64,000 nucleotides of DNA from Onthophagus taurus. Its lineage: Eukaryota > Arthropoda > Insecta > Coleoptera > Scarabaeidae. Position numbers and translations under genes: made by a program. The stretch covers positions 18,972,001-19,036,000 of the forward strand of contig NC_091967.1 of the NCBI RefSeq assembly GCF_036711975.1, written 5' to 3'. Positions 1 to 64,000 of the stretch are shown piece by piece. The notes beneath the pieces are model-generated. The model ran no database searches. It had not been told where the DNA came from and worked only from the letters and a program-made list of their open reading frames with translations. Within the stretch, counting starts at the first letter, position 1. Each line of letters opens with the position of its first letter.

Positions 1-206
1 TATTTTGTTTGATTTAACTGACAACAAAATACTGAATATTTTCTATTTATGATAATTTTATGATATATATAAAATATATTTAATTAATTTATTTGATTTA
101 AGATTTAATGAATTTAATTTAAATTGTACTTAATTGAACAAAAGTTCACCGGGAAGCGGTATATAAAACAAACGTTTAGGTCTGACCTTGTCTTGACCAC
201 GTGTAG

Positions 207-436
207 ACGATCCAAGCAAATTCTTCCAGCTCCAGCGACAATCTCCTCCGATTCAGGGAAAGGAAAACTTATTGGGTAGTAGTAATGCAACTTCGACCAA
301 AATCCTCAAGGAAGAACCCCCCGAAAAGGTAGAACTTCGAAAATGGATTGAAAAATCTCACAAAATAACCAAACTTCTGTTTCGAAAATGTTACAGAAAG
401 GTTGCCAAAATGTATGCTCTTCAATTAAAACCTTAA
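207..436 (+). CDS. possible terminal coding exon of an unidentified upstream gene
   Basis: From an acceptor-like AG at 205-206 an open frame of about 76 codons runs to TAA at 434-436, and an AATAAA hexamer overlaps the stop (436-441). The predicted peptide is hydrophilic, with a basic, helix-prone tail rich in Lys and Arg (motifs EEPPEKVELRKW and KCYRKVAKMYA). Its composition is less AT-biased than the flanks, which is the main reason to list it. I do not recognise a family. It could equally be the end of a transposon polyprotein or a chance open frame. No start codon is claimed. Confidence 0.25.
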
Positions 437-1263
437 ATAAACACGAAGAAATTAGAAAAGAAAAAAAAATATACCTATATAAAAAGAAAAGAGTAGAAAG
501 GATGGAAAAATAAGATATAAAAAAAAAATGATGATAATAGTTTAATTAATTTGGTGGTAAAAGGATGTATGTTTGAATAAATGAAGGTATGAATGTGTAA
601 GGGAAAATATAAAATATATTTAATAAAAATATCTTACCTCAGATCTTCGAAGTTTAGTCAGAAAAACGTAGAAAAGTTTCAAAATACGGTTTAATCCGAA
701 ATAATCCGATAATTGGACGTTCAAAAACGTTACCAATAAATTGCACAACACGTAGATGAATCCCAAAAATTTGGATTAGGAACCAATCACCACGCGAAAA
801 ATTCAAAATGGCTTTACCAAAAATCCTAATTCTACGTGCGTACACGTACTGATCTGACATGAAAAGAGGAAGTGAAAATCTTATACAGACGATAAATATC
901 CTCAAAAATTCACAAAAAATAGATACTTGCGCACAAGCAAGAATAACGAAAGAATTAACACCATCTTTTAGGGGAAACGAAGAAGTAAAATAAGTTTAGA
1001 GGAAAATAAATTGAAAAGGAAAAAGGAAAATCATGAAAGGAGATCTTCGGAGAATTGTCGCTGAAAAAGAAAAATTAATTAAACAAAAATTCAACAAAAT
1101 AAACAAAAAGTAAACAAAATAAATCATCGCGAAATTTATGCAACTCAAAATACTCGATAACAAAATAAAATATCTAACCCAAAATAAAATTAAAACAAAG
1201 AATTGGGAAAGTAAAGGTTAAACACACAAATAAAACATTAAGGAAAAATACAACCGTAACAAC
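437..1263. other. AT-rich stretch without recognised gene
   Basis: Low-complexity A/T-rich DNA with runs of A and short direct repeats. The only sizeable open frame (654-905, minus) has no recognisable domain and looks like chance. No RNA gene or transposon terminus was recognised. Confidence 0.5.
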
Positions 1264-1349
1264 ATGTATGATTAGAAGTGGCTAGCTGTTGGAGTAGTTT
1301 TAATTGTTATAACATTGTATGTGAAAGCTGTTTGTTGCCTTCCTTTCAC

Positions 1350-2890
1350 ATAATAATAATAATAATAATAATTTATTTAATCACCTGGCTACAAATAGTA
1401 GATGTGACAAGTTCAAACCACATACAATATATAATACACAACATACACAATATTCAACAAAGAAAGAGAGAAATTAAATTATGAAGTATGACCTATGCTA
1501 GTTGACTAGGACTAATACTAAAATTAAATGACAAGTATTCCTGGCGGTCGTAAAACGCCCTTTCTACACGCATCATTTTTACTTTATGTTTAAATGAGCT
1601 AAGCGTATCAGCTTTTTTAATTGCAGATGGCAAATTATTATAGAGCTTTGGGAGGATCATACCGTGGACTCTTTTCAAAGAAAGCCGTCTTATGATGACC
1701 CAAGCACACCAAACTATCAAATCTAGTTTCGTAATTGTGTTTCATGACAGGGTATCTATCGACATGCTCCCCACATGAACAACTGATTTATATATATATA
1801 TACTTTGAAGAGTAAGAAGCGAATTGGCCTTGAATGTATCTCTACACGAATCTCTGCAGTTTAGGTCGAAGATTAATCTTATAATGCGCTTCTGTGCTAC
1901 AAAGGCACGCCGCCACTCCGTCGATCTTCCCCACAATAATATATTGTATGAGAGATGCGAATAACAGAGAGCATAATACGCATCTAATGATCCCGATAGC
2001 GGGAGGCATCCCTTCAACTTCAGAATTGCATAGAAGGACGAGTTCAATTTCGAAACCAGATGATCAACATGTTTGTCAAAACTTAGCTGCTCGTCTAGAT
2101 AAACACCCAAAAACTTGCAGCTATTTGATAGAATGATATCATCGGCTTGCGGAAGCCTTCTCCTCTTATGGAAATTTACAAACACGGTCTTTTTTAGATT
2201 AAGAACAATACGATTTTGTTTGCACCAAAGCATCAAATGATTCAACGGTATGCTTGACTTTAGAAAAAAGCATATCAGCATCATTCGACGCCAGGGCAAT
2301 TGACGTGTCATCGGCATACATGACTATGTGGACATCGGAAAGATACTCAGGAAGGTCATTTATATACAATAGAAAAATTAATGGGCCCAAGATTGAGCCC
2401 TGGGGAACTCCCAGTCGAACATTTGATTCCGATGAGTCCTGACCAGAGAGGACCACTTTTATTTTTCGTTCCTCCAGAAATGATTGAAGCCAATTTAAAA
2501 TCGTGCCTCGCAAACCCAAAGCATACAATTTCTGCATGATGTACACTAGTGGCAGCGAATCAAACGCACGCGACATGTCGAAGAACAGACCCACAGCAAA
2601 ATTGCCTTTATCCAGGTTATCGTAGATGAACTCAATAAAATTCAATGACGCAGTCTCTGTAGACAGGCCCCGCCTAAAACCATGCTGAGCATTACTAACA
2701 ACATTGAACCTGTCCAGAAAACTCAAAATTTGCTCCGAGACGATGCTTTCAAATATCTTTGAAAAAACGCTAGTTATCGCTATTGGTCTGAAATTGTTGA
2801 CATTTGTAGGATCACCAGATTGGAAAACTGGAATGACCCGAGAAATTTTCAGCGCCCCGGGAAAGATTCCAGAACAAACAGAAAAATTAA
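1350..2890 (-). mobile_element. 5'-truncated non-LTR (LINE, Jockey/CR1-like) retrotransposon
   Basis: On the minus strand, overlapping frames (2726-2199, 2317-1742, 1720-1493) encode the second half of a LINE reverse transcriptase. Visible motifs are QHGFRRG, FFDMSRAFDSL, GVPQGSILGPLIFLLYINDL, the catalytic YADD box near 2315-2330, a thumb segment with LGVYLDEQLSF, and a C-terminal tail with LPSAIKKADTLSSFKHKVK. The 3' end is an (AAT)n tail, seen on the plus strand as the TAATAA run at 1352-1372. Endonuclease and ORF1 are missing, so the copy is 5'-truncated, and frameshifts (for example near 2200-2320) make it inactive. Comparison with the paralogous sequence at 25217-25310 shows that it sits inside an otherwise continuous duplicated segment. 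Clade assignment is tentative. Confidence 0.85.
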
Positions 2891-3260
2891 ATACATATAA
2901 AACATATACTTGTTTTACAGTTAGTTGAATTAAATATTACAATAATAGCAATAAAATAATAACTAGGTAGTACTGAAGGAAAATATACAAATTAGTAATA
3001 ATTTTTTTATGAGTATTCGTATTCATTTAATATTTACTCTAGAACAATATTACTTAGAACAACCAATATTTGGTTCATGTAAATTTTAGCGAATTTTTTC
3101 ATTTTCTTCAATTTTACACCATTTCTCACTATTTCCAAGAGTTTTTAGCCATATTAGGATCTTTAGCGTTTGAATACAACCCAACTTCACGACAGTTATC
3201 AAATAATTTTCCACTAACGCCTTTTAAATCATTATATAACGCTGCGACAAATGTTTTTAT
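2890..3260 (-). pseudogene. displaced copy of the SDR-1 last exon and its 3' flank
   Basis: This stretch aligns nearly base for base with 25278-25630, the 3' flank and last exon of SDR-1. On the minus strand, 3249-3079 encodes the conserved tail (GVSGKLFDNCREVGLYSNAK), but a small shift in the AAAAAC run then gives an early TAG. No first or second exon is present, and the homology ends near 3260 before the splice acceptor region. It is a non-functional fragment left by a segmental duplication whose other half lies at 1264-1349. Confidence 0.85.
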
Positions 3261-4670
3261 CCATTTCAGATTTGTCTTACCTTTTAGCAGTTGCTTTTTG
3301 ACACATCTTCCTGTATAAAGTAAGATTTGCTTATCGATGGAAACATATTTGTCGCTAATTATCCAGAAGTACTCATCGTCGAGATTGTGAATGTCGGCGT
3401 TATTAACTACTTTTAAACGCGATTTTTAAATTGCATTTAACTAATATTGCATTGTACTAAAGAAGAAGTTATTCTTAAGAGAGAAAATTTTAGTTACAAA
3501 AGCATTAAATTAGTAAAAATTAAGATACGCGTTTATCAATTTTCATCTATGTGATAGTTTTAGGCGTTAAAGTTGTTTGAATTAAACTTAGTAGGATACT
3601 GCCTTTTTAAACTTTTGATTTTTCATAATCATGTGGTACATAATTACAAAGCTATTAAAATCAAACAAGTATGAAATCATACATCTTGATTATTCAGTAT
3701 CGATATTTAATTCATTAACGTGTATAACCATTTAAAAACAGATCGGAAATGCGCTTTCTCTTTTTACAAGTTTAGATACTTCTCGTTTTTGAAGATCATT
3801 GCACTTGACCCGTGGACACACTTTTAACCTTGACCGAACCTCCGATTACACTAACTAAGAAATCTCGAGTCAATGTATTTTTTACACAATCCAAATTAAC
3901 ATCGAAACTGTTTTATAAAAATTTGTTATTGTAGAATATTTATGTAATACCACTTGAAAAATTTGTATGAAAAGAACATTACTAAAAATGTTAAAGAGAT
4001 GCAAATTAGCAAGTTTTAATGCCTGAGAATCAACGATTTAGTTATTCTAGCCAAACATCATCAGCTTATGTATAAAAGTGTATTAATATAAATATATTTT
4101 TTTAATTATTTTTATTTTAGCAGAAATATACAACAAATATGATATATGAAGATGAAAAATACGAACAATGTAGGATAAAATATTTGTGCACAAATAGTCA
4201 TGTTTTCCTATATAATGGAAAAATAATTAAATAAGCTAAATAATGGAAAAAGTATAAATTATATATAAAGAAAATTAAATACAAACATTACCTTTTTTTG
4301 TGTTTTAATTAAAATAACTTGTGGCCGTGAATCGTCTTATCGGTAGCATAAATCTTCCAATTCTGGAATATATATTGCTAATTAAAATTAAAAAATGTTT
4401 TAAAATTCCCTCTTTATGAATTTATTAACTTGTTTGCATTCCCGTGTAATTCGTGGTAAATGTTCAAAAAAGAAGCTATGGTACTATGTAAATATATCTC
4501 GTTACATTTTTCAATTATAAACAACCCGTAAATATATATGGGACGTTAAAGCCTTTTACGGATTAAAGAAGCTTTAACCACACATGAGGGAATTTATTTG
4601 TACCATCAAAGTTCATTCCTCTCTGAAACCAGATTCCATCCTGTTTAATTTATGTTTCAGCCTTCCCACG
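3261..4670. other. intergenic DNA upstream of the VWD gene, nothing recognised
   Basis: AT-rich sequence with no supported coding exon, RNA gene or complete transposon. It probably holds upstream regulatory DNA of the gene starting at 4723, but no specific site apart from the TATA box can be supported. Confidence 0.4.
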
Positions 4671-4680
4671 ATTAGTACCT

Positions 4681-4689
4681 ATATATAAA
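4681..4689 (+). promoter_or_regulatory. TATA box of the VWD-repeat gene
   Basis: A TATATAAAA-type motif lies about 34-42 bp before the ATG at 4723. With usual TATA-to-start spacing, transcription would begin about 4710-4718, giving a very short 5' UTR. Position and match to consensus are seen; function is inferred. Confidence 0.6.
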
Positions 4690-4722
4690 AGCTTGTTTTT
4701 CGAAGAGACACCATTCCCCAAA

Positions 4723-7700
4723 ATGATACCGAATATTTATCTGTTCCTTGTAATACTAATATTTTTTGGTGTTGAATCCCAATCTCAATGTAATCGAGAT
4801 GTAAGTATTTTTTGGCAAAAAAATAAAGATTTAAAATTATTAAATATATTAATATAAATGTTGTTGATTTTAGCCTACTACCAACTGTGTAGTTTATGAT
4901 AGTTTGCACTTAAAAAACTTTGATGGATCACTTTTGAGTTATGATTCAAAGTGTGGGTACACTCTTGTTTCGGTCAATTCAAAAGGAATCAATTTGGAAA
5001 TAAATCTTCTTCAAAATGTACAAACTTTACAAGTAAAGTATGCCGAGCATGTCTACGATGTTAAAGTTGCAGGTAATAAATAAAATTTTTAATCAAAAAC
5101 AATTGATCTCAACATGACACTAAGAATATTCATAATTTAAACCTCAATTTGTGTCACATTAAGTTAACAAATTTCAAAAGAATTTCAGAAATTAAAATTC
5201 CCATTAATTTTTTAGGTGCAGCAATTGAACTTAAAAGAGATGGAAATGTACAAAGTATTCCTCATGATTTGTCTGGAGTGTCCATTAGTAAACCAGGAGC
5301 TATGGTTATTGTGGAAATTAAAGATTTGGGATTAAAAATACGATACGATGGAAGGGTAATAATATTTTTTATGACATAGTACATTTTAGTATATTTCTCA
5401 ACATATGGTTAGATTTGTAAATTAGTGGTGCCATAAAATTATTGTGTCCCAATAGTAAGTGCTTCAAGAATATTGCTGTTTTTCGCCAATATCAGATTCC
5501 ATATTTTCTAACTTGTGTTCTACTACTTTTCTTTTTATCTATTAAATGGTGCTGCTTTTCTTAGTACTATGTTAAGTTTTTCTCTATATTTTCAAGGGTG
5601 TTGGAAACGAGCTGAGGATATAAATGACTCAATGCAGTTTAAAATTGCGTGTTATTAGTAGTTAGATATTAGTAGTTCAGTAACTCATAATCAGGTCTGT
5701 TCTAATCTTCGCCATTGTATTTTGTTATTATAGTGGATATGTGTTAGTATTTCAGGCTAACCTAATTTTTCCTAGTCTAAACCAGTTTGTTCAACACGTG
5801 TTGATTTCAACTAGTTTATATTAGGAAAAACTACTTTGGCTTGATAATACAGGATGGTTCAGATTTTAATCGACAAACTTTACTAGAACGTAGTACCTGC
5901 CAAAACAACACAAGTTGTTAATATAATCATTCTTTTGTTTTCGAGCTATGAGCGATCAAATTTGAGCCAAAAATTTATATAATGGCTCTGATTCTTGGAA
6001 TGATCTACATCTTATTGCAAAAGTCTAGGCATTGGCGTAGCCGTACTTTTTAGATCTTTTTTCTGGCATATCTGCAATATATTTTTAAAAAAGAACGGTG
6101 CAAGCACCGATCTTTGTGCCAAACCGTTCTTGAGTTTTTTTGGCGAACTCACATAGGACTTTACACATAGGAATTTTTGTCATTCATATTATTTAGCAGG
6201 CGAGCTGTTGATTTAGAACTCTCAATAAAATGTCGAATTTTCAGCATTCTTTGGAATCCTGATTCAATATAAATTGAAAGCGAGAGTACCTGGTCAACGC
6301 AGCTCCGTAAATTTGCGCAAATACCTTATAAATTATCAATAACAAATACTTACCTTCGCGGATAGTTAATATATTAGTCTATCGCTACTTCTAGTACTTC
6401 TATGTACCTAACAAATGTTCTTTTACTACTCAATTGGTCATGTTAACGTTACACTGAAAAAAATGATGCTCATAATATCAATGAACAGTGGTTGTTGACT
6501 GATTTTCATTGTCTCAATGAAGGTTTTCGTTGACACAATGAAGATTTGTTCATAGACTAAAAACGCTGTTTATCAATATTATGAACGCATATTCATTAGC
6601 ACAATGAAATATAATCATTATAGTAATGAAGACCATTCATTGGCTCAAAGAAGTTTTTTGTAATTACAATGAAGGTGTTCATCAAACTTTACATGGTATT
6701 AACGACTATTAGTCATTGATATAATGTAAATACTTCATTGTATTAAAGAAGAAGTTTCATCAATGCAATGATTTGAACTGCTAAGAATATTATTCTTTAT
6801 ATCAATGAATAAAATTCATCAATCACAAACCTACACCGCCGTATTCCACGAATTTAAGTCAGCGATTTCTTTATCGTCAGACCACTGCGCTATCTATAAC
6901 ATATTATAACCATAGATCAAGTTAACTCGTCGCATTGTCGCATCTTTAACAGTGATCAGTTGAGTGAAGAGTATATTTTTCCAAAAATATAAAGAATCTA
7001 CAGGTAAGACAAAAATAGCTGCTAGATAGCTTTTCGTTTTGTTATCAACTGTGTTTTTTTTTTCAGCTTGTAGTGATTTATAGGTAGCTTTACCTATTGA
7101 ACTAATTGCAAAATATTGTTTTTTTAATTGAAATTAGGTACAAAACAACGTTTTCAAATTAACAAACATGTTATGCTTTATTTGTAAAAATGACCATGGA
7201 AATTTTCAATCTCTAAGTAACCATTTCAAACGTTTACATAATCGAAACTCAAATTCCACATTCAGATGTCTGGAATGTAGTCAGGGTTTTCAAAATTTAG
7301 CTTCTTTTAAAAGACATTCGGGTTTATTATTCTACGAATGCATCTTCTATAAACTCCTTAATATCAAATGATAGTTTTAACGAAATATCAACAGATCAAA
7401 CTAAAAACTTTAATATTGCATCAACTTTGCCATGTATTCAACATGAAAAAAAAAATTTAGTGCCACCAGTAATGAAAACATACAGAAAGAAGAATTTCTG
7501 AAAGAATCCCTTCAGAAAAGCTTGTAAGTCCTAATTCTTTCTTCAAATTGAAACTTCTTTCAAAATCAACATAATTTATTTACTGATATATAATCATTAT
7601 AATAATATAATGTTTAATTGACAATATTAAATGTAGGAGTATTACTGTAAAAAAAAGTCAACCACTAGATACACCATCAAAGATTCGCAGGAAGCAGTAA

Positions 7701-10700
7701 TATTTGTTGGTGGTAGTCTTATTGTTAGTGAAGTAGAAGACCGGATACAACATCTTCGAAAAACCAAAGAAATACAATCTTAGCAAGTACCCTAAGGTAC
7801 AAATTTTTAACAATTATTTGATGAGTGTAATGGAATAAAAGAGACTGTAGCTTTTATGTAACTGTAACTTTTATGTAGATTTATTTTTTCCAAATTTTGT
7901 AATCATTAGAGCAATAAACTGCTGATTTCACACAAAATTATACCTTGTCAAAAACTATCACTATCGAGTAGCGTTTTTTTGTGACTCGTATAGATGCAGT
8001 CTTGAAACTACATTTTCAATTTCATTACGTTGAATAAAGAAAAATATAAAATTAATGAAAAACGTCAATGAATTATGTTCATTAAACAATGACAAATTTC
8101 CATTAAATAATAAATATTGTTCATTAAACAATTAAAATTGTTCATTAAATAATGAAAATTGTTCATTAAACAATGAAAATCGATTTCATATAATTAATGC
8201 AACACTCTTCATTGAGACAATGAATTGGTTCATCGGCTGAAAATCCACAACTCAATTCATTGTCTCAATGTAGCTTTTCATTGTATTAATGTACATTTTT
8301 GATTCGGTGTACATATTATCTGAGTAAAATCTAATTTAACCCACCCTGTGGTCAAACAACTTTCAATGTGTTAAAAGGGAAAAATGCAACGTGTTCTCCG
8401 TTTCTAACCTGTCCATCGAGATAACCAGTTTTTAATGTGTCTAGTAGTTTCGAAATGTGATGCCCTAAAGGTCAATGTTCTGTTTCTCCTTCTTTTCTTT
8501 TATCTCATTTACATAACATCCTGTTGCTTATCTGTATCTAATGGAGCTCCTCAGTAAGGACTGAGCTTAAAATAAAATGATAGGTCCTTTTATTTTAAGC
8601 TTCTCATTTCGAAATATATGTACGTTATAAGTCAAGTTCGCACTTTTAATGTAATATTTCGCTCTATCAATTAAATCAATTTGCAATTACGCGTTTCCCG
8701 TTACGGTTAATTTATATATTTTATGATCACTTATAGGTACATTCCTAATTATTCACTTTTCAGTATCTTACACTTTACATTGCTTTAATTTGCGACAGAG
8801 TTTCTAAGGTGACGATTAATATCATCCAAGTACTAATAGTTCTAGTTGATAGCGATTGTCTTATCCACCTATCTTAATAAATAGAACTGTTTGTCAACTG
8901 TAACCCAGATTGCACATAAAATTTTCACAAAGTGATATAATGTTGCACATTTAACACGTTTTAATCCACATAAAAAAAGCGATAGGTAACTTTAGTTTTG
9001 GCAACATCGTTTTAATATTGCTTTAAGTTATTCTCCGACAGATTCATGATTTTGAGCTCATAGCAAATCGTTATTTTAAATTGACGCAAAAATTTTTATG
9101 TTGCAGACTGCAGAAGTTATTCAACGCAATCAATTTAACGATCGTGCAATGTTGGGAATGTGCGGAAATAATGATGGATGCAGTGGAAATGATATGGTAA
9201 TGAAGAATGGTGGAATTGCTGGAAATAATCTTCAATTTGCTGATAGCTGGAGTATAGGTAAGATTTTTTGTTGTTAATCAACAAAACTATTAAAACATAC
9301 ATACAACCATTAAAAAAATTATTAAAATAGTTACGACAAAATCCAAATCATTTTCATCTCGTTGCAACGGTATTTTAAACTGCATCATTAACTTATTCGG
9401 AGGTAAAAAAGATCATATCTTAGGTAATCATTAATTTAGAAATAGTCAAGAATTCAACTGTTGTTTTTCTCAATTTAATTTTTATTCTCGATTATCACGT
9501 TGGTTGAATTCTTGACTTCTACACGCATATACAATTTTTATTGTTTCTTCTTTTTTAATTTATGTTTAAGGTGGATGTAGATCTGGAAATTATCTTAATA
9601 GTTGTGGAACTAATGGTCGTTTTTACGCACAAGCCCAAAATTTTTGTAATAATCTATTTAGCAATCAGAAATTTACAAAATGCAGTGTAATATATTAATT
9701 TCAAATTTGTGATATAAAAAATAATTTTTACTGTGATTATTTTTTAGACATTCAACTCCCAATTTATGAATATTTGTACATCAAATTATTGCAGTTGTAA
9801 ATTGGCAAATAGAAATGATTGCATGTGTGATATGCTAGACGTCTACGCTAGAAGCTGTCAAATTAAAACTAACGATATGATTGATTGGAGAAGTTCTACA
9901 CTTTGTCGTAAGTTGTTTTATTTTTTTTTTTTTTCAAGTAGTGTAATCATAATAATTATTTTATAGCAATTAACTGTAGAAATCAAGAACAACAATACAT
10001 GACTTGCGCTCCTAATAAACGGCAATTATCGTGCAATGAAATAGAAACAGACACATCAAATTTGGATTGCGAGGAAGGCTGTTATTGTCCTAATGGATTA
10101 CGTTTACAGGAGGATAGATGCCTATTTGTCGAAGAGTGTGATTGTTACTACAACAACGTAGCATACAAACCTGGAACATCAATAGCTCAAGAATGCAATA
10201 CGTGCACTTGTACAAAAGGACAATGGATGTGTACAACTGTAAACAGCAAGTTTTTTGAATGTGGTATAGTTTTTAGCAAAGTTTCATTTTTAGAAAATCT
10301 GTCAAGTTGAAGCCGGTTGCTATGCTGATCCACATTACACGACTTTTGATGGTAAAAAATTCGACTTCATGGGAAAATGTATGTATTATGTGGTGCGAGG
10401 AAATGGATTTGATGTTATTTGTGATCATTATATATGGAATGGAGCATTTGTTGTAAGTATATCACCTTTTTCAATAAATTGTAGTAAACTCGATTATGCC
10501 AAAAAAATAATTTATTTTTTATGTAGAAAGATGAAAAATCCTCTATACCATCATATTGCGCAAAAGTTATTGTACAACTAAGAGACGACATCATTGAATT
10601 GGAACAGGGTCGCAAAGTAAAATTAAATGGTTTCAGACTTGAACGATTACCCTTTAATTCTCCATTATTCCGAATTACCGAACCGAGTAGTCAATTAGTC

Positions 10701-13700
10701 TCAGGTACCAAATATTATACTTTTTATATCATATTTAATTTTAATAATTAATTCTAAAATTTTTAGTTTCATTAAGAAATAACGTTGATGTTAATTTTAA
10801 TGGTGATTCTTGGCTCCTCGTTAAAATACCTACCACAATGATAGGAAGAGTGAGCGGATTATTTGGAACTTACACAAAATCGCAAGATGATGATTTCCTA
10901 ATGGCTAATGGTTCTCTTACAACTGATCCGAATTTGTTTGGTCATTCTTGGAAAGTCCCCGGAAGCTGTGCAAATGAATATACAGGACCAGTATATCATC
11001 CATGTAGCATAAATCCAGAAAATCGCGAGAAAGCTGAACAAGCTTGTGCTCCATTAAAAAGTAATCTATTCGCAGATTGTCTTGAAGATATTGAGACAAA
11101 TTACGAAAATTGCATTTATGATGGCTGCGAATGCGTCGATAAAGTAATCATTTTAATTTAATTAACTTAATCTTATATATCTTACATTCTCTATAAAATT
11201 ATAGGTAAAAACTTGCGTTTGCAATTTCTACGCGTTACAAGCAGCGAAATGTGCTGCGAAAGGCAAACCGGTGGATTGGCGAAAAACAATCACTCAATGC
11301 CAAGTTCAATGTCCCGCAGGGCAAACGTACCAAACATGTGGGAATTCTTGCACTCGAAGCTGCGATGATATCGGCGCTAATCCAACATGCGAGTCGTCTT
11401 GCGTTGAAGGTTGTAATTGTCCAGAAGGACAAACGTTGAATGAAAAAAATCAATGTATCCCAATCAATAAGTGTACTTGTGTTTGGGAAGATGGAAGATA
11501 CAATCCTGAAACGACTTTTATAACCGGCGAAAATAAATGGTAATTCATTATCAATAATTTCATTCAAAATATTTTTGTAAATATGAAATTTTTTTAGCAC
11601 TTGCTCTAATGGTAAATGGAATATAATAACAACTACTCCAGATGATAAATCGAAATACCCGGACTTAAATGACCTAAAGAAACAATGTAATGCGGATGAT
11701 TTTATGACTTATACAGGCTGTAAACGAGTGAACACTGTGACTTGTCTGGTAATAACAAATTTAATTACTTTCTCAATCCGAAAATATGTGCAAGAAAAAA
11801 GAGTGCACTTAAACTAAATTAGTTTTGTCCAGGAGCTGAATGGCCTCAGCGTTTGAATATCACAGCAGTATATTTTCATGCTTCACTCCGATTAAGTTAC
11901 TTGGCAGACCCATTTCATTTCGAGTTTCATTTTCGAATTTCATACTCTGCCATTCCGCGCTCTGCTCAATAATTATGTGGAGTTAATTGATAAGATGGAT
12001 ATTGGCATTCTTCACTCCATGTAATCTTTATACCATCAACTGTATGATGCATACAAAACCTTAATGGCATATTTTCGGACATAAATCAATTTGAGAATTT
12101 ATTAATTTAATAATTATTTCTGAGTTGACTAAATTATTTTATTTTTAGAATAAACATCTCAATGAGGATCCAAATTATAATAATTGCCAAAGTGGATGTC
12201 AATGTTCCGAAGGATTTGTTTTTGATGAAGAATTAAATACTTGCGTTAGACCCGAAGATTGTCCGTGCATGTATAAAGGAATTAGTTATGCGGATAAAAC
12301 AACAAGAAATGATAGAAATCAAACCTGGTAATGATTTGTTATAATTTATTCCTTTTTACAAAGCGTTAATTAGATCTACTACTTCTAATAATTTACCTAA
12401 TCTTTATTTTAGTGTTTGCAAAGATGGATTTTGGGCTTGTAATCCATCAGCAGATCATTGGGAAAAATGTAGCATTTGGAATAACGTTCACATCAGGACT
12501 TTTGACGAAACAGTCTATTCTTTTAAAGGAAACTGCGAATATACACTTTTCGAACATTCACTTCCAACTGGTGGAGTATTTAGAGTTACAGTAACGGTAT
12601 GTTAATTTATCTTTTAGTAATCTTAGATAATACTATTACTATCATACCGATTTTAGACGGGACAATGTAATGTTGGTTCATGTATTAAGAGTGCTAAAAT
12701 TTATTACAAAGATGCAACTGGTCGTGAAGATATTGTAACATTTGTAGCTGGTCAAGAATTCGTTCGACCTGGTTTGTTAGCGAATCTTGTTATTACAGAT
12801 TTAGATCTTTCTGTTATGGTTGATGTTATTGGAATGGGAATAAGAGTTGTTTGGAATAAAGGAGGTTGGTTGCACGTACATGTTTCTAGAGTTTGGGTTA
12901 CATGGGTATGTATAATTCGCTTTCTTTTTCACATTAAATAAAAATAAACATTTTAGAATCATGTTGGGTTATGTGGAAAATACGATGATAATCCCAATAA
13001 TGATTTGACAACTCCAAACAATCAAAATGGTGTTACGCAGTTGGTAGATTATTATAGAGTTGATAAATCATGTCCTGGTTGTACTCAATTAAAAGAAGTA
13101 AATTTAATGCCTAAAGATAACCCATGCGAAATTTTATATAGTAATGTTTTTAAAACATGTCGTTACCTAACATCCGTTAATGAATACTATAATAGATGCT
13201 TAATTGATGCTAGTTTACAATTGCTTATACCAGAAAATCAACGCTATAATTATTATTGTCAAACATTATCGGCCTATGCCCAAGAATGTAATGATGTTAA
13301 TGAACCCGTCCAGTGGAGGACAAACGATATTTGTCGTGAGTTAATTGAATTTTATCATTTTTATATATTATATTAATTTATAATTAAATTTTGTTCTAAT
13401 ATAGCTTATAATTGTAAGCCTAACAAAGCATATTATCCATGTGAAACACCTTGCCCCAAGGATACTTGCGAAAAAGATAGTAATTGTCCAGACAGATTAT
13501 GTTCAGAAGCTTGCAATGTTCCACCTTGCCCATTTAATTCAATTTATAAAGACTCAACATACACTCAATGCGTACCTAAAGATCAATGTGGATCTCAGGT
13601 AATACATATAACTTAAGCATTTTTATTTAATTTATAATTTAATATACTTGTTTTTTTAGACTACTGCAACAGTAGAAGGTCATTGTATGGGTGATCCCCA

Positions 13701-16700
13701 CTGCACCACTTTTGATGGTAAATATTACGATTTCATGGGGAAATGTATGTATTATTTAGTCCGTGGTAATGGATTTGATGTTATATGCGATAATTACATA
13801 TGGAATGGAGCTTATATTGTGCGTAAAATATCTTTTTAAAATAAACAAGATTTTAATTAATTTCATTTTTAATAAATACATTGCGTAATTAATTACAGAA
13901 AGATGTTAAATCAACGGCACCGTCATCTTGCGCAAAAGTTTTTATAATAACTCAAGGACATAATATTGAATTAGAACAAAAACTTAATGTTGTTGTAGAT
14001 GGACAAAAACTTGATTGGTTACCTTACGTAAGTCAAGATTTCAGTGTTATTCAAACGAGCAGTGAACAAATAACTGGTATGTTTATGATATTACTTATAT
14101 TTCTCTATTTAGCTATCTTTTCTTTTTTAGTTTCCTTGAAAAATTCCGTTGTGGTTCTTTGGAATGGCAACTCATATGTTACAGTTCGGATTCCTGTAAC
14201 TATGATAGGGCAAGTAAAGGTAATTAAAAACAAATCGATTTATAAAGAATTTTTAATAATACAACCAAATGCCACTTAAAGTTTCTACATTTGAGTTGAG
14301 TCTTTTACCATAATAACTATATTATTAACGAAAGTTTCATGTACAGCATCTTTTGAATTTTTGACATCTATGGTATGCAGTAGGTAATGGAATTGTCCAT
14401 GTTCAGTCAAGATTGGTTTGAATGTTAAGTTTGGTGATAGTTGACTCAATGTTCATCGTGGGTTGTAAGTGATAAATAAAAGCTTGGGAACGATGACAAA
14501 TTATTTATTCTTAATATAAGATCAGTGCAACATGTTTCGAGATTCAAAATCTCTTCATCAGGCACGACTAAAAAACATAAAATTGAAGTAAGAAATTTGT
14601 TATACATATTTTTTAATTTGTTTAGTTACCGTCAATTACTTATGGAGCACAAAATTGAACATCTGACAACGTGGTGAAATTTTATAGGTGATTGGACGAG
14701 ATAAAAGGCGTTAACAAGTTTTTTAAAGGCCTTAAGGGCAAGTTAGTTGGTTACAAATATTCTAAAACAAGATAGAGACACGTGTTATGTTAAAGGAATC
14801 GAGAAAAATGGCCACTTACTCTTCATCGTTAAAAAAAAACTGGTTTTTAAGAAATTGAAATTAATTGAATTGTTTGAAATCTGAAAGGGGAAAGTTTATT
14901 TAGTAAATTTGAAAAAATTAATTAAAATAAGAGTTGCATGACATACAAAAAATTTATAAAAATTATCGTGAAAATTAAAGTTTTATTCTTACGAGTCCAT
15001 CCGCGACGTGAAGAAACTTGAGGTGGACTGAAGGACATAAAATTTGCTAAAAAGTCTTGCGCCGGAAAAGCAAAAAGGCTGTGGAGGGGAGAGGTTAATA
15101 TTAAATGAATTTTAAAAATTGGCGGGTATTATTAAGTTCTGTTGTGTCATTTAAAAGTTTGTTATTGTAATTGTTTAAATTAATATGCAACTCTTCGAGA
15201 AGGTCCATTTCTCTCGATTTCCCCACGTTTAGAAGTAATTTAACATTGTTGAATTCTATTTTATGTTTATGTTTGTTGATGTGTTTGAAAACTGCAGAAG
15301 AGGGTTTGCTTAGGTGTTCTTTGAAACCTTTTTTAATGCTGCGTCCAGTCTGACCAATATAAATTTTATCGTAATCAGGACATTTGATTTCATAAATACC
15401 ACTCAGCTCCTCTTTGTTAAATTGATGTTTATTATTAAAAAGGTGTATATGAATTTTGTTTTGAGAGACAAAGGCAGGGGCAAGGCCAAATTTCAACAAA
15501 TTTTGTTTAAGGGGGTTAACAATAGATGGGTGGTAAGGTAAGGCAATATATTTGGTTTTGGACTTAGTGTGAGGATAGATTAATTTAGTGATTTGTGAGT
15601 TGTGCACTTTATAGTAAATGTTTTGTAAATCTTTTATAGAAAAACCATTATTGAGTCCTATTTTTACAATCTTTTTTATTTCAAGGTTGAGGTTATCATT
15701 ATTTAAAGGATATAACGTTCCTTTAAATTCTATTGAAAAAGAAGCGAAAACTTGCAAATTTATGTTGATCACAAGAATAGGAACTTTTTGGTATAATACA
15801 ATCTGTGGTAGTGGGTTTTCTAAATATATTGAAGTTGATAATACTTTCTTTAATGTTTCTAGTTAACTCTAAATCTAGGAAATTTATTTTGTAATTATTT
15901 TCTTTTTCGAGGGTGAATTCTAAATTGCAAATGCTGTTTATCAGATTGAAAAGACCACCAAGTTTAGCATGACTTTCTTCATAGACAACAAGGATATCAT
16001 CTACGTATCTGGCATAGAAAACAATATCCTTATTGAAAAAATGATTTTTATCTGAAAATAGTTCTTTTTCAAATTCATTAAGGCATTCTTTCCCATAGGC
16101 AAACCGTCCTTCATTTTGTAAAATCTATTATTAAAGGTAAAAAAGTTCTGACTACATACAATCTCCAAAAGACCAATGAAACTATTAATTTCTAATATGT
16201 TTAAATTATTGATATCTTGTGAACTGATCAAGTATTTTGTGATGATAGATAATGTTTTATCGATTGGAACGTTAGAGTATAAATTTTTTATGTCGAAGGA
16301 AACTAGTTTACTAAGGTTTTTAATTTTGAAGGTCTTTAGTTTATTTATTAGATCAGTAGAGTTTTTGATTGTGTGTGTGAAGCTGTTGTGAAAAAGTTTA
16401 TAAAGGAAATTTTGAATTAGTTTTGAAATTTTATTGGTTGGAGTGTTATGATTACTAATAATTGGTCTTATGCTTTTTTCAGGTTTATGCAATTTAATCA
16501 GACTTTTCAAAGAAGGAATGAGTGGGTTCATTTCTAGAGCGTTATATGAATTAATGTTGAATTTAGACAAGAAAGTTGAATTTTCTCTTATGTATTTTCT
16601 AAGTTTGTTACTAAAGGCATTGGTGGGATTATTTTTGATTTCGATGATGCTGTTGTCCATGAAGAAGTCTAGAGTTTTATCAATGTAAGTCATTTTATCT

Positions 16701-19700
16701 AAAATGACCGTGCCCGCGCCCTTGTCTCCTACTGTTAAAATCAAATTGTTGTCTTCGACTTTTTCTTTAAATTTTTTGATATGATTAAGAATAGCTGAAT
16801 GGTTTACATTTAAAGAATTAGGAGTTTTAAATATATCTCCAATCAAACACTTGAATGTTAAGTATCCCCCTTCATGTGATAGTCTAAACTTTCTATCAGA
16901 AAGATATGATTTCAGTAGTTGATTGATCCTATCAAATACCTGAGAAACATCCAGAAAATTGCAGAACAATATTTTAGCTATTCAAACCAATCGTCTGAGT
17001 AGTCTCTTAATAAAGGTTACTCAATACTCTTGATCTATTATAGAATGGCGATTACGAAATCCAAACTGCAAAGTTGGTAATTTTTCATACAATTGATCAA
17101 ACTTGCTCAGCCGCGTTTTCAGATTTTTGAGCATTATCTGTGCTATCTTAAAACATCGCGAGCATACTTCAGTCTCAAGCAGGCATTAAAAAAGTATACT
17201 AACATGATGATTGCATTTCTTGGCAACTTTTTTTTAATATGTCAGTTGTTTGGATTCGATCGTTTTATTAAAATTTGAATTTGCATAATTTGTTCAGACA
17301 CTTTCTAAAAGTAATGTCTGGTGGTGGGGAGACCCCAGCTATCACCACAAAATCGGGCCTTTTTTCGATATTTTTCATCACTTTTGAGAAGTTATCGCCT
17401 ATAACTTTTAAATTAATGTCTGCATTTTATTATCAAAAATTTTAGTTCAGTTTTCAATTTTAGTTTAGGCATTTACTTCTTAACACAATTCCTATCTTGT
17501 CTTTTACTATCAATCCATGATTATGCTACATACTATATTTTCAATATTTTCCAAAAGTGTTCATTTTAATATATAGAGTTGAAATCTTCTTGTATCTAGG
17601 GTCTTTTGGGAACATACACTAAAACTCAAGATGACGATTTCTTAATGCCAAATGGTATAGTTACAAATGATCCAAATATCTTTGGAAATTCTTGGAAAGT
17701 ACCAGGTAGTTGCGAAGGTGAATACACAGGGCCAGTGCATCATCCATGTAGCATCAACCCAGATAAAAGGGTTCAAGCAGAAAAAAGTTGTGCAGCACTT
17801 AAAAGTGATTTATTCGCAGGTATGTATTTTATTAGAAAATTCTTTTACAAAATTCATATAAAAATGATTATAATTCTAGATTGTCTCGAAAATGTGAACG
17901 AAGTTTATGAAAACTGTCTATACGATAACTGCCAATGCACAAATGAAGTATGTTAAATTTACAATTAATTTAATCCAGCAATTCAATTTCTTTTTTTAGC
18001 AATCCACTTGTGTTTGTGAATTTTATTCATCTCAAGGAAATAAGTGTGCGGCTAAAGGAAAATACGTCGATTGGCGTAAAAATGTAACCGAATGTTCCAT
18101 TAAGTGTCCATCCGACCAAAGTTATCAAGTGTGTGGAAATTCTTGTACTCGTAGCTGTGAAGATATAGCAGCAAATCCAACTTGCCAACGTCAATGTGTC
18201 GATGGTTGTAATTGTCCAAATGGTCAAACTTTAGACGGAAATAACCGGTGTATCCCCATAAGTAGATGTCCATGTAAGTGGGGGAACGAAAGATATCCTC
18301 CAGGTTTTTCATTTATAAATGGCGATGATAAATGGTAAAAATAAATTAATAATTAAATTCACGTTTTGGTTATAACTTCGATTTATTTTAGGACTTGTAC
18401 TGATGCGACATGGATTATCACTACAGCTACTCCTGAGGATAAGGGGAAAGATCCCACACCAGATGATTTAAAAACGAAATGTGACGCAAACAAATTTTAT
18501 GTTTACTCAGGATGTAAACGAGTTAATGTTCTAACATGCCAGGTATAAAAGTTGTTTTATTTTATTAATACATTTTTTCTAATACAATATTTACTTTAGA
18601 ATAAACACCTTAACAGTAAACCAAATTATGATAACTGTGAAAGCGGTTGTCAATGTATGGAAGGATATGTACTTGATACAGAATCCAATCAATGCGTTAA
18701 ACCAAGTGATTGTCCGTGTTTGCACAACGGAGTTAGTTATCCTGAAAATTTTGAACGCAATGAAAGACAAAGAACATGGTAAGATTAAAAAAAGGAAATT
18801 TCTTTAGTGTAATTTTTATTTTAATTAGTGTTTGCAAAAACGGTGGATGGGATTGTAATACACTATCAGAGTACTGGGAAAAATGTAGTGTTTGGAGCAA
18901 TGTGCATGTAAGAACTTTCGACGAATTAGTTTATTCTTTCAAAGGAAACTGCGAATATACATTATTCGAGAGTTCACTCAGTGAATCATCTGTATTAGTT
19001 AGAGTTACATTAAAAGTAAGTTACAATATTCATTATTGTGAACAGTTAATAATTTTATTTTCCGAAATAGACAGTGGAGTGTTCTTCTGGATCTTGCATT
19101 AAAAACGTTAAAATTTACTGTGAAGATGTGAATGGTAATCAAGACCACGTTGTTTTTACAAATGGGGAAACTTTCGTGCGACCTAACCAATTAAATCATT
19201 TAGTAATAACAGATTTAGATCTTTCAATAATGGTTGATGTCATTAAGATGGGCGTTAGACTTGTTTGGAATAAAGGAGGTTGGGTACATATTCATGTTTC
19301 AAGAATTTGGACTACAATGGTAAGATGAGAAAAAATTTTTTAATTAATACTAAAATAATACTTTATTTTATTTTAGAATCAAGTTGGTTTATGTGGAAGA
19401 TATGATAATAATCCAAACAATGATTTAGATACTCCAAATTTCAAAAATAGTGTTAAAGAAGCTGTGGATTATTATCGACTTGATAAAACATGTCCGGGAA
19501 GCAGTGAATTGCCGGTAACGAACATACTAATGTTTCCCACTTTTATATTTTCTTAATTTGGAACCACTCCTCCTTACCTTTAATGTTACTTCTCAAAAAC
19601 GTAAGCCATTGGATAAGCCCCAGAGGAACATGTTAATTAACCCAAACTAATTTCTCTTATAACATGACTTCAATTGCCATTGGATTTGTAATGTTGAATA

Positions 19701-22700
19701 AAAATTATTTAGGTATGTACATAATATTCACCATGTTATACTGCCAACAGTATAAAGTACATATTGATGACAGTCAACAAGATAACGATAAATGATGTTT
19801 GCACAAAATTACATATAGTGCTTGCAGAAGACTTCCTTCTGGTTGCGGAGGAGATACGATCAGTAAACGACTGAATACTGCTGACAAAGCTAGATACTGT
19901 GAATTTGTAGACTAGAAATTGTGATTACAGGATATTTTATTAATTAGGACTTTAAGAGTATCTCTTTAGATGATGAACCTTCAGTGATGCGATGTCAATA
20001 AGGTCTAATATGTATTAGTTTGTCATCATTTCAAATAGATATACGTTATGCACATTAAAAATGGTATTACGGGTATCTATATTTACCGGTTTGGATAACT
20101 CAAAACAGATGGGAGAAAAAATGTTTTTCATTGGTGTCATTCCACACGCTGACTTTGGAAAGAACACACTACGTGGAATGTGACAAAGGATGTCATTTGA
20201 TGTGGGATGATCACCAAATTCCAGACGAACACCAAGAAGTGTTTTTGGCAATACATCACGTGTTCACTGACGCATTTGTCGGATCCTACAAAAGTACCCA
20301 GTTACCAAGCGTTAGTTAATGCTTGTTAATTAATTTCCCGTAAAGTGAAGAAAATGTTATCAGAAGATGCTCTAGGGAAGTGTTAACTTTGCTGATCACA
20401 GTTTGCGCAGGCAAAACCAATTTAAATTGATGACAGACGCCGAAATAATCTTTCATAAAATTAAGTATTGGTTGAATTATCCGTTCCAATTACAAGACCT
20501 GAAATACAACCGGCTGTTCGTTTTGCAAATTGAAACAATAAATGCGGTTGTCGAAATTAAATTAACTTTCTAGATCTATCTCTGTCTAACTCTTGTAATC
20601 TAGACTTTCTAGATTACAAGAGTTAGACATATTGCGTCATCAGAAAGCCTAAGATACATCAAGAAAAATCGTCGAATTCAAACTGGTAGTCTGAAATCAG
20701 TCACGAGGTGTCTTGGTACGCCCATTTCATTCAGGATGTGCCAGAGATTGTGCCATTGAACGCAATCGAAGGCCTTTATGTAATCTATGAAGCATAAATG
20801 ATAAATTCTGTGGCCTTTTCTATGATTTGTCTTATGTTCAACATTTGTTCTCGCATTCCACTTGACACAAAGCCAAGCAATCTTGCTCCTGTAGCATTTG
20901 TGACAATATATAGTGCTTAAGGCGTTTTGATATTATTTAGACATTACTTTGCGAGATGAAGGCAATTGTTCGATAATTGTCACATACCTTTTCTGAACCA
21001 TCTAGTACTCATGGTATCCACCCTGATCTCAAATTAGTTGACATATTCTGTGCACAGCATCGATTCTCGGTTTCCTATTATCATTTCGACTACGATGTTA
21101 TCCTCTCCTGGTGATTTAGCTGCTTTTTGATTTCTTTATATAGTGCTGTCTTTTTTGTTTTGGTCGAGTCAGCGCTGTATTTGTGATCAGGTTAATTTCG
21201 GCTATTTCTTCATTAGTTTTTGATTTAGTAAAAACACCTTCATTTATTTTCTTCCTTCATCATATTCAGTTACCCTTTCATTAAACTCTCCCAAAATTAT
21301 TAAATCACCTCATAAATAATAGATAACAACGATTAAGAAATAAAAATTTTTAGAACGTAAACATTTTGGTTCCTGAAAACACCTGCGATATTTTATTCAG
21401 TGAAGCATTCAAAAAGTGTCGTCTTATAAAACCAATTGATGAATATTACAGAAGATGTCTAATTGATGCTAATACACAATTATTAAAACCGGAAAATGAA
21501 AGAACTAATTATTATTGCCAAACATTATCTGCGTATGCCCAAGAATGCAATGATATTAAGCAACCTGTAAATTGGAGAACGAATCGAATTTGTCGTAAGT
21601 GTTTTTCTACTTAAAGCAATTAAATAAGTATTGTTTATTTAAATATATTATCGGTTTTAGCGTATGGTTGTAAAACAAATACGGTGTATTATCCATGTGA
21701 AACTCCTTGCCCAAAAGACACTTGCCAAAGTAACGTTAATTGTCTAGATAAAGTTTGCTCGGAAGCATGTAATGTCGCACCATGTCCATTTAACACGATT
21801 TATAAAGATTCTACTTACAAGCAATGTGTAAAAAGAGACGAATGTAATGGTGTTATCGTACGTCAACCTTTTCTTTTTAATTTAAAATTTTTAATTTAAG
21901 ATTTTTTAATTTTAGAACGTTCCTACAGTGGAGGGACATTGTGTAGGCGATCCACATTGTAAGACTTTCGATGGTAAAAAATTCGACTTTATGGGAAAAT
22001 GTACTTATTATTTAGTAAGAGGTAATGATTTTGATGTAATGTGTGATCATTACATATGGAAGAATGGAGCATTCGTTGTAAGTACATTTTTTAAAACTAT
22101 ATTGTTAAACTTTAAACATGATTTGAATTTGCAGAAAGATTATAAATCAAAAGCACCATCTTATTGTGCAAAAGTAATAATCCACTCTGGAGGTAACATC
22201 ATCGAATTAGAACAGAAACATAATGTTAAAGTTAATGGCCATACAATTGGTTTTCGTCCTTATATTAATTCGGAATTCCGCATTAATCAACCGAGTAGTG
22301 AATTAACCACCGTTTTATTAAATGGTCACGTCACTGTAACATGGAATGGCAATTCTCGCGTTACAGTTAGCATTCCTACCACAATGATAGGAAAAGTAAA
22401 TGTAATATTTATTTTAATTTGTTATTATCAAAATAAGCATTATTTTTATCGTAGGGATTACTTGGTACATTTACTAAGTCTCAAGATGATGATTTCTTAA
22501 TGCCTAACGGTGTCATAACAAAGGATTCAACGGAATTTGGAAATTCCTGGAAAGTTCCTGGTAGTTGCAAAGATGAGTATACTGGCCCAGTTGAGCATCC
22601 TTGTGTAGCTAATCCAAATAGAAAAGCTAAAGCTGAAGAAAGCTGTGCTGCGCTAAAAAGTGATTTATTCAAAGGTAATAATCCCATAATGATATATTTC

Positions 22701-25102
22701 GAGAAATGTATTAAAAATTAATTATTAATAGGGTGCCTTGATGATGTAAATAGCGTTTATGATGATTGCCTTTATGACGCTTGCCAATGCACAGATGAAG
22801 TAAGTTAATTTTAAAATTACATTCAATTTTAATTTAACCCAATTCTATGTAATGCAGCAAAAAACTTGTGTTTGTGAATTCTACTCCATTCAAAGTGATG
22901 AATGTGCAGCAAAAGGAATTAACGTAGATTGGCGTAACAAAATCGCACAATGTGCACTTCAATGCCCAGCTGGGCAAACTTACCAAGTTTGTGCAAATCC
23001 TTGTACTCGAACATGTGAAGATGTCTCCACCAGCCTAACATGTAGACGGATCTGTGTTGATGGATGTAGTTGTCCTGAAGGGCAGACGTTAAATAGTATT
23101 AACCAGTGTGTTCCAATTAATACATGTCCGTGTATATGGGAAAATAAACGATATCCACCAGATTTTACGTTTATACATGGTGATAAACTAAGGTAAGTAG
23201 CATTGATTTCAATAAATAATAATTTAATAAAAAAACGTTGTTACTTAGGGTATGTAAAAATGCGATATGGAATGTGACCACAGCTACCCCAGACGATAAA
23301 ACTAAATATCCAACCACCACCGAACTCAACAAAAAATGTAGCTCAAATGATAACCTTGAATACTCTGGTTGCAAACGTGTCAACCCCGTAACATGTCAAA
23401 ACAAACATCTTAACGAGAAACCAAATTATGAAAATTGTCACAGTGGTTGTCAATGTGAAGAGGGATCGGTATACGATACAGAGGAAAAGATTTGTGTTTA
23501 TCCGGAATTTTGTCCTTGTTTGTATAAAGGAATAAGTTTTCCAGATAAAACGGAACGACATGAGAGAAATCAAAAATGGTAAATAATTTATTAAAAATAT
23601 TATTTTTTTTGTTCTTTTTATTTTTAAATCGTTACTTTAAGTACTTGTCATGGTGGAGCTTGGAGTTGCTCTCCAGAAGCCGACCATTGGGAGAAATGTT
23701 CCGTTTGGAATAACATTCACGTCAGAACTTTTGACGAACTAATTTATTCCTTTAAAGGAATTTGTGAGTACACGTTATTAGAGCACTCATCTTTAACTTA
23801 TGGAGTATTTAGGGTCACACTTACGGTATGTGGCTTTTTATACAACAAATTAATAAATTAACACTTATACTTTTCAGACTACGCAGTGTAACGTTGGATC
23901 GTGTATTAAAAGTGTCAAAGTTTATATTCGTGATTCAAAAGGCAACGAAGATAATGTCATTTTGGTAACTGGCGAAGAATTTATACGGCCAAATAAATTA
24001 AACAATTTAGTTATAACAAATATGGAACTTTCGATTATGGTCGATGTAATTGGAATGGGTGTCAGAGTTGTATGGAATAAAAGTGGTTGGGTTCATATTC
24101 ATGTTTCGAGATCTTGGACAACACGGGTAAATTTTACTAGTTTGCAAATTAAGTAGTTAGTATGTGTAAAATGGTTTATATTCAATAATTTAGGCGATTA
24201 TGCCTATCATATTTTGGTACTCAAAATACTCATTTATATTGTTTATTTAATTTTTAAATTAAAACATTTAATTTTAGAATCATATCGGTTTATGTGGAAA
24301 ATACGATGATAATCCTAAAAATGATCTCGACACTCCAGCAAGCGTAAATGATGTTCCTGAATTCGTAGATTATTACCGTGTTGATAGAACATGCCCAAGA
24401 AGTTCCGAAATTGAGGTAAATCAATTTAATATAATTACTGTTATAATTTAACAACAAATTTCTTTTGTAGAAAGTAACCTTGGTAGATAACTTCTGTGAT
24501 ATCTTATACAGCGAAAAATTTGAAACATGTCGATTACTAAAACCTGTTGAAGAATATTATAATAGATGTTTAATAAACGCAAATTTACAACTTTCAATAC
24601 CCGAAAATCAACGAACTAATTATTATTGTCAAACATTGTCTGCTTACGCTCAAGAATGTAACGACGTTGGAGTACCTGTTAATTGGAGAACAAACACGAT
24701 TTGTCGTAAGTTTAAATTACAAATTTACATTGAATTAAGAGTATTAATTCTAATATTAATGATTTAGCTTATCAATGTCACAACGATAATGCTTATTACT
24801 CTTGTGATACACCGTGTCCAATAGAAACTTGTCAGAAGAGTGTTAAATGTCCAGATAAAGTGTGCGCAGAAGCTTGTAACTCAAAACCATGTCCGCCAAA
24901 CATGATTTATAAAGATTCCACATACAAAGAATGCGTACCAAAGGATGTATGTCAAGGAAGAGATTGTAACAGCGGGTGTATTTGTCAACCACCTAACGAC
25001 AACGGATCGAATAATATCGATCTATACGCTGGATGTAAAGACGGAAAATGCTCATGGTCTCAATTAATTTTTAATATTTACAATACGGCTACAAGTCAAT
25101 AA
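4723..25102 (+). CDS. secreted multidomain VWD-C8-TIL protein, 41 exons, about 2804 aa
   Basis: Exons: 4723-4800, 4874-5072, 5216-5355, 9107-9257, 9571-9686, 9748-9907, 9967-10238, 10294-10452, 10527-10704, 10767-11143, 11205-11539, 11598-11748, 12149-12327, 12413-12596, 12657-12905, 12957-13335, 13405-13598, 13660-13818, 13899-14076, 14131-14219, 17600-17819, 17880-17947, 18000-18334, 18392-18542, 18600-18778, 18829-19015, 19071-19319, 19377-19514, 21354-21594, 21661-21857, 21916-22077, 22135-22401, 22455-22674, 22732-22799, 22858-23192, 23249-23578, 23642-23825, 23878-24126, 24278-24415, 24471-24705, 24768-25102. All junctions are GT..AG and the phases add up to 2805 codons with stop. The first ~20 residues are a signal peptide (hydrophobic core [11 protein letters not shown]). 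Residues ~25-372 form VWD-C8-TIL; three super-modules follow (~373-1167, 1168-1964, 1965-2804). There is no TM segment, GPI signal, discoidin domain or cystine knot. The architecture recalls zonadhesin, IgGFc-binding protein, SCO-spondin and hemolectin relatives: extracellular, disulfide-rich, perhaps adhesive or multimerising. The exact role is unknown. Confidence 0.9.
5848..5995. mobile_element. terminal fragment of a TACAGGRTGGTTC-type MITE
   Basis: About 110-140 bp match the left end of the 1.09-kb element at 38463-39548, including the terminal TACAGG, the ACTTTACTAGRACGTAGTA block and the TTTTGTTTTCGAGCTATGAG block. The opposite end was not found nearby, so this is a solo end in intron 3. 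Confidence 0.7.
5990..6320 (-). pseudogene. decayed LINE reverse-transcriptase fragment
   Basis: Minus-strand translation around 6150-6080 gives [14 protein letters not shown], a damaged form of the GLPQGSVLAPxLF box of LINE reverse transcriptases. It has stops on both sides and no other complete domain. It lies in intron 3 of the VWD gene. Confidence 0.5.
6449..8315 (+). mobile_element. DNA element with C2H2 ORF between arrays of TTCATT/AATGAA sites
   Basis: The ends are short imperfect inverted repeats (TACACTGAAAAAAATG at the left; CATTTTTGATTCGGTGTA at the right). Both subterminal zones (about 6460-6830 and 8030-8300) are packed with TTCATTGT, CAATGAA and related half-palindromes. In the middle, 7168-7371 encodes 67 aa with a C2H2 finger ([11 protein letters not shown]...HFKRLH) and a second C-x2-C...H finger (CLECSQGF...FKRHSG). 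After it the frame is interrupted, and no DDE domain is seen, so the copy is probably non-autonomous or decayed. A clear target-site duplication was not found, and the superfamily is not assigned. Confidence 0.6.
8316..9106. other. remainder of intron 3, nothing recognised
   Basis: AT-rich intron sequence up to the acceptor at 9105-9106; no coding exon or transposon terminus recognised. Confidence 0.4.
10294..13598 (+). repeat. VWD super-module 1 (exons 8-17)
   Basis: Order: VWD-A (start motif [20 protein letters not shown]; end motif [14 protein letters not shown]), C8, TIL ([10 protein letters not shown]), a Cys-rich stretch (exon 12), a second TIL-like unit ([10 protein letters not shown]), VWD-B ([19 protein letters not shown] to [14 protein letters not shown]), C8 ([13 protein letters not shown]), TIL ([10 protein letters not shown]). 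Exon 10 fuses what are three exons in modules 2 and 3, and exon 16 fuses two. Confidence 0.9.
11749..12148. other. 400-bp intron 12 of the VWD gene, nothing recognised
   Basis: Longer than most introns of the gene and less AT-rich in its middle (about 11820-12060), which suggests an old insertion, but no terminus or coding motif could be recognised. Confidence 0.35.
14475..16985 (-). mobile_element. Penelope-like element (RT plus GIY-YIG endonuclease), decayed
   Basis: The minus strand encodes a Penelope-type reverse transcriptase at 16969-16001 ([35 protein letters not shown]). The YVDDI catalytic box near 16010-15990 is reached only after a frameshift. The downstream frame 15772-15101 carries the GIY-YIG endonuclease ([20 protein letters not shown], then KEHLSK). 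RT followed by C-terminal GIY-YIG is diagnostic for this class. It lies in intron 20 of the VWD gene, antisense to it. The region upstream of the RT is missing, so the copy is 5'-truncated; the non-coding 3' part reaches the hammerhead-like motif at 14524-14566. Confidence 0.9.
14524..14566 (-). ncRNA. hammerhead-ribozyme-like motif at the Penelope element 3' end
   Basis: Read on the minus strand: CTGATGA (14561-14555), one A, a 6-bp stem GAGATT/AATCTC with a 3-nt loop (14553-14539), then GAAAC (14538-14534). This is the conserved core order of hammerhead ribozymes, which are known in Penelope-like element termini. The extra A before stem II makes the fold imperfect, so cleavage activity is uncertain. 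A similar core occurs at 44901-44931. Confidence 0.5.
16990..17285 (-). pseudogene. LINE reverse-transcriptase fragment
   Basis: Minus-strand translation near 17095-17035 gives [17 protein letters not shown], the QFGFRxxHS box that opens LINE reverse-transcriptase palms. Stops occur on both sides. It is a separate fragment next to the Penelope-like element within the same VWD intron. Confidence 0.5.
20560..21290 (-). pseudogene. decayed LINE (RTE-like) reverse-transcriptase fragment in intron 28
   Basis: On the minus strand, separated frames give [13 protein letters not shown] (the KAPGxDGI box) near 21120-21080, a segment matching EYVN...R..W.RKG, then [19 protein letters not shown] and [12 protein letters not shown] near 20900-20730 (the YRKAFDSVxHxxLW box). 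Several stops and shifts make it dead. It fills much of the 1.84-kb intron 19515-21353 of the VWD gene. Confidence 0.65.
20584..20628. repeat. perfect 21-bp hairpin with 3-nt loop
   Basis: Bases 20584-20604 and 20608-20628 are exact reverse complements, separated by CTT. It lies in the transposon-rich intron 28 of the VWD gene, inside or at the edge of the LINE fragment. Confidence 0.9.
21916..25102 (+). repeat. VWD super-module 3 (exons 31-41)
   Basis: Same order again ([28 protein letters not shown]). Exon 32 fuses two VWD-A exons, and exon 36 fuses the Cys-rich and second TIL exons. At the exon 35/36 junction the usual Cys of the Cys-rich stretch is changed (KLRVCKN against KCTCSN in module 1). 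The final TIL is followed by a unique C-terminal tail of about 50 residues with [10 protein letters not shown] and a CKDGKC pair, ending ...TATSQ at TAA 25100-25102. Confidence 0.88.
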
Positions 25103-25141
25103 TACGTTAGTAAAAATGATTCATTTTATACTACATACTTA

Positions 25142-25147
25142 AATAAA
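25142..25147 (+). promoter_or_regulatory. polyadenylation signal of the VWD-repeat gene
   Basis: AATAAA 40 bp after the TAA stop at 25100-25102, in a normal position for a metazoan 3' end. Confidence 0.6.
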
Positions 25148-25453
25148 TAATTTTTAATTCTAAACATCGCTTTATTTTATTTCTTTTTAGCATAATCTAT
25201 AAAGTTTTTTATTAATGTATGATGCGAAAGAAGTGGCTGGCTGTTGGAGTTTGGCTGTTTCTTGCCTTCCTTTCGAATATACTTGTTTTACAGTTAGTTG
25301 AATTAAATATGACAATAATAGCAATAAAATAATAACTAGGTAGTGTTGAAAGAAAATATATTAGTAATACATTTTTATGAGTATTCGTATTCATTTAATA
25401 TTTATTTTAGAACAATATTAATTAGAACAACCAATATTTGGTTAATGTAAATT

Positions 25454-28400
25454 TTAGCGAATTTTTTCATTTTCTTCAATTTTACACCATTTTTCACTTA
25501 TTTCCCAAAGTTTTTTAGCCATATTAGGATCTTTAGCGTTTGAATACATCCCAACTTCACGACAGTTATCAAATAATTTTCCACTAACGCCTTCTAAATC
25601 ATTAGATAGCGCAACGTAAATTGTTGTTTGAGCACCTTCTAAAGGAGTCTACAAAAGAATCTTATCAAAAATAATTCTATTTTAACCTAATTTCAGCCGT
25701 ACTAAAAAATAAAATTTTCCAATAAATTGTATTAATTTTCTAAAAAACGGAATCGTTAATAAAAAATTAGTATCAATAATCCCTGGATGTAAAGTATTAG
25801 TGGTAACATTCGTGCCATATAATTTTTTAGCCAATTCAATTGTAAACAATATATTACACAATTTCGTGTTTTTGTACGTTTGAACAGGCGAATAAAATCC
25901 TGTTGCGTCTTTCGGGTGCTTATTTAAATCGTTTAAATCAATATTGCCAGCTAAACGTCCCGCTAATGCAGCTACATTAACAATTCGACCAGATTCGGAT
26001 TTTTTTAGTTTATCCAAAAGCAAGTGGGTTAGAAGAAACGGTCCTGCATAATTCGTTTGTAAAATTACTTGTAATCCATCGTCAGTAAATTTATTCTCAA
26101 ACCCGATTCCGCCTGCGTTATTTACTAAAATATCTAATTTGCTTTCCATTTGATTAAAATCACCAGCAAAATCTCTTATTGATTTAAACGAAGATAAATC
26201 GAGATGTTTGTAAATAACGTTTTTATTATTGGTTTCTTTTTGAATTTCGAAAACAGCTGCTTCAGCTTTGACTTTATTTCGACAAGCTAAGATTACTTTG
26301 CAACCTCTTTTTGCAAAATCCAACGCTGTTATGTAACCAATTCCTGGAAATAAAATATATATAATATATAAAAAATATCAATAAATATTATTGCTTATAC
26401 GTAAGGATTATGGGTTATAATTATTTCCGAGTATGTGGAGTATACTAATAGACCCACGTGAAAACGTGAAGAAATATATAAGAAGCAAGAAGAAGAAGAG
26501 CTCTCCTCAATCAACGATTTTTTTAACACTCTTCTAGTTTCATTTTTGAAAAATTGTCCTCATTGATGCATCTAGGAGCAAAAATGTTACAGACCATTGT
26601 GTTAAGGGTACAATTTGTTACAACTTTTGTTGTACAAATTTTTCTGTATCATGCTCCGGATACCGATTTCTTTTAATACTCTTCTAATTTTCATATTTTT
26701 GAAAAATTCTGCACATTGATGCATCTGGGAGCAAAAATGTTACAGACTATTGCGTTAAGGGTACAATTTGCTACAATTTTTGTTGTTAAAGTTTTTCTGT
26801 ATCATGCTTCGGATACCGATTTCTTTTAACTCTCTTCTAATATTCATATTTTTGAAAAATTCTACACATTGATGCATCTGGGAGCAAAAATGTTACAGAC
26901 TATTGTGTTAAGAGTACAATTTTTGTTGTAAAAGTTTTTCTGTATCATGTTCCGGATACCGATTTTTTTTAATACTCTTCTAATTTTCATATTTTTGAAA
27001 AATCCTCCACATTGATGCATCTGGGAGCAAAAATGTTACAGACCATTGTGTTAAGGGTACAATTGGCTACAACTTTTGTTGTACAAAATTTTCTGTATCA
27101 TGCTCCGGATACCGATTTCTTTTAACACTCTTCTAATTTTCATATTTTTGAAAAATTCTGCTCATTGATGCATCTGGGAGCAAAAATGTTACAGACCACT
27201 GTGTTAAGGATACAATTTGCTATAACTTTGGTTGTAAAAGTTTTTCTGTATCATGCTCCGGATACCGATTTCTTTTAACACTCTTCTAATTTTCATATTT
27301 TTGAAAAATCCTCCATATTAATGTATCTGGGAGCAAGAATGTTCCAGACCACTGTGTTAAGGGTACAATTTGCTATAACTTTTGTTGTAAAAGTTTTTCT
27401 GTATCATGCTCCGGATACCGATTTCTTTTAACACTCTTCTAATTTTCATATTTTTGAAAAATCCTCCACATTGATGCATCTGGGAGCAAAAATGTTACAG
27501 ACCATTGTGTTAAGGGTACAATTTGCTATAACTTTTGTTGTAAAAGTTTTTGTGTAGCATGCTCCGGAAACCGATTTCTTTTAACACTTCTACTTTTCAT
27601 ATTTTTGAAAAATTCTGCTCATTGATGCATCTGGGAGCAAAAATGTTACAGACCACTGTGTTAAGGGTACAATTTGTTATAACTTTTGTTGTAAAAGTTT
27701 TTCTGTAGCATGCTCCGGAAACCGATTTCTTTTAACACTTCTAATTTTCATATTTTTGAAAAATTCTGCTCATTGATGCATCTGGGAGCAAAAATGTTAC
27801 AGACCACTGTGTTAAGGGTACAATTTGCTATAACTTTTGTTGTAAAAGTTTTTCTGTATCATGCTCCGGATACCGATTTCTTTTAACACTCTTCTAATTT
27901 TCATATTTTTGAAAAATCCTCCACATTGATGCATCTGGGAGCAAAAATGTTACAGACCATTGTGTTAAGGGTACAATTTGCTATAACTTTTGTTGTAAAA
28001 GTTTTTGTGTAGCATGCTCCGGAAACCGATTTCTTTTAACACTTCTACTTTTCATATTTTTGAAAAATTCTGCTCATTGATGCATCTGGGAGCAAAAATG
28101 TTACAGACCACTGTGTTAAGGGTACAATTTGTTATAACTTTTGTTGTAAAAGTTTTTCTGTAGCATGCTCCGGAAACCGATTTTTTTTAACATTCTTCTA
28201 ATTTTCATATTTTTGAAAAATTCTGCACATTGATGCACCGGGGAGCAAAAGTGTTACAGACCATTGTGTTAAAACTACAAATGAGGGATGACTTCAAAGT
28301 GAATAACACAAGGCAAGCTTTTAAGTACTAACTTCACATGATATGTATTTCTGAAAAGCTGTAATATTACAAGGATATCGATATAACGAGTTTATCTGTC

Positions 28401-28658
28401 TCACTCTTCGACGCAACTGACTGGCCAAGATAGATTTGCCAAGGTGTATATAAACATTTTGTGGATATAACAATATAAACATAAATTTAGCAAAACCTAA
28501 AAACATTTTATCTTACCCGTATTTGAACCAGTAACAACAGCAGTTTTTCCAACAAGACACTTATAACATCCATTATGTTTCACACTGAGTTTTATATATA
28601 TTTTCAAAATAACACCCAATATTATTAACACAAGAGAGAAAGATATTAAATCAACCAT
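25454..28658 (-). CDS. SDR-1: RDH11-14-like short-chain dehydrogenase, catalytic Ser replaced by Ala
   Basis: Three exons: 28658-28517, 26343-25703, 25648-25454, giving 978 nt and 325 aa, all GT..AG and in phase. Residues ~4-22 are a hydrophobic anchor. The cofactor motif TGSNTGIG is split by intron 1. NNAG is at ~122-125, and the YxxxK pair at ~204/208 (TYKNTK). Classical SDRs of this group use NAD(P)H to reduce retinal-like carbonyls or oxidise alcohols at the ER membrane; the substrate here is unknown. The strand carrying the catalytic serine reads RIVNVAALAG, so Ser is Ala (codon 25969-25967), unlike the five neighbours, which keep it. The enzyme may be inactive or altered. Intron 1 (2.17 kb) contains the ~153-bp tandem array. 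The stop is 351 bp from the convergent VWD gene's stop. Confidence 0.88.
26510..28275. repeat. tandem array, about 12 copies of a ~153-bp unit, in SDR-1 intron 1
   Basis: The landmark GATGCATCTGGGAGCAAAAA recurs at about 26565, 26718, 26871, 27013, 27167, 27320, 27473, 27623, 27775, 27928, 28079 and 28232, with spacings of 142-154 bp, mostly 150-154. Variants alternate (CTCCACATT against CTGCTCATT; TGTATCATG against TGTAGCATG), and the block 27473-27775 recurs at 27928-28232, which points to unequal exchange. No coding frame runs through it. Confidence 0.95.
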
Positions 28659-28931
28659 TTTTTATTAATGTTGTTAACTGGAGATAAGCTACTAAATTTC
28701 TTCCTTCTGAACTTGATTTGGAGGTTATCCGAGTTAAAACAAAAAAAATCGAATGTTAAGAATTTTATTATTGAAAAGTCAATCCTTAAAATAGCTGAAG
28801 ATATATTTGAAGTTGATATTATCTTGATTTATCTTGACAAAATTGAATTTTATCTTTTTATGAAATGGATAAAGTTTACTAAAAACAGTAAATTGGGTAA
28901 TCTATACAACGACATTCGTTTAAATTCTCTT
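28659..28931. other. spacer between SDR-1 and SDR-2
   Basis: AT-rich; holds the SDR-1 promoter region and SDR-2 3' end. A clear TATA box or polyadenylation signal could not be singled out. Confidence 0.35.
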
Positions 28932-30041
28932 TTAATTAATCAAATTTTTTTCCATTCTATCTAAACAAACCAATTCTTCAGATTGTTCCCAAATAATATC
29001 CTCTAACTCCCAATTTTTAATATACTTTTCTAAATCAACTTCAGTACAATTATCAAACATCTTTCCAGAAACGTTTTCAACTTCATTAGACGTAGCTAAA
29101 TAGATTGAAGTTCTACATCCTTCCTCCACAGTCTATATTTGCAAAAAAAAAAAATAAAAAAAATAAATATTTAAGATCAATAATTACCATAAACCAAGTT
29201 TTAGTAATAAATTTGATAAACATTTGGAAAGGTAATCGTTTAAAAATATCGGTTTGAACTCCTCCGGGGTGTAAAGCATTCACAGTAATGTTATTTCCTT
29301 TCAATTTTTTCGCTAACGCACTTGTGAAATAAATCATACACAATTTAGAGTTTGCATACAAACGAATTTTTGCGAAATTGTCGATTAAATCATTAGGATA
29401 AGCGTCGATTTGAAATTTTGGAATTTTTGCAAATTTCGCCATATGCGAAGCAACGTTTATAATTCTAGCTGATTCCGATCGTTTTAAAGATCTCATTAAT
29501 AAGCGAGTTAATAGAAATGGTCCGAAATAGTTAACTTGAAGAGTTATTTGTAAATTATCCTCGGTTAAATACTCGCCAAAACCTGCTACTCCGGCGTTAT
29601 TAATTAAAACATCGATTTTTTCTTCATTTCGATCAATTTCCATAGCAAATTTTCGTATTGATTCAAACGACATTAAATTTAAAATTTTGTAAGAAACGTT
29701 TTTATTATTTGTTTTGTAAATAATTTTTTTAACTGCCAATATCGCTCCTTGTTCATTTTTGCAACCTAAAATTACTTTAGCACCTCTTTTTGCTAAATCT
29801 AAAGCGGTAAAATAGCCGATTCCTTAAAAGAAATAATTTAGTACTAAATTATGATTAAATCTGAATAAAGTTTACCTTTATTTGCCCCTGTTACAATTAC
29901 AACTTTTCCAAATAGATAAGTGTAGGAATTTGTTTGTTTTATTCGTAATTTTAAATAAATTCGCCATGATATTATTAAGATTATAATGAAAATTTGTATT
30001 AATTTCTCATAAAAAATTATTGTATCGTTTAGTATTATCAT
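28932..30041 (-). CDS. SDR-2: RDH11-14-like short-chain dehydrogenase
   Basis: Three exons: 30041-29876, 29822-29188, 29132-28932, giving 1002 nt and 333 aa in phase. The N-terminus is a long hydrophobic segment (IIILIISW region) before KLRIKQTN. The cofactor motif is TGANKGIG, split by intron 1 exactly as in the paralogues. INNAG, the catalytic Ser in INVASHMA, and Y-A-N-S-K (LYANSKLCM) are all present, so it should be active. The second-exon start used here follows the splice phase; an open frame also begins at TTG 29739, but that is internal. The C-terminal exon is diverged (ends RMEKNLIN). It lies 274 bp downstream of the SDR-1 start on the same strand. Substrate unknown. Confidence 0.87.
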
Positions 30042-30224
30042 TTTTTTGTATGTAACAACAATAAGATTGTGACAATAAAACTGGTAATAAAAAAGTATAA
30101 ATTTTAAAATGAACGCAGATCCCGCAGATCAACCTTTTTTATTTGGTGGTATATTGAGTTACTTATAGTAGTATTTATAAAAATTATTATATAGATTTAA
30201 TTACTACATATTTACTAGTGATCT

Positions 30225-33200
30225 TGCGAAAAGCCGGAGACCGGATATTCGGCATTCCACAAGGATCCTTCAAGAAATGAATTTCGAACATCGAAAATTT
30301 TATCAAAACTTCAAATATTGTTTTTTCAAAAACTAAAAGTTATTTCTCAAAACGGGTTGGTTCATAGAAAAGAGAGCACTTTTATTAACACTTTAGGAAA
30401 TTTTCATACTCATATTCCAAGAACTGGATTTTATACGAATTTTTAAAACTTAATCGGCGAAAATTGCAAAACTCGAAAAAATTATCGATCATTTCAAAAA
30501 TTTATTTCTCCAAAACTAAAAGCGATTATTCAAAACGGCTTGTTGTATTAAAAAGAGGATACTTTAATTAATAATTGGTGATATTTCCACAAGGATTCGT
30601 CAAGAAATGAATTTTATAGTGAATTTTGAAAATTATCGATGAAAACTGCAACATCGAAAATTTGATCAAAACTTCAAATATTGTTTTCTCAAAAACTAAA
30701 AGTTATTTCTCAAAACGGGTTGGTTCATAGAAAAGAGGGCACTTTTATTAACACTTTAGGAAATTTTCATACTCATATTCCAAGAACTGGATTTTATACG
30801 AATTTTTAAAACTTAATCGGCGAAAATTGCAAAATTCGAAAAAATTATCGATCATTTCAAAAATTTATTTCTCCAAAACTAAAAGCGATTATTCAAAACG
30901 GCTTGTTGTATTAAAAAGAGGATACTTTAATTAATAATTGGTGATATTTCCACAAGGATTCGTCAAGAAATGAATTTTATAGTGAATTTTGAAAATTATC
31001 GATGAAAACTGCAACATCGAAAATTTGATCAAAACTTCAAATATTGTTTTCTCAAAAACTAAAAGTTATTTCTCAAAACGGGTTGGTTCATAGAAAAGAG
31101 GGCACTTTTATTAACACTTTAGGAAATTTTCATACTCATATTCCAAGAACTGGATTTTATACGAATTTTTAAAACTTAATCGGCGAAAATTGCAAAATTC
31201 GAAAAAATTATCGATCATTTCAAAAATTTATTTCTCCAAAACTAAAAGCGATTATTCAAAACGGCTTGTTCTATTAAAAAGAGGATACTTTAATTAATAA
31301 TTGGTGATATTTCCACAAGGATTCGTCAAGAAATGAATTGTATAGCGAATTTTGAAAATTATCGATGAAAATTGCAACATCGAAAATTTTATCAAAACTT
31401 CAAATATTGTTTTCTCAAAAACTAAAAGTTATTTCTCAAAACGGGTTGGTTCATAGAAAAGAGGGCACTTTTATTAACACTTTAGGAAATTTTCATACTG
31501 ATATTCCAATAAATGGATTTTATACGAATTTTTAAAACTTAATCGGCGGAAATTGCAAAATTCGAAAAAATTATCGATCATTTCAAAAATTTATTTCTCC
31601 AAAACTAAAAGCGATTATTCAAAACGGCTTGTTGTATTAAAAAGAGGATACTTTAATTAATAATTGGTGATATTTCCACAAGGATTCATCAAGAAATGAA
31701 TTTTATAACGAATTTTGAAAATTATCGATGAAAATTGCAACATCGAAAATTTTATCAAAACTTCAAATATTGTTTTCTCAAAAACTAAAAGTTATTTTTC
31801 AAAACGGGTTTGTTCATTGGAAAGAGGGTACTTTTATTAACACTTTGGGAAATTTTCATACTGATATTCCAATAAATGGATTTTATACGAATTTTTAAAA
31901 CTTAATCGGCAAAATTCGAAAAAATTATCGATCATTTCAAAAATTTATTTCTCAAAAACTAAAAGCGATTATTCAAAACTGCTTGTTGTATTAAAAAGAG
32001 GATACTTTAATTAATAATTGGTGATATTTCCACAAGGATTCGTCAAGAAATGAATTTTATATCGAATTTTGAAAATCATCGATGAAAATTGCAACATCGA
32101 AAATTTTATCAAAACTTCAAATATTGTTTTCTCAAAACCTAAAAGTTATTTCTCAAAACGGGTTGTTTCATAGAAAAGAGGGCACTTTTATTAACACTTT
32201 AGGAAATTTTCATACTCATATTCCAAGAAATCGATTTTATACGAATTTTTAAAACTTAATCGGCGAAAATTGCAAAATTCGAAAAAATTATCGATCATTT
32301 CAAAAATTTATTTCTCCAAAACTAAAAGCGATTATTCAAAACGGCTTGTTCTATTAAAAAGAGGATACTTTAATTAATAATTGGTGATATTTCCACAAGG
32401 ATTCGTCAAGAAATGAATTGTATAGCGAATTTTGAAAATTATCGATGAAAATTGCAACATCGAAAATTTTATCAAAACTTCAAATATTGTTTTCTCAAAA
32501 ACTAAAAGTTATTTCTCAAAACGGGTTGGTTCATAGAAAAGAGGGCACTTTTATTAACACTTTAGGAAATTTTCATACTGATATTCCAATAAATGGATTT
32601 TATACGAATTTTTAAAACTTAATCGGCGGAAATTGCAAAATTCGAAAAAATTATCGATCATTTCAAAAATTTATTTCTCCAAAACTAAAAGCGATTATTC
32701 AAAACGGCTTGTTGTATTAAAAAGAGGATACTTTAATTAATAATTGGTGATATTTCCACAAGGATTCGTCAAGAAATGAATTTTATAACGAATTTTGAAA
32801 ATTATCGATGAAAATTGCAACATCGAAAATTTTATCAAAACTTCAAATATTGTTTTCTCAAAAACTAAAAGTTATTTTTCAAAACGGGTTTGTTCATTGG
32901 AAAGAGGGTACTTTTATTAACACTTTGGGAAATTTTCATACTGATATTCCAATAAATGGATTTTATACGAATTTTTAAAACTTAATCGGCAAAATTCGAA
33001 AAAATTATCGATCATTTCAAAAATTTATTTCTCAAAAACTAAAAGCGATTATTCAAAACGGCTTGTTGTATTAAAAAGAGGATACTTTAATTAATAATTG
33101 GTGATATTTCCACAAGGATTCGTCAAGAAATGAATTTTATATCGAATTTTGAAAATCATCGATGAAAATTGCAACATCGAAAATTTTATCAAAACTTCAA

Positions 33201-33745
33201 ATATTGTTTTCTCAAAACCTAAAAGTTATTTCTCAAAACGGGTTGTTTCATAGAAAAGAGGGCACTTTTATTAACACTTTAGGAAATTTTCATACTCATA
33301 TTCCAAGAAATCGATTTTATACGAATTTCTGAAACTTAATCGGCGATAATTGCATAGTTCGAAAAAATTGTCGATCATTCAAAAATTTATTTCTCAAAAA
33401 CTAAAAGCGATTATTCAAAACGGCTTGTTGTATTAAAAAGACGATACTTTAATTAATTATTGGTGATATTTCCACAAGGATTCGTCAAGAAATGAATTTT
33501 ATAGCAAATTTTGAAAATTATCGATGAAAATTGCAACATCGAAAATTTTATCAAAACTTCAAATATAGTTTTCTCAAAAACTAAAAGTTATTTCTCAAAA
33601 CGGGTTGGTTCATAGGAAATAGGGCACTTTTATTGACACTTCAGGAAATTTTCACACTCATATTCCGAGAAGTGGATTTTTAAAACATAATCGGCGAAAA
33701 TTGCAAAATTTGAAAAAATTGTCGATTATTCCTGTGAATGGTGGA
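30225..33745. repeat. tandem array, ~9.5 copies of a ~363-bp dimeric unit with a 1080-bp higher-order repeat
   Basis: The landmark AAGGATTCGTCAAGAAATGA recurs at 30591, 30954, 31317, 31680, 32034, 32397, 32760, 33114 and 33476 (a divergent one at 30261), with spacings 363, 363, 363, 354, 363, 363, 354 and 362. Each unit holds two related halves of ~180 bp: one with CTCAAAACGGGTTGGTTCAT, one with TTCAAAACGGCTTGTTGTAT. The trio of units at 31317-32396 is repeated almost exactly at 32397-33475, including the two 354-bp units. It fills the space between SDR-2 and SDR-3; no genes inside. Confidence 0.95.
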
Positions 33746-33811
33746 GTACTAAGTAATAGGTTTTTAATATTTACGGAAGTTTGAAACATTCTATATATTT
33801 AATCAAAAAAA

Positions 33812-34964
33812 CTAAAATATTTTTTCATCTTGTTCTAATGAAACTAATTCCTCGGATTTATTCCAAATCTCTGCACCTAAAATTTTATCTCTTGCTGATT
33901 TATAAAATTCAATTTGGCTACAATTATCGAATAATTTTCCAGAAATATAATCAATTAACTTAGAAGTAGCGAGAAAGATACTGGTTCTAGCACCTTCTTC
34001 TGGAGTCTAAAAATGATTTTGTTTATTTTGTTCTTAAAAAAATATGTTTTTTTATCTAACTTTAAAGAAAATCCTTGAAATTATATTAACAAAAATCTCA
34101 TACGGAATTTTTCTAAAAATATTGGTTTGCACAGAACCTGGATGTAAAACATTAACACATATTCCTGTTCCTTTCAATTTTTCCGCCAAAATTATAGTGA
34201 AATAAATTTGACATAATTTTGAATTTGCATACAATCGAAGTCTTCCTAAAACGGGATGTAAATTCGCGGAGTATTCATTTAAATTTTTCACGTTAATATT
34301 TGCATATCTTGCCATTACAGATGAGACGTTAATTATACGGCTTTTATCGCCATTTTTTAATTTATCTTTAAAGATATTTGATTAACGAAATGAAAAATTT
34401 TTTTCATATGCATACCAATAAGTAAATGTGTAAGCAAAAAATGTGATAAATAATTAACTTGAAGGGTCATTTGATTTCCATCTTCAGTTAATTTATTTCC
34501 AACACCTCCTACACCGGCATTATTTATTAATATATCAATTTTATCTTCATTTTTGTTAATTTCTTTCGCAAATTCTCTAACTGATTGAAACGATTTTAAA
34601 TCTAATATTTTGTAGGAAACGTTTTCATTTTTTGTTTGTTTTATAATATTTTTTACAGCTTCTTGAGCTTTCTCTTCATTTCTACAACCCAGAATAACTT
34701 TCGCACCTCTTTGTGCTAAATCTATGGCTGTTACATATCCTATACCTATAATAATTAAGAAAATATTTTTATTTTTAACTATTTTTTGATGAATATATTT
34801 TTTTGTATACCCGTATTTGCACCAGTTATTATTACAGTTTTTCCGATTAAACACGTGTATGTTTTAAGAGGTTTTATACGTAATTTAAAATATAATTTTA
34901 GTACTACTGTTATGAAAATTATTGTTATAATAAATGATATTGTATAAAACATGAAGCAGTTCAT
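33812..34964 (-). CDS. SDR-3: RDH11-14-like short-chain dehydrogenase, four exons
   Basis: Exons: 34964-34811, 34745-34416, 34365-34061, 34006-33812, giving 984 nt and 327 aa in phase. It has an N-terminal hydrophobic anchor, TGANTGIG split by intron 1, INNAGVGG, the catalytic Ser in IINVSSVMA, and YANSK. Unlike the other five genes, its middle exon is cut by a 50-bp intron (34366-34415) within the helix after LLTHLLI (codon GAT split G|AT). Without removing it the frame stops, so the intron is required. This is a lineage-specific intron gain. The intron 3 donor is GTTAGA, weaker than the paralogues' GTAYRN. Its last exon ends QDEKIF. The ~363-bp array begins about 70 bp beyond its stop. Confidence 0.85.
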
Positions 34965-35151
34965 TTTATTTTGTGTTATTTTTGTTTTGGAAACAAGTTG
35001 GGAGTAGATTACAGATAACGAGATGAGTAGGTTTTTTATTAATGTTTAAAAAGGATCATAAAATAACTTCATCAACCTTGTTTTAAGTTATAAAAATAAA
35101 AAATTTAACATATGCAACCCAATTTGTATCAAATCTTCAGTAATGTATAAA
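34965..35151. other. spacer between SDR-3 and SDR-4
   Basis: Short AT-rich spacer holding the SDR-3 promoter region; no recognised element. Confidence 0.35.
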
Positions 35152-38100
35152 TCATTTAATTTTTTCATCCTCAGATAGTTTTGTTAATTCTTCTGATTTC
35201 ACCCAAAGCATTTTAGCATGCTCGGGATTACTTGCTGATGAATATAAAGATGCTTCTTGACAGTTGTCAAAAAATTTACCAGATACTTCTTTAACATCGC
35301 TCGACAAAGACACGTAAATGTACGTTCGGCTACCCTCTTCAATATTCTAAAATAAATAGCTTAATAAGATATACCGAGAATTTCATATAATAGATTCATA
35401 GATTGCGAGCTATGAATGCTGTAAACATAGTTACAAAACTACTATGCATTTGCATTGTCCAATATAAAATGCAGCATAGCTTAATAGTACAGGCATTGGA
35501 TAATTTTGCTTGGAAAAAGGTGACACCTTTATGATAACCCTGAGTTTTCGGCAGTGTTAAGAGACGCACGGCTAAACCAGATACTTTCTAGTTCTACTTA
35601 GGTCTGTTCTAGTTTTAGTGCAATAAAAATATGCAGAGTGATATCTTACACTAACTAGCGCTACCTAGCAGTGTCACTAGAACTAACATTACACCTAGAA
35701 CTAGATACATTCGGATTTAGCAGCAGGTCTCTCAAGACGGCTAAACCTGAATGATTCTAGTTCTAGGTCTTGTGTTAGTTCTAGTGATAGTGCTAGTGTA
35801 AAACTAGAACTAACACTAGACCTAGAACTAGAAACATTTGGATTTAGCCGTCTTGAGAGACGTGCGGCTAAATCCGAATGTTTCTAGTTCTAGGTCTAGT
35901 GTTAGTACTAGTTTTAGTTCAATAAAAATATGCAACTTACGGGAAGTATCGGTGTCCCTCACCGATTTTATTGAAATTTGGTACAGCGATAGTATGGCCA
36001 AAAATAAGGTTTACGTATTTTTTTATACGTGCTAATAAAGCCCCTGGGGCGAGTTATAAGGGTTAGAAATCGGGGCGAAATATATATATTCGCTTATAGG
36101 CTGAAAACAAAAATAGCTATCGAAATGTGGTAAACTATGTAAACTAATATTCATTTTCAAAGAGCTTTCCATTGATATATCACACATTTATCTGAGGGCT
36201 TCAGGGGGTAAACTACCCCTAGTTTTTTGGAATATTTGAAAAACTATCCTGTCGATTTTGGCGATATTATGTATCCTTATAGTACGTTTAAAAATATTAA
36301 TGACGTGTTTTTTCTTATTTGCCTCTGACCATCCCCTGCAAACTTACGGGGTATGACAGATAACCCCTTTCCTTAAAGATAATGTGATAAACTGTTACAC
36401 TTTTAAACAATATTTTGAAGAAAACCATTAATTAGATGTAAATTAAGATTTACGCAGTAAAATAAACCCTATACGACATTAAGGGGTGGCTGGGGTTAAC
36501 TACTCTAACCACCCCAAAAATTATTCTTTTTTTTGAAAATTGTTTGTCGATTTTGGTGCAATTTATCACTATGATTTTTTTATACGTTATGTTGTACTAT
36601 TGTAAGAACTTACAAGGGTGAGAAGTTTGGGATAGAACATATATTTTCGCTAATAACTTTCATACTCCTACAGAAAAAGCTTTTTATCCTTATTCTATTT
36701 AAATAACACAAAAGTTAGGATAATTATACAGGGTGCCCATTATGTATGGAATATAGCATATATCTTGATAAGTATCAACTTTATAAAAAAACATTTTATA
36801 CAAAAGTTGTTTAATATTTTATTTGCCATAATAAGACTGCATTCAATTGTTTTCAATTGAAAAAACAAATGAGTAACGAATAATACTTACATTTTTTTAA
36901 ATGGCAATGAATTCTTTCGTTAGGCTCATTTGATAGAGATTACTTGTCTCTTTACGATGGCTTAAAATTTTTACATTAAAAAATTTTTGAAAAAATGTTA
37001 AAATTGTTTAATAATAAAAATAAATTAATAACATTAATCTAGATACCCGAGATCTCAAATTATTACTGTAAATTAAATGGGCGTACAAAATGAAATAAAT
37101 AAACGAAAAATTAGTGTACATCTCCAATAATTCGAGGCACTTCGAGGTACTTGATGATCTCGGATATCCAAAGGCAAATAAAATATTAAACAACTTTGTA
37201 TAAAATGTTTTTTTATAAAGTTGATACCTATCAAGATATATACTATATTCCATAGATAATGGGCACCCTGTATATCCAGATGCAAACCAGGCGTATTTAA
37301 AAACATTAATAAATCGTGGGGGAGACAACTGGTTATGCGTTAAGGAGTGCAATTTTAAAATGTCATCTCGCTGATGCAAATTGACATAGTACTGGTAGAG
37401 AATAACTTGATCAGAAAATCTTCTAATGAAATTTTTCCATATTATAAAACTAAATACATCCGGGGGTTGAATTTGGCCTGTTGTCCCTGCAGGTATAGAC
37501 AAATATTTAAACTTAACATCCGATGGAGTTACTTCACTAATAATTTCAGGGCAGTGGCCACTCCACGTATCCAGTAATAGTAATGATTTGGGTCCGGTGT
37601 TTGGGAAATAGACATTTTGTAGCCAATTTTTCATATGAGCAGAAGTCGGTTTACCAGACTTTGATGCCAAAACGAATATGTTATCTGCTTTGAACATTGT
37701 ACTTATTACCCTCGGTCCAAACGTACCAGAGGATTCTAACAATGTAGAATACAATTTTCGATACTTAACCATTTTCTTTCAGTTGCTTTTTAACTCATTA
37801 TTAATAAATATTTATATAATTATCCTAACTTTAGTGTTATTTAAATAGAATAAGGACAAAGAAGCTTTTTCTGTAGGAGTATGAAAGTTATTAGCGAAAA
37901 TATATGTTCTATCCCAAACTTCTCACCCTTGTAAGTTCTTACAATAGTACTACCTAACGTATAAAAAAATGATGGTGGTAAATTGGACCAAAATCGACAA
38001 ACAATTTTCGCAAAAAAAAATAATTTTTGGGGTGGTTAGGGTAGTTAACCCCAGCCACCCCGTAATGTCGTATAGGGTTTATTTTACTGCGTAAATCTTA

Positions 38101-41100
38101 ATTTACATCTAATTAATGGTTTTCTTCAAAATATTGTTCAAAAGTGTAACAGTTTATCACATTATTCTTAAGGAAAGGGGTTATCTATCATACCCCGTAA
38201 CTTTGCAGGGGATGGTCAGAGGCAAATAAGAAAAAACACGTCATTAATATTTTTAAACGTACTATAAGGACACATAATATCGCCAAAATCGACAGGATAG
38301 TTTTTAAAATATTCCAGAAAACTAGGGGTAGTTTACCCCCTGAAGCCCTCAGATATATGTGTGATATATCAATGGAAAGCTCTTTGAAAATGAATATCAG
38401 TTTACATTTACCACATTTCGATAGCTATTTTCGTTTTCAGTCTATAAGCCAAAATAATAATATACAGGGTGGTTCAGTTTTTAATCGGGAAACTTTACTA
38501 GGACGTAGTACTTGCCAAAATAACAAAAGTTTTTGATATAAACATAGGGTCGCAACTCTTTTGTTTTCGAGCTATGAGCTACTGGTTAATATCTTATTTT
38601 CAACCATACCTTAAACTTCCCCAGCGCTCTCTAAGGAGATGAAATTCACACCCCTTTGATTTTTTTATAACAACTTCTTAACACCACGGAATATTAACAT
38701 AAAAAAATATGGGTTGTATAGCTTATTCATTATTGGTACTTTTTTATCTCTTTAGTTTTTTCCTTAAAGATAATAGTTTTAGCGTAAAAAAATAAAATAT
38801 GTTAAATTGTACTGTAAAGCGCTGCTATTATAAAAAATTTTTTTTCTTTATAGGTGGCTATAGAAGTTGTGCACTTACTAGGATCTAGTACTAATTAAAT
38901 AACACCTATTAATTGTGATTTTCATAAGAAAAACCATAAATACGATTAATTGTTGTGTTAAACAATATTAAAAAATTGATACTCTTGCTTAATAACCGTC
39001 AAAAATTATTAATAACCAGCAATAATTATGAGGATTCACTGTAAATGAAACTTACAAGTTCTCAGAGCCAACTTTTAGAATAATTTTAGCTAAACATGAC
39101 GGCACATAGCGGTACATGGCACGATATTTTATTTTTTTACACGGAAACTATTAACTTTAAGGAAAATACTAAAGAGACAAAAAAGTACCACTAAAGAATG
39201 AGCTTCACAACCCATATTTTTTATGTTAATATTCCACAGCGTTAAAAAGTTATTATAAAAAAAATCAAGGGTGTGGTGAATTTCATCCCCTTAGAGGGCG
39301 CTGCCGAAGTTTAAGGTATGGTTGAAAATAAGGTCTTAACCAGTAGTACATATGTACAAAGTTTCAAATTCTACGGTTTATTTACAGCCGAAATACAAAA
39401 CAAAATGTAAATTTTTTTTTCAACTTTGATCGCTCATAGCTCGAAAACAAATGAGTTGCGACCCTATGTTTATATAAAAAATTTGTGTTATTTTGGCAAG
39501 TACTACATCCTAGTAAAGTTTCCCGATTAAAAACTGAACCACCCTGTATATATTTCGTCCCGATTTCCAACCCTTATAACTCGCCCCAGGGGCTTTATTA
39601 GCACGTATAAAAAAATACGTAAACCTTATTTTTGGCCATACTATCGTTGTACCAAATTTCAATAAAATCGGTGAGGGACAGTTCTGATACTTCCCTTGTT
39701 AGTAATGTGTTACACTAACTAGCGCTACCTACCACTGTCCTAGAACTAAGGTTAGACCTAGAACTAGAATCATTAGGGTTTAGCCGTACGTCTCTCAAGA
39801 CGGCTAAACCCTAATGATTCTAGTTATAGGTCTAATGTTAGTTCTAGTGATAGTGCTAATGTAAAACTAAAACTAACACCAGACCGAGAACTAGAAACAT
39901 TCGGATTTAGCCGCACGTCTCTCAAGACGGCTAAATCCAAATGTTTCTAGTTCTCGGTCTAGTGTTAGTACTAGTTTTAGTTCAATAAAAATATGCAACT
40001 TAGTGATGTGTTACACTAACTAGCGCTACTTACCACTGTTCTAGAACTAAGGTTAGACCTAGAACTAGAATCATTCGGGTTTAGCCGTCTTGAAAGACGT
40101 GCGACTATATCCGAATGTTAGTTTTAATGTTAGTTTTATATTAGCACTATCACTAGAACTAACATTAGACCTACAACTAGATACATTCGGATTTAGCCGC
40201 ACGTCTCTCAAGACGGCTAAACCCGAATGATTCTAGTTCTAGATCTTGTGTTAATTCTAGTGATAGTTCTAGTTTTAGTTCAATAAAAAAATGTAACATA
40301 GTGATATGGTTTCCTGGTTTCTATGGAAATATATTTTTGTATATTACATCTTAAGTGAAATTCGCTGTATGTCAAGATATAAAATTTTAAATAATTTACC
40401 CTAAAAAACAATGTTCCACTAATTCGAGCAGGTTCTCGGAAGTACCAAGGAAATAATCGAAAGAAGTCAGTGTTAACAGTTCCGGGATGAAGACAATTTG
40501 TTGTGACGTTAGTTCCATTTAATTTCTTAGCTAATTCTAAAGTAAATAAAATATTGTATAATTTACTATTAGCGTAAGTTACAGCGTCCGAAATAAAATC
40601 GTTTCCAGAATTAGGATATGTTTCCAAATCACCAATTTTAAACCGTCCAAATTTTCCAGCCCAAGAAGCAATGTTAACTATTCTTGCTGATGGTGATCGT
40701 TTTAATTTACCCAATAAGAGATGTGTTAATAAAAATGGTGCTAAATGATTTATTTGGACAATTTTTAAGTGCCCATCTTCGGTCCTTTCATCTCTAAATC
40801 CGGATCCACCAACGTTATTTACTAAAATATCGATTTTTTCCTCAGTTTCGTTTATTTCTTTAGCAAAATTGCGTATCGATTTAAACGAAGCAGCGTCAAA
40901 AATCTTGTAACTGACATTCTCATTATTAGTTGCTTTGATAATTTTATCTACAGCTTCTTGTGCCCTTTGTGAATTTCTACAAGCTAAAATTATTTTTGCA
41001 CCGCGTTGTGCAAAATCTAAAGCTGTATGAAAACCGAGTCCTAAAAATAGGTATACAATTTTATCTTGATTCTTATAAATAATTTAATAACATTTATTGT

Positions 41101-41238
41101 TTTACCTGCATTTGCACCTGTTATCACTACTGTGTTCCCAATTAAACATTTATAACATTTGTGCTGATTAAGACGTGTTTTAAAATAAATCTTTAAACAA
41201 ATTAGAAAAAAGAAAACGGCTATTAAAAAATTAATCAT
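35152..41238 (-). CDS. SDR-4: RDH11-14-like short-chain dehydrogenase with a 5-kb intron
   Basis: Exons: 41238-41106, 41040-40400, 35346-35152, giving 969 nt and 322 aa in phase. It has a hydrophobic N-terminus, the cofactor motif TGANAGLG, a catalytic Ser in IVNIASWAG, and YANSK. The structural NNAG motif reads VNNVGGSG, an Ala-to-Val change that is unusual in the family and may affect the active-site loop. The second intron (35347-40399) is filled by hairpin satellite DNA and a 3.76-kb long-TIR transposon with two nested MITEs, yet both splice sites and the last exon (NIEEGSRTYIYVSLSSDV...) are intact and in phase. The gene is probably still functional if the intron is spliced. Confidence 0.82.
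36727..37272. mobile_element. 546-bp MITE with TACAGGGTGCCC termini, TA target
   Basis: Inverted arms of about 100 bp (36727-36830 and 37170-37272), each with TATGGAATATAG and CAACTTTATAAA-type blocks; flanked by TA on both sides. It is nested in the transposase of the 35940-39698 element. Confidence 0.9.
37273..37772 (-). pseudogene. DDE (pogo/Tigger-like) transposase fragment, C-terminus cut by a MITE
   Basis: About 165 codons of the catalytic core: AHMKNWLQNVYFPNTGPK, then LLLLDTWSGHCPE with the second acidic residue, and SIPAGTTGQIQPPDV with the third acidic position, as in DDE_1 transposases. The N-terminal DNA-binding part is missing. At YTGCPL the frame enters the MITE at 36727-37272 and continues into it to 37008, so the last ~88 codons of the open frame are MITE sequence, not transposase. 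Confidence 0.75.
38463..39548. mobile_element. 1086-bp MITE with TACAGGGTGGTTCAG termini, TA target
   Basis: Long inverted arms: the terminal GTTCAGTTTTTAATCGGGAA block, the TTTTCGAGCTATGAGC block and the ATTCCGYGGYGTTAA block recur in opposite orientation at both ends. TA flanks at 38461-38462 and 39549-39550. It is nested in the right arm of the larger element. A solo end of the same family is at 5848. Confidence 0.9.
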
Positions 41239-41939
41239 ATTAAATGAGTTAAAAATTTTGATTTGAAACCAAACAGGTGTTTGCTAACGTTAGAGCCAAT
41301 CGAAACTATTTTCGTTTGAACGGAGCGTATAGATTTATACAAAATGTACAAAGTAAATATCGTGTAACCTTCCTATCCATTACGTTTCATGTAGATAAAC
41401 GAAATGTTTACATATTGCGTAAAAACGTGATGCATCGATCAAATAAATGATGCTTATAATTTGAACTTAATGTTATAAAAAATTGATATTAATTTTAATT
41501 GTTAAATTGCCCTCATTGCCACACTCACATCCCGGACTTGTATTTTAATTGTGAAACATCTAACCAGAAAATCAAACCATGCAAAAATCTCAAATTAAAC
41601 GCAAGGTCGTGTAGTTGACGAAATTATAATGTTAGTCTTGTGAACCATCTCGCATTCATGGTTAAATTCTTTAATAATTTATTAGTATAATTCTTTTCCA
41701 TAAATATTCACTTTTATGCAATTCTTCTTAAGTCTCTGCTTGTCATGTCATGACCCACAAAACACTTACCTCTTATTCTGATAAATTTAGTTCATATACT
41801 AAAGCGATCTGTACACGGAGCTATTGCAAAGGAACTAAGCTGGTTGGTAACTTAAGTCATTAACCAGTTACTGGCTCATTAGTATATCAAACGAAGCTAC
41901 TCATCAGCGATTAAAACCTGTCGTTATTTCAGTTTAGTC

Positions 41940-42300
41940 ATGGATGCACAACTGTTAATAAATGTTGTTTTGTCAACGTCAAAAGATAGTTCCACTAACG
42001 ATGAAACCATGATATATTATATTAGAAGGAGAAGAATGAATAGAAGAAAGTTTTGGGTCCACCCATATCTTCAGAGGATTTCTTGCCGCTATTTGCTTGT
42101 TGCTGCAAAGGAACTCGAAATTTCAGTTTCTATGTTTCTAACATTGAATCTGCTAAATTGCTTCTTCTTTGCTATACGAGATGGTGTCTCCTATGCATTA
42201 ACAGGCCAACAGTTGGAGTTAAGTTGGCTGATAACGATGCTGGAGGTAGTAGGCCTAATGATGATGGCTGTGCTATTAGGGAGGAGGTGAAGAAGGTTCT
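41940..42300 (+). pseudogene. decayed PIF/Harbinger-like transposase fragment
   Basis: The frame from 41940 contains RRRRMNRRKFWVHPYLQ, which resembles the (R/K)xxWVHP opening of Harbinger transposases, and the shifted frame near 42220-42280 gives NDDGCAIREEVKKVL, similar to the family's C-terminal GxxIRDxLxxYF. The DDE core between is absent. N- and C-terminal motifs only ~150 codons apart suggest an internal deletion. A domesticated short gene is possible but less likely because the two motifs are in different frames. Confidence 0.4.
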
Positions 42301-43518
42301 GATTCTAAGTCATCCACAATGCTTTCATTATCTACGTGTAGTCCTTCTTCTTCCTGCATTAATTACGTAATTAAGTATGAAGACATACAATTTTGTATTT
42401 CGAAAATTAAGATAAGGAACATATCTGTCAATTTTATCACGTTGCCGATCTCGACTACGCCTTCTCTGTTTTATATTTTTTTTTTGGTGCAAACGGCCTA
42501 AATTAAAGGAGTCATTAAAAGTGTCATATATGAGAAAAAGAGCTTATGTCCAACGGTATTCGGTACGTTATGATGAAAGAAGAATTGTTCGAATTTCAAT
42601 CTAATTTCCGATTGGATATGGACTAACTTGATGGTCTTGGATTTGATGGATGTTCAATAATGGCTTTAAATGAATCGAATGTGCAACACAGAATTAAAAC
42701 GAATTACCCCGATCAAACTTCTTCCAATGTGCATTAGACAGGCTGAAATTAGCTATTAATAACATGTTGTGTGAGAAATTCATAATTGTTCATCAATTAT
42801 TAAGGTAATTGTTAAACGTTTTCGGAAAAGTGTTTTACGTAGAAGATTACTAGCAAATTTCTCTCTGCTATACAAAACGAAATGATTGGTAAAATATAAA
42901 GGTTATATTCCGAATACAGTTTGTTACGCAGTAACAACTACGAAAACTCGTTTGCTGTGACATGACAATCAAATTACATTAATAATGCTTAAAATTAATT
43001 ATTATTTATGGTCATAATAGCAAAGTACAGGTCGTAAATTGAACTTGTCGTTAGACCTTAGTTTATTTTTTTATTATCGGAACATTCGAGGATTCCGCAC
43101 CTAATTGCAAGCATTGCACAAACAATAAATGGCTTAAAGGTAGTAAGTAAATTCGAAGCATTGAAGATTAATGTATACCTACAAGGTGTTAATGGTAATT
43201 TTTATAGTTTGCTTTGAAAGATTGATGCTTGCTATATTTTTAAAAATTTTAAAAAATATTATTCTTTTTGAAACACAATTTTTATGTACGTCTTACGTGT
43301 AGTTACAATTAGACAAGAGTGATAGAAAACTAAAAATAACAACGTTCTATTTTTTTTATAAATTTCTTATGGTAACAAACAAAATGAAAACATGGCTATT
43401 AAAAATTTTGTAATTTTTGGAAGGTGAATTGCGAATGTTTGTAGCAACGCTACAATTTTATGGTCATTTTGTCCAAAGTGTCCACCCCTCTTTTAATCGA
43501 AGTGTAACCCACGTTTAT
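42301..43518. other. intergenic DNA, nothing recognised
   Basis: AT-rich sequence upstream of SDR-4; no supported gene, RNA or element terminus. Confidence 0.4.
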
Positions 43519-43985
43519 CTATATCATATCATAAACTAGAGTCTTCAAGCTTTAATTTAACATATACATGATATCATTACCATTAAAAATAGAGATGATA
43601 TGATTTTTTGAAAATTTGACGTTATTTTGTTTTTGCAAATTTGACAGTGTTTTCTTTAGTACCGTTTTTCAGGAAATTTTATTAATATTATCATACAGTT
43701 TTTATATCATATCATAAACTAGAGTCTTCAAGCTTTAATTTAATATATACATCATATCATTACCATTAAAAATAGAGATGATATGATTTTTTGAAAATTT
43801 GACGTTATTTTGTTTTTGCAAATTTGACAGTGTTTTCTTTAGTACCGTTTTTCAGGAAATTTTATTAATATTATCATACAGTTTTTATATCATGTCATAA
43901 ACTAGAGTCTTCAAGCTTTAATTTAATATATACATCATATCATTACCATTAAAAATAGAAATGATATGATATGATATGCTTTTCT
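43519..43985. repeat. 183-bp tandem repeat, 2.5 copies
   Basis: The block ATAAACTAGAGTCTTCAAGC recurs at 43531, 43714 and 43897, exactly 183 bp apart, with near identity between copies and ATCATATCAT-type motifs at the joints. The third copy is cut after ~85 bp and runs into an ATGATATGATATGATATG run. Confidence 0.95.
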
Positions 43986-44824
43986 GTTATCTTTAAGGTC
44001 TTTGCTAACAAGTAATTTGTGATTGTCAAATTTTCGATAAAATAAATAGTGATGAAAATTTTTCCTGGTCCTAATAATCATGAAACCAGGTGGAATGTCA
44101 TGATTATTTTTATGTATCCCTTTCAAAATGATTATTTCGTAGCGGCAAAAGCCGCCAATAGGTCATCAAAAACAATTGTCATTGTAATACCACGATTGTT
44201 ACCTCTATTCTTGGCCATTAAATTATTTCACACATTTCATTTTGATGTTCTGCCAAGTATGCTGAAGATTGTGTGTCAGAACAGCATGCAGCCCAAATTG
44301 TGAAGCTCGGGAAAGACATTTCCTCAACAAGGTTCTTCTATGATAGGTTCTTCAACTATCAACTCTTCAACATCTATGATAAAAAGTAATGCAAAAAATA
44401 ACACAAGAGTACAGTTACAAGACTCAAGCTTTTTATGCACCTTGATTTGGGTTTTTCTATGTAGGTACCCAAGATGTGGTTTGTTATGCTGTTAAAATAA
44501 AAGTCGATCCCATGTAAGTAGTAACATATTTTTGGGTAATCCTGTATTAAACTTGCTTAAAATAAGGTAGTAAAGGATCGCTCAAAGTGCCCGAGAATAA
44601 AAGTGTTGAAATGAAGTATCGAGTCTGCTTTCTATAAGTTAACAATGACTCCAAAAGAAACTTATTATGCTGTAAGATTAAATTTCATTAATATGTGTCA
44701 AGCATGAACATGTGGGTGCAGAACGCATAATGGACAGTTACTTGGCAGTTTAAAAACGCAAATAAGTTTTAAACTTTAATAGTTTAAAATAAAATGAAAC
44801 AGAAGTTTTTGTAAACAAAATTTT
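43986..44824. other. intergenic DNA, nothing recognised
   Basis: Contains only short overlapping open frames on both strands (43935-44303) with no domain; no terminus recognised. Confidence 0.35.
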
Positions 44825-44950
44825 TCATTAAACTAAAACTAGAACTAACAGCAGCACTATCACTAGAACAAACACTAAACCGAGAAACTTTCGGGTTGAC
44901 GTTTCGTTTGCCATACTGCAACCTTCTTCAGAAACATGTTCGAAGACACT
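44825..44950 (-). mobile_element. hairpin-satellite piece joined to a Penelope-type terminus
   Basis: 44825-44890 matches the CTAGTTCTAG satellite of SDR-4 intron 2. Directly next to it, on the minus strand, is a hammerhead-like core: CTGAAGA (44931-44925), A, stem GGTTGC/GCAAAC with one mismatch, GAAAC (44905-44901). This CTGAAGAAG...CGAAACG arrangement is typical of Penelope-like element ends. No RT sequence is attached here. Confidence 0.55.
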
Positions 44951-45099
44951 TTTATAAACATCTGTTATGATTCAAATTTGAAACATATAGAATAAGCTGA
45001 CCCGTAATATAAAAATTAATTCAAAACAACACTTTATTTAGAACTTATTTTTGGTTTTTCTTATTTTTCCATAACTTGCAACTTGTATACATTTCTGAA

Positions 45100-45380
45100 T
45101 TATTATTTTAATGACTATAATGATAGTTAAATCATATTATTGACAAACTGTATGAATTTAGAAGATGAAGTGGTGTACAAAATAAATAAGGAAGATACTT
45201 AAAAGGCCTTTCAACAAAGCTTAAAGATTTTATATAACCACTATAATTATATAGCATTACATGAATTTTAACATCGATTAAAGTAGTTTACCATATATGC
45301 TTTTTAAGGTAATAATAATAGCTCCAAAAGTTTTTATACAAATTATCTACAAAAACTCGTTTGTAATAAATATTTCGATA
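45100..45380 (-). pseudogene. relic of an SDR 3' flank (seventh copy), gene body missing
   Basis: This non-coding stretch aligns with the 3' flanks of SDR-5 (49589-49815) and SDR-6 (53740-53960): shared blocks are ATGAATTTAGAAGAT, CTATAATTATATAGCAT, ATCGATTAAA and TTTAAGGTAATAATA. Where the last SDR exon would be expected there is instead a MITE (45381-45697) and unrelated DNA. It marks a duplicated unit that lost its gene. Confidence 0.75.
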
Positions 45381-45697
45381 TACAGACTGTTTCATAATAT
45401 ATGCACAGGACTTCAGGATGTGATAGTTTGTCCAAAAAAATGACAATTTAATAAAAAAAATCGTTTATAACAGCGTTTATAAAATTTTGCTTATAATTTT
45501 TGCTTATAAACGCTGTTTTCTGTACGATAAACGGTTCCGGAGATATTCGCAAAAAAGATTTCTTTTATTAAATTGCACAACCCTGTATCTCGAAAATAGT
45601 GCATTTTAGAGGGTAAGTTGATAGAAACTTTTTTTCAAATTTTTGGACAAGCTATCACATCCTGAAGTCCTGCGCATAAATTATGAAACATCCTGTA
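45381..45697. mobile_element. 317-bp MITE with TACAG(A/G) termini, TA target
   Basis: Terminal inverted repeats of ~48 bp (TACAGACTGTTTCATAATAT... and its complement ending ...TGAAACATCCTGTA) and a second inner inverted repeat (TTATAAACGCTGTT). TA at 45379-45380 and 45698-45699. Confidence 0.9.
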
Positions 45698-46239
45698 TAA
45701 GACGTATATGGTCTAAGGGCTGGTTTTTATTCTATTTAAACACTGTTTAAATTATTAACGTTTTTTTATGAATGTTTTTTGTTCTAGATAGATGTCAAAA
45801 CTGTTTATTTATTTACAAAAAAACAAAATATGAAAAATATAGTAACTAATATATTATTTTTCTAGTAGACTATTTTAGTACTTCTCAACAATGATAGTTA
45901 AATCATATTAGGTTCGTTCCAACCGCACTTTTGACTGCCAATTGACAGTCACCAGCCTGCGCAGTTGAAAAGTGCTGTTCCATCCGACCCGTGGACGTGC
46001 CGCAGACTGGTCGGCGACAAGTTGTCATGAGTTTCAACGACCGTCGGACGCGTTCATGTACGCGTCCGCGACAAGTCAAATGCGTACCTGGTTTCGACGA
46101 TGTACGGTTTGTCACGTTCTTTAGCGTTTGCGCATAACAGCGCATAACTCATTTCCAATTGTGCAGCCGGTCTGTTTGTATCTCTTATGGGTATCTTTAC
46201 CATCAAGCGTGTCTGTCACGACGAGCTGAGTCTATATCT

Positions 46240-47055
46240 ATGTGGCAAACTACTGGCACTATTTCTCTGAAAATTTGTATATAGCGTTTATCCGAGGTGC
46301 TCATTTCAGCTAAAATTTTTCAGTTTTCTCCAACTTCCAGTTATACCGGAAATGGACCCAACTTCGTTATTTTAAATGGAATGCACCAACTTTTATAGAA
46401 TTTTTGAGATAAACACTAAATTTTAATACAATTTGATACAAGTCATCATATGTCTAGAGTGCACCATTTATGAATTATTTCAGTTTTTTCGAAAATTATG
46501 GCAGATGCAACCCTTCATAATGAAAGTAATTTTTCGAAATTACAGGAGTCCGGCCAAATATTCTCAGGGTTTGCACAGAGAGGACCCATAGGTTACATAA
46601 CCCTTTAAAAGTTTTTTGAAAAATTATACAGAGTTGTCAGAAATTTACCCCGAATTTCCCTATCTCGAAAAGTCGAAAATTTCATCTTTTTAAATGGCAA
46701 CCCCAATTTGGGGTTGCTTTTCAAGTATTATGTAAGCTGTGGGTCGTCTCTGTGCAAACTTTGACAATATTTGGCCGGACTCGACCGTAATTTCGAAAAA
46801 TTATATTTATTGTGAAGGGTTGCATCTGCCAAAATTTTCGAAAAGACTGAAATAATTGAAAAATGACATGAAAAACATATGATGACTTATATCAAATTGT
46901 ATTAAAATTTGGTGGGGATCTCGAAAATTCAATAAAAGTTGTTAAAATAACGAAGTTAGGGTCCATTTCCGGTATAACCAGAAGTTGGAGAAATCTGAAA
47001 ATATTTTAGCTGAAACGATTTATGCAAATTTTCACAAAAATAGTGACAGACCCTG
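46240..47055. repeat. foldback unit with ~300-bp arms
   Basis: 46252-46545 and 46765-47050 are inverted copies (blocks TTATACCGGAAATGGACCC, GTTATTTTAAA, AAAATTATGGCAGATGCAA versus complements); the centre near 46690 holds CCCCAATTTGGGG. The right end is TACAGGGTCTG-like; the left end is diverged. Confidence 0.8.
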
Positions 47056-47659
47056 TACAGGGTGTCCAAATTTCGATGGGTTTGCAGGGTATCTCAGTTA
47101 TTATGAAAGGCAAATGGCGCAAACCAAATTTTCATATCCCTCTTCGTTTTTGATATACAGGGAGTGTTTCAAAATTTACGATTTTCAGACACCTCCTGTA
47201 TCTCGGCTATCCGGAAACGTAAAAACGGGTTCTAATAGATTTCTTCACGTATGGTGTATAATCCAATGGTGCACGTAGAATTTTTCTAGTCATCACGGTT
47301 TTTGAGTTATGAAGAGTTAAGTATTTTAGAAGTTGAGTATTCAGTATTTGAATTGTGTTTATAACTCAAAAACCGTGATGACTAGAAAAATTCTACGTGC
47401 ACCATTGGATTCCACGTGAAAAAATCTAGTAGAACCCGTTTTTACTTTTCTACTAAGTTTACGGATAGCCGAGATACAGGAGGTGTCTGAAAATCGTAAA
47501 TATCAAACACTCATCCAAAACGAAGAGGGCTATGAAAATTTGGTTTGCGCCATTGTAAGTTTCACAAAACTAGTAGTTCAGGTTCGCGAAAGCCGCAACT
47601 TTCTATCTTTCATAATAACTGAGATACCCTGCAAACCCATCAAAATTTGAACACCTGTA
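47056..47659. mobile_element. 604-bp MITE with TACAGGGTGTCC termini
   Basis: Inverted arms include AAATTTCGATGGGTTTGCAG, TGAGATACCCTGCAAACCC (complement), AAACCAAATTTTCATA, TATCTCGGCTATCCG and CACCATTGGAT-type blocks around a centre near 47335. It abuts the preceding foldback unit, so one was probably inserted at the other's edge. Confidence 0.85.
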
Positions 47660-48039
47660 CATTTGGATTTGGATTATTCTCTACTCTTTTACATGTTTCT
47701 GGTGTTTTGTTTAACAAATTTTTAAGAACTTTTATTTTATGTGTATGTTTTATGATAAGTTTCATAGACAACTTAATCAAAAAAGTGAAAAAACATGCAT
47801 ATTTATATTTCATTTTTCTAGTAAGGGTTATTACGCTTTTTTTTACATTTGTAATTAATGCTACTTTAGTTCATTATTGTTAAAAAAATGATTAAATGGA
47901 TTTCGTTTGAAATGGTAAATTGTGGTTGCAGCGCTAACTATCGGCAGGGTTGGATATAAAATGTACATAGAAATTGAAAACCGTTCCAACAGCGTTGACG
48001 AAATGTACGCGTACACGAACGTGTCAACGGACGAACATG

Positions 48040-49588
48040 CGCAGAAAAAAGTCCTGTACTAGTCGTGTACGCGTATACTCGTGATCTTTTTAAATGAAAA
48101 TTAGAGAAGGATGGCTAGCTCGGAGTCGGGGACGGTCGGGTTGGTTTACTTTGAAACCCTGCGCAAGGCTAAGGGGCCGGAGTAATCACGACGGCCAAAG
48201 CAGGTAGAGAAAGAGTAATTTAGAATTTGTCACTACGGGATTTTTAAATAGGTTTATTGTAACAGAAACCAGCTAAATATTCGATTAAATTATCGAAAAT
48301 AGCATAATAAATTATTTAATGTAAATAAAAATTGTTTCTAATTTAAATCAATTTTATGATGATAACTATTAAAATATAAATACAGAAAAAATATTAAATA
48401 ATAATATTATTACAGTAAAACTTAATTTACATGATTTTCGAACAATTGATTCGATTGTATTGATTGTGCGCAGTTAATTGTTTCTATTAATGGTAAACCT
48501 CCTTGTCAATACAAGAATTCATTAATTTCATAAATAAGTTTTATGATGATAATAGAGGACCATTCATCAGTAAATGGTGAATCTGAAACCATAAAATCCT
48601 ATTTGAAGTCGAAAAGAAGCTTTTTTTCCCATTTGCTTTTGAGAATAATTTACCTTATATAGCCCAAATTAAATCAACTCAAAAAAATGCTATTTAAATG
48701 AATCGTCAACAATTAAAACGTTTAAAATTAATATTAAAAATCTACCCAAATTGTTCAAGACCATCTTACATCGTTTAAAAATCTTGTAAATCAGTTTACA
48801 GCGGCTCAAAATCAATTAAAATATAGTAAAATCATTTAGAAACTATCTAAAATGGTTGAAAATCAAACCGTCAAAAACTGTTCAAAATCCTGCCAAATCT
48901 TCTATACTCACGTAAAATCATCTGCAGAAGATTAATATTTAGTAAAATTATTTAAGATTTTAGTGACAAAACGTTCTATGTTTTTTAACTTTTGATAAAA
49001 GAAGTTTTGAATCACACTGTAATAATATTAATAATTAATCAGTATTAATATCTTAATATATTATCATCATGAAATTGATTTAAAATAGAAACAATAATTG
49101 AAACACATTAAATAATTGAAACTGCACAATCAATACAATCGAATCAATTGTTCGAAAATCATCTAAATTAAGCTTTACTGTAATAATATTATCATTTAAT
49201 ATTTTTTCTGTATTTATATTTTAATAGTTATCACCTTAAAATTGATTTATATTAGGAACAATTTTTATTTGTTTTCCAAAAATCATTTTTTAATAAAACA
49301 TAATACATTAAATAATTTATTATGCTATTTTCGATAATTTTATCGAATATTTAGCTGGTTTCTATTACAATAAACCTATTTAAAAATCCCATAGTGACAA
49401 ATTCTAAATTACTCCTTCTCTACCTGCTTTGGCCGTCGTGATTACTCCGGCCCCTTAGCCTTGCGCAGGGTTTCAAAGTAAACCAACCCGACCTTCCCCG
49501 ACTTCGAGCTAGCCATCCTTCTTTAATTTTCATTTAAAAAGATCACGAGTGTACACGACGAGTCAAATTTGTACGGTTGGAACGAATC
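48040..49588. repeat. foldback unit with ~450-bp arms
   Basis: 48040-48500 is inverted at 49080-49588 with high identity, including GGATGGCTAGCTCGGAGTCG, AGGGGCCGGAGTAATCACGA, CAAAGCAGGTAGAGAAAGAG and AACCAGCTAAATATTCGAT blocks. The spacer 48500-49080 is AT-rich and non-coding. The right arm supplies the outer terminus of the composite element. Confidence 0.85.
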
Positions 49589-49878
49589 TATTATTGACAC
49601 GTTTTATGAATTTAGAAGATAAATAAAGACTTATGTTAAAGTTAAAAGCCTTTCATTAACCGCTATAATTATATAGCATTATATATTTTTTTAAATCGAT
49701 TAAATTTACCATATTATATGTTTTTAAGGTAATAATAAAAAAAATATATTACCTCCATAAAAAAAGTTTTTATATAAATCTCTTAGAAAAACTTGTCTTT
49801 AATAAATATTTCAATAAATAAAACGAGGGTAAAATTTCTACAATTTTCATGGTTACTGTGTTTGTATTATTTAAAATT

Positions 49879-50963
49879 TTATAATTTAATTTGTTCTTCT
49901 GGTTTTAGACCAACTAATTTTTCACATTTTTCGTAAACTCGACGCGCAAAATCCGGATCGGTAGCATTTTTATAATGTCCGACATCCCTGCAATTATTAA
50001 AAAATCGTCCACCTGATTTTCCAGCATCTTCTGAAAGCGCAACATATAATGTTGTTTGAGCACCTTCTTCGATCGTCTAAAAATAAGTATATAATAATAG
50101 ATGATACTCGTTTTATTTTGTTATATTATACATACCTTGAAAAGCCATTTAAATGAATATACAATTGAAGTAATAAATTTAGATTGGTTGTCGAATATAT
50201 TGGTGATTATAACACCTGGGTGAAGTGCGTTAACAATAATATTGGTATTTTTGAGTCGTTTATTCATTTCTATTGTACAAACAGCGTTGCATAATTTAGA
50301 ATCAGAATAATATTGAGTTGATCGATATGTTTTATGTGACATTTCCACAGGAAGACCGAGATTTTTCGGTTCGAACTTTCCCGTTTGTACCATATTAGAC
50401 GCAACATTGACAATTCGACTATGACCCGCCTTGTGCAATTTATTCATTAAAAGATGAGTTAATAAAAACGGTGATAAATGGTTTACTTGAATAATAACCG
50501 GATATCCATCTTTCGTCAAATAATCTACACCGGATATACCAGCATTGTTTATTAAAATATCTAAACGCTCTTCATTTCGATTAAAATCATTAGCAAAATT
50601 TCGAACGGATTCAAATGATTCCATATCAATCACTTTTAATATAACATTATCGTTATTCGTTTCTTTGATTATTTGTTTTCGAGCTTCTTCACCTTTTATT
50701 TTGTTTCTGCATGCTAATATTACTTTTGCGCCCCTTTTTGCAAAATCTAAAGCTGTATAATATCCAATACCTGAAATATTAAAACATAATAATTTACAGG
50801 AAAATAAAACAAAATGTATCTTACCTGTGTTAGAACCAGTCACTAATACAGTTTTACCTATTAAACACTTATACGATCTATTCCATCTGGTATTTAATTT
50901 CCAATATATTTTTAATATTGCTAAAGGAACCGCTACTGTTAAAAATATGGTTAAATAGGTCAT
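49879..50963 (-). CDS. SDR-5: RDH11-14-like short-chain dehydrogenase
   Basis: Exons: 50963-50825, 50770-50136, 50076-49879, giving 972 nt and 323 aa. Residues ~2-20 are a hydrophobic anchor. TGSNTGIG is split by a 54-nt intron that is itself open and a multiple of three. INNAGISG, catalytic Ser in IVNVASNMV, and YSDSK are all present, so it should be active. The last exon reads TIEEGAQTTLYVALSEDAG and ends EEQIKL at TAA. SDR-6 is a recent duplicate (most residues identical; ~120 bp of upstream and ~450 bp of downstream DNA are also shared). Intron 2 carries the intact ATAATAAT site (50091-50098) that is occupied in SDR-6. Substrate unknown. Confidence 0.9.
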
Positions 50964-51860
50964 TGTTACTGCTTAGCTTATCGTTGAATGAGCAAGCAAA
51001 AAAACGGTTATAGATTAAATAGTCCAAAAGTAATCGTTTTAAAACTACGATAAGATTAAGGATATTTATGCTGCACGCATCGAAACTTGTGCTTAGAATA
51101 ATTCATTAATTTATATACACATTAGAACAAAAGTCTAAATACGCGAAATCGACTTCTAAATGGCAAATAGACAAACATTTTGACTCATTTGTTGATCAAG
51201 TTGGAAATTTGGGTCAATATTATTTATATTCGCAGATAATTTGCCAAAAACGAGCGTATATGCAGAAAATTTTGTCTCAATACAAATAGTATTTTGAGCA
51301 TAAATACAATATTTGTGAATATCGTCAAAATTATTTAAAAATTAACGATATAAACTCAGTTCGGTGATCTGAAAGTATAGCTTCTGAAAAGCCATTTATT
51401 AGAACAAAAGTTCTACAAACTTTGCTAGTTCACATTGTAACGTTAAAATGTTCTTATTATTATAGTTATTTACGTTATAGATCCGCTAGGCGACGAGTCT
51501 GGAATATCTAAACGAGTACTGTTACATGACCTACCAGACTTGTGTCGTATAACATTTTATTTCTTGTAATTATTTTAGACAAAACGTTACGGGCAATTAT
51601 TAGAATCTTGTCATTTGATAATGATCTTTGTAATGTTCTAAGTCCATCCGATAATACCCTTTTATTTATTATTTATATATTATTTTATTTAGATGTGTTA
51701 AATATATTGAACACAATAACAGTTTTGCACGTAATGGAACAAGTCTTTGACGAAAGTCATGAAAATAATGATTGGCTGCAGAAAAGAATGCAAATATGGC
51801 ATATAAAGAATCTTATGAAAGTATTCCTACGGAAAGTTGTGTTATGAACCATCAGTTAGA
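50964..51860. other. intergenic DNA upstream of SDR-5
   Basis: The first ~120 bp are conserved upstream of SDR-6 (GAATGAGCAAGCAAAA; GTCCAAWRGTAATC), so they probably include the promoter. The rest is AT-rich. The 101-codon open frame at 51542-51847 shows no domain. Confidence 0.45.
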
Positions 51861-52495
51861 CACGGAATTATTGAATTCTTTTTGAAATTACCGTCCAAGC
51901 ATTGGTTATACAACACTTCTTAAATAATGTTGTAGTAGTATTCTCAGACACCGCTTTCCATGTCACTTCGCTTTCCACACACTCACTGAGCAAGTTCAGA
52001 AGCAGATGCTCGTTTAATTGTCTCGTTGATCTGTAATCCATTTTAAATATTGTTTACTCATGTTATCTTTAAAAGATTTGTCAATAGATAGATCCACAGG
52101 TTGTAGTATGGATGTTATTCCACCAGGTATTACGACAAGAAGTCCTCCTGGTGTACTATATCTTTCGGAATGGTTTTTCTTCTCAACATTAATAATGGCG
52201 ACAATTCTTTCTCATCACCTGTTGCTGTTAGCATCACTGTTAAGCACAATTTTTCGCAACCACTTGTTTCTAAAGAAATTTCCCTCACACCTCTTCTTTG
52301 TAGTGTGTAATTGGGAGGCATATCTAGATATATTGCCATTTTGTCGGTATTTGCAGTTTGAGACAAATTGTATATTTTCATAAAAATCATTAGGTAGGAG
52401 CTTTTGGCAAACTGTAGTTTTGAGCCTCAATGATAATCCCATTCGGAGCATGAACAGTCCAACCTTTGCTAGCATTAAAAATTTATTATCCAATA
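51861..52495 (-). pseudogene. decayed pogo/Tigger-like DDE transposase
   Basis: Minus-strand pieces in different frames: MAIYLDMPPNYTLQRRG, TVMLTATGDEKELSPLLMLR and RRKTIPK near 52340-52150 (the catalytic core opening of DDE_1 transposases), then IPGGITSILQPVDLSIDKSF near 52130-52065 (the region with the third acidic residue), and an acidic tail. The intervening stretch of the core is deleted and the frame shifts several times, so it is inactive. Distinct in sequence from the DDE fragment at 37273-37772. Confidence 0.7.
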
Positions 52496-52644
52496 ATATT
52501 CAATGAATTTCCTATTTTTATTGTTTTTGTGTTTGCACGACAGCCGAACGTTACTCTCATCAACGCCAAAAATTGTATGAGCGACAACAACCAACCACAA
52601 TCCAATTCACCTTGCACTAACTTCTTCAAAAACTTGATACACGT

Positions 52645-53690
52645 CTAATCCGTTCCACGATCTGGGTATGAGCCGTCCAGGCGTAGAGACAAATGTTTGA
52701 GAAATCTCCTCTGAATTCTCTCCAATATAAGTCTATGACACACATATTGTGGCGACCAAATTACAGAACCATATTCCAATTTGGACAATACAAAGGTCAA
52801 AAACAGGGACTTATACACACCGATGTCAGAAAAAGCACGCGAGGTGCGCAAAACGAAACCAAGCATCCTCGCTGCAGAAGATGCAATACTTTCAATGTGC
52901 GGTACAAAAGACAATTTACGGCCAAAGTAACTCCCAGATCCTTGATTATAGATAGTTTCTCAAGAAAAACATCTTTGATCCAATGATCTTCTGGTTATAG
53001 TACTTATTGTATGCAGACCGCATATTCCTTAGTTCAATCGAATTGGAACTGAGACAAAGTGTATTTAGTAAATTCAAATGATCATGCATTTGTTTGAGTT
53101 CGGGATTTAGCCAGCGTAAATTGGAATTTATATGTTTAACTTTTACTTTTCTTTTCGGAAAAGGCTCATTGCAGGAATGTAGCAATTTATCAAGAAAAAC
53201 ATTGAGTTTGTTTTCTGCTGCTAAGCAGCTATTAATAATAAAATCCCAATTCAGCTCAGATACATGATTATAAAACAAAATACTTCATTTCTGAGTTAAA
53301 GGTCTCGTCGTCAGGAGCCCATCATTTGAGAATGCATCGCAACTCGATTCCACGATGATCCGAGAGCTGACACGACAGCTTGGCCTCAGCGTGACACGAG
53401 TTAAAATTAATAAAAACGTTATCGATACAATTCTCGAGTGAGGTTATTAATCATGTATTCAAAACCAAACGTAGCAAAGCAGTCAACCAGCAAGTCCGCG
53501 TCCCCATTTCCGACGCCGAATTTAACATTAAAATCGCACCTTATCGGTGGGATTGAACAATGACAAGGTATTTTCAACCTGGTTGATAAAGAAATCGAGG
53601 TCTCCAGAAGGAGATCGATAATATTCAGGATTATTATGTTCAGGTCAATTAATTTTATACCACAAATTTCGTAATGAATATAGCTTTGCC
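52645..53690 (-). pseudogene. LINE fragment with the reverse-transcriptase core deleted
   Basis: 53278-52946 encodes the linker before the RT domain (VKHINSNLRWLNPELKQMHD, AYNKYYNQKI). After only ~30 bp, 52914-52645 encodes the C-terminal RT thumb region (KLEYGSVIWSPQYVCHRLIL, LERIQRRFLKHLSLR). The whole palm, including YADD, is missing between them. Upstream (53290-53690) the opposite-strand reading shows endonuclease-like remnants (LSDHRG near 53360). Two pieces of one Jockey/CR1-like element joined by an internal deletion. Confidence 0.7.
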
Positions 53691-53987
53691 GCCAATTTAT
53701 ACAGACCCGGTATAATCTTGAATTATTATTTTAATAACACGTTTTATGAATTTAGATAATAATAAAGTTGTTCATCTGAAAGGCTTTTCATCAATCGCTA
53801 TAACTATATAGCATCATATTACTTTTACATCGATTAAAATAATTTACCATAAAGTTTTTAAGGTAATAATAAAAAAAATATTACCTCAGAAAAAAAGTTT
53901 TTATATAAATCTATTTGAAAAGTATATTTTTAATAAATACTTCAATAAATAAAACGAGCGTCAAATTCGTTATTATTTAAAATGTTA

Positions 53988-56637
53988 TCATTTAATTTGT
54001 TCTTCTGGTTTTAGACCAACTAATTTTTCACATTTTTCGTAAACTTGACGCGCAAAATCCGGATCGGTAGCGTTTTTATAATGTCCGACATCCCTGCAAT
54101 TATTAAAAAATCGTCCACCTGATTTTCCAGCATCTTCTGAAAGCGCAACATATAACGTTGTTTGAGCACCTTCTTCGATCGTCTAAAAATAAGTATATAA
54201 TAATTAGGGCACGAAACTTTTGTAACAAAACGATACGATTTCCCCCCTTCACTCGTTCTCAGCAGAAAATTTTATACAAAAGTTGTTCTAAATTAAATTC
54301 TAAAACAATTTTCTCAATAAAAAATATATAAAAATATATATATACAATTTTTTTTTACTCTATGTTCGTAATTATTGATCAAATCAAAAATTTTTATTAA
54401 CAATATTTGTTTAAAATTACTTCAGGACAATTTTTTGCTAACTTGAAATTTTAATTTCCCTCTGAATAGTATGCTATCAAAATTAATTATCTCGATAATT
54501 ATTGTTTTTATCAAAAAATGTTTTAAATAAAATTTGTTTCAATTTCGATTTTGAATCAATTATCTTAATACAAAAATTTTACATCTCCATTAATTAAGCA
54601 TCTAAGTATAATTATGTATAAAAACGGAAAAATTATTATTTTGAGGTTATCTCCTTAATTATTAATTAAATGAAAAAAAAAATGTTGACAAAGTTTGTTT
54701 AGAATTGTTTCAGGAACAATTTTTGTTAACACAATTTTTTTCTAACTTGAAATTTTAATTTCCCACTGAACAGTATACTACAAAAATTAATATTTTTGAG
54801 GTTATATCCTTACTGTTGATTGAATAAAAAAATGTTGTTAACAAAATTTGTTTAGAATTACTTCAGGAACAGTGTTTGTTAATACAATTTTTTGCTAACT
54901 TGAAATTTTAATTTCCCTCTGAATAGTATGCTATCAAAATTAATTATCTCGATAATTATTGTTTTTATCAAAAAATGTTTTAAATAAAATTTGTTTCAAT
55001 TTCGATTTTGAATCAATTATCTTAATACAAAAATTTTACATCTCCATTAATTAAGCATCTAAGTATAATTATGTATAAAAACGGAAAAATTATTATTTTG
55101 AGGTTATCTCCTTAATTATTAATTAAATGAAAAAAAAAATGTTGACAAAGTTTGTTTAGAATTGTTTCAGGAACAATTTTTGTTAACACAATTTTTTTCT
55201 AACTTGAAATTTTAATTTCCCACTGAACAGTATACTACAAAAATTAATATTTTTGAGGTTATATCCTTACTGTTGATTGAATAAAAAAATGTTGTTAACA
55301 AAATTTGTTTAGAATTACTTCAGGAACAGTGTTTGTTAATACAATTTTTTGCTAACTTGAAATTTTAATTTCCCTCTGAATAGTATGCTATCAAAATTAA
55401 TTATCTCAATAATTATTGTTTTTATCAAAAAATGTTTTAAATAAAATTTATTTCGATTTTGAATCAATTATCTTAATAAAAAAATTTTACATCTCCATTA
55501 ATTAAGCATCTAAGTATAATTATGTATAAAAACGGAAAAATTATTATTTTGAGGTTATCTCCTTAATTATTAATTAAATGAAAAAAAAATGTTGACAAAG
55601 TTTGTTTAGAATTGTTTCAGGAACAATTTTTGTTAACACAATTTTTTTCTAACTTGAAATTTTCATTTCCCACTGAACAGTATACTGTTCTTTTAATCAA
55701 GATTTTCTGAGAACGAGTGGAGGGGGGAAATGGTATCGTTTTGTTACAAAAGTTCCGTGCCCTGATAATAATAGATGATACTCGTTTTATTTTGTTATAT
55801 TATACATACCTTGAAAAGCCATTTAAGTGAATATACAATTGAGCTAACAAATTTAGGTTGATTATCGAATATATTGGTTATAATAACACCTGGATGAAGT
55901 GCGTTAACAATAATATTGGTATTTTTGAGCCGTTTATTCATTTCTATTGTACAAACAGCGTTGCATAACTTAGAATCAGAATAATACTGACCTAATCGAA
56001 ATGCTTTATGTGGTATTTTCACAGGAAGACCAAGATTTTTCGGTTCGAACTTTCCAGTTTGTACCATATTAGATGCCACGTTTACAATTCGACTATGACC
56101 CGCTTTGTGCAATTTATTTATTAAAAGATGTGTTAATAAAAACGGTGATAAATGGTTTACTTGAATAATAACCGGATATCCATCTTCCGTCATATAATCT
56201 GAACTGGATATACCAGCATTATTTACTAAAATATCTAAACGCTCTTCATCTCGATTAAAATCATTAGCAAAATTTCGAACGGATTCAAATGATTCCATAT
56301 CGATTACTTTTAATATAACATTATTGTTATTCGTTTCTTTGATTATTTGTCTTTGAGCTTCTTCACCTTTTATTTTGTTTCTGCAAGCTAATATTACTTT
56401 TGCGCCCCTTTTTGCAAAATCTAAAGCCGTATAATATCCAATACCTAAAATATTACAAAATAATAATTTACAGGAAAATAAAACAACATGTATCTTACCT
56501 GTGTTAGAACCAGTCACTAATACAGTTTTACCTATTAAACACTTATAGGATCTATTCCATCTGGTATTTAATTTCCAATATATTTTTAATATTGCTAAAG
56601 GAATCGCCACTATTAAAAATATGGTTAAACAAGTCAT
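53988..56637 (-). CDS. SDR-6: RDH11-14-like short-chain dehydrogenase, sister of SDR-5
   Basis: Exons: 56637-56499, 56444-55810, 54182-53988, giving 969 nt and 322 aa. Same motifs as SDR-5: hydrophobic N-terminus, TGSNTGIG split by a 54-nt stop-free intron, VNNAGISS, Ser in IVNVASNMV, YSDSK. It ends one codon earlier (QIK then TGA, where SDR-5 has TTA TAA). Intron 2 is 1.6 kb because of a hAT-like insertion, yet the splice sites are unchanged from SDR-5. The reading frame is intact throughout; presumed functional. Substrate unknown. Confidence 0.9.
54205..55764. mobile_element. non-autonomous hAT-like element, 1560 bp, 8-bp target duplication
   Basis: Termini are TAGGGCACGAAAC at the left and the complement of CAGGGCACGGAAC at the right, extending to ~60 imperfect bp (TTTTGTAACAAAACGATAC; CTCGTTCTCAG). 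ATAATAAT occurs on both sides (54197-54204, 55765-55772), and the sister gene SDR-5 has it once (50091-50098). An 8-bp duplication and CAGGG-type ends fit the hAT superfamily. The interior is a 457-bp unit repeated 2.7 times (CCCTCTGAATAGTATGCT at 54458, 54915, 55372) and has no coding frame. Confidence 0.9.
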
Positions 56638-58239
56638 TATTACTGCTCAGCTTATCATCGAATGAGCAAGCAAAATGCGGTTTTATACTAAATGGTCCAA
56701 TGGTAATCTTTAAAACAATGATAAGAACGTTTATGTTGCGCGTATCGAATCTGTGTAGCTAATTATGTGTTAAAATAAGTCATTAATTTTTATACAAAAG
56801 TCTAGAAACGCCTAATTTACTTCTCAATGGGTAAACACAGTAAATCTGTTCTAACATTTTAGTTCTAACACTTCTATGATTTTAAGATCTATTTCTATTA
56901 TTAACGTACAGAAAATAGATGTGAAGAGCATTGACGGTACTTTGCATTATAACCATCGTAACAATCAATTTTGATTGCAAGGCTAAAAGATACACTCAAA
57001 CACTTTTGGGATTCATACCATGATCTGCAAAGGTCTTATATATTTTGGTAATGTTAACGATTTAATTAATTCTTGATGAACCATTTGAGTCATAAATAAC
57101 TAAATTCAGTCTGTATGATGCTCAATGGAAGAAGTTTGCGTTGTGGTACTTAGTTTTAATTCTTTGCTACAGTTATCAAACCCAAGACACATGAGTTTGT
57201 CCATGTCCAATCGAAAATTAGATACTGGGTTATAGCAGCATACTGAATGTTGATGCAGAACTGATGCGCATGATAATTTTTGTTAATATGGTGTAAATTC
57301 CTATACAATAAATCTTTATGCCATATCTGTATTTCCGGTTTTTGATGTACCTACTTTCTGAACAGCCGTCTTCCTAGCTAAAACACAATCGATTTATCTT
57401 ACGAAAGCTTACTATTAAATTGAACAGCACTTATTTCTGCGACGGAGCTGCAGACAGAAGGAAGAAAGGTTTATATCTTTAACAATAGGTATAAAGATAT
57501 TCATTAATAAGTAGATTTACAGAAAAGAACAGTTCCATTGCTTACAAGAATGATAATAGAACTAACAAACCCAATTCAACTAAAATGGAAGAAATATAAA
57601 AGGTATTATTATTAGATTTTATTGATAATCGAAATTTGAAGAAAACGAATCTACGAATTTATCTATGACTTCATCTACTTAAGCCAAAGTGTCACAACTG
57701 GTGAAAATCTTCAGTTAAAAAATAGTGGAATTCATTGTCCTCTTTATTTTCAGGTGAATCATAATTGTTCAACGTGTAATCCTTATCTTACAATATTTGA
57801 AGCAAGTTCTATATCGGCTAATTTGTGTATTCACTTCCGTTTTCTACTTTGGGAAGGATCTACTACTGCGTTATTATTCGTCGTATTACTGAATGTCACA
57901 TAAAGATCAAAAAATGGTAACCACGCTTTCAAAAAATAAAAGCCAGGTAGACTGGTTCGAAATAACATCCTCACTGTCAATAATTTATCTTTTCTTATTA
58001 ATAAAGTTTGTATTCGCTAATACACAACTCATTTGCAAAATATTTCCACCTTATACATTGACTTTATTAATTCTTGGCATGCAGAACAAGGTTGTTTAGA
58101 TTAACTTTGCTATGTGGTCATATCTACAATTAACATACAGGGTCAATTGCACTTTTATACTGCCTCTGAATACTAAAAATCAATTATTATCGATTTAAAA
58201 ATAAATATAGATACTTATAAAGTTAACTTTCCATTTCTC
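56638..58239. other. intergenic DNA between SDR-6 and TRIM37 region, nothing recognised beyond the SDR-6 promoter zone
   Basis: The first ~120 bp resemble the SDR-5 upstream region. The rest is AT-rich, with only short open frames lacking domains (for example 57893-58099). Confidence 0.4.
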
Positions 58240-58640
58240 ATTGTCATTAGGGCCTTCTCTACTTCTTCCTCAATTTCTGCGCTGTAATGTTCTTTCCATG
58301 CCCCTAATATTCCCTTATTTGATGTGTTTAGATCGCCGTTTTGATCTTTGATGTTCCTTATCTGTTTTCTTTGGCTTCCCTTCAATCTCTTGATCGTATC
58401 CCAGAATTGTTTCAGATTACCTGTGTAATCTTGTTCGATCTTTTTTCCAAATCTCTCCCAGGAAAGCCTTTGCTTGCTTTATAATTTCCTTTGCCTCATT
58501 TCATTTTTGGTAGTATCTAATCCATGCTCGTTTCTTCTCCTGTACCTTTTCTTTTACTATATTGTTCCACCAAGTTGTTCGTTTTTGATTATGATTAACG
58601 GTTTTTATATTCATATTCAACATATTTGTGTAAAATTGTT
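58240..58640 (-). pseudogene. RTE-like LINE fragment (linker before RT)
   Basis: Minus-strand reading near 58420-58245 gives RKQIRNIKDQNGDLNTSNKG, then WKEHYSAEIEEE, typical of the region just before the RT palm in RTE/BovB-like elements. It continues upstream with stops. No YADD or endonuclease attached. Confidence 0.65.
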
Positions 58641-59009
58641 AGAATCGTCCACTATATTTTATAAAAAATAAGTTAATTTGAATATACTTAAATATTTATT
58701 GAAACTTTGCAGTAAATTTCGATTCAACAAATTATTTTTAATCTATGCTTATTATTATTATTATTATTAAAGGATTTTATTATTAATAATATAATAATCT
58801 TATGGCGCCATCTATGAATTACTGAAACAAACATTAATCACAAACACTCTACCTTATCGGCATTAATAAAAAAATTCAAATTTTCTTGAAAAATTAAATG
58901 AAACGTCACATAAAATCTATAAAGGAATGGATATAACAGTCGTAAGAATATAAATAACATAAAATCAATTAATGTGAAGATGATTAATTGAATATAAACT
59001 TGACGTTTG

Positions 59010-59480
59010 TAAAGTTTTGTAAAGCGCGCGGGGTGTGGGTTTGTTCGGCGTGTTGTTGCAATTATTTTTTTTGTATTCGGATGACAGGTTGTTCTAAAGA
59101 GTAGGTGAAAATATCCCGTTTTTTCCCTCTGAATTTCCGTTTGGTGTAGCGGTACCGAGCTGTCTGGTTTGTTGTCGCGGTTAACAGTGATGAGACGGTC
59201 CCTTTTTCTTCATCGATAATGTCGACAAGGGGCAAAGGTACCACCAAAAATGACGAACGGAGCGTTGAGGTTAGTAACCTTGTTTCTTTTCATTGAAACT
59301 TTACGCGAATTTCTTTGTCCTCGTATTTCTTCGTCTCGAAAAATACCATAACCGAAAAATTTTTTCAATTTTCCCCAACTGTCTTCGATCATTTGTCACG
59401 CTAAATAAATGAACAAATGAAATATGTCAAAATTTAAAGTATATCTTTGGAATAGAATTTTATAAAAAAAAACGACTTGG
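59010..59480 (+). promoter_or_regulatory. GC-richer 5' region of TRIM37, probable promoter and 5' UTR
   Basis: From about 59015 (GCGCGCGGGG) to 59300 base composition rises sharply, with several CpGs, against the AT-rich flanks. An ATG at 59249 is followed after 20 nt by a GTTAGT donor-like site, so a non-coding or alternative first exon may end there. No TATA box is seen. Function is inferred from position. Confidence 0.4.
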
Positions 59481-59484
59481 AATC

Positions 59485-62400
59485 ATGGATTGTTGGAGTA
59501 ATGCGTCAGAGTCTGTAAGAAAATCCAATTATTTATTTACTTTTAAACTCGTCTTGATTAAATTGAACTTATTAACCACCTTGATTTTATTTTTTTCAGA
59601 CACTCGCAGAGGTGTTTCGATGTTTTATTTGTATGGAAAAGCTTCGAGACGCTCATCTCTGTCCGCATTGCTCCAAACTGTGCTGCTATGTATGCATTCG
59701 ACGGTGGTTAACTGAACAAAGATCTCAATGTCCACATTGTCGAGCTTCTTTACATCTACACGAACTTGTGAATTGTAGATGGGTTGAAGAAGTCACTCAA
59801 CAGTTAGATACTTTGCAAGCTGTTAATCATTCTGGGGCTAGAGGTGAAGAAAGCGACAGAGATAAGTAAGTAAATAAATACAAATTAATTATATTTTTTA
59901 ATTACTAAGTACAGTAAAACCTCGATGTAACATACTTTAGATACAAAGGACAAAATATTTTTAAGTTGTACTATTAATATTATCTATTTAATGTTTAAAT
60001 ATAAATGTTAGAGCTCATAGATAGAAGTTATGCTCCAAGTTGCTCTATTCCATGTTCATAGATAAGCTCAGAGTTGTCTATAGACAATGTATAAATCAAG
60101 TACAGCATTTCTAGTTATAATTGTTCTTCAGCGCTAGATTGTTGTATATTTTTTTTGAACTAAAGCATCATGGGGGGTACTTCTGGACAAACTAGATAGG
60201 TTTAACCTGACTTTAGGTCTATTGTCTTGGATGTTATGTTTTGGATAGATATCAAGCTGTAAAAATTAATAATTACATATCTAACTTTACTTTAGTCACC
60301 TCAGGAGTACCTCAAGGTAGTCATTTGGGACCAGTTCTGTTTACAGTTTATTATTAATGATATATAGGGTGATTTATAACATACAGAGCAGACTAAAATG
60401 TTAGGAACTAGAGGTAAAAGTGAAGAGATTTTCTAATAGTTACATAAGTAGATATCACATGTTAATTTTTTAAAGCTAATAATTAAATAATAAAAAAGTT
60501 TATTGCCATAATAAAAAAAAAATACAATTAAAGGAAATGTATACATTTAACAACTTAATATACAGGTGTCCTCAATGTCAAGAAGGCACCAGGTGAGAGG
60601 CCAACCCATACCTGTTCTGGTAAAAATAAGAAAAAAATTTCATGTCTCTTAGTTAAGTGGTAATAGACATATTTTTGAAAATGTTAGAAATCGTTACCAT
60701 ACATCATATCTTTAGGTACTAGGGTCAGAAATGTTCAATTTTTTTAATAATGTATTCCTTATGAACCATGCTACTATAGAAGTCACAAATTAAACAACAA
60801 AAATAGTTAGTTTTGAAAAAAAATATTAGTTTGATTGAGTTAAGGTTGAAAGAAGTTATGTCTATTAAGTTTGATACACGTTTTTTAAAAAAAGGAGTAG
60901 TATAACACCCTTGGCAAGTTATTTTACCCAATGATGACAAATTTGACGTCATTAATAGTAAAAGACTTGAAATGATAAGGTAATTGGTAATAATAAAGTT
61001 TATTGTAATCAATATTTGTATCAACTCCATTTTGAAGTATTAATGATACTAATTCTAACCTTTTTTTTTAACAATTATATAGTATGTCATAATGTAGTAT
61101 AAAAGTTAATCTTGATAAAAAATTTTGCCACTTCTTAGAGCAAGATTGGGATAAAAATATTTAACATATTTTATACGCGGTGTTCAGAAAATTGAAAAAA
61201 CTTTATTTGGTACAAGAGTAAAGTGCATTTATTTGAGAAGATACAGAAGAAGTTACAAGGAAAAGTTGTTCAAAAGTAAAAGGTAGTCTCTAATGTCAAT
61301 TTTCGTAAAAATCGGCCTACTTTTATTTATTTTAATAAGTAATTTACGCACCACACATTTACTTTAACACAATACTGACGTCTCCGTGGTCAGTACGGAA
61401 ATGCGGATTAGAGTAATTCCAATATTGTGCATGTTGCGAAGCCACAACACTATTGGTCGAAAAATTGATTCATCAGAAAACATTATTTTCTTATGAAATC
61501 CTCTTTCCATACTGCCAATCCACAAACAAAAATTCAAACGTTTTGCTTCATCGCCGGCTTCCAAAACATGATTGTACTTGACTGGCTTGTATGGATGTAT
61601 CTTCTTGTGTTTTAATATCTTCTAAATTTGCGATTTTTTAACAAATTGAAGATTTTCAGCTCTTCTTCTTAATGATAATTTCGGGTGTTCCTCTACTGAA
61701 TGTAATACCAACAAAGTACTTGCATCATTTTCATCGTATCTCTTCTTTTCACTAGATATTCGCAACAATGATCCAGAGCTTAAAAACTTCAAAATTATTT
61801 TACAGCAAGTAGTCTCAGAAACGTACACTTTGGGGAATTTTTCATTAAATTCCTGAATAACTCGACGATAACATTTTTCGATTTTCCCATAACATTTTTT
61901 GCAGTAAAGTAAGCATTTTAAGCTGACAATACTACGGCTAATAAAGTATAAAAGCGAAGTGTCAATAAAGCTTGTCACTATCAACGCCTACTAGTACAAA
62001 AATGATCAAAAATAAATAAAAGTAGGCTGATTTTTTTGAAAATTGGTATTAGAGACTACCTTTTACTTTTGAACAACTTTTCCTAGTAACTTATTTCCTT
62101 ATCTTCTCAAATAAATGCACTCTTGTACCATTTAAAGTTTTTTCAATTTTCTGAACACCGCGTATAAAATATGTTAAATATTTCTATCCCAATCTTACTC
62201 TAAGAACTAGCAAAATTTTTTATCAAGATTAACTTTTTTCGATAAAATTAAAAATAAAAGTTTTTCCTATTCAACACTTTTTTCGTAGACATACTGTATA
62301 TTATAAAATAGAACCAGATCAAATTTTATAGATACATAGTAGGTGAGTTGATGTTTGGACTCTACTTTTACTTCATCTTGGTACCTGAAAAACATTACTT

Positions 62401-64000
62401 AAACTTTAGGTGTCCAAGAGGTCCACACTCTCCTTTTTTTGTAGCATCCAATTACAATGGATGATATACGCCCCTATAAATGTGATTCGGGTTCCATACG
62501 TTTTAGTCGTTTTTTAACGCGTTGTACATTTTCTAGACACCCCTAAACTTAACCAATATCTTTATTTTATATTATAAACCTCAAACTAACAACATTACAA
62601 AACACGAATAGAATAAACTAAGCATTTGGTAACTTCAAGTGTAAAATAGTAGCTAAATGCGTGACGTCACGAATGGGCCTTTGAGCTGTACATCATTTCC
62701 CAGGATGTAGCAGTCCTCTTAGATTCTACCGTCCTTGATATAAATATAATTATATCAACGGTGTTGATAGCTGCCCGAATTTGTATGCATTAAAATTATT
62801 CATTTAAACATTCAAAGAATTTTCCTTGTCCATATTAATCCGTTATATCGAGTTTTTACTATAGTAATAAAATTTTAAGATTATTTATTTACTTTTTAAA
62901 GATGTATGACACATTTTGAAAAATTATCAGTATATTGTTGGACGTGTCGCTGCTGTATTTGTCATCAATGCGCATTATGGGGTGGTACTCATTCTGGCCA
63001 TACTTTTAAACCTTTAGAAGAAGTTTACGAACAACATGTTACTCAAATTAAAGATGAAGTGGCGCAATTACGTAGAAGATTAATGGAATTGATTAGCATA
63101 GTGCAAGAAGTGGTAAGTTAATAAGTTGGAAACAAAAATATTAATTTTTAATTTGATTTTATTTTTTTAAACACGAAATTGATTAGGAAAGGAACGTGGA
63201 GTCTGTAAGGTCTGCGAAGGATGAAAGGGTTCGTGAAATCCGTAACGCAGTTGAATTGATGATAGCTCGATTGGATTCGCAGTTAAAAACGAAATTATTA
63301 ACGTTAATGGGCCAAAAAGATTCTCTTACACAAGAAACTGAACAATTGGAACATCTATTACACGAAATTGAACACCAATTGCATACGTGTACTCGTTCTG
63401 AATTAATTTCAAAAAGCGGGGAATTATCAAGAATGATTCATGCAATCCGAAAGAAACCAATGACCAGTTTTGTAACTGCACCTGTTCCAGCGGATTTCCA
63501 CAGCGAAATTGTCCCTAGTTATGATAGCAGCACATTTGTTATGCACTCTTTTTCTCAATTACAACGAAAAGCTGATCCGGTTTATTCCACCCCTTTGCAT
63601 TGTAACGGATTGTGTTGGAGATTAAAGGTTTATCCGGATGGAAATGGCGTTGTCAGAGGAAATTATCTTTCGGTTTTCCTGGAATTAAGCGCCGGATATC
63701 CGGAAACCTCTAAATATGAATATAGGGTGGAAATGATTCATCAAGCGAGTAGAGATAGTTCCAAAAATATTGTCAGGGAGTTTGCTTCCGATTTTGAAGT
63801 TGGCGAATGTTGGGGATACAACCGATTTTTCAGACTTGATTTGTTAGCTAGTGAAGGATATTTAAATGTGTCTTTGGATACTTTAGTTTTGCGGTAAATT
63901 CCGAAAAAATGTTTTTATTGTTTAAAATTATTTGATTTGGTGCTTTTTAGTTTTCAAGTTCGTGCTCCAACTTTCTATCAAAGATGTAGGGATCAGCAAT
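59485..64000 (+). CDS. TRIM37: TRIM37 E3 ubiquitin ligase, 5' part (runs off the window)
   Basis: Exons: 59485-59514, 59600-59865, 62902-63112, 63187-63893, 63951-64000 and beyond; phases agree. The RING finger begins [20 protein letters not shown] and ends CPHCRASL (residues ~20-60). The B-box is [16 protein letters not shown] (~115-130), followed by a coiled coil ([19 protein letters not shown] and on to ~250). The MATH/TRAF domain starts near [18 protein letters not shown] and includes [20 protein letters not shown] (~300-400). The RING-B-box-coiled coil-MATH order is unique to TRIM37, which ubiquitinates substrates such as PLK4-scaffold centrosomal proteins and peroxisomal and histone targets in vertebrates. 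The short first coding exon ([10 protein letters not shown]) matches the family's start. A stand-alone ATG at 59249 is an alternative upstream start. Intron 2 is 3 kb with transposon remains. Confidence 0.95.
60200..60375 (+). pseudogene. LINE reverse-transcriptase fragment in TRIM37 intron 2
   Basis: Plus-strand reading gives [15 protein letters not shown] followed by [20 protein letters not shown] and a stop, the PQGSxLGP box of LINE reverse transcriptases. Only ~55 codons remain. Confidence 0.7.
61101..62238 (-). mobile_element. Tc1/mariner-like element with ~235-bp inverted repeats, decayed transposase
   Basis: 61101-61338 and 62008-62238 are inverted copies (AAAGTTAATCTTGATAAAAA, ATACGCGGTGTTCAGAAAAT, TTATTTGAGAAGATA, AGGTAGTCTCTAAT blocks). 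Between them, the minus strand shows mariner-type transposase pieces in two frames: a helix-turn-helix half at 61984-61622 ([35 protein letters not shown]) and a catalytic half at 61564-61364 ([18 protein letters not shown]). The second half starts in a different frame, so the protein cannot be made. It lies in TRIM37 intron 2, antisense. Confidence 0.85.
62239..62901. other. remainder of TRIM37 intron 2, nothing recognised
   Basis: AT-rich intron DNA with a slightly GC-richer middle (62400-62720); no coding motif or terminus recognised before the acceptor at 62900-62901. Confidence 0.35.

Follow-up and report, generated by a model that had tools for sequence, protein, structure and literature searches.

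The window, by which we mean the whole stretch of 64,000 nucleotides of the Onthophagus taurus genome that was analysed (C2:18972001-19036000 in genome coordinates), contains on its forward strand a gene of 41 exons (4723..25102), located from the sequence, with a coding sequence of 8415 nt that is translated into 2804 residues and in which the only stop is the terminal one. All of its introns (40/40) are of the GT-AG type. An earlier note, made from the letters of this DNA, had given the span as 10294..25102, which corresponds to exons 8-41; the gene itself starts at 4723. The product, which is predicted to be secreted, has the overall layout D1-[D2-D'-D3]x3 (Table 1), is rich in cysteine (223 residues, 8.0%) and closes with a C-terminal tail of about 47 residues after module 3 that holds 5 cysteines and ends at a TAA stop. 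The division of the three modules over exons 8-17, 18-30 and 31-41 is the one that had been proposed, and it returns in the exon model. Three introns are long (intron 3, 3751 nt; intron 20, 3380 nt; intron 28, 1839 nt) and these sit within D assemblies, whereas the junctions between D1 and module 1, modules 1 and 2, and modules 2 and 3 each consist of a single in-frame intron (55, 61 and 58 nt, respectively). The open frame and the splicing, at the level of DNA and not of RNA, thus bear out the claim that this is one gene and not several.

Table 1. Features of the gene and its direct surroundings (positions are those of the window; A and B units are the D2- and D3-type assemblies of a module)
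Feature	Position	Strand	Basis or remark
Relic of a further copy, decayed and with stops (last exons: C8-3, perhaps TIL3)	3974..4189	+	C8-3 E 2.6e-4; TIL3 E 4.4, weak
TATA-like box TATATATAAAAG	4680..4691	+	About 30 bases 5' of ATG; seen in sequence; ACATATAAAAG in the corresponding position of the tandem copy
Exon 1: start codon and hydrophobic, signal-peptide-like start	4723..4800	+	Signal peptide judged by eye only
D1 assembly, VWD-C8-TIL-E, exons 1-7	4723..10238	+	Pfam; grouping with hemocytin D1 100/98; best VWF stretch is D1
Exons 1-7	4723-4800, 4874-5072, 5216-5355, 9107-9257, 9571-9686, 9748-9907, 9967-10238	+	
Module 1, D2-D'-D3 (A1 with ADPH, TIL'-E', B1), exons 8-17	10294..13598	+	Alignment
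Module 2, D2-D'-D3 (A2 with GDPH, TIL'-E', B2), exons 18-30, with long introns 20 and 28	13660..21857	+	Alignment, Pfam
Reverse transcriptase and GIY-YIG-like remains in intron 20, outside the protein	15104..16981	-	RVT_1 8.8e-6, GIY-YIG 6e-4, both under Pfam cut-offs
Module 3, D2-D'-D3 (A3 with GDPH, TIL'-E', B3), exons 31-41	21916..25102	+	Alignment, Pfam
AATAAA polyadenylation-type signal, 3' of the stop	25142..25147	+	Sequence

The domain content was established with Pfam, which was run over all 2804 residues in five pieces and returned seven VWD stretches, the number that had been counted before, and two C8 and three TIL stretches in each of modules 2 and 3. For the first A unit Pfam gave no C8 at E <= 0.01; the region nonetheless aligns to D2 of VWF. 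Neither F5/8 type C (discoidin) nor CTCK domains were found by Pfam across the 2804 residues, in line with the earlier statement that discoidin and cystine knot are missing. The CxGEC motif is absent from the protein, and it has no Ser/Thr/Pro-rich region (the highest S+T+P share in any 60 residues is 0.33).

The three modules, blocks of about 800 residues, are 62.1, 63.3 and 63.7% identical in pairwise comparison over 793-795 positions. The strong motif conservation that the earlier note described holds for a 13-residue motif that is identical in all three modules, but DDDFLMPNG reads DDDFLMANG in module 1. Intron positions are repeated as well: of the 11 in the aligned core of module 2, module 1 has 8 and module 3 has 9. 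A spliced aligner written for this analysis, given the module-2 protein and the module-1 DNA, placed all internal exon ends of module 1 exactly, which together with the substitution rates below speaks against a chance resemblance. Between modules dS is near saturation (1.42-1.66) while dN is low (0.26-0.27; dN/dS about 0.16-0.19), as in an old repeat under selection. A tree of A-type versus B-type domains had been named beforehand as the refuting test; in our tree of 18 D assemblies (window units and outgroups) the three A units grouped together and so did the three B units, both at 100/100, B joining VWF D3 (80/81), A joining FCGBP (83/90) and D1 remaining unplaced. The refuting outcome thus did not arise. 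Together with the 62-64% module identity this separation upholds the view that the whole two-VWD block was the unit of duplication. Duplication of single domains was rejected, since the tree and the shared introns demand whole blocks, and so was recent gene conversion between the modules, as identity varies rather little over the length of the block and dS amounts to 1.4-1.7.

In a search against the PDB, module 1 gave one unbroken run to VWF 393-1013 (229.5 bits), the best stretch in MUC5AC being 412-1198; the matched run comprises D2, D' (TIL'-E') and D3. A novel domain order was thus rejected, as the block is D2-D'-D3, and the part that had been labelled 'Cys-rich/TIL' is actually E plus TIL'-E' (D'). 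The top entry for module 1 by total score was FCGBP (622.8 bits), through six A-unit matches that score at most 119.2 bits each among the matches listed. Searches with separate parts gave a mixed picture. The first unit (exons 1-7) preferred D1 of VWF (102.2 bits; D2 71.0, D3 62.7), and its best stretch elsewhere was D1 in MUC5AC, D3 in MUC2 and D2 in MUC5B. The B unit of module 3 preferred D3 of MUC5AC (86.9 bits; D1 73.1, D2 14.4), D1 over D3 of MUC2 (68.0 and 54.2 bits) and, for four of the five long chains of VWF, D2; the C8-TIL part of B1 also had mixed preferences among D assemblies. Because these single-domain searches conflict, it is the unbroken order and the collinear alignment that carry the equivalence with the D assemblies of vertebrates (D1, D2 and D3). 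Relatives of D'-B1 were not found in a viral contig collection, and exon 16, the only exon compared with a phage collection, had no match there.

In a tree of 46 assemblies the D1 units joined D1 of hemocytin, the insect clotting protein (100/98), the A units hemocytin D2 (100/99) and the B units hemocytin D3 (91/79); A units and hemocytin D2 grouped with two FCGBP assemblies (96/88), and vertebrate D1, D2 and D3 stood apart from their insect namesakes. An earlier tree of 38 rows, which contained one chimeric D1 row that was replaced when eight more assemblies were added, had a joint insect and vertebrate D3 group (81/83) that was lost in the larger tree; the hemocytin groupings held or firmed. 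Deep equivalence with vertebrate D1, D2 and D3 is thus at most suggested, as the trees disagree and do not settle it. MUC2_D3 (incomplete) was left out of the 38- and 46-row trees and the D1 of the four-module relative described below out of all trees. The A units as FCGBP orthologues, a reading of the 18-assembly tree, were rejected, for with hemocytin D2 added they group with the latter (100/98, 100/99). Introns of hemocytin D2-D'-D3 matched in position (within one column) and phase in 7/9 cases for module 2 and 5/9 for modules 1 and 3, a comparison in which the hemocytin model had been queried with the window protein, which could favour like breaks, and in which each break needs its own splice sites. 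Random intron placement gave a mean of 0.13 matches and never 7 in 20000 trials. The gene thus shares ancestry with the N-terminal half of hemocytin, and the block, which had been considered foreign to the hemolectin/hemocytin layout, corresponds to D2-D'-D3 of hemocytin's D1-D2-D'-D3 N-terminus.

Genome-wide profile matches at exon level numbered at least 48 for PF00094 and at least 31 for PF08742, and the window gene is one of at least seven relatives that were modelled, or of eight when a distant one that was not placed in a tree is counted. Hemocytin itself (C2:6241327 onward) contains D1-D2-D'-D3, two F5/8 type C domains, a stretch resembling LDLa (E 1.4e-4, narrowly short of the Pfam cut-off) and more VWDs; its model, built with the window protein as query, has one stop. 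A tandem copy of the window gene (C2:18951468-18967466) has three modules, equivalents of all 41 exons, 92.6% amino acid identity, cysteines at the same places (223/223) and a similar TATA-like box directly 5' of the ATG. The pair has a dS of 0.090 and a dN of 0.034, with a dN/dS of 0.38 overall, 0.57 in module 3 and 0.70 in D1. The tandem copy stops in the same exon as the window gene, and AATAAA was not found in the 240 bases examined near its end. At its exon-13 acceptor the AG is absent where expected and the aligner took another in-frame acceptor. Its equivalents of exons 17 and 18 form a single exon (C2:18958196-18958548), inside which modules 1 and 2 meet in one frame, which ties the modules into one product.

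The remaining relatives differ in the number of blocks. One gene (C2:4152684-4172610) has four modules; we do not claim it to be intact, because its model has 5 stops in the aligner reading and unspliced ends after modules 1 and 2, as well as a doubtful end of the D1 VWD. In its module 3 an E-like domain follows C8-3 directly and TIL3 is missing; the same may hold for modules 1 and 2, for which the model gives no clear joins, whereas the last module has TIL3. Four genes hold a single block, in the sense of one block within the DNA fetched (C3:18014990-18025924, - strand; C3:18046485-18061055, +; C7:34490698-34494221, -; C3:27128461-27142264, +); the outer exons of these models are uncertain and the C7 model is without D1 start. 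A more distant one-block relative starts from C2:4175685 and was read in part, with 2 stops and with D3 outside the part read. About 7 kb 5' of the last of the four one-block genes lies a unit of the D1 type (C3:27120163-27121182) that begins with a signal-peptide-like stretch of its own; tblastn found no D2-D'-D3 between the two.

A tree of modules (15 rows, without the relative at C2:4175685, in which the module start pattern was not found) paired the window modules with the same-numbered modules of the tandem copy (100/100, 100/100 and 99/100), and thus the triplication is older than the tandem duplication of the gene. The four modules of the four-module gene formed a clade of their own (98/98), which means that the block was multiplied separately in that gene or has been homogenised since, and the four one-block genes formed another (97/99). 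In the 46-assembly tree the B units of the three multi-block genes made up one group (99/99). An intron at alignment column 533 was present in 7/7 of the modules examined of multi-block genes versus 0/5 of the others (the tandem-copy rows were left out of this intron comparison). The 15-row tree does not fix the branching order among the module groups, nor the order of module duplication. The family shows both tandem and separate expansions, and the window gene is under purifying selection.

In VWF and mucins polymers arise through disulfides between D3 assemblies of different chains. Two cysteines hold the D3 dimer of MUC5AC together, Cys1132 in C8-3 and Cys1174 in TIL3 (PMC11933400). We placed both in our alignment by spacing, as the first cysteine of CECFC and the cysteine in GQCEWHY. 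Their VWF equivalents we take to be C1097/C1099 and C1142. The B units of the window protein read YNYYC, TNYYC and TNYYC at the C8-3 site, and the TIL3 cysteine is missing in 3/3 as well. The C8-3 CxC cysteines are missing in all 14 D3 copies of the family that were read (window gene 3, tandem copy 3, four-module gene 4, one-block genes 4) and the extra TIL3 cysteine in 10/10 copies with a readable TIL3. Hemocytin of the same genome keeps both sites (CECLC and SERC). The CGLC motif is intact in 0/7 VWDs of the window protein; this loss alone is uninformative on polymerisation, because hemocytin here also lacks the first cysteine (xGLCG). GDPH occurs in 2/7 VWDs (A2 and A3), A1 has ADPH and A3 of the tandem copy GNPH. 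In FCGBP such GDPH sites self-cleave, the pieces being held by a disulfide, and an Asp-to-Asn change stopped cleavage in D10 (PMC10880436); with ADPH in A1 and GNPH in the tandem A3, cleavage thus cannot be essential in every copy.

These data fit best, and in our opinion probably, with a secreted, FCGBP-like string of D assemblies that derives from the N-terminus of hemocytin and whose length is set by repetition inside the gene. In this scheme, in which the order of events is inferred, the cysteines that join D3s would have been lost in the lineage (those of C8-3 are missing from the single-module relatives as well), and multiplication of D2-D'-D3 would have taken place within the gene. The product would be a long, cystine-rich and probably calcium-stabilised string, that presumably packs non-covalently and in which the gene, rather than polymerisation through disulfides, fixes the length and the number of contact sites; at the GDPH sites of A2 and A3 the chain may cut itself at the Asp-Pro bond, the pieces being held by disulfides as in FCGBP. 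By analogy a role as clot, coat or glue component of a secretion would fit best. Hemolymph transcripts of blister beetles are enriched in motifs that include VWD, C8 and TIL (PMC8576976).

The proposed product can be set beside four known systems. It has the D1-D2-D'-D3 N-terminus, the unit groupings and up to 7/9 introns in common with hemocytin/hemolectin but differs in having D2-D'-D3 three times, in the D3 interchain cysteines (0/3) and in the absence of F5/8 type C, LDLa and later VWDs. FCGBP, the IgGFc-binding protein, is described, in the part of the source drawn on, as 12 D assemblies with three repeats of three and without a disulfide polymer (PMC10880436); it resembles the window protein in its long D-assembly string, its repeated multi-D block and its GDPH sites (absence of a polymer being judged here from cysteines only), but its repeat consists of three D assemblies and GDPH occurs in 11/13 (PMC10880436), versus a D2-D'-D3 unit and 2/7 in the window protein. 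VWF, MUC2 and MUC5AC have D1 and then D2-D'-D3 in the same order, with which the module aligns continuously; the window protein differs from this group in having no CTCK, no Ser/Thr/Pro stretch and no D3 interchain cysteines. Spiggin, the nest glue of sticklebacks, is likewise a tandemly duplicated VWD/C8/TIL protein from a mucin line turned glue, of which some members are without multimerisation motifs; it differs in being a fish protein derived from MUC19, for which multiplication of D2-D'-D3 is not described in the part of the source drawn on (PMC4989455).

Other explanations have to be weighed against this. The protein may be a concatemer in which beads of the VWF/mucin assembly are joined by the peptide chain itself into a filament of fixed length without interchain disulfides, which we regard as unlikely; each D3 of MUC2 and VWF is embraced by the D1D2 of another molecule (PMC9169620), after which disulfides lock the D3s. 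Gain or loss of blocks (1, 3, 3 and 4 in this genome) could then tune filament length. A covalent polymer of the VWF/mucin type, in which D3s of different chains are disulfide-joined in acid granules and three D3s per chain would yield a network, seems improbable. The layout is indeed the one that templates D3-D3 bonding in VWF and MUC2 (PMC9169620), and the odd cysteine count, identical in both tandem copies, leaves at least one cysteine without an intrachain partner, which may bond another chain or stay free. However, both D3 interchain sites are empty here and the C8-3 one throughout the family whereas hemocytin keeps both, and CGLC is lost (though hemocytin here is likewise without it). 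With the D3 interchain cysteines, CTCK and a Ser/Thr/Pro region absent, a VWF/mucin-style disulfide polymer is unlikely, and the earlier suggestion of an 'extracellular polymer' is unsupported in that sense.

The remaining explanations concern the gene itself. That two or three separate genes, or alternatively spliced modules, have wrongly been read together would agree with the long introns 3, 20 and 28, the transposon remains in intron 20 and a gene model drawn from sequence alone; we consider it quite improbable, as the long introns lie inside D assemblies, the module junctions are short in-frame introns and one of them is replaced by continuous exon in the tandem copy. Just as doubtful is a decaying duplicate under little constraint, to which the relic at 3974-4189, the missing AG at the exon-13 acceptor of the tandem copy and the higher dN/dS in module 3 and D1 could point, but against which stand the frame that is open over 41 exons, the full set of cysteines kept in the pair and the overall dN/dS. 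A strict hemocytin that acts in hemolymph clotting only, whose discoidin and C-terminal part would have been overlooked or dropped through an error in the assembly, would account for the shared N-terminal layout and intron positions; it is very hard to reconcile with the hemocytin with two F5/8 type C domains, an LDLa-like stretch and more VWDs elsewhere on C2, with the TAA and AATAAA at the end of the window gene and with the stop of the tandem copy in the same exon.

The FCGBP-like string that we favour is thus assembled from known parts; what seems new is the multiplied D2-D'-D3 with lost D3 locks, which we did not find in the open-access literature searched (a multiplied D2-D'-D3 block in an insect did not appear among the titles and abstract openings listed). 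The N-terminal layout of VWF is present in insect genes besides hemocytin, and the family provides a natural test of what D2-D'-D3 does when no disulfides lock it, and of whether the mechanics of a secreted filament depend on the number of repeats.

The surroundings of the gene contain further traces of duplication and of mobile elements. The relic lies between the two tandem genes, so that a third copy may have been lost. The segments 2904-3258 and 25277-25628 are 91.6% identical, i.e. the DNA 3' of the gene, beside a dehydrogenase, also occurs 5' of it, which could mean that the gene was duplicated along with its neighbour. Genes for short-chain dehydrogenases follow in a row at 25685-56646 (- strand; adh_short in 5/5 ORFs scanned), and similar DNA is also found 5' of the tandem copy (C2:18942395-18948537). 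Remains of a reverse transcriptase lie upstream (2202-2936, - strand, RVT_1 2.4e-26), and those in intron 20 are presumably of the Penelope type. The TCAGG telomere pattern gave 0 matches in a search that skips simple repeats. Long tandem arrays occupy 26515-28272, 30287-33680 and 54427-55686, with units of 153, 363 and 457 bases, and at 59585-63897 RING-like (under Pfam cut-offs) and MATH domains are encoded by a gene that we take to resemble TRIM37.
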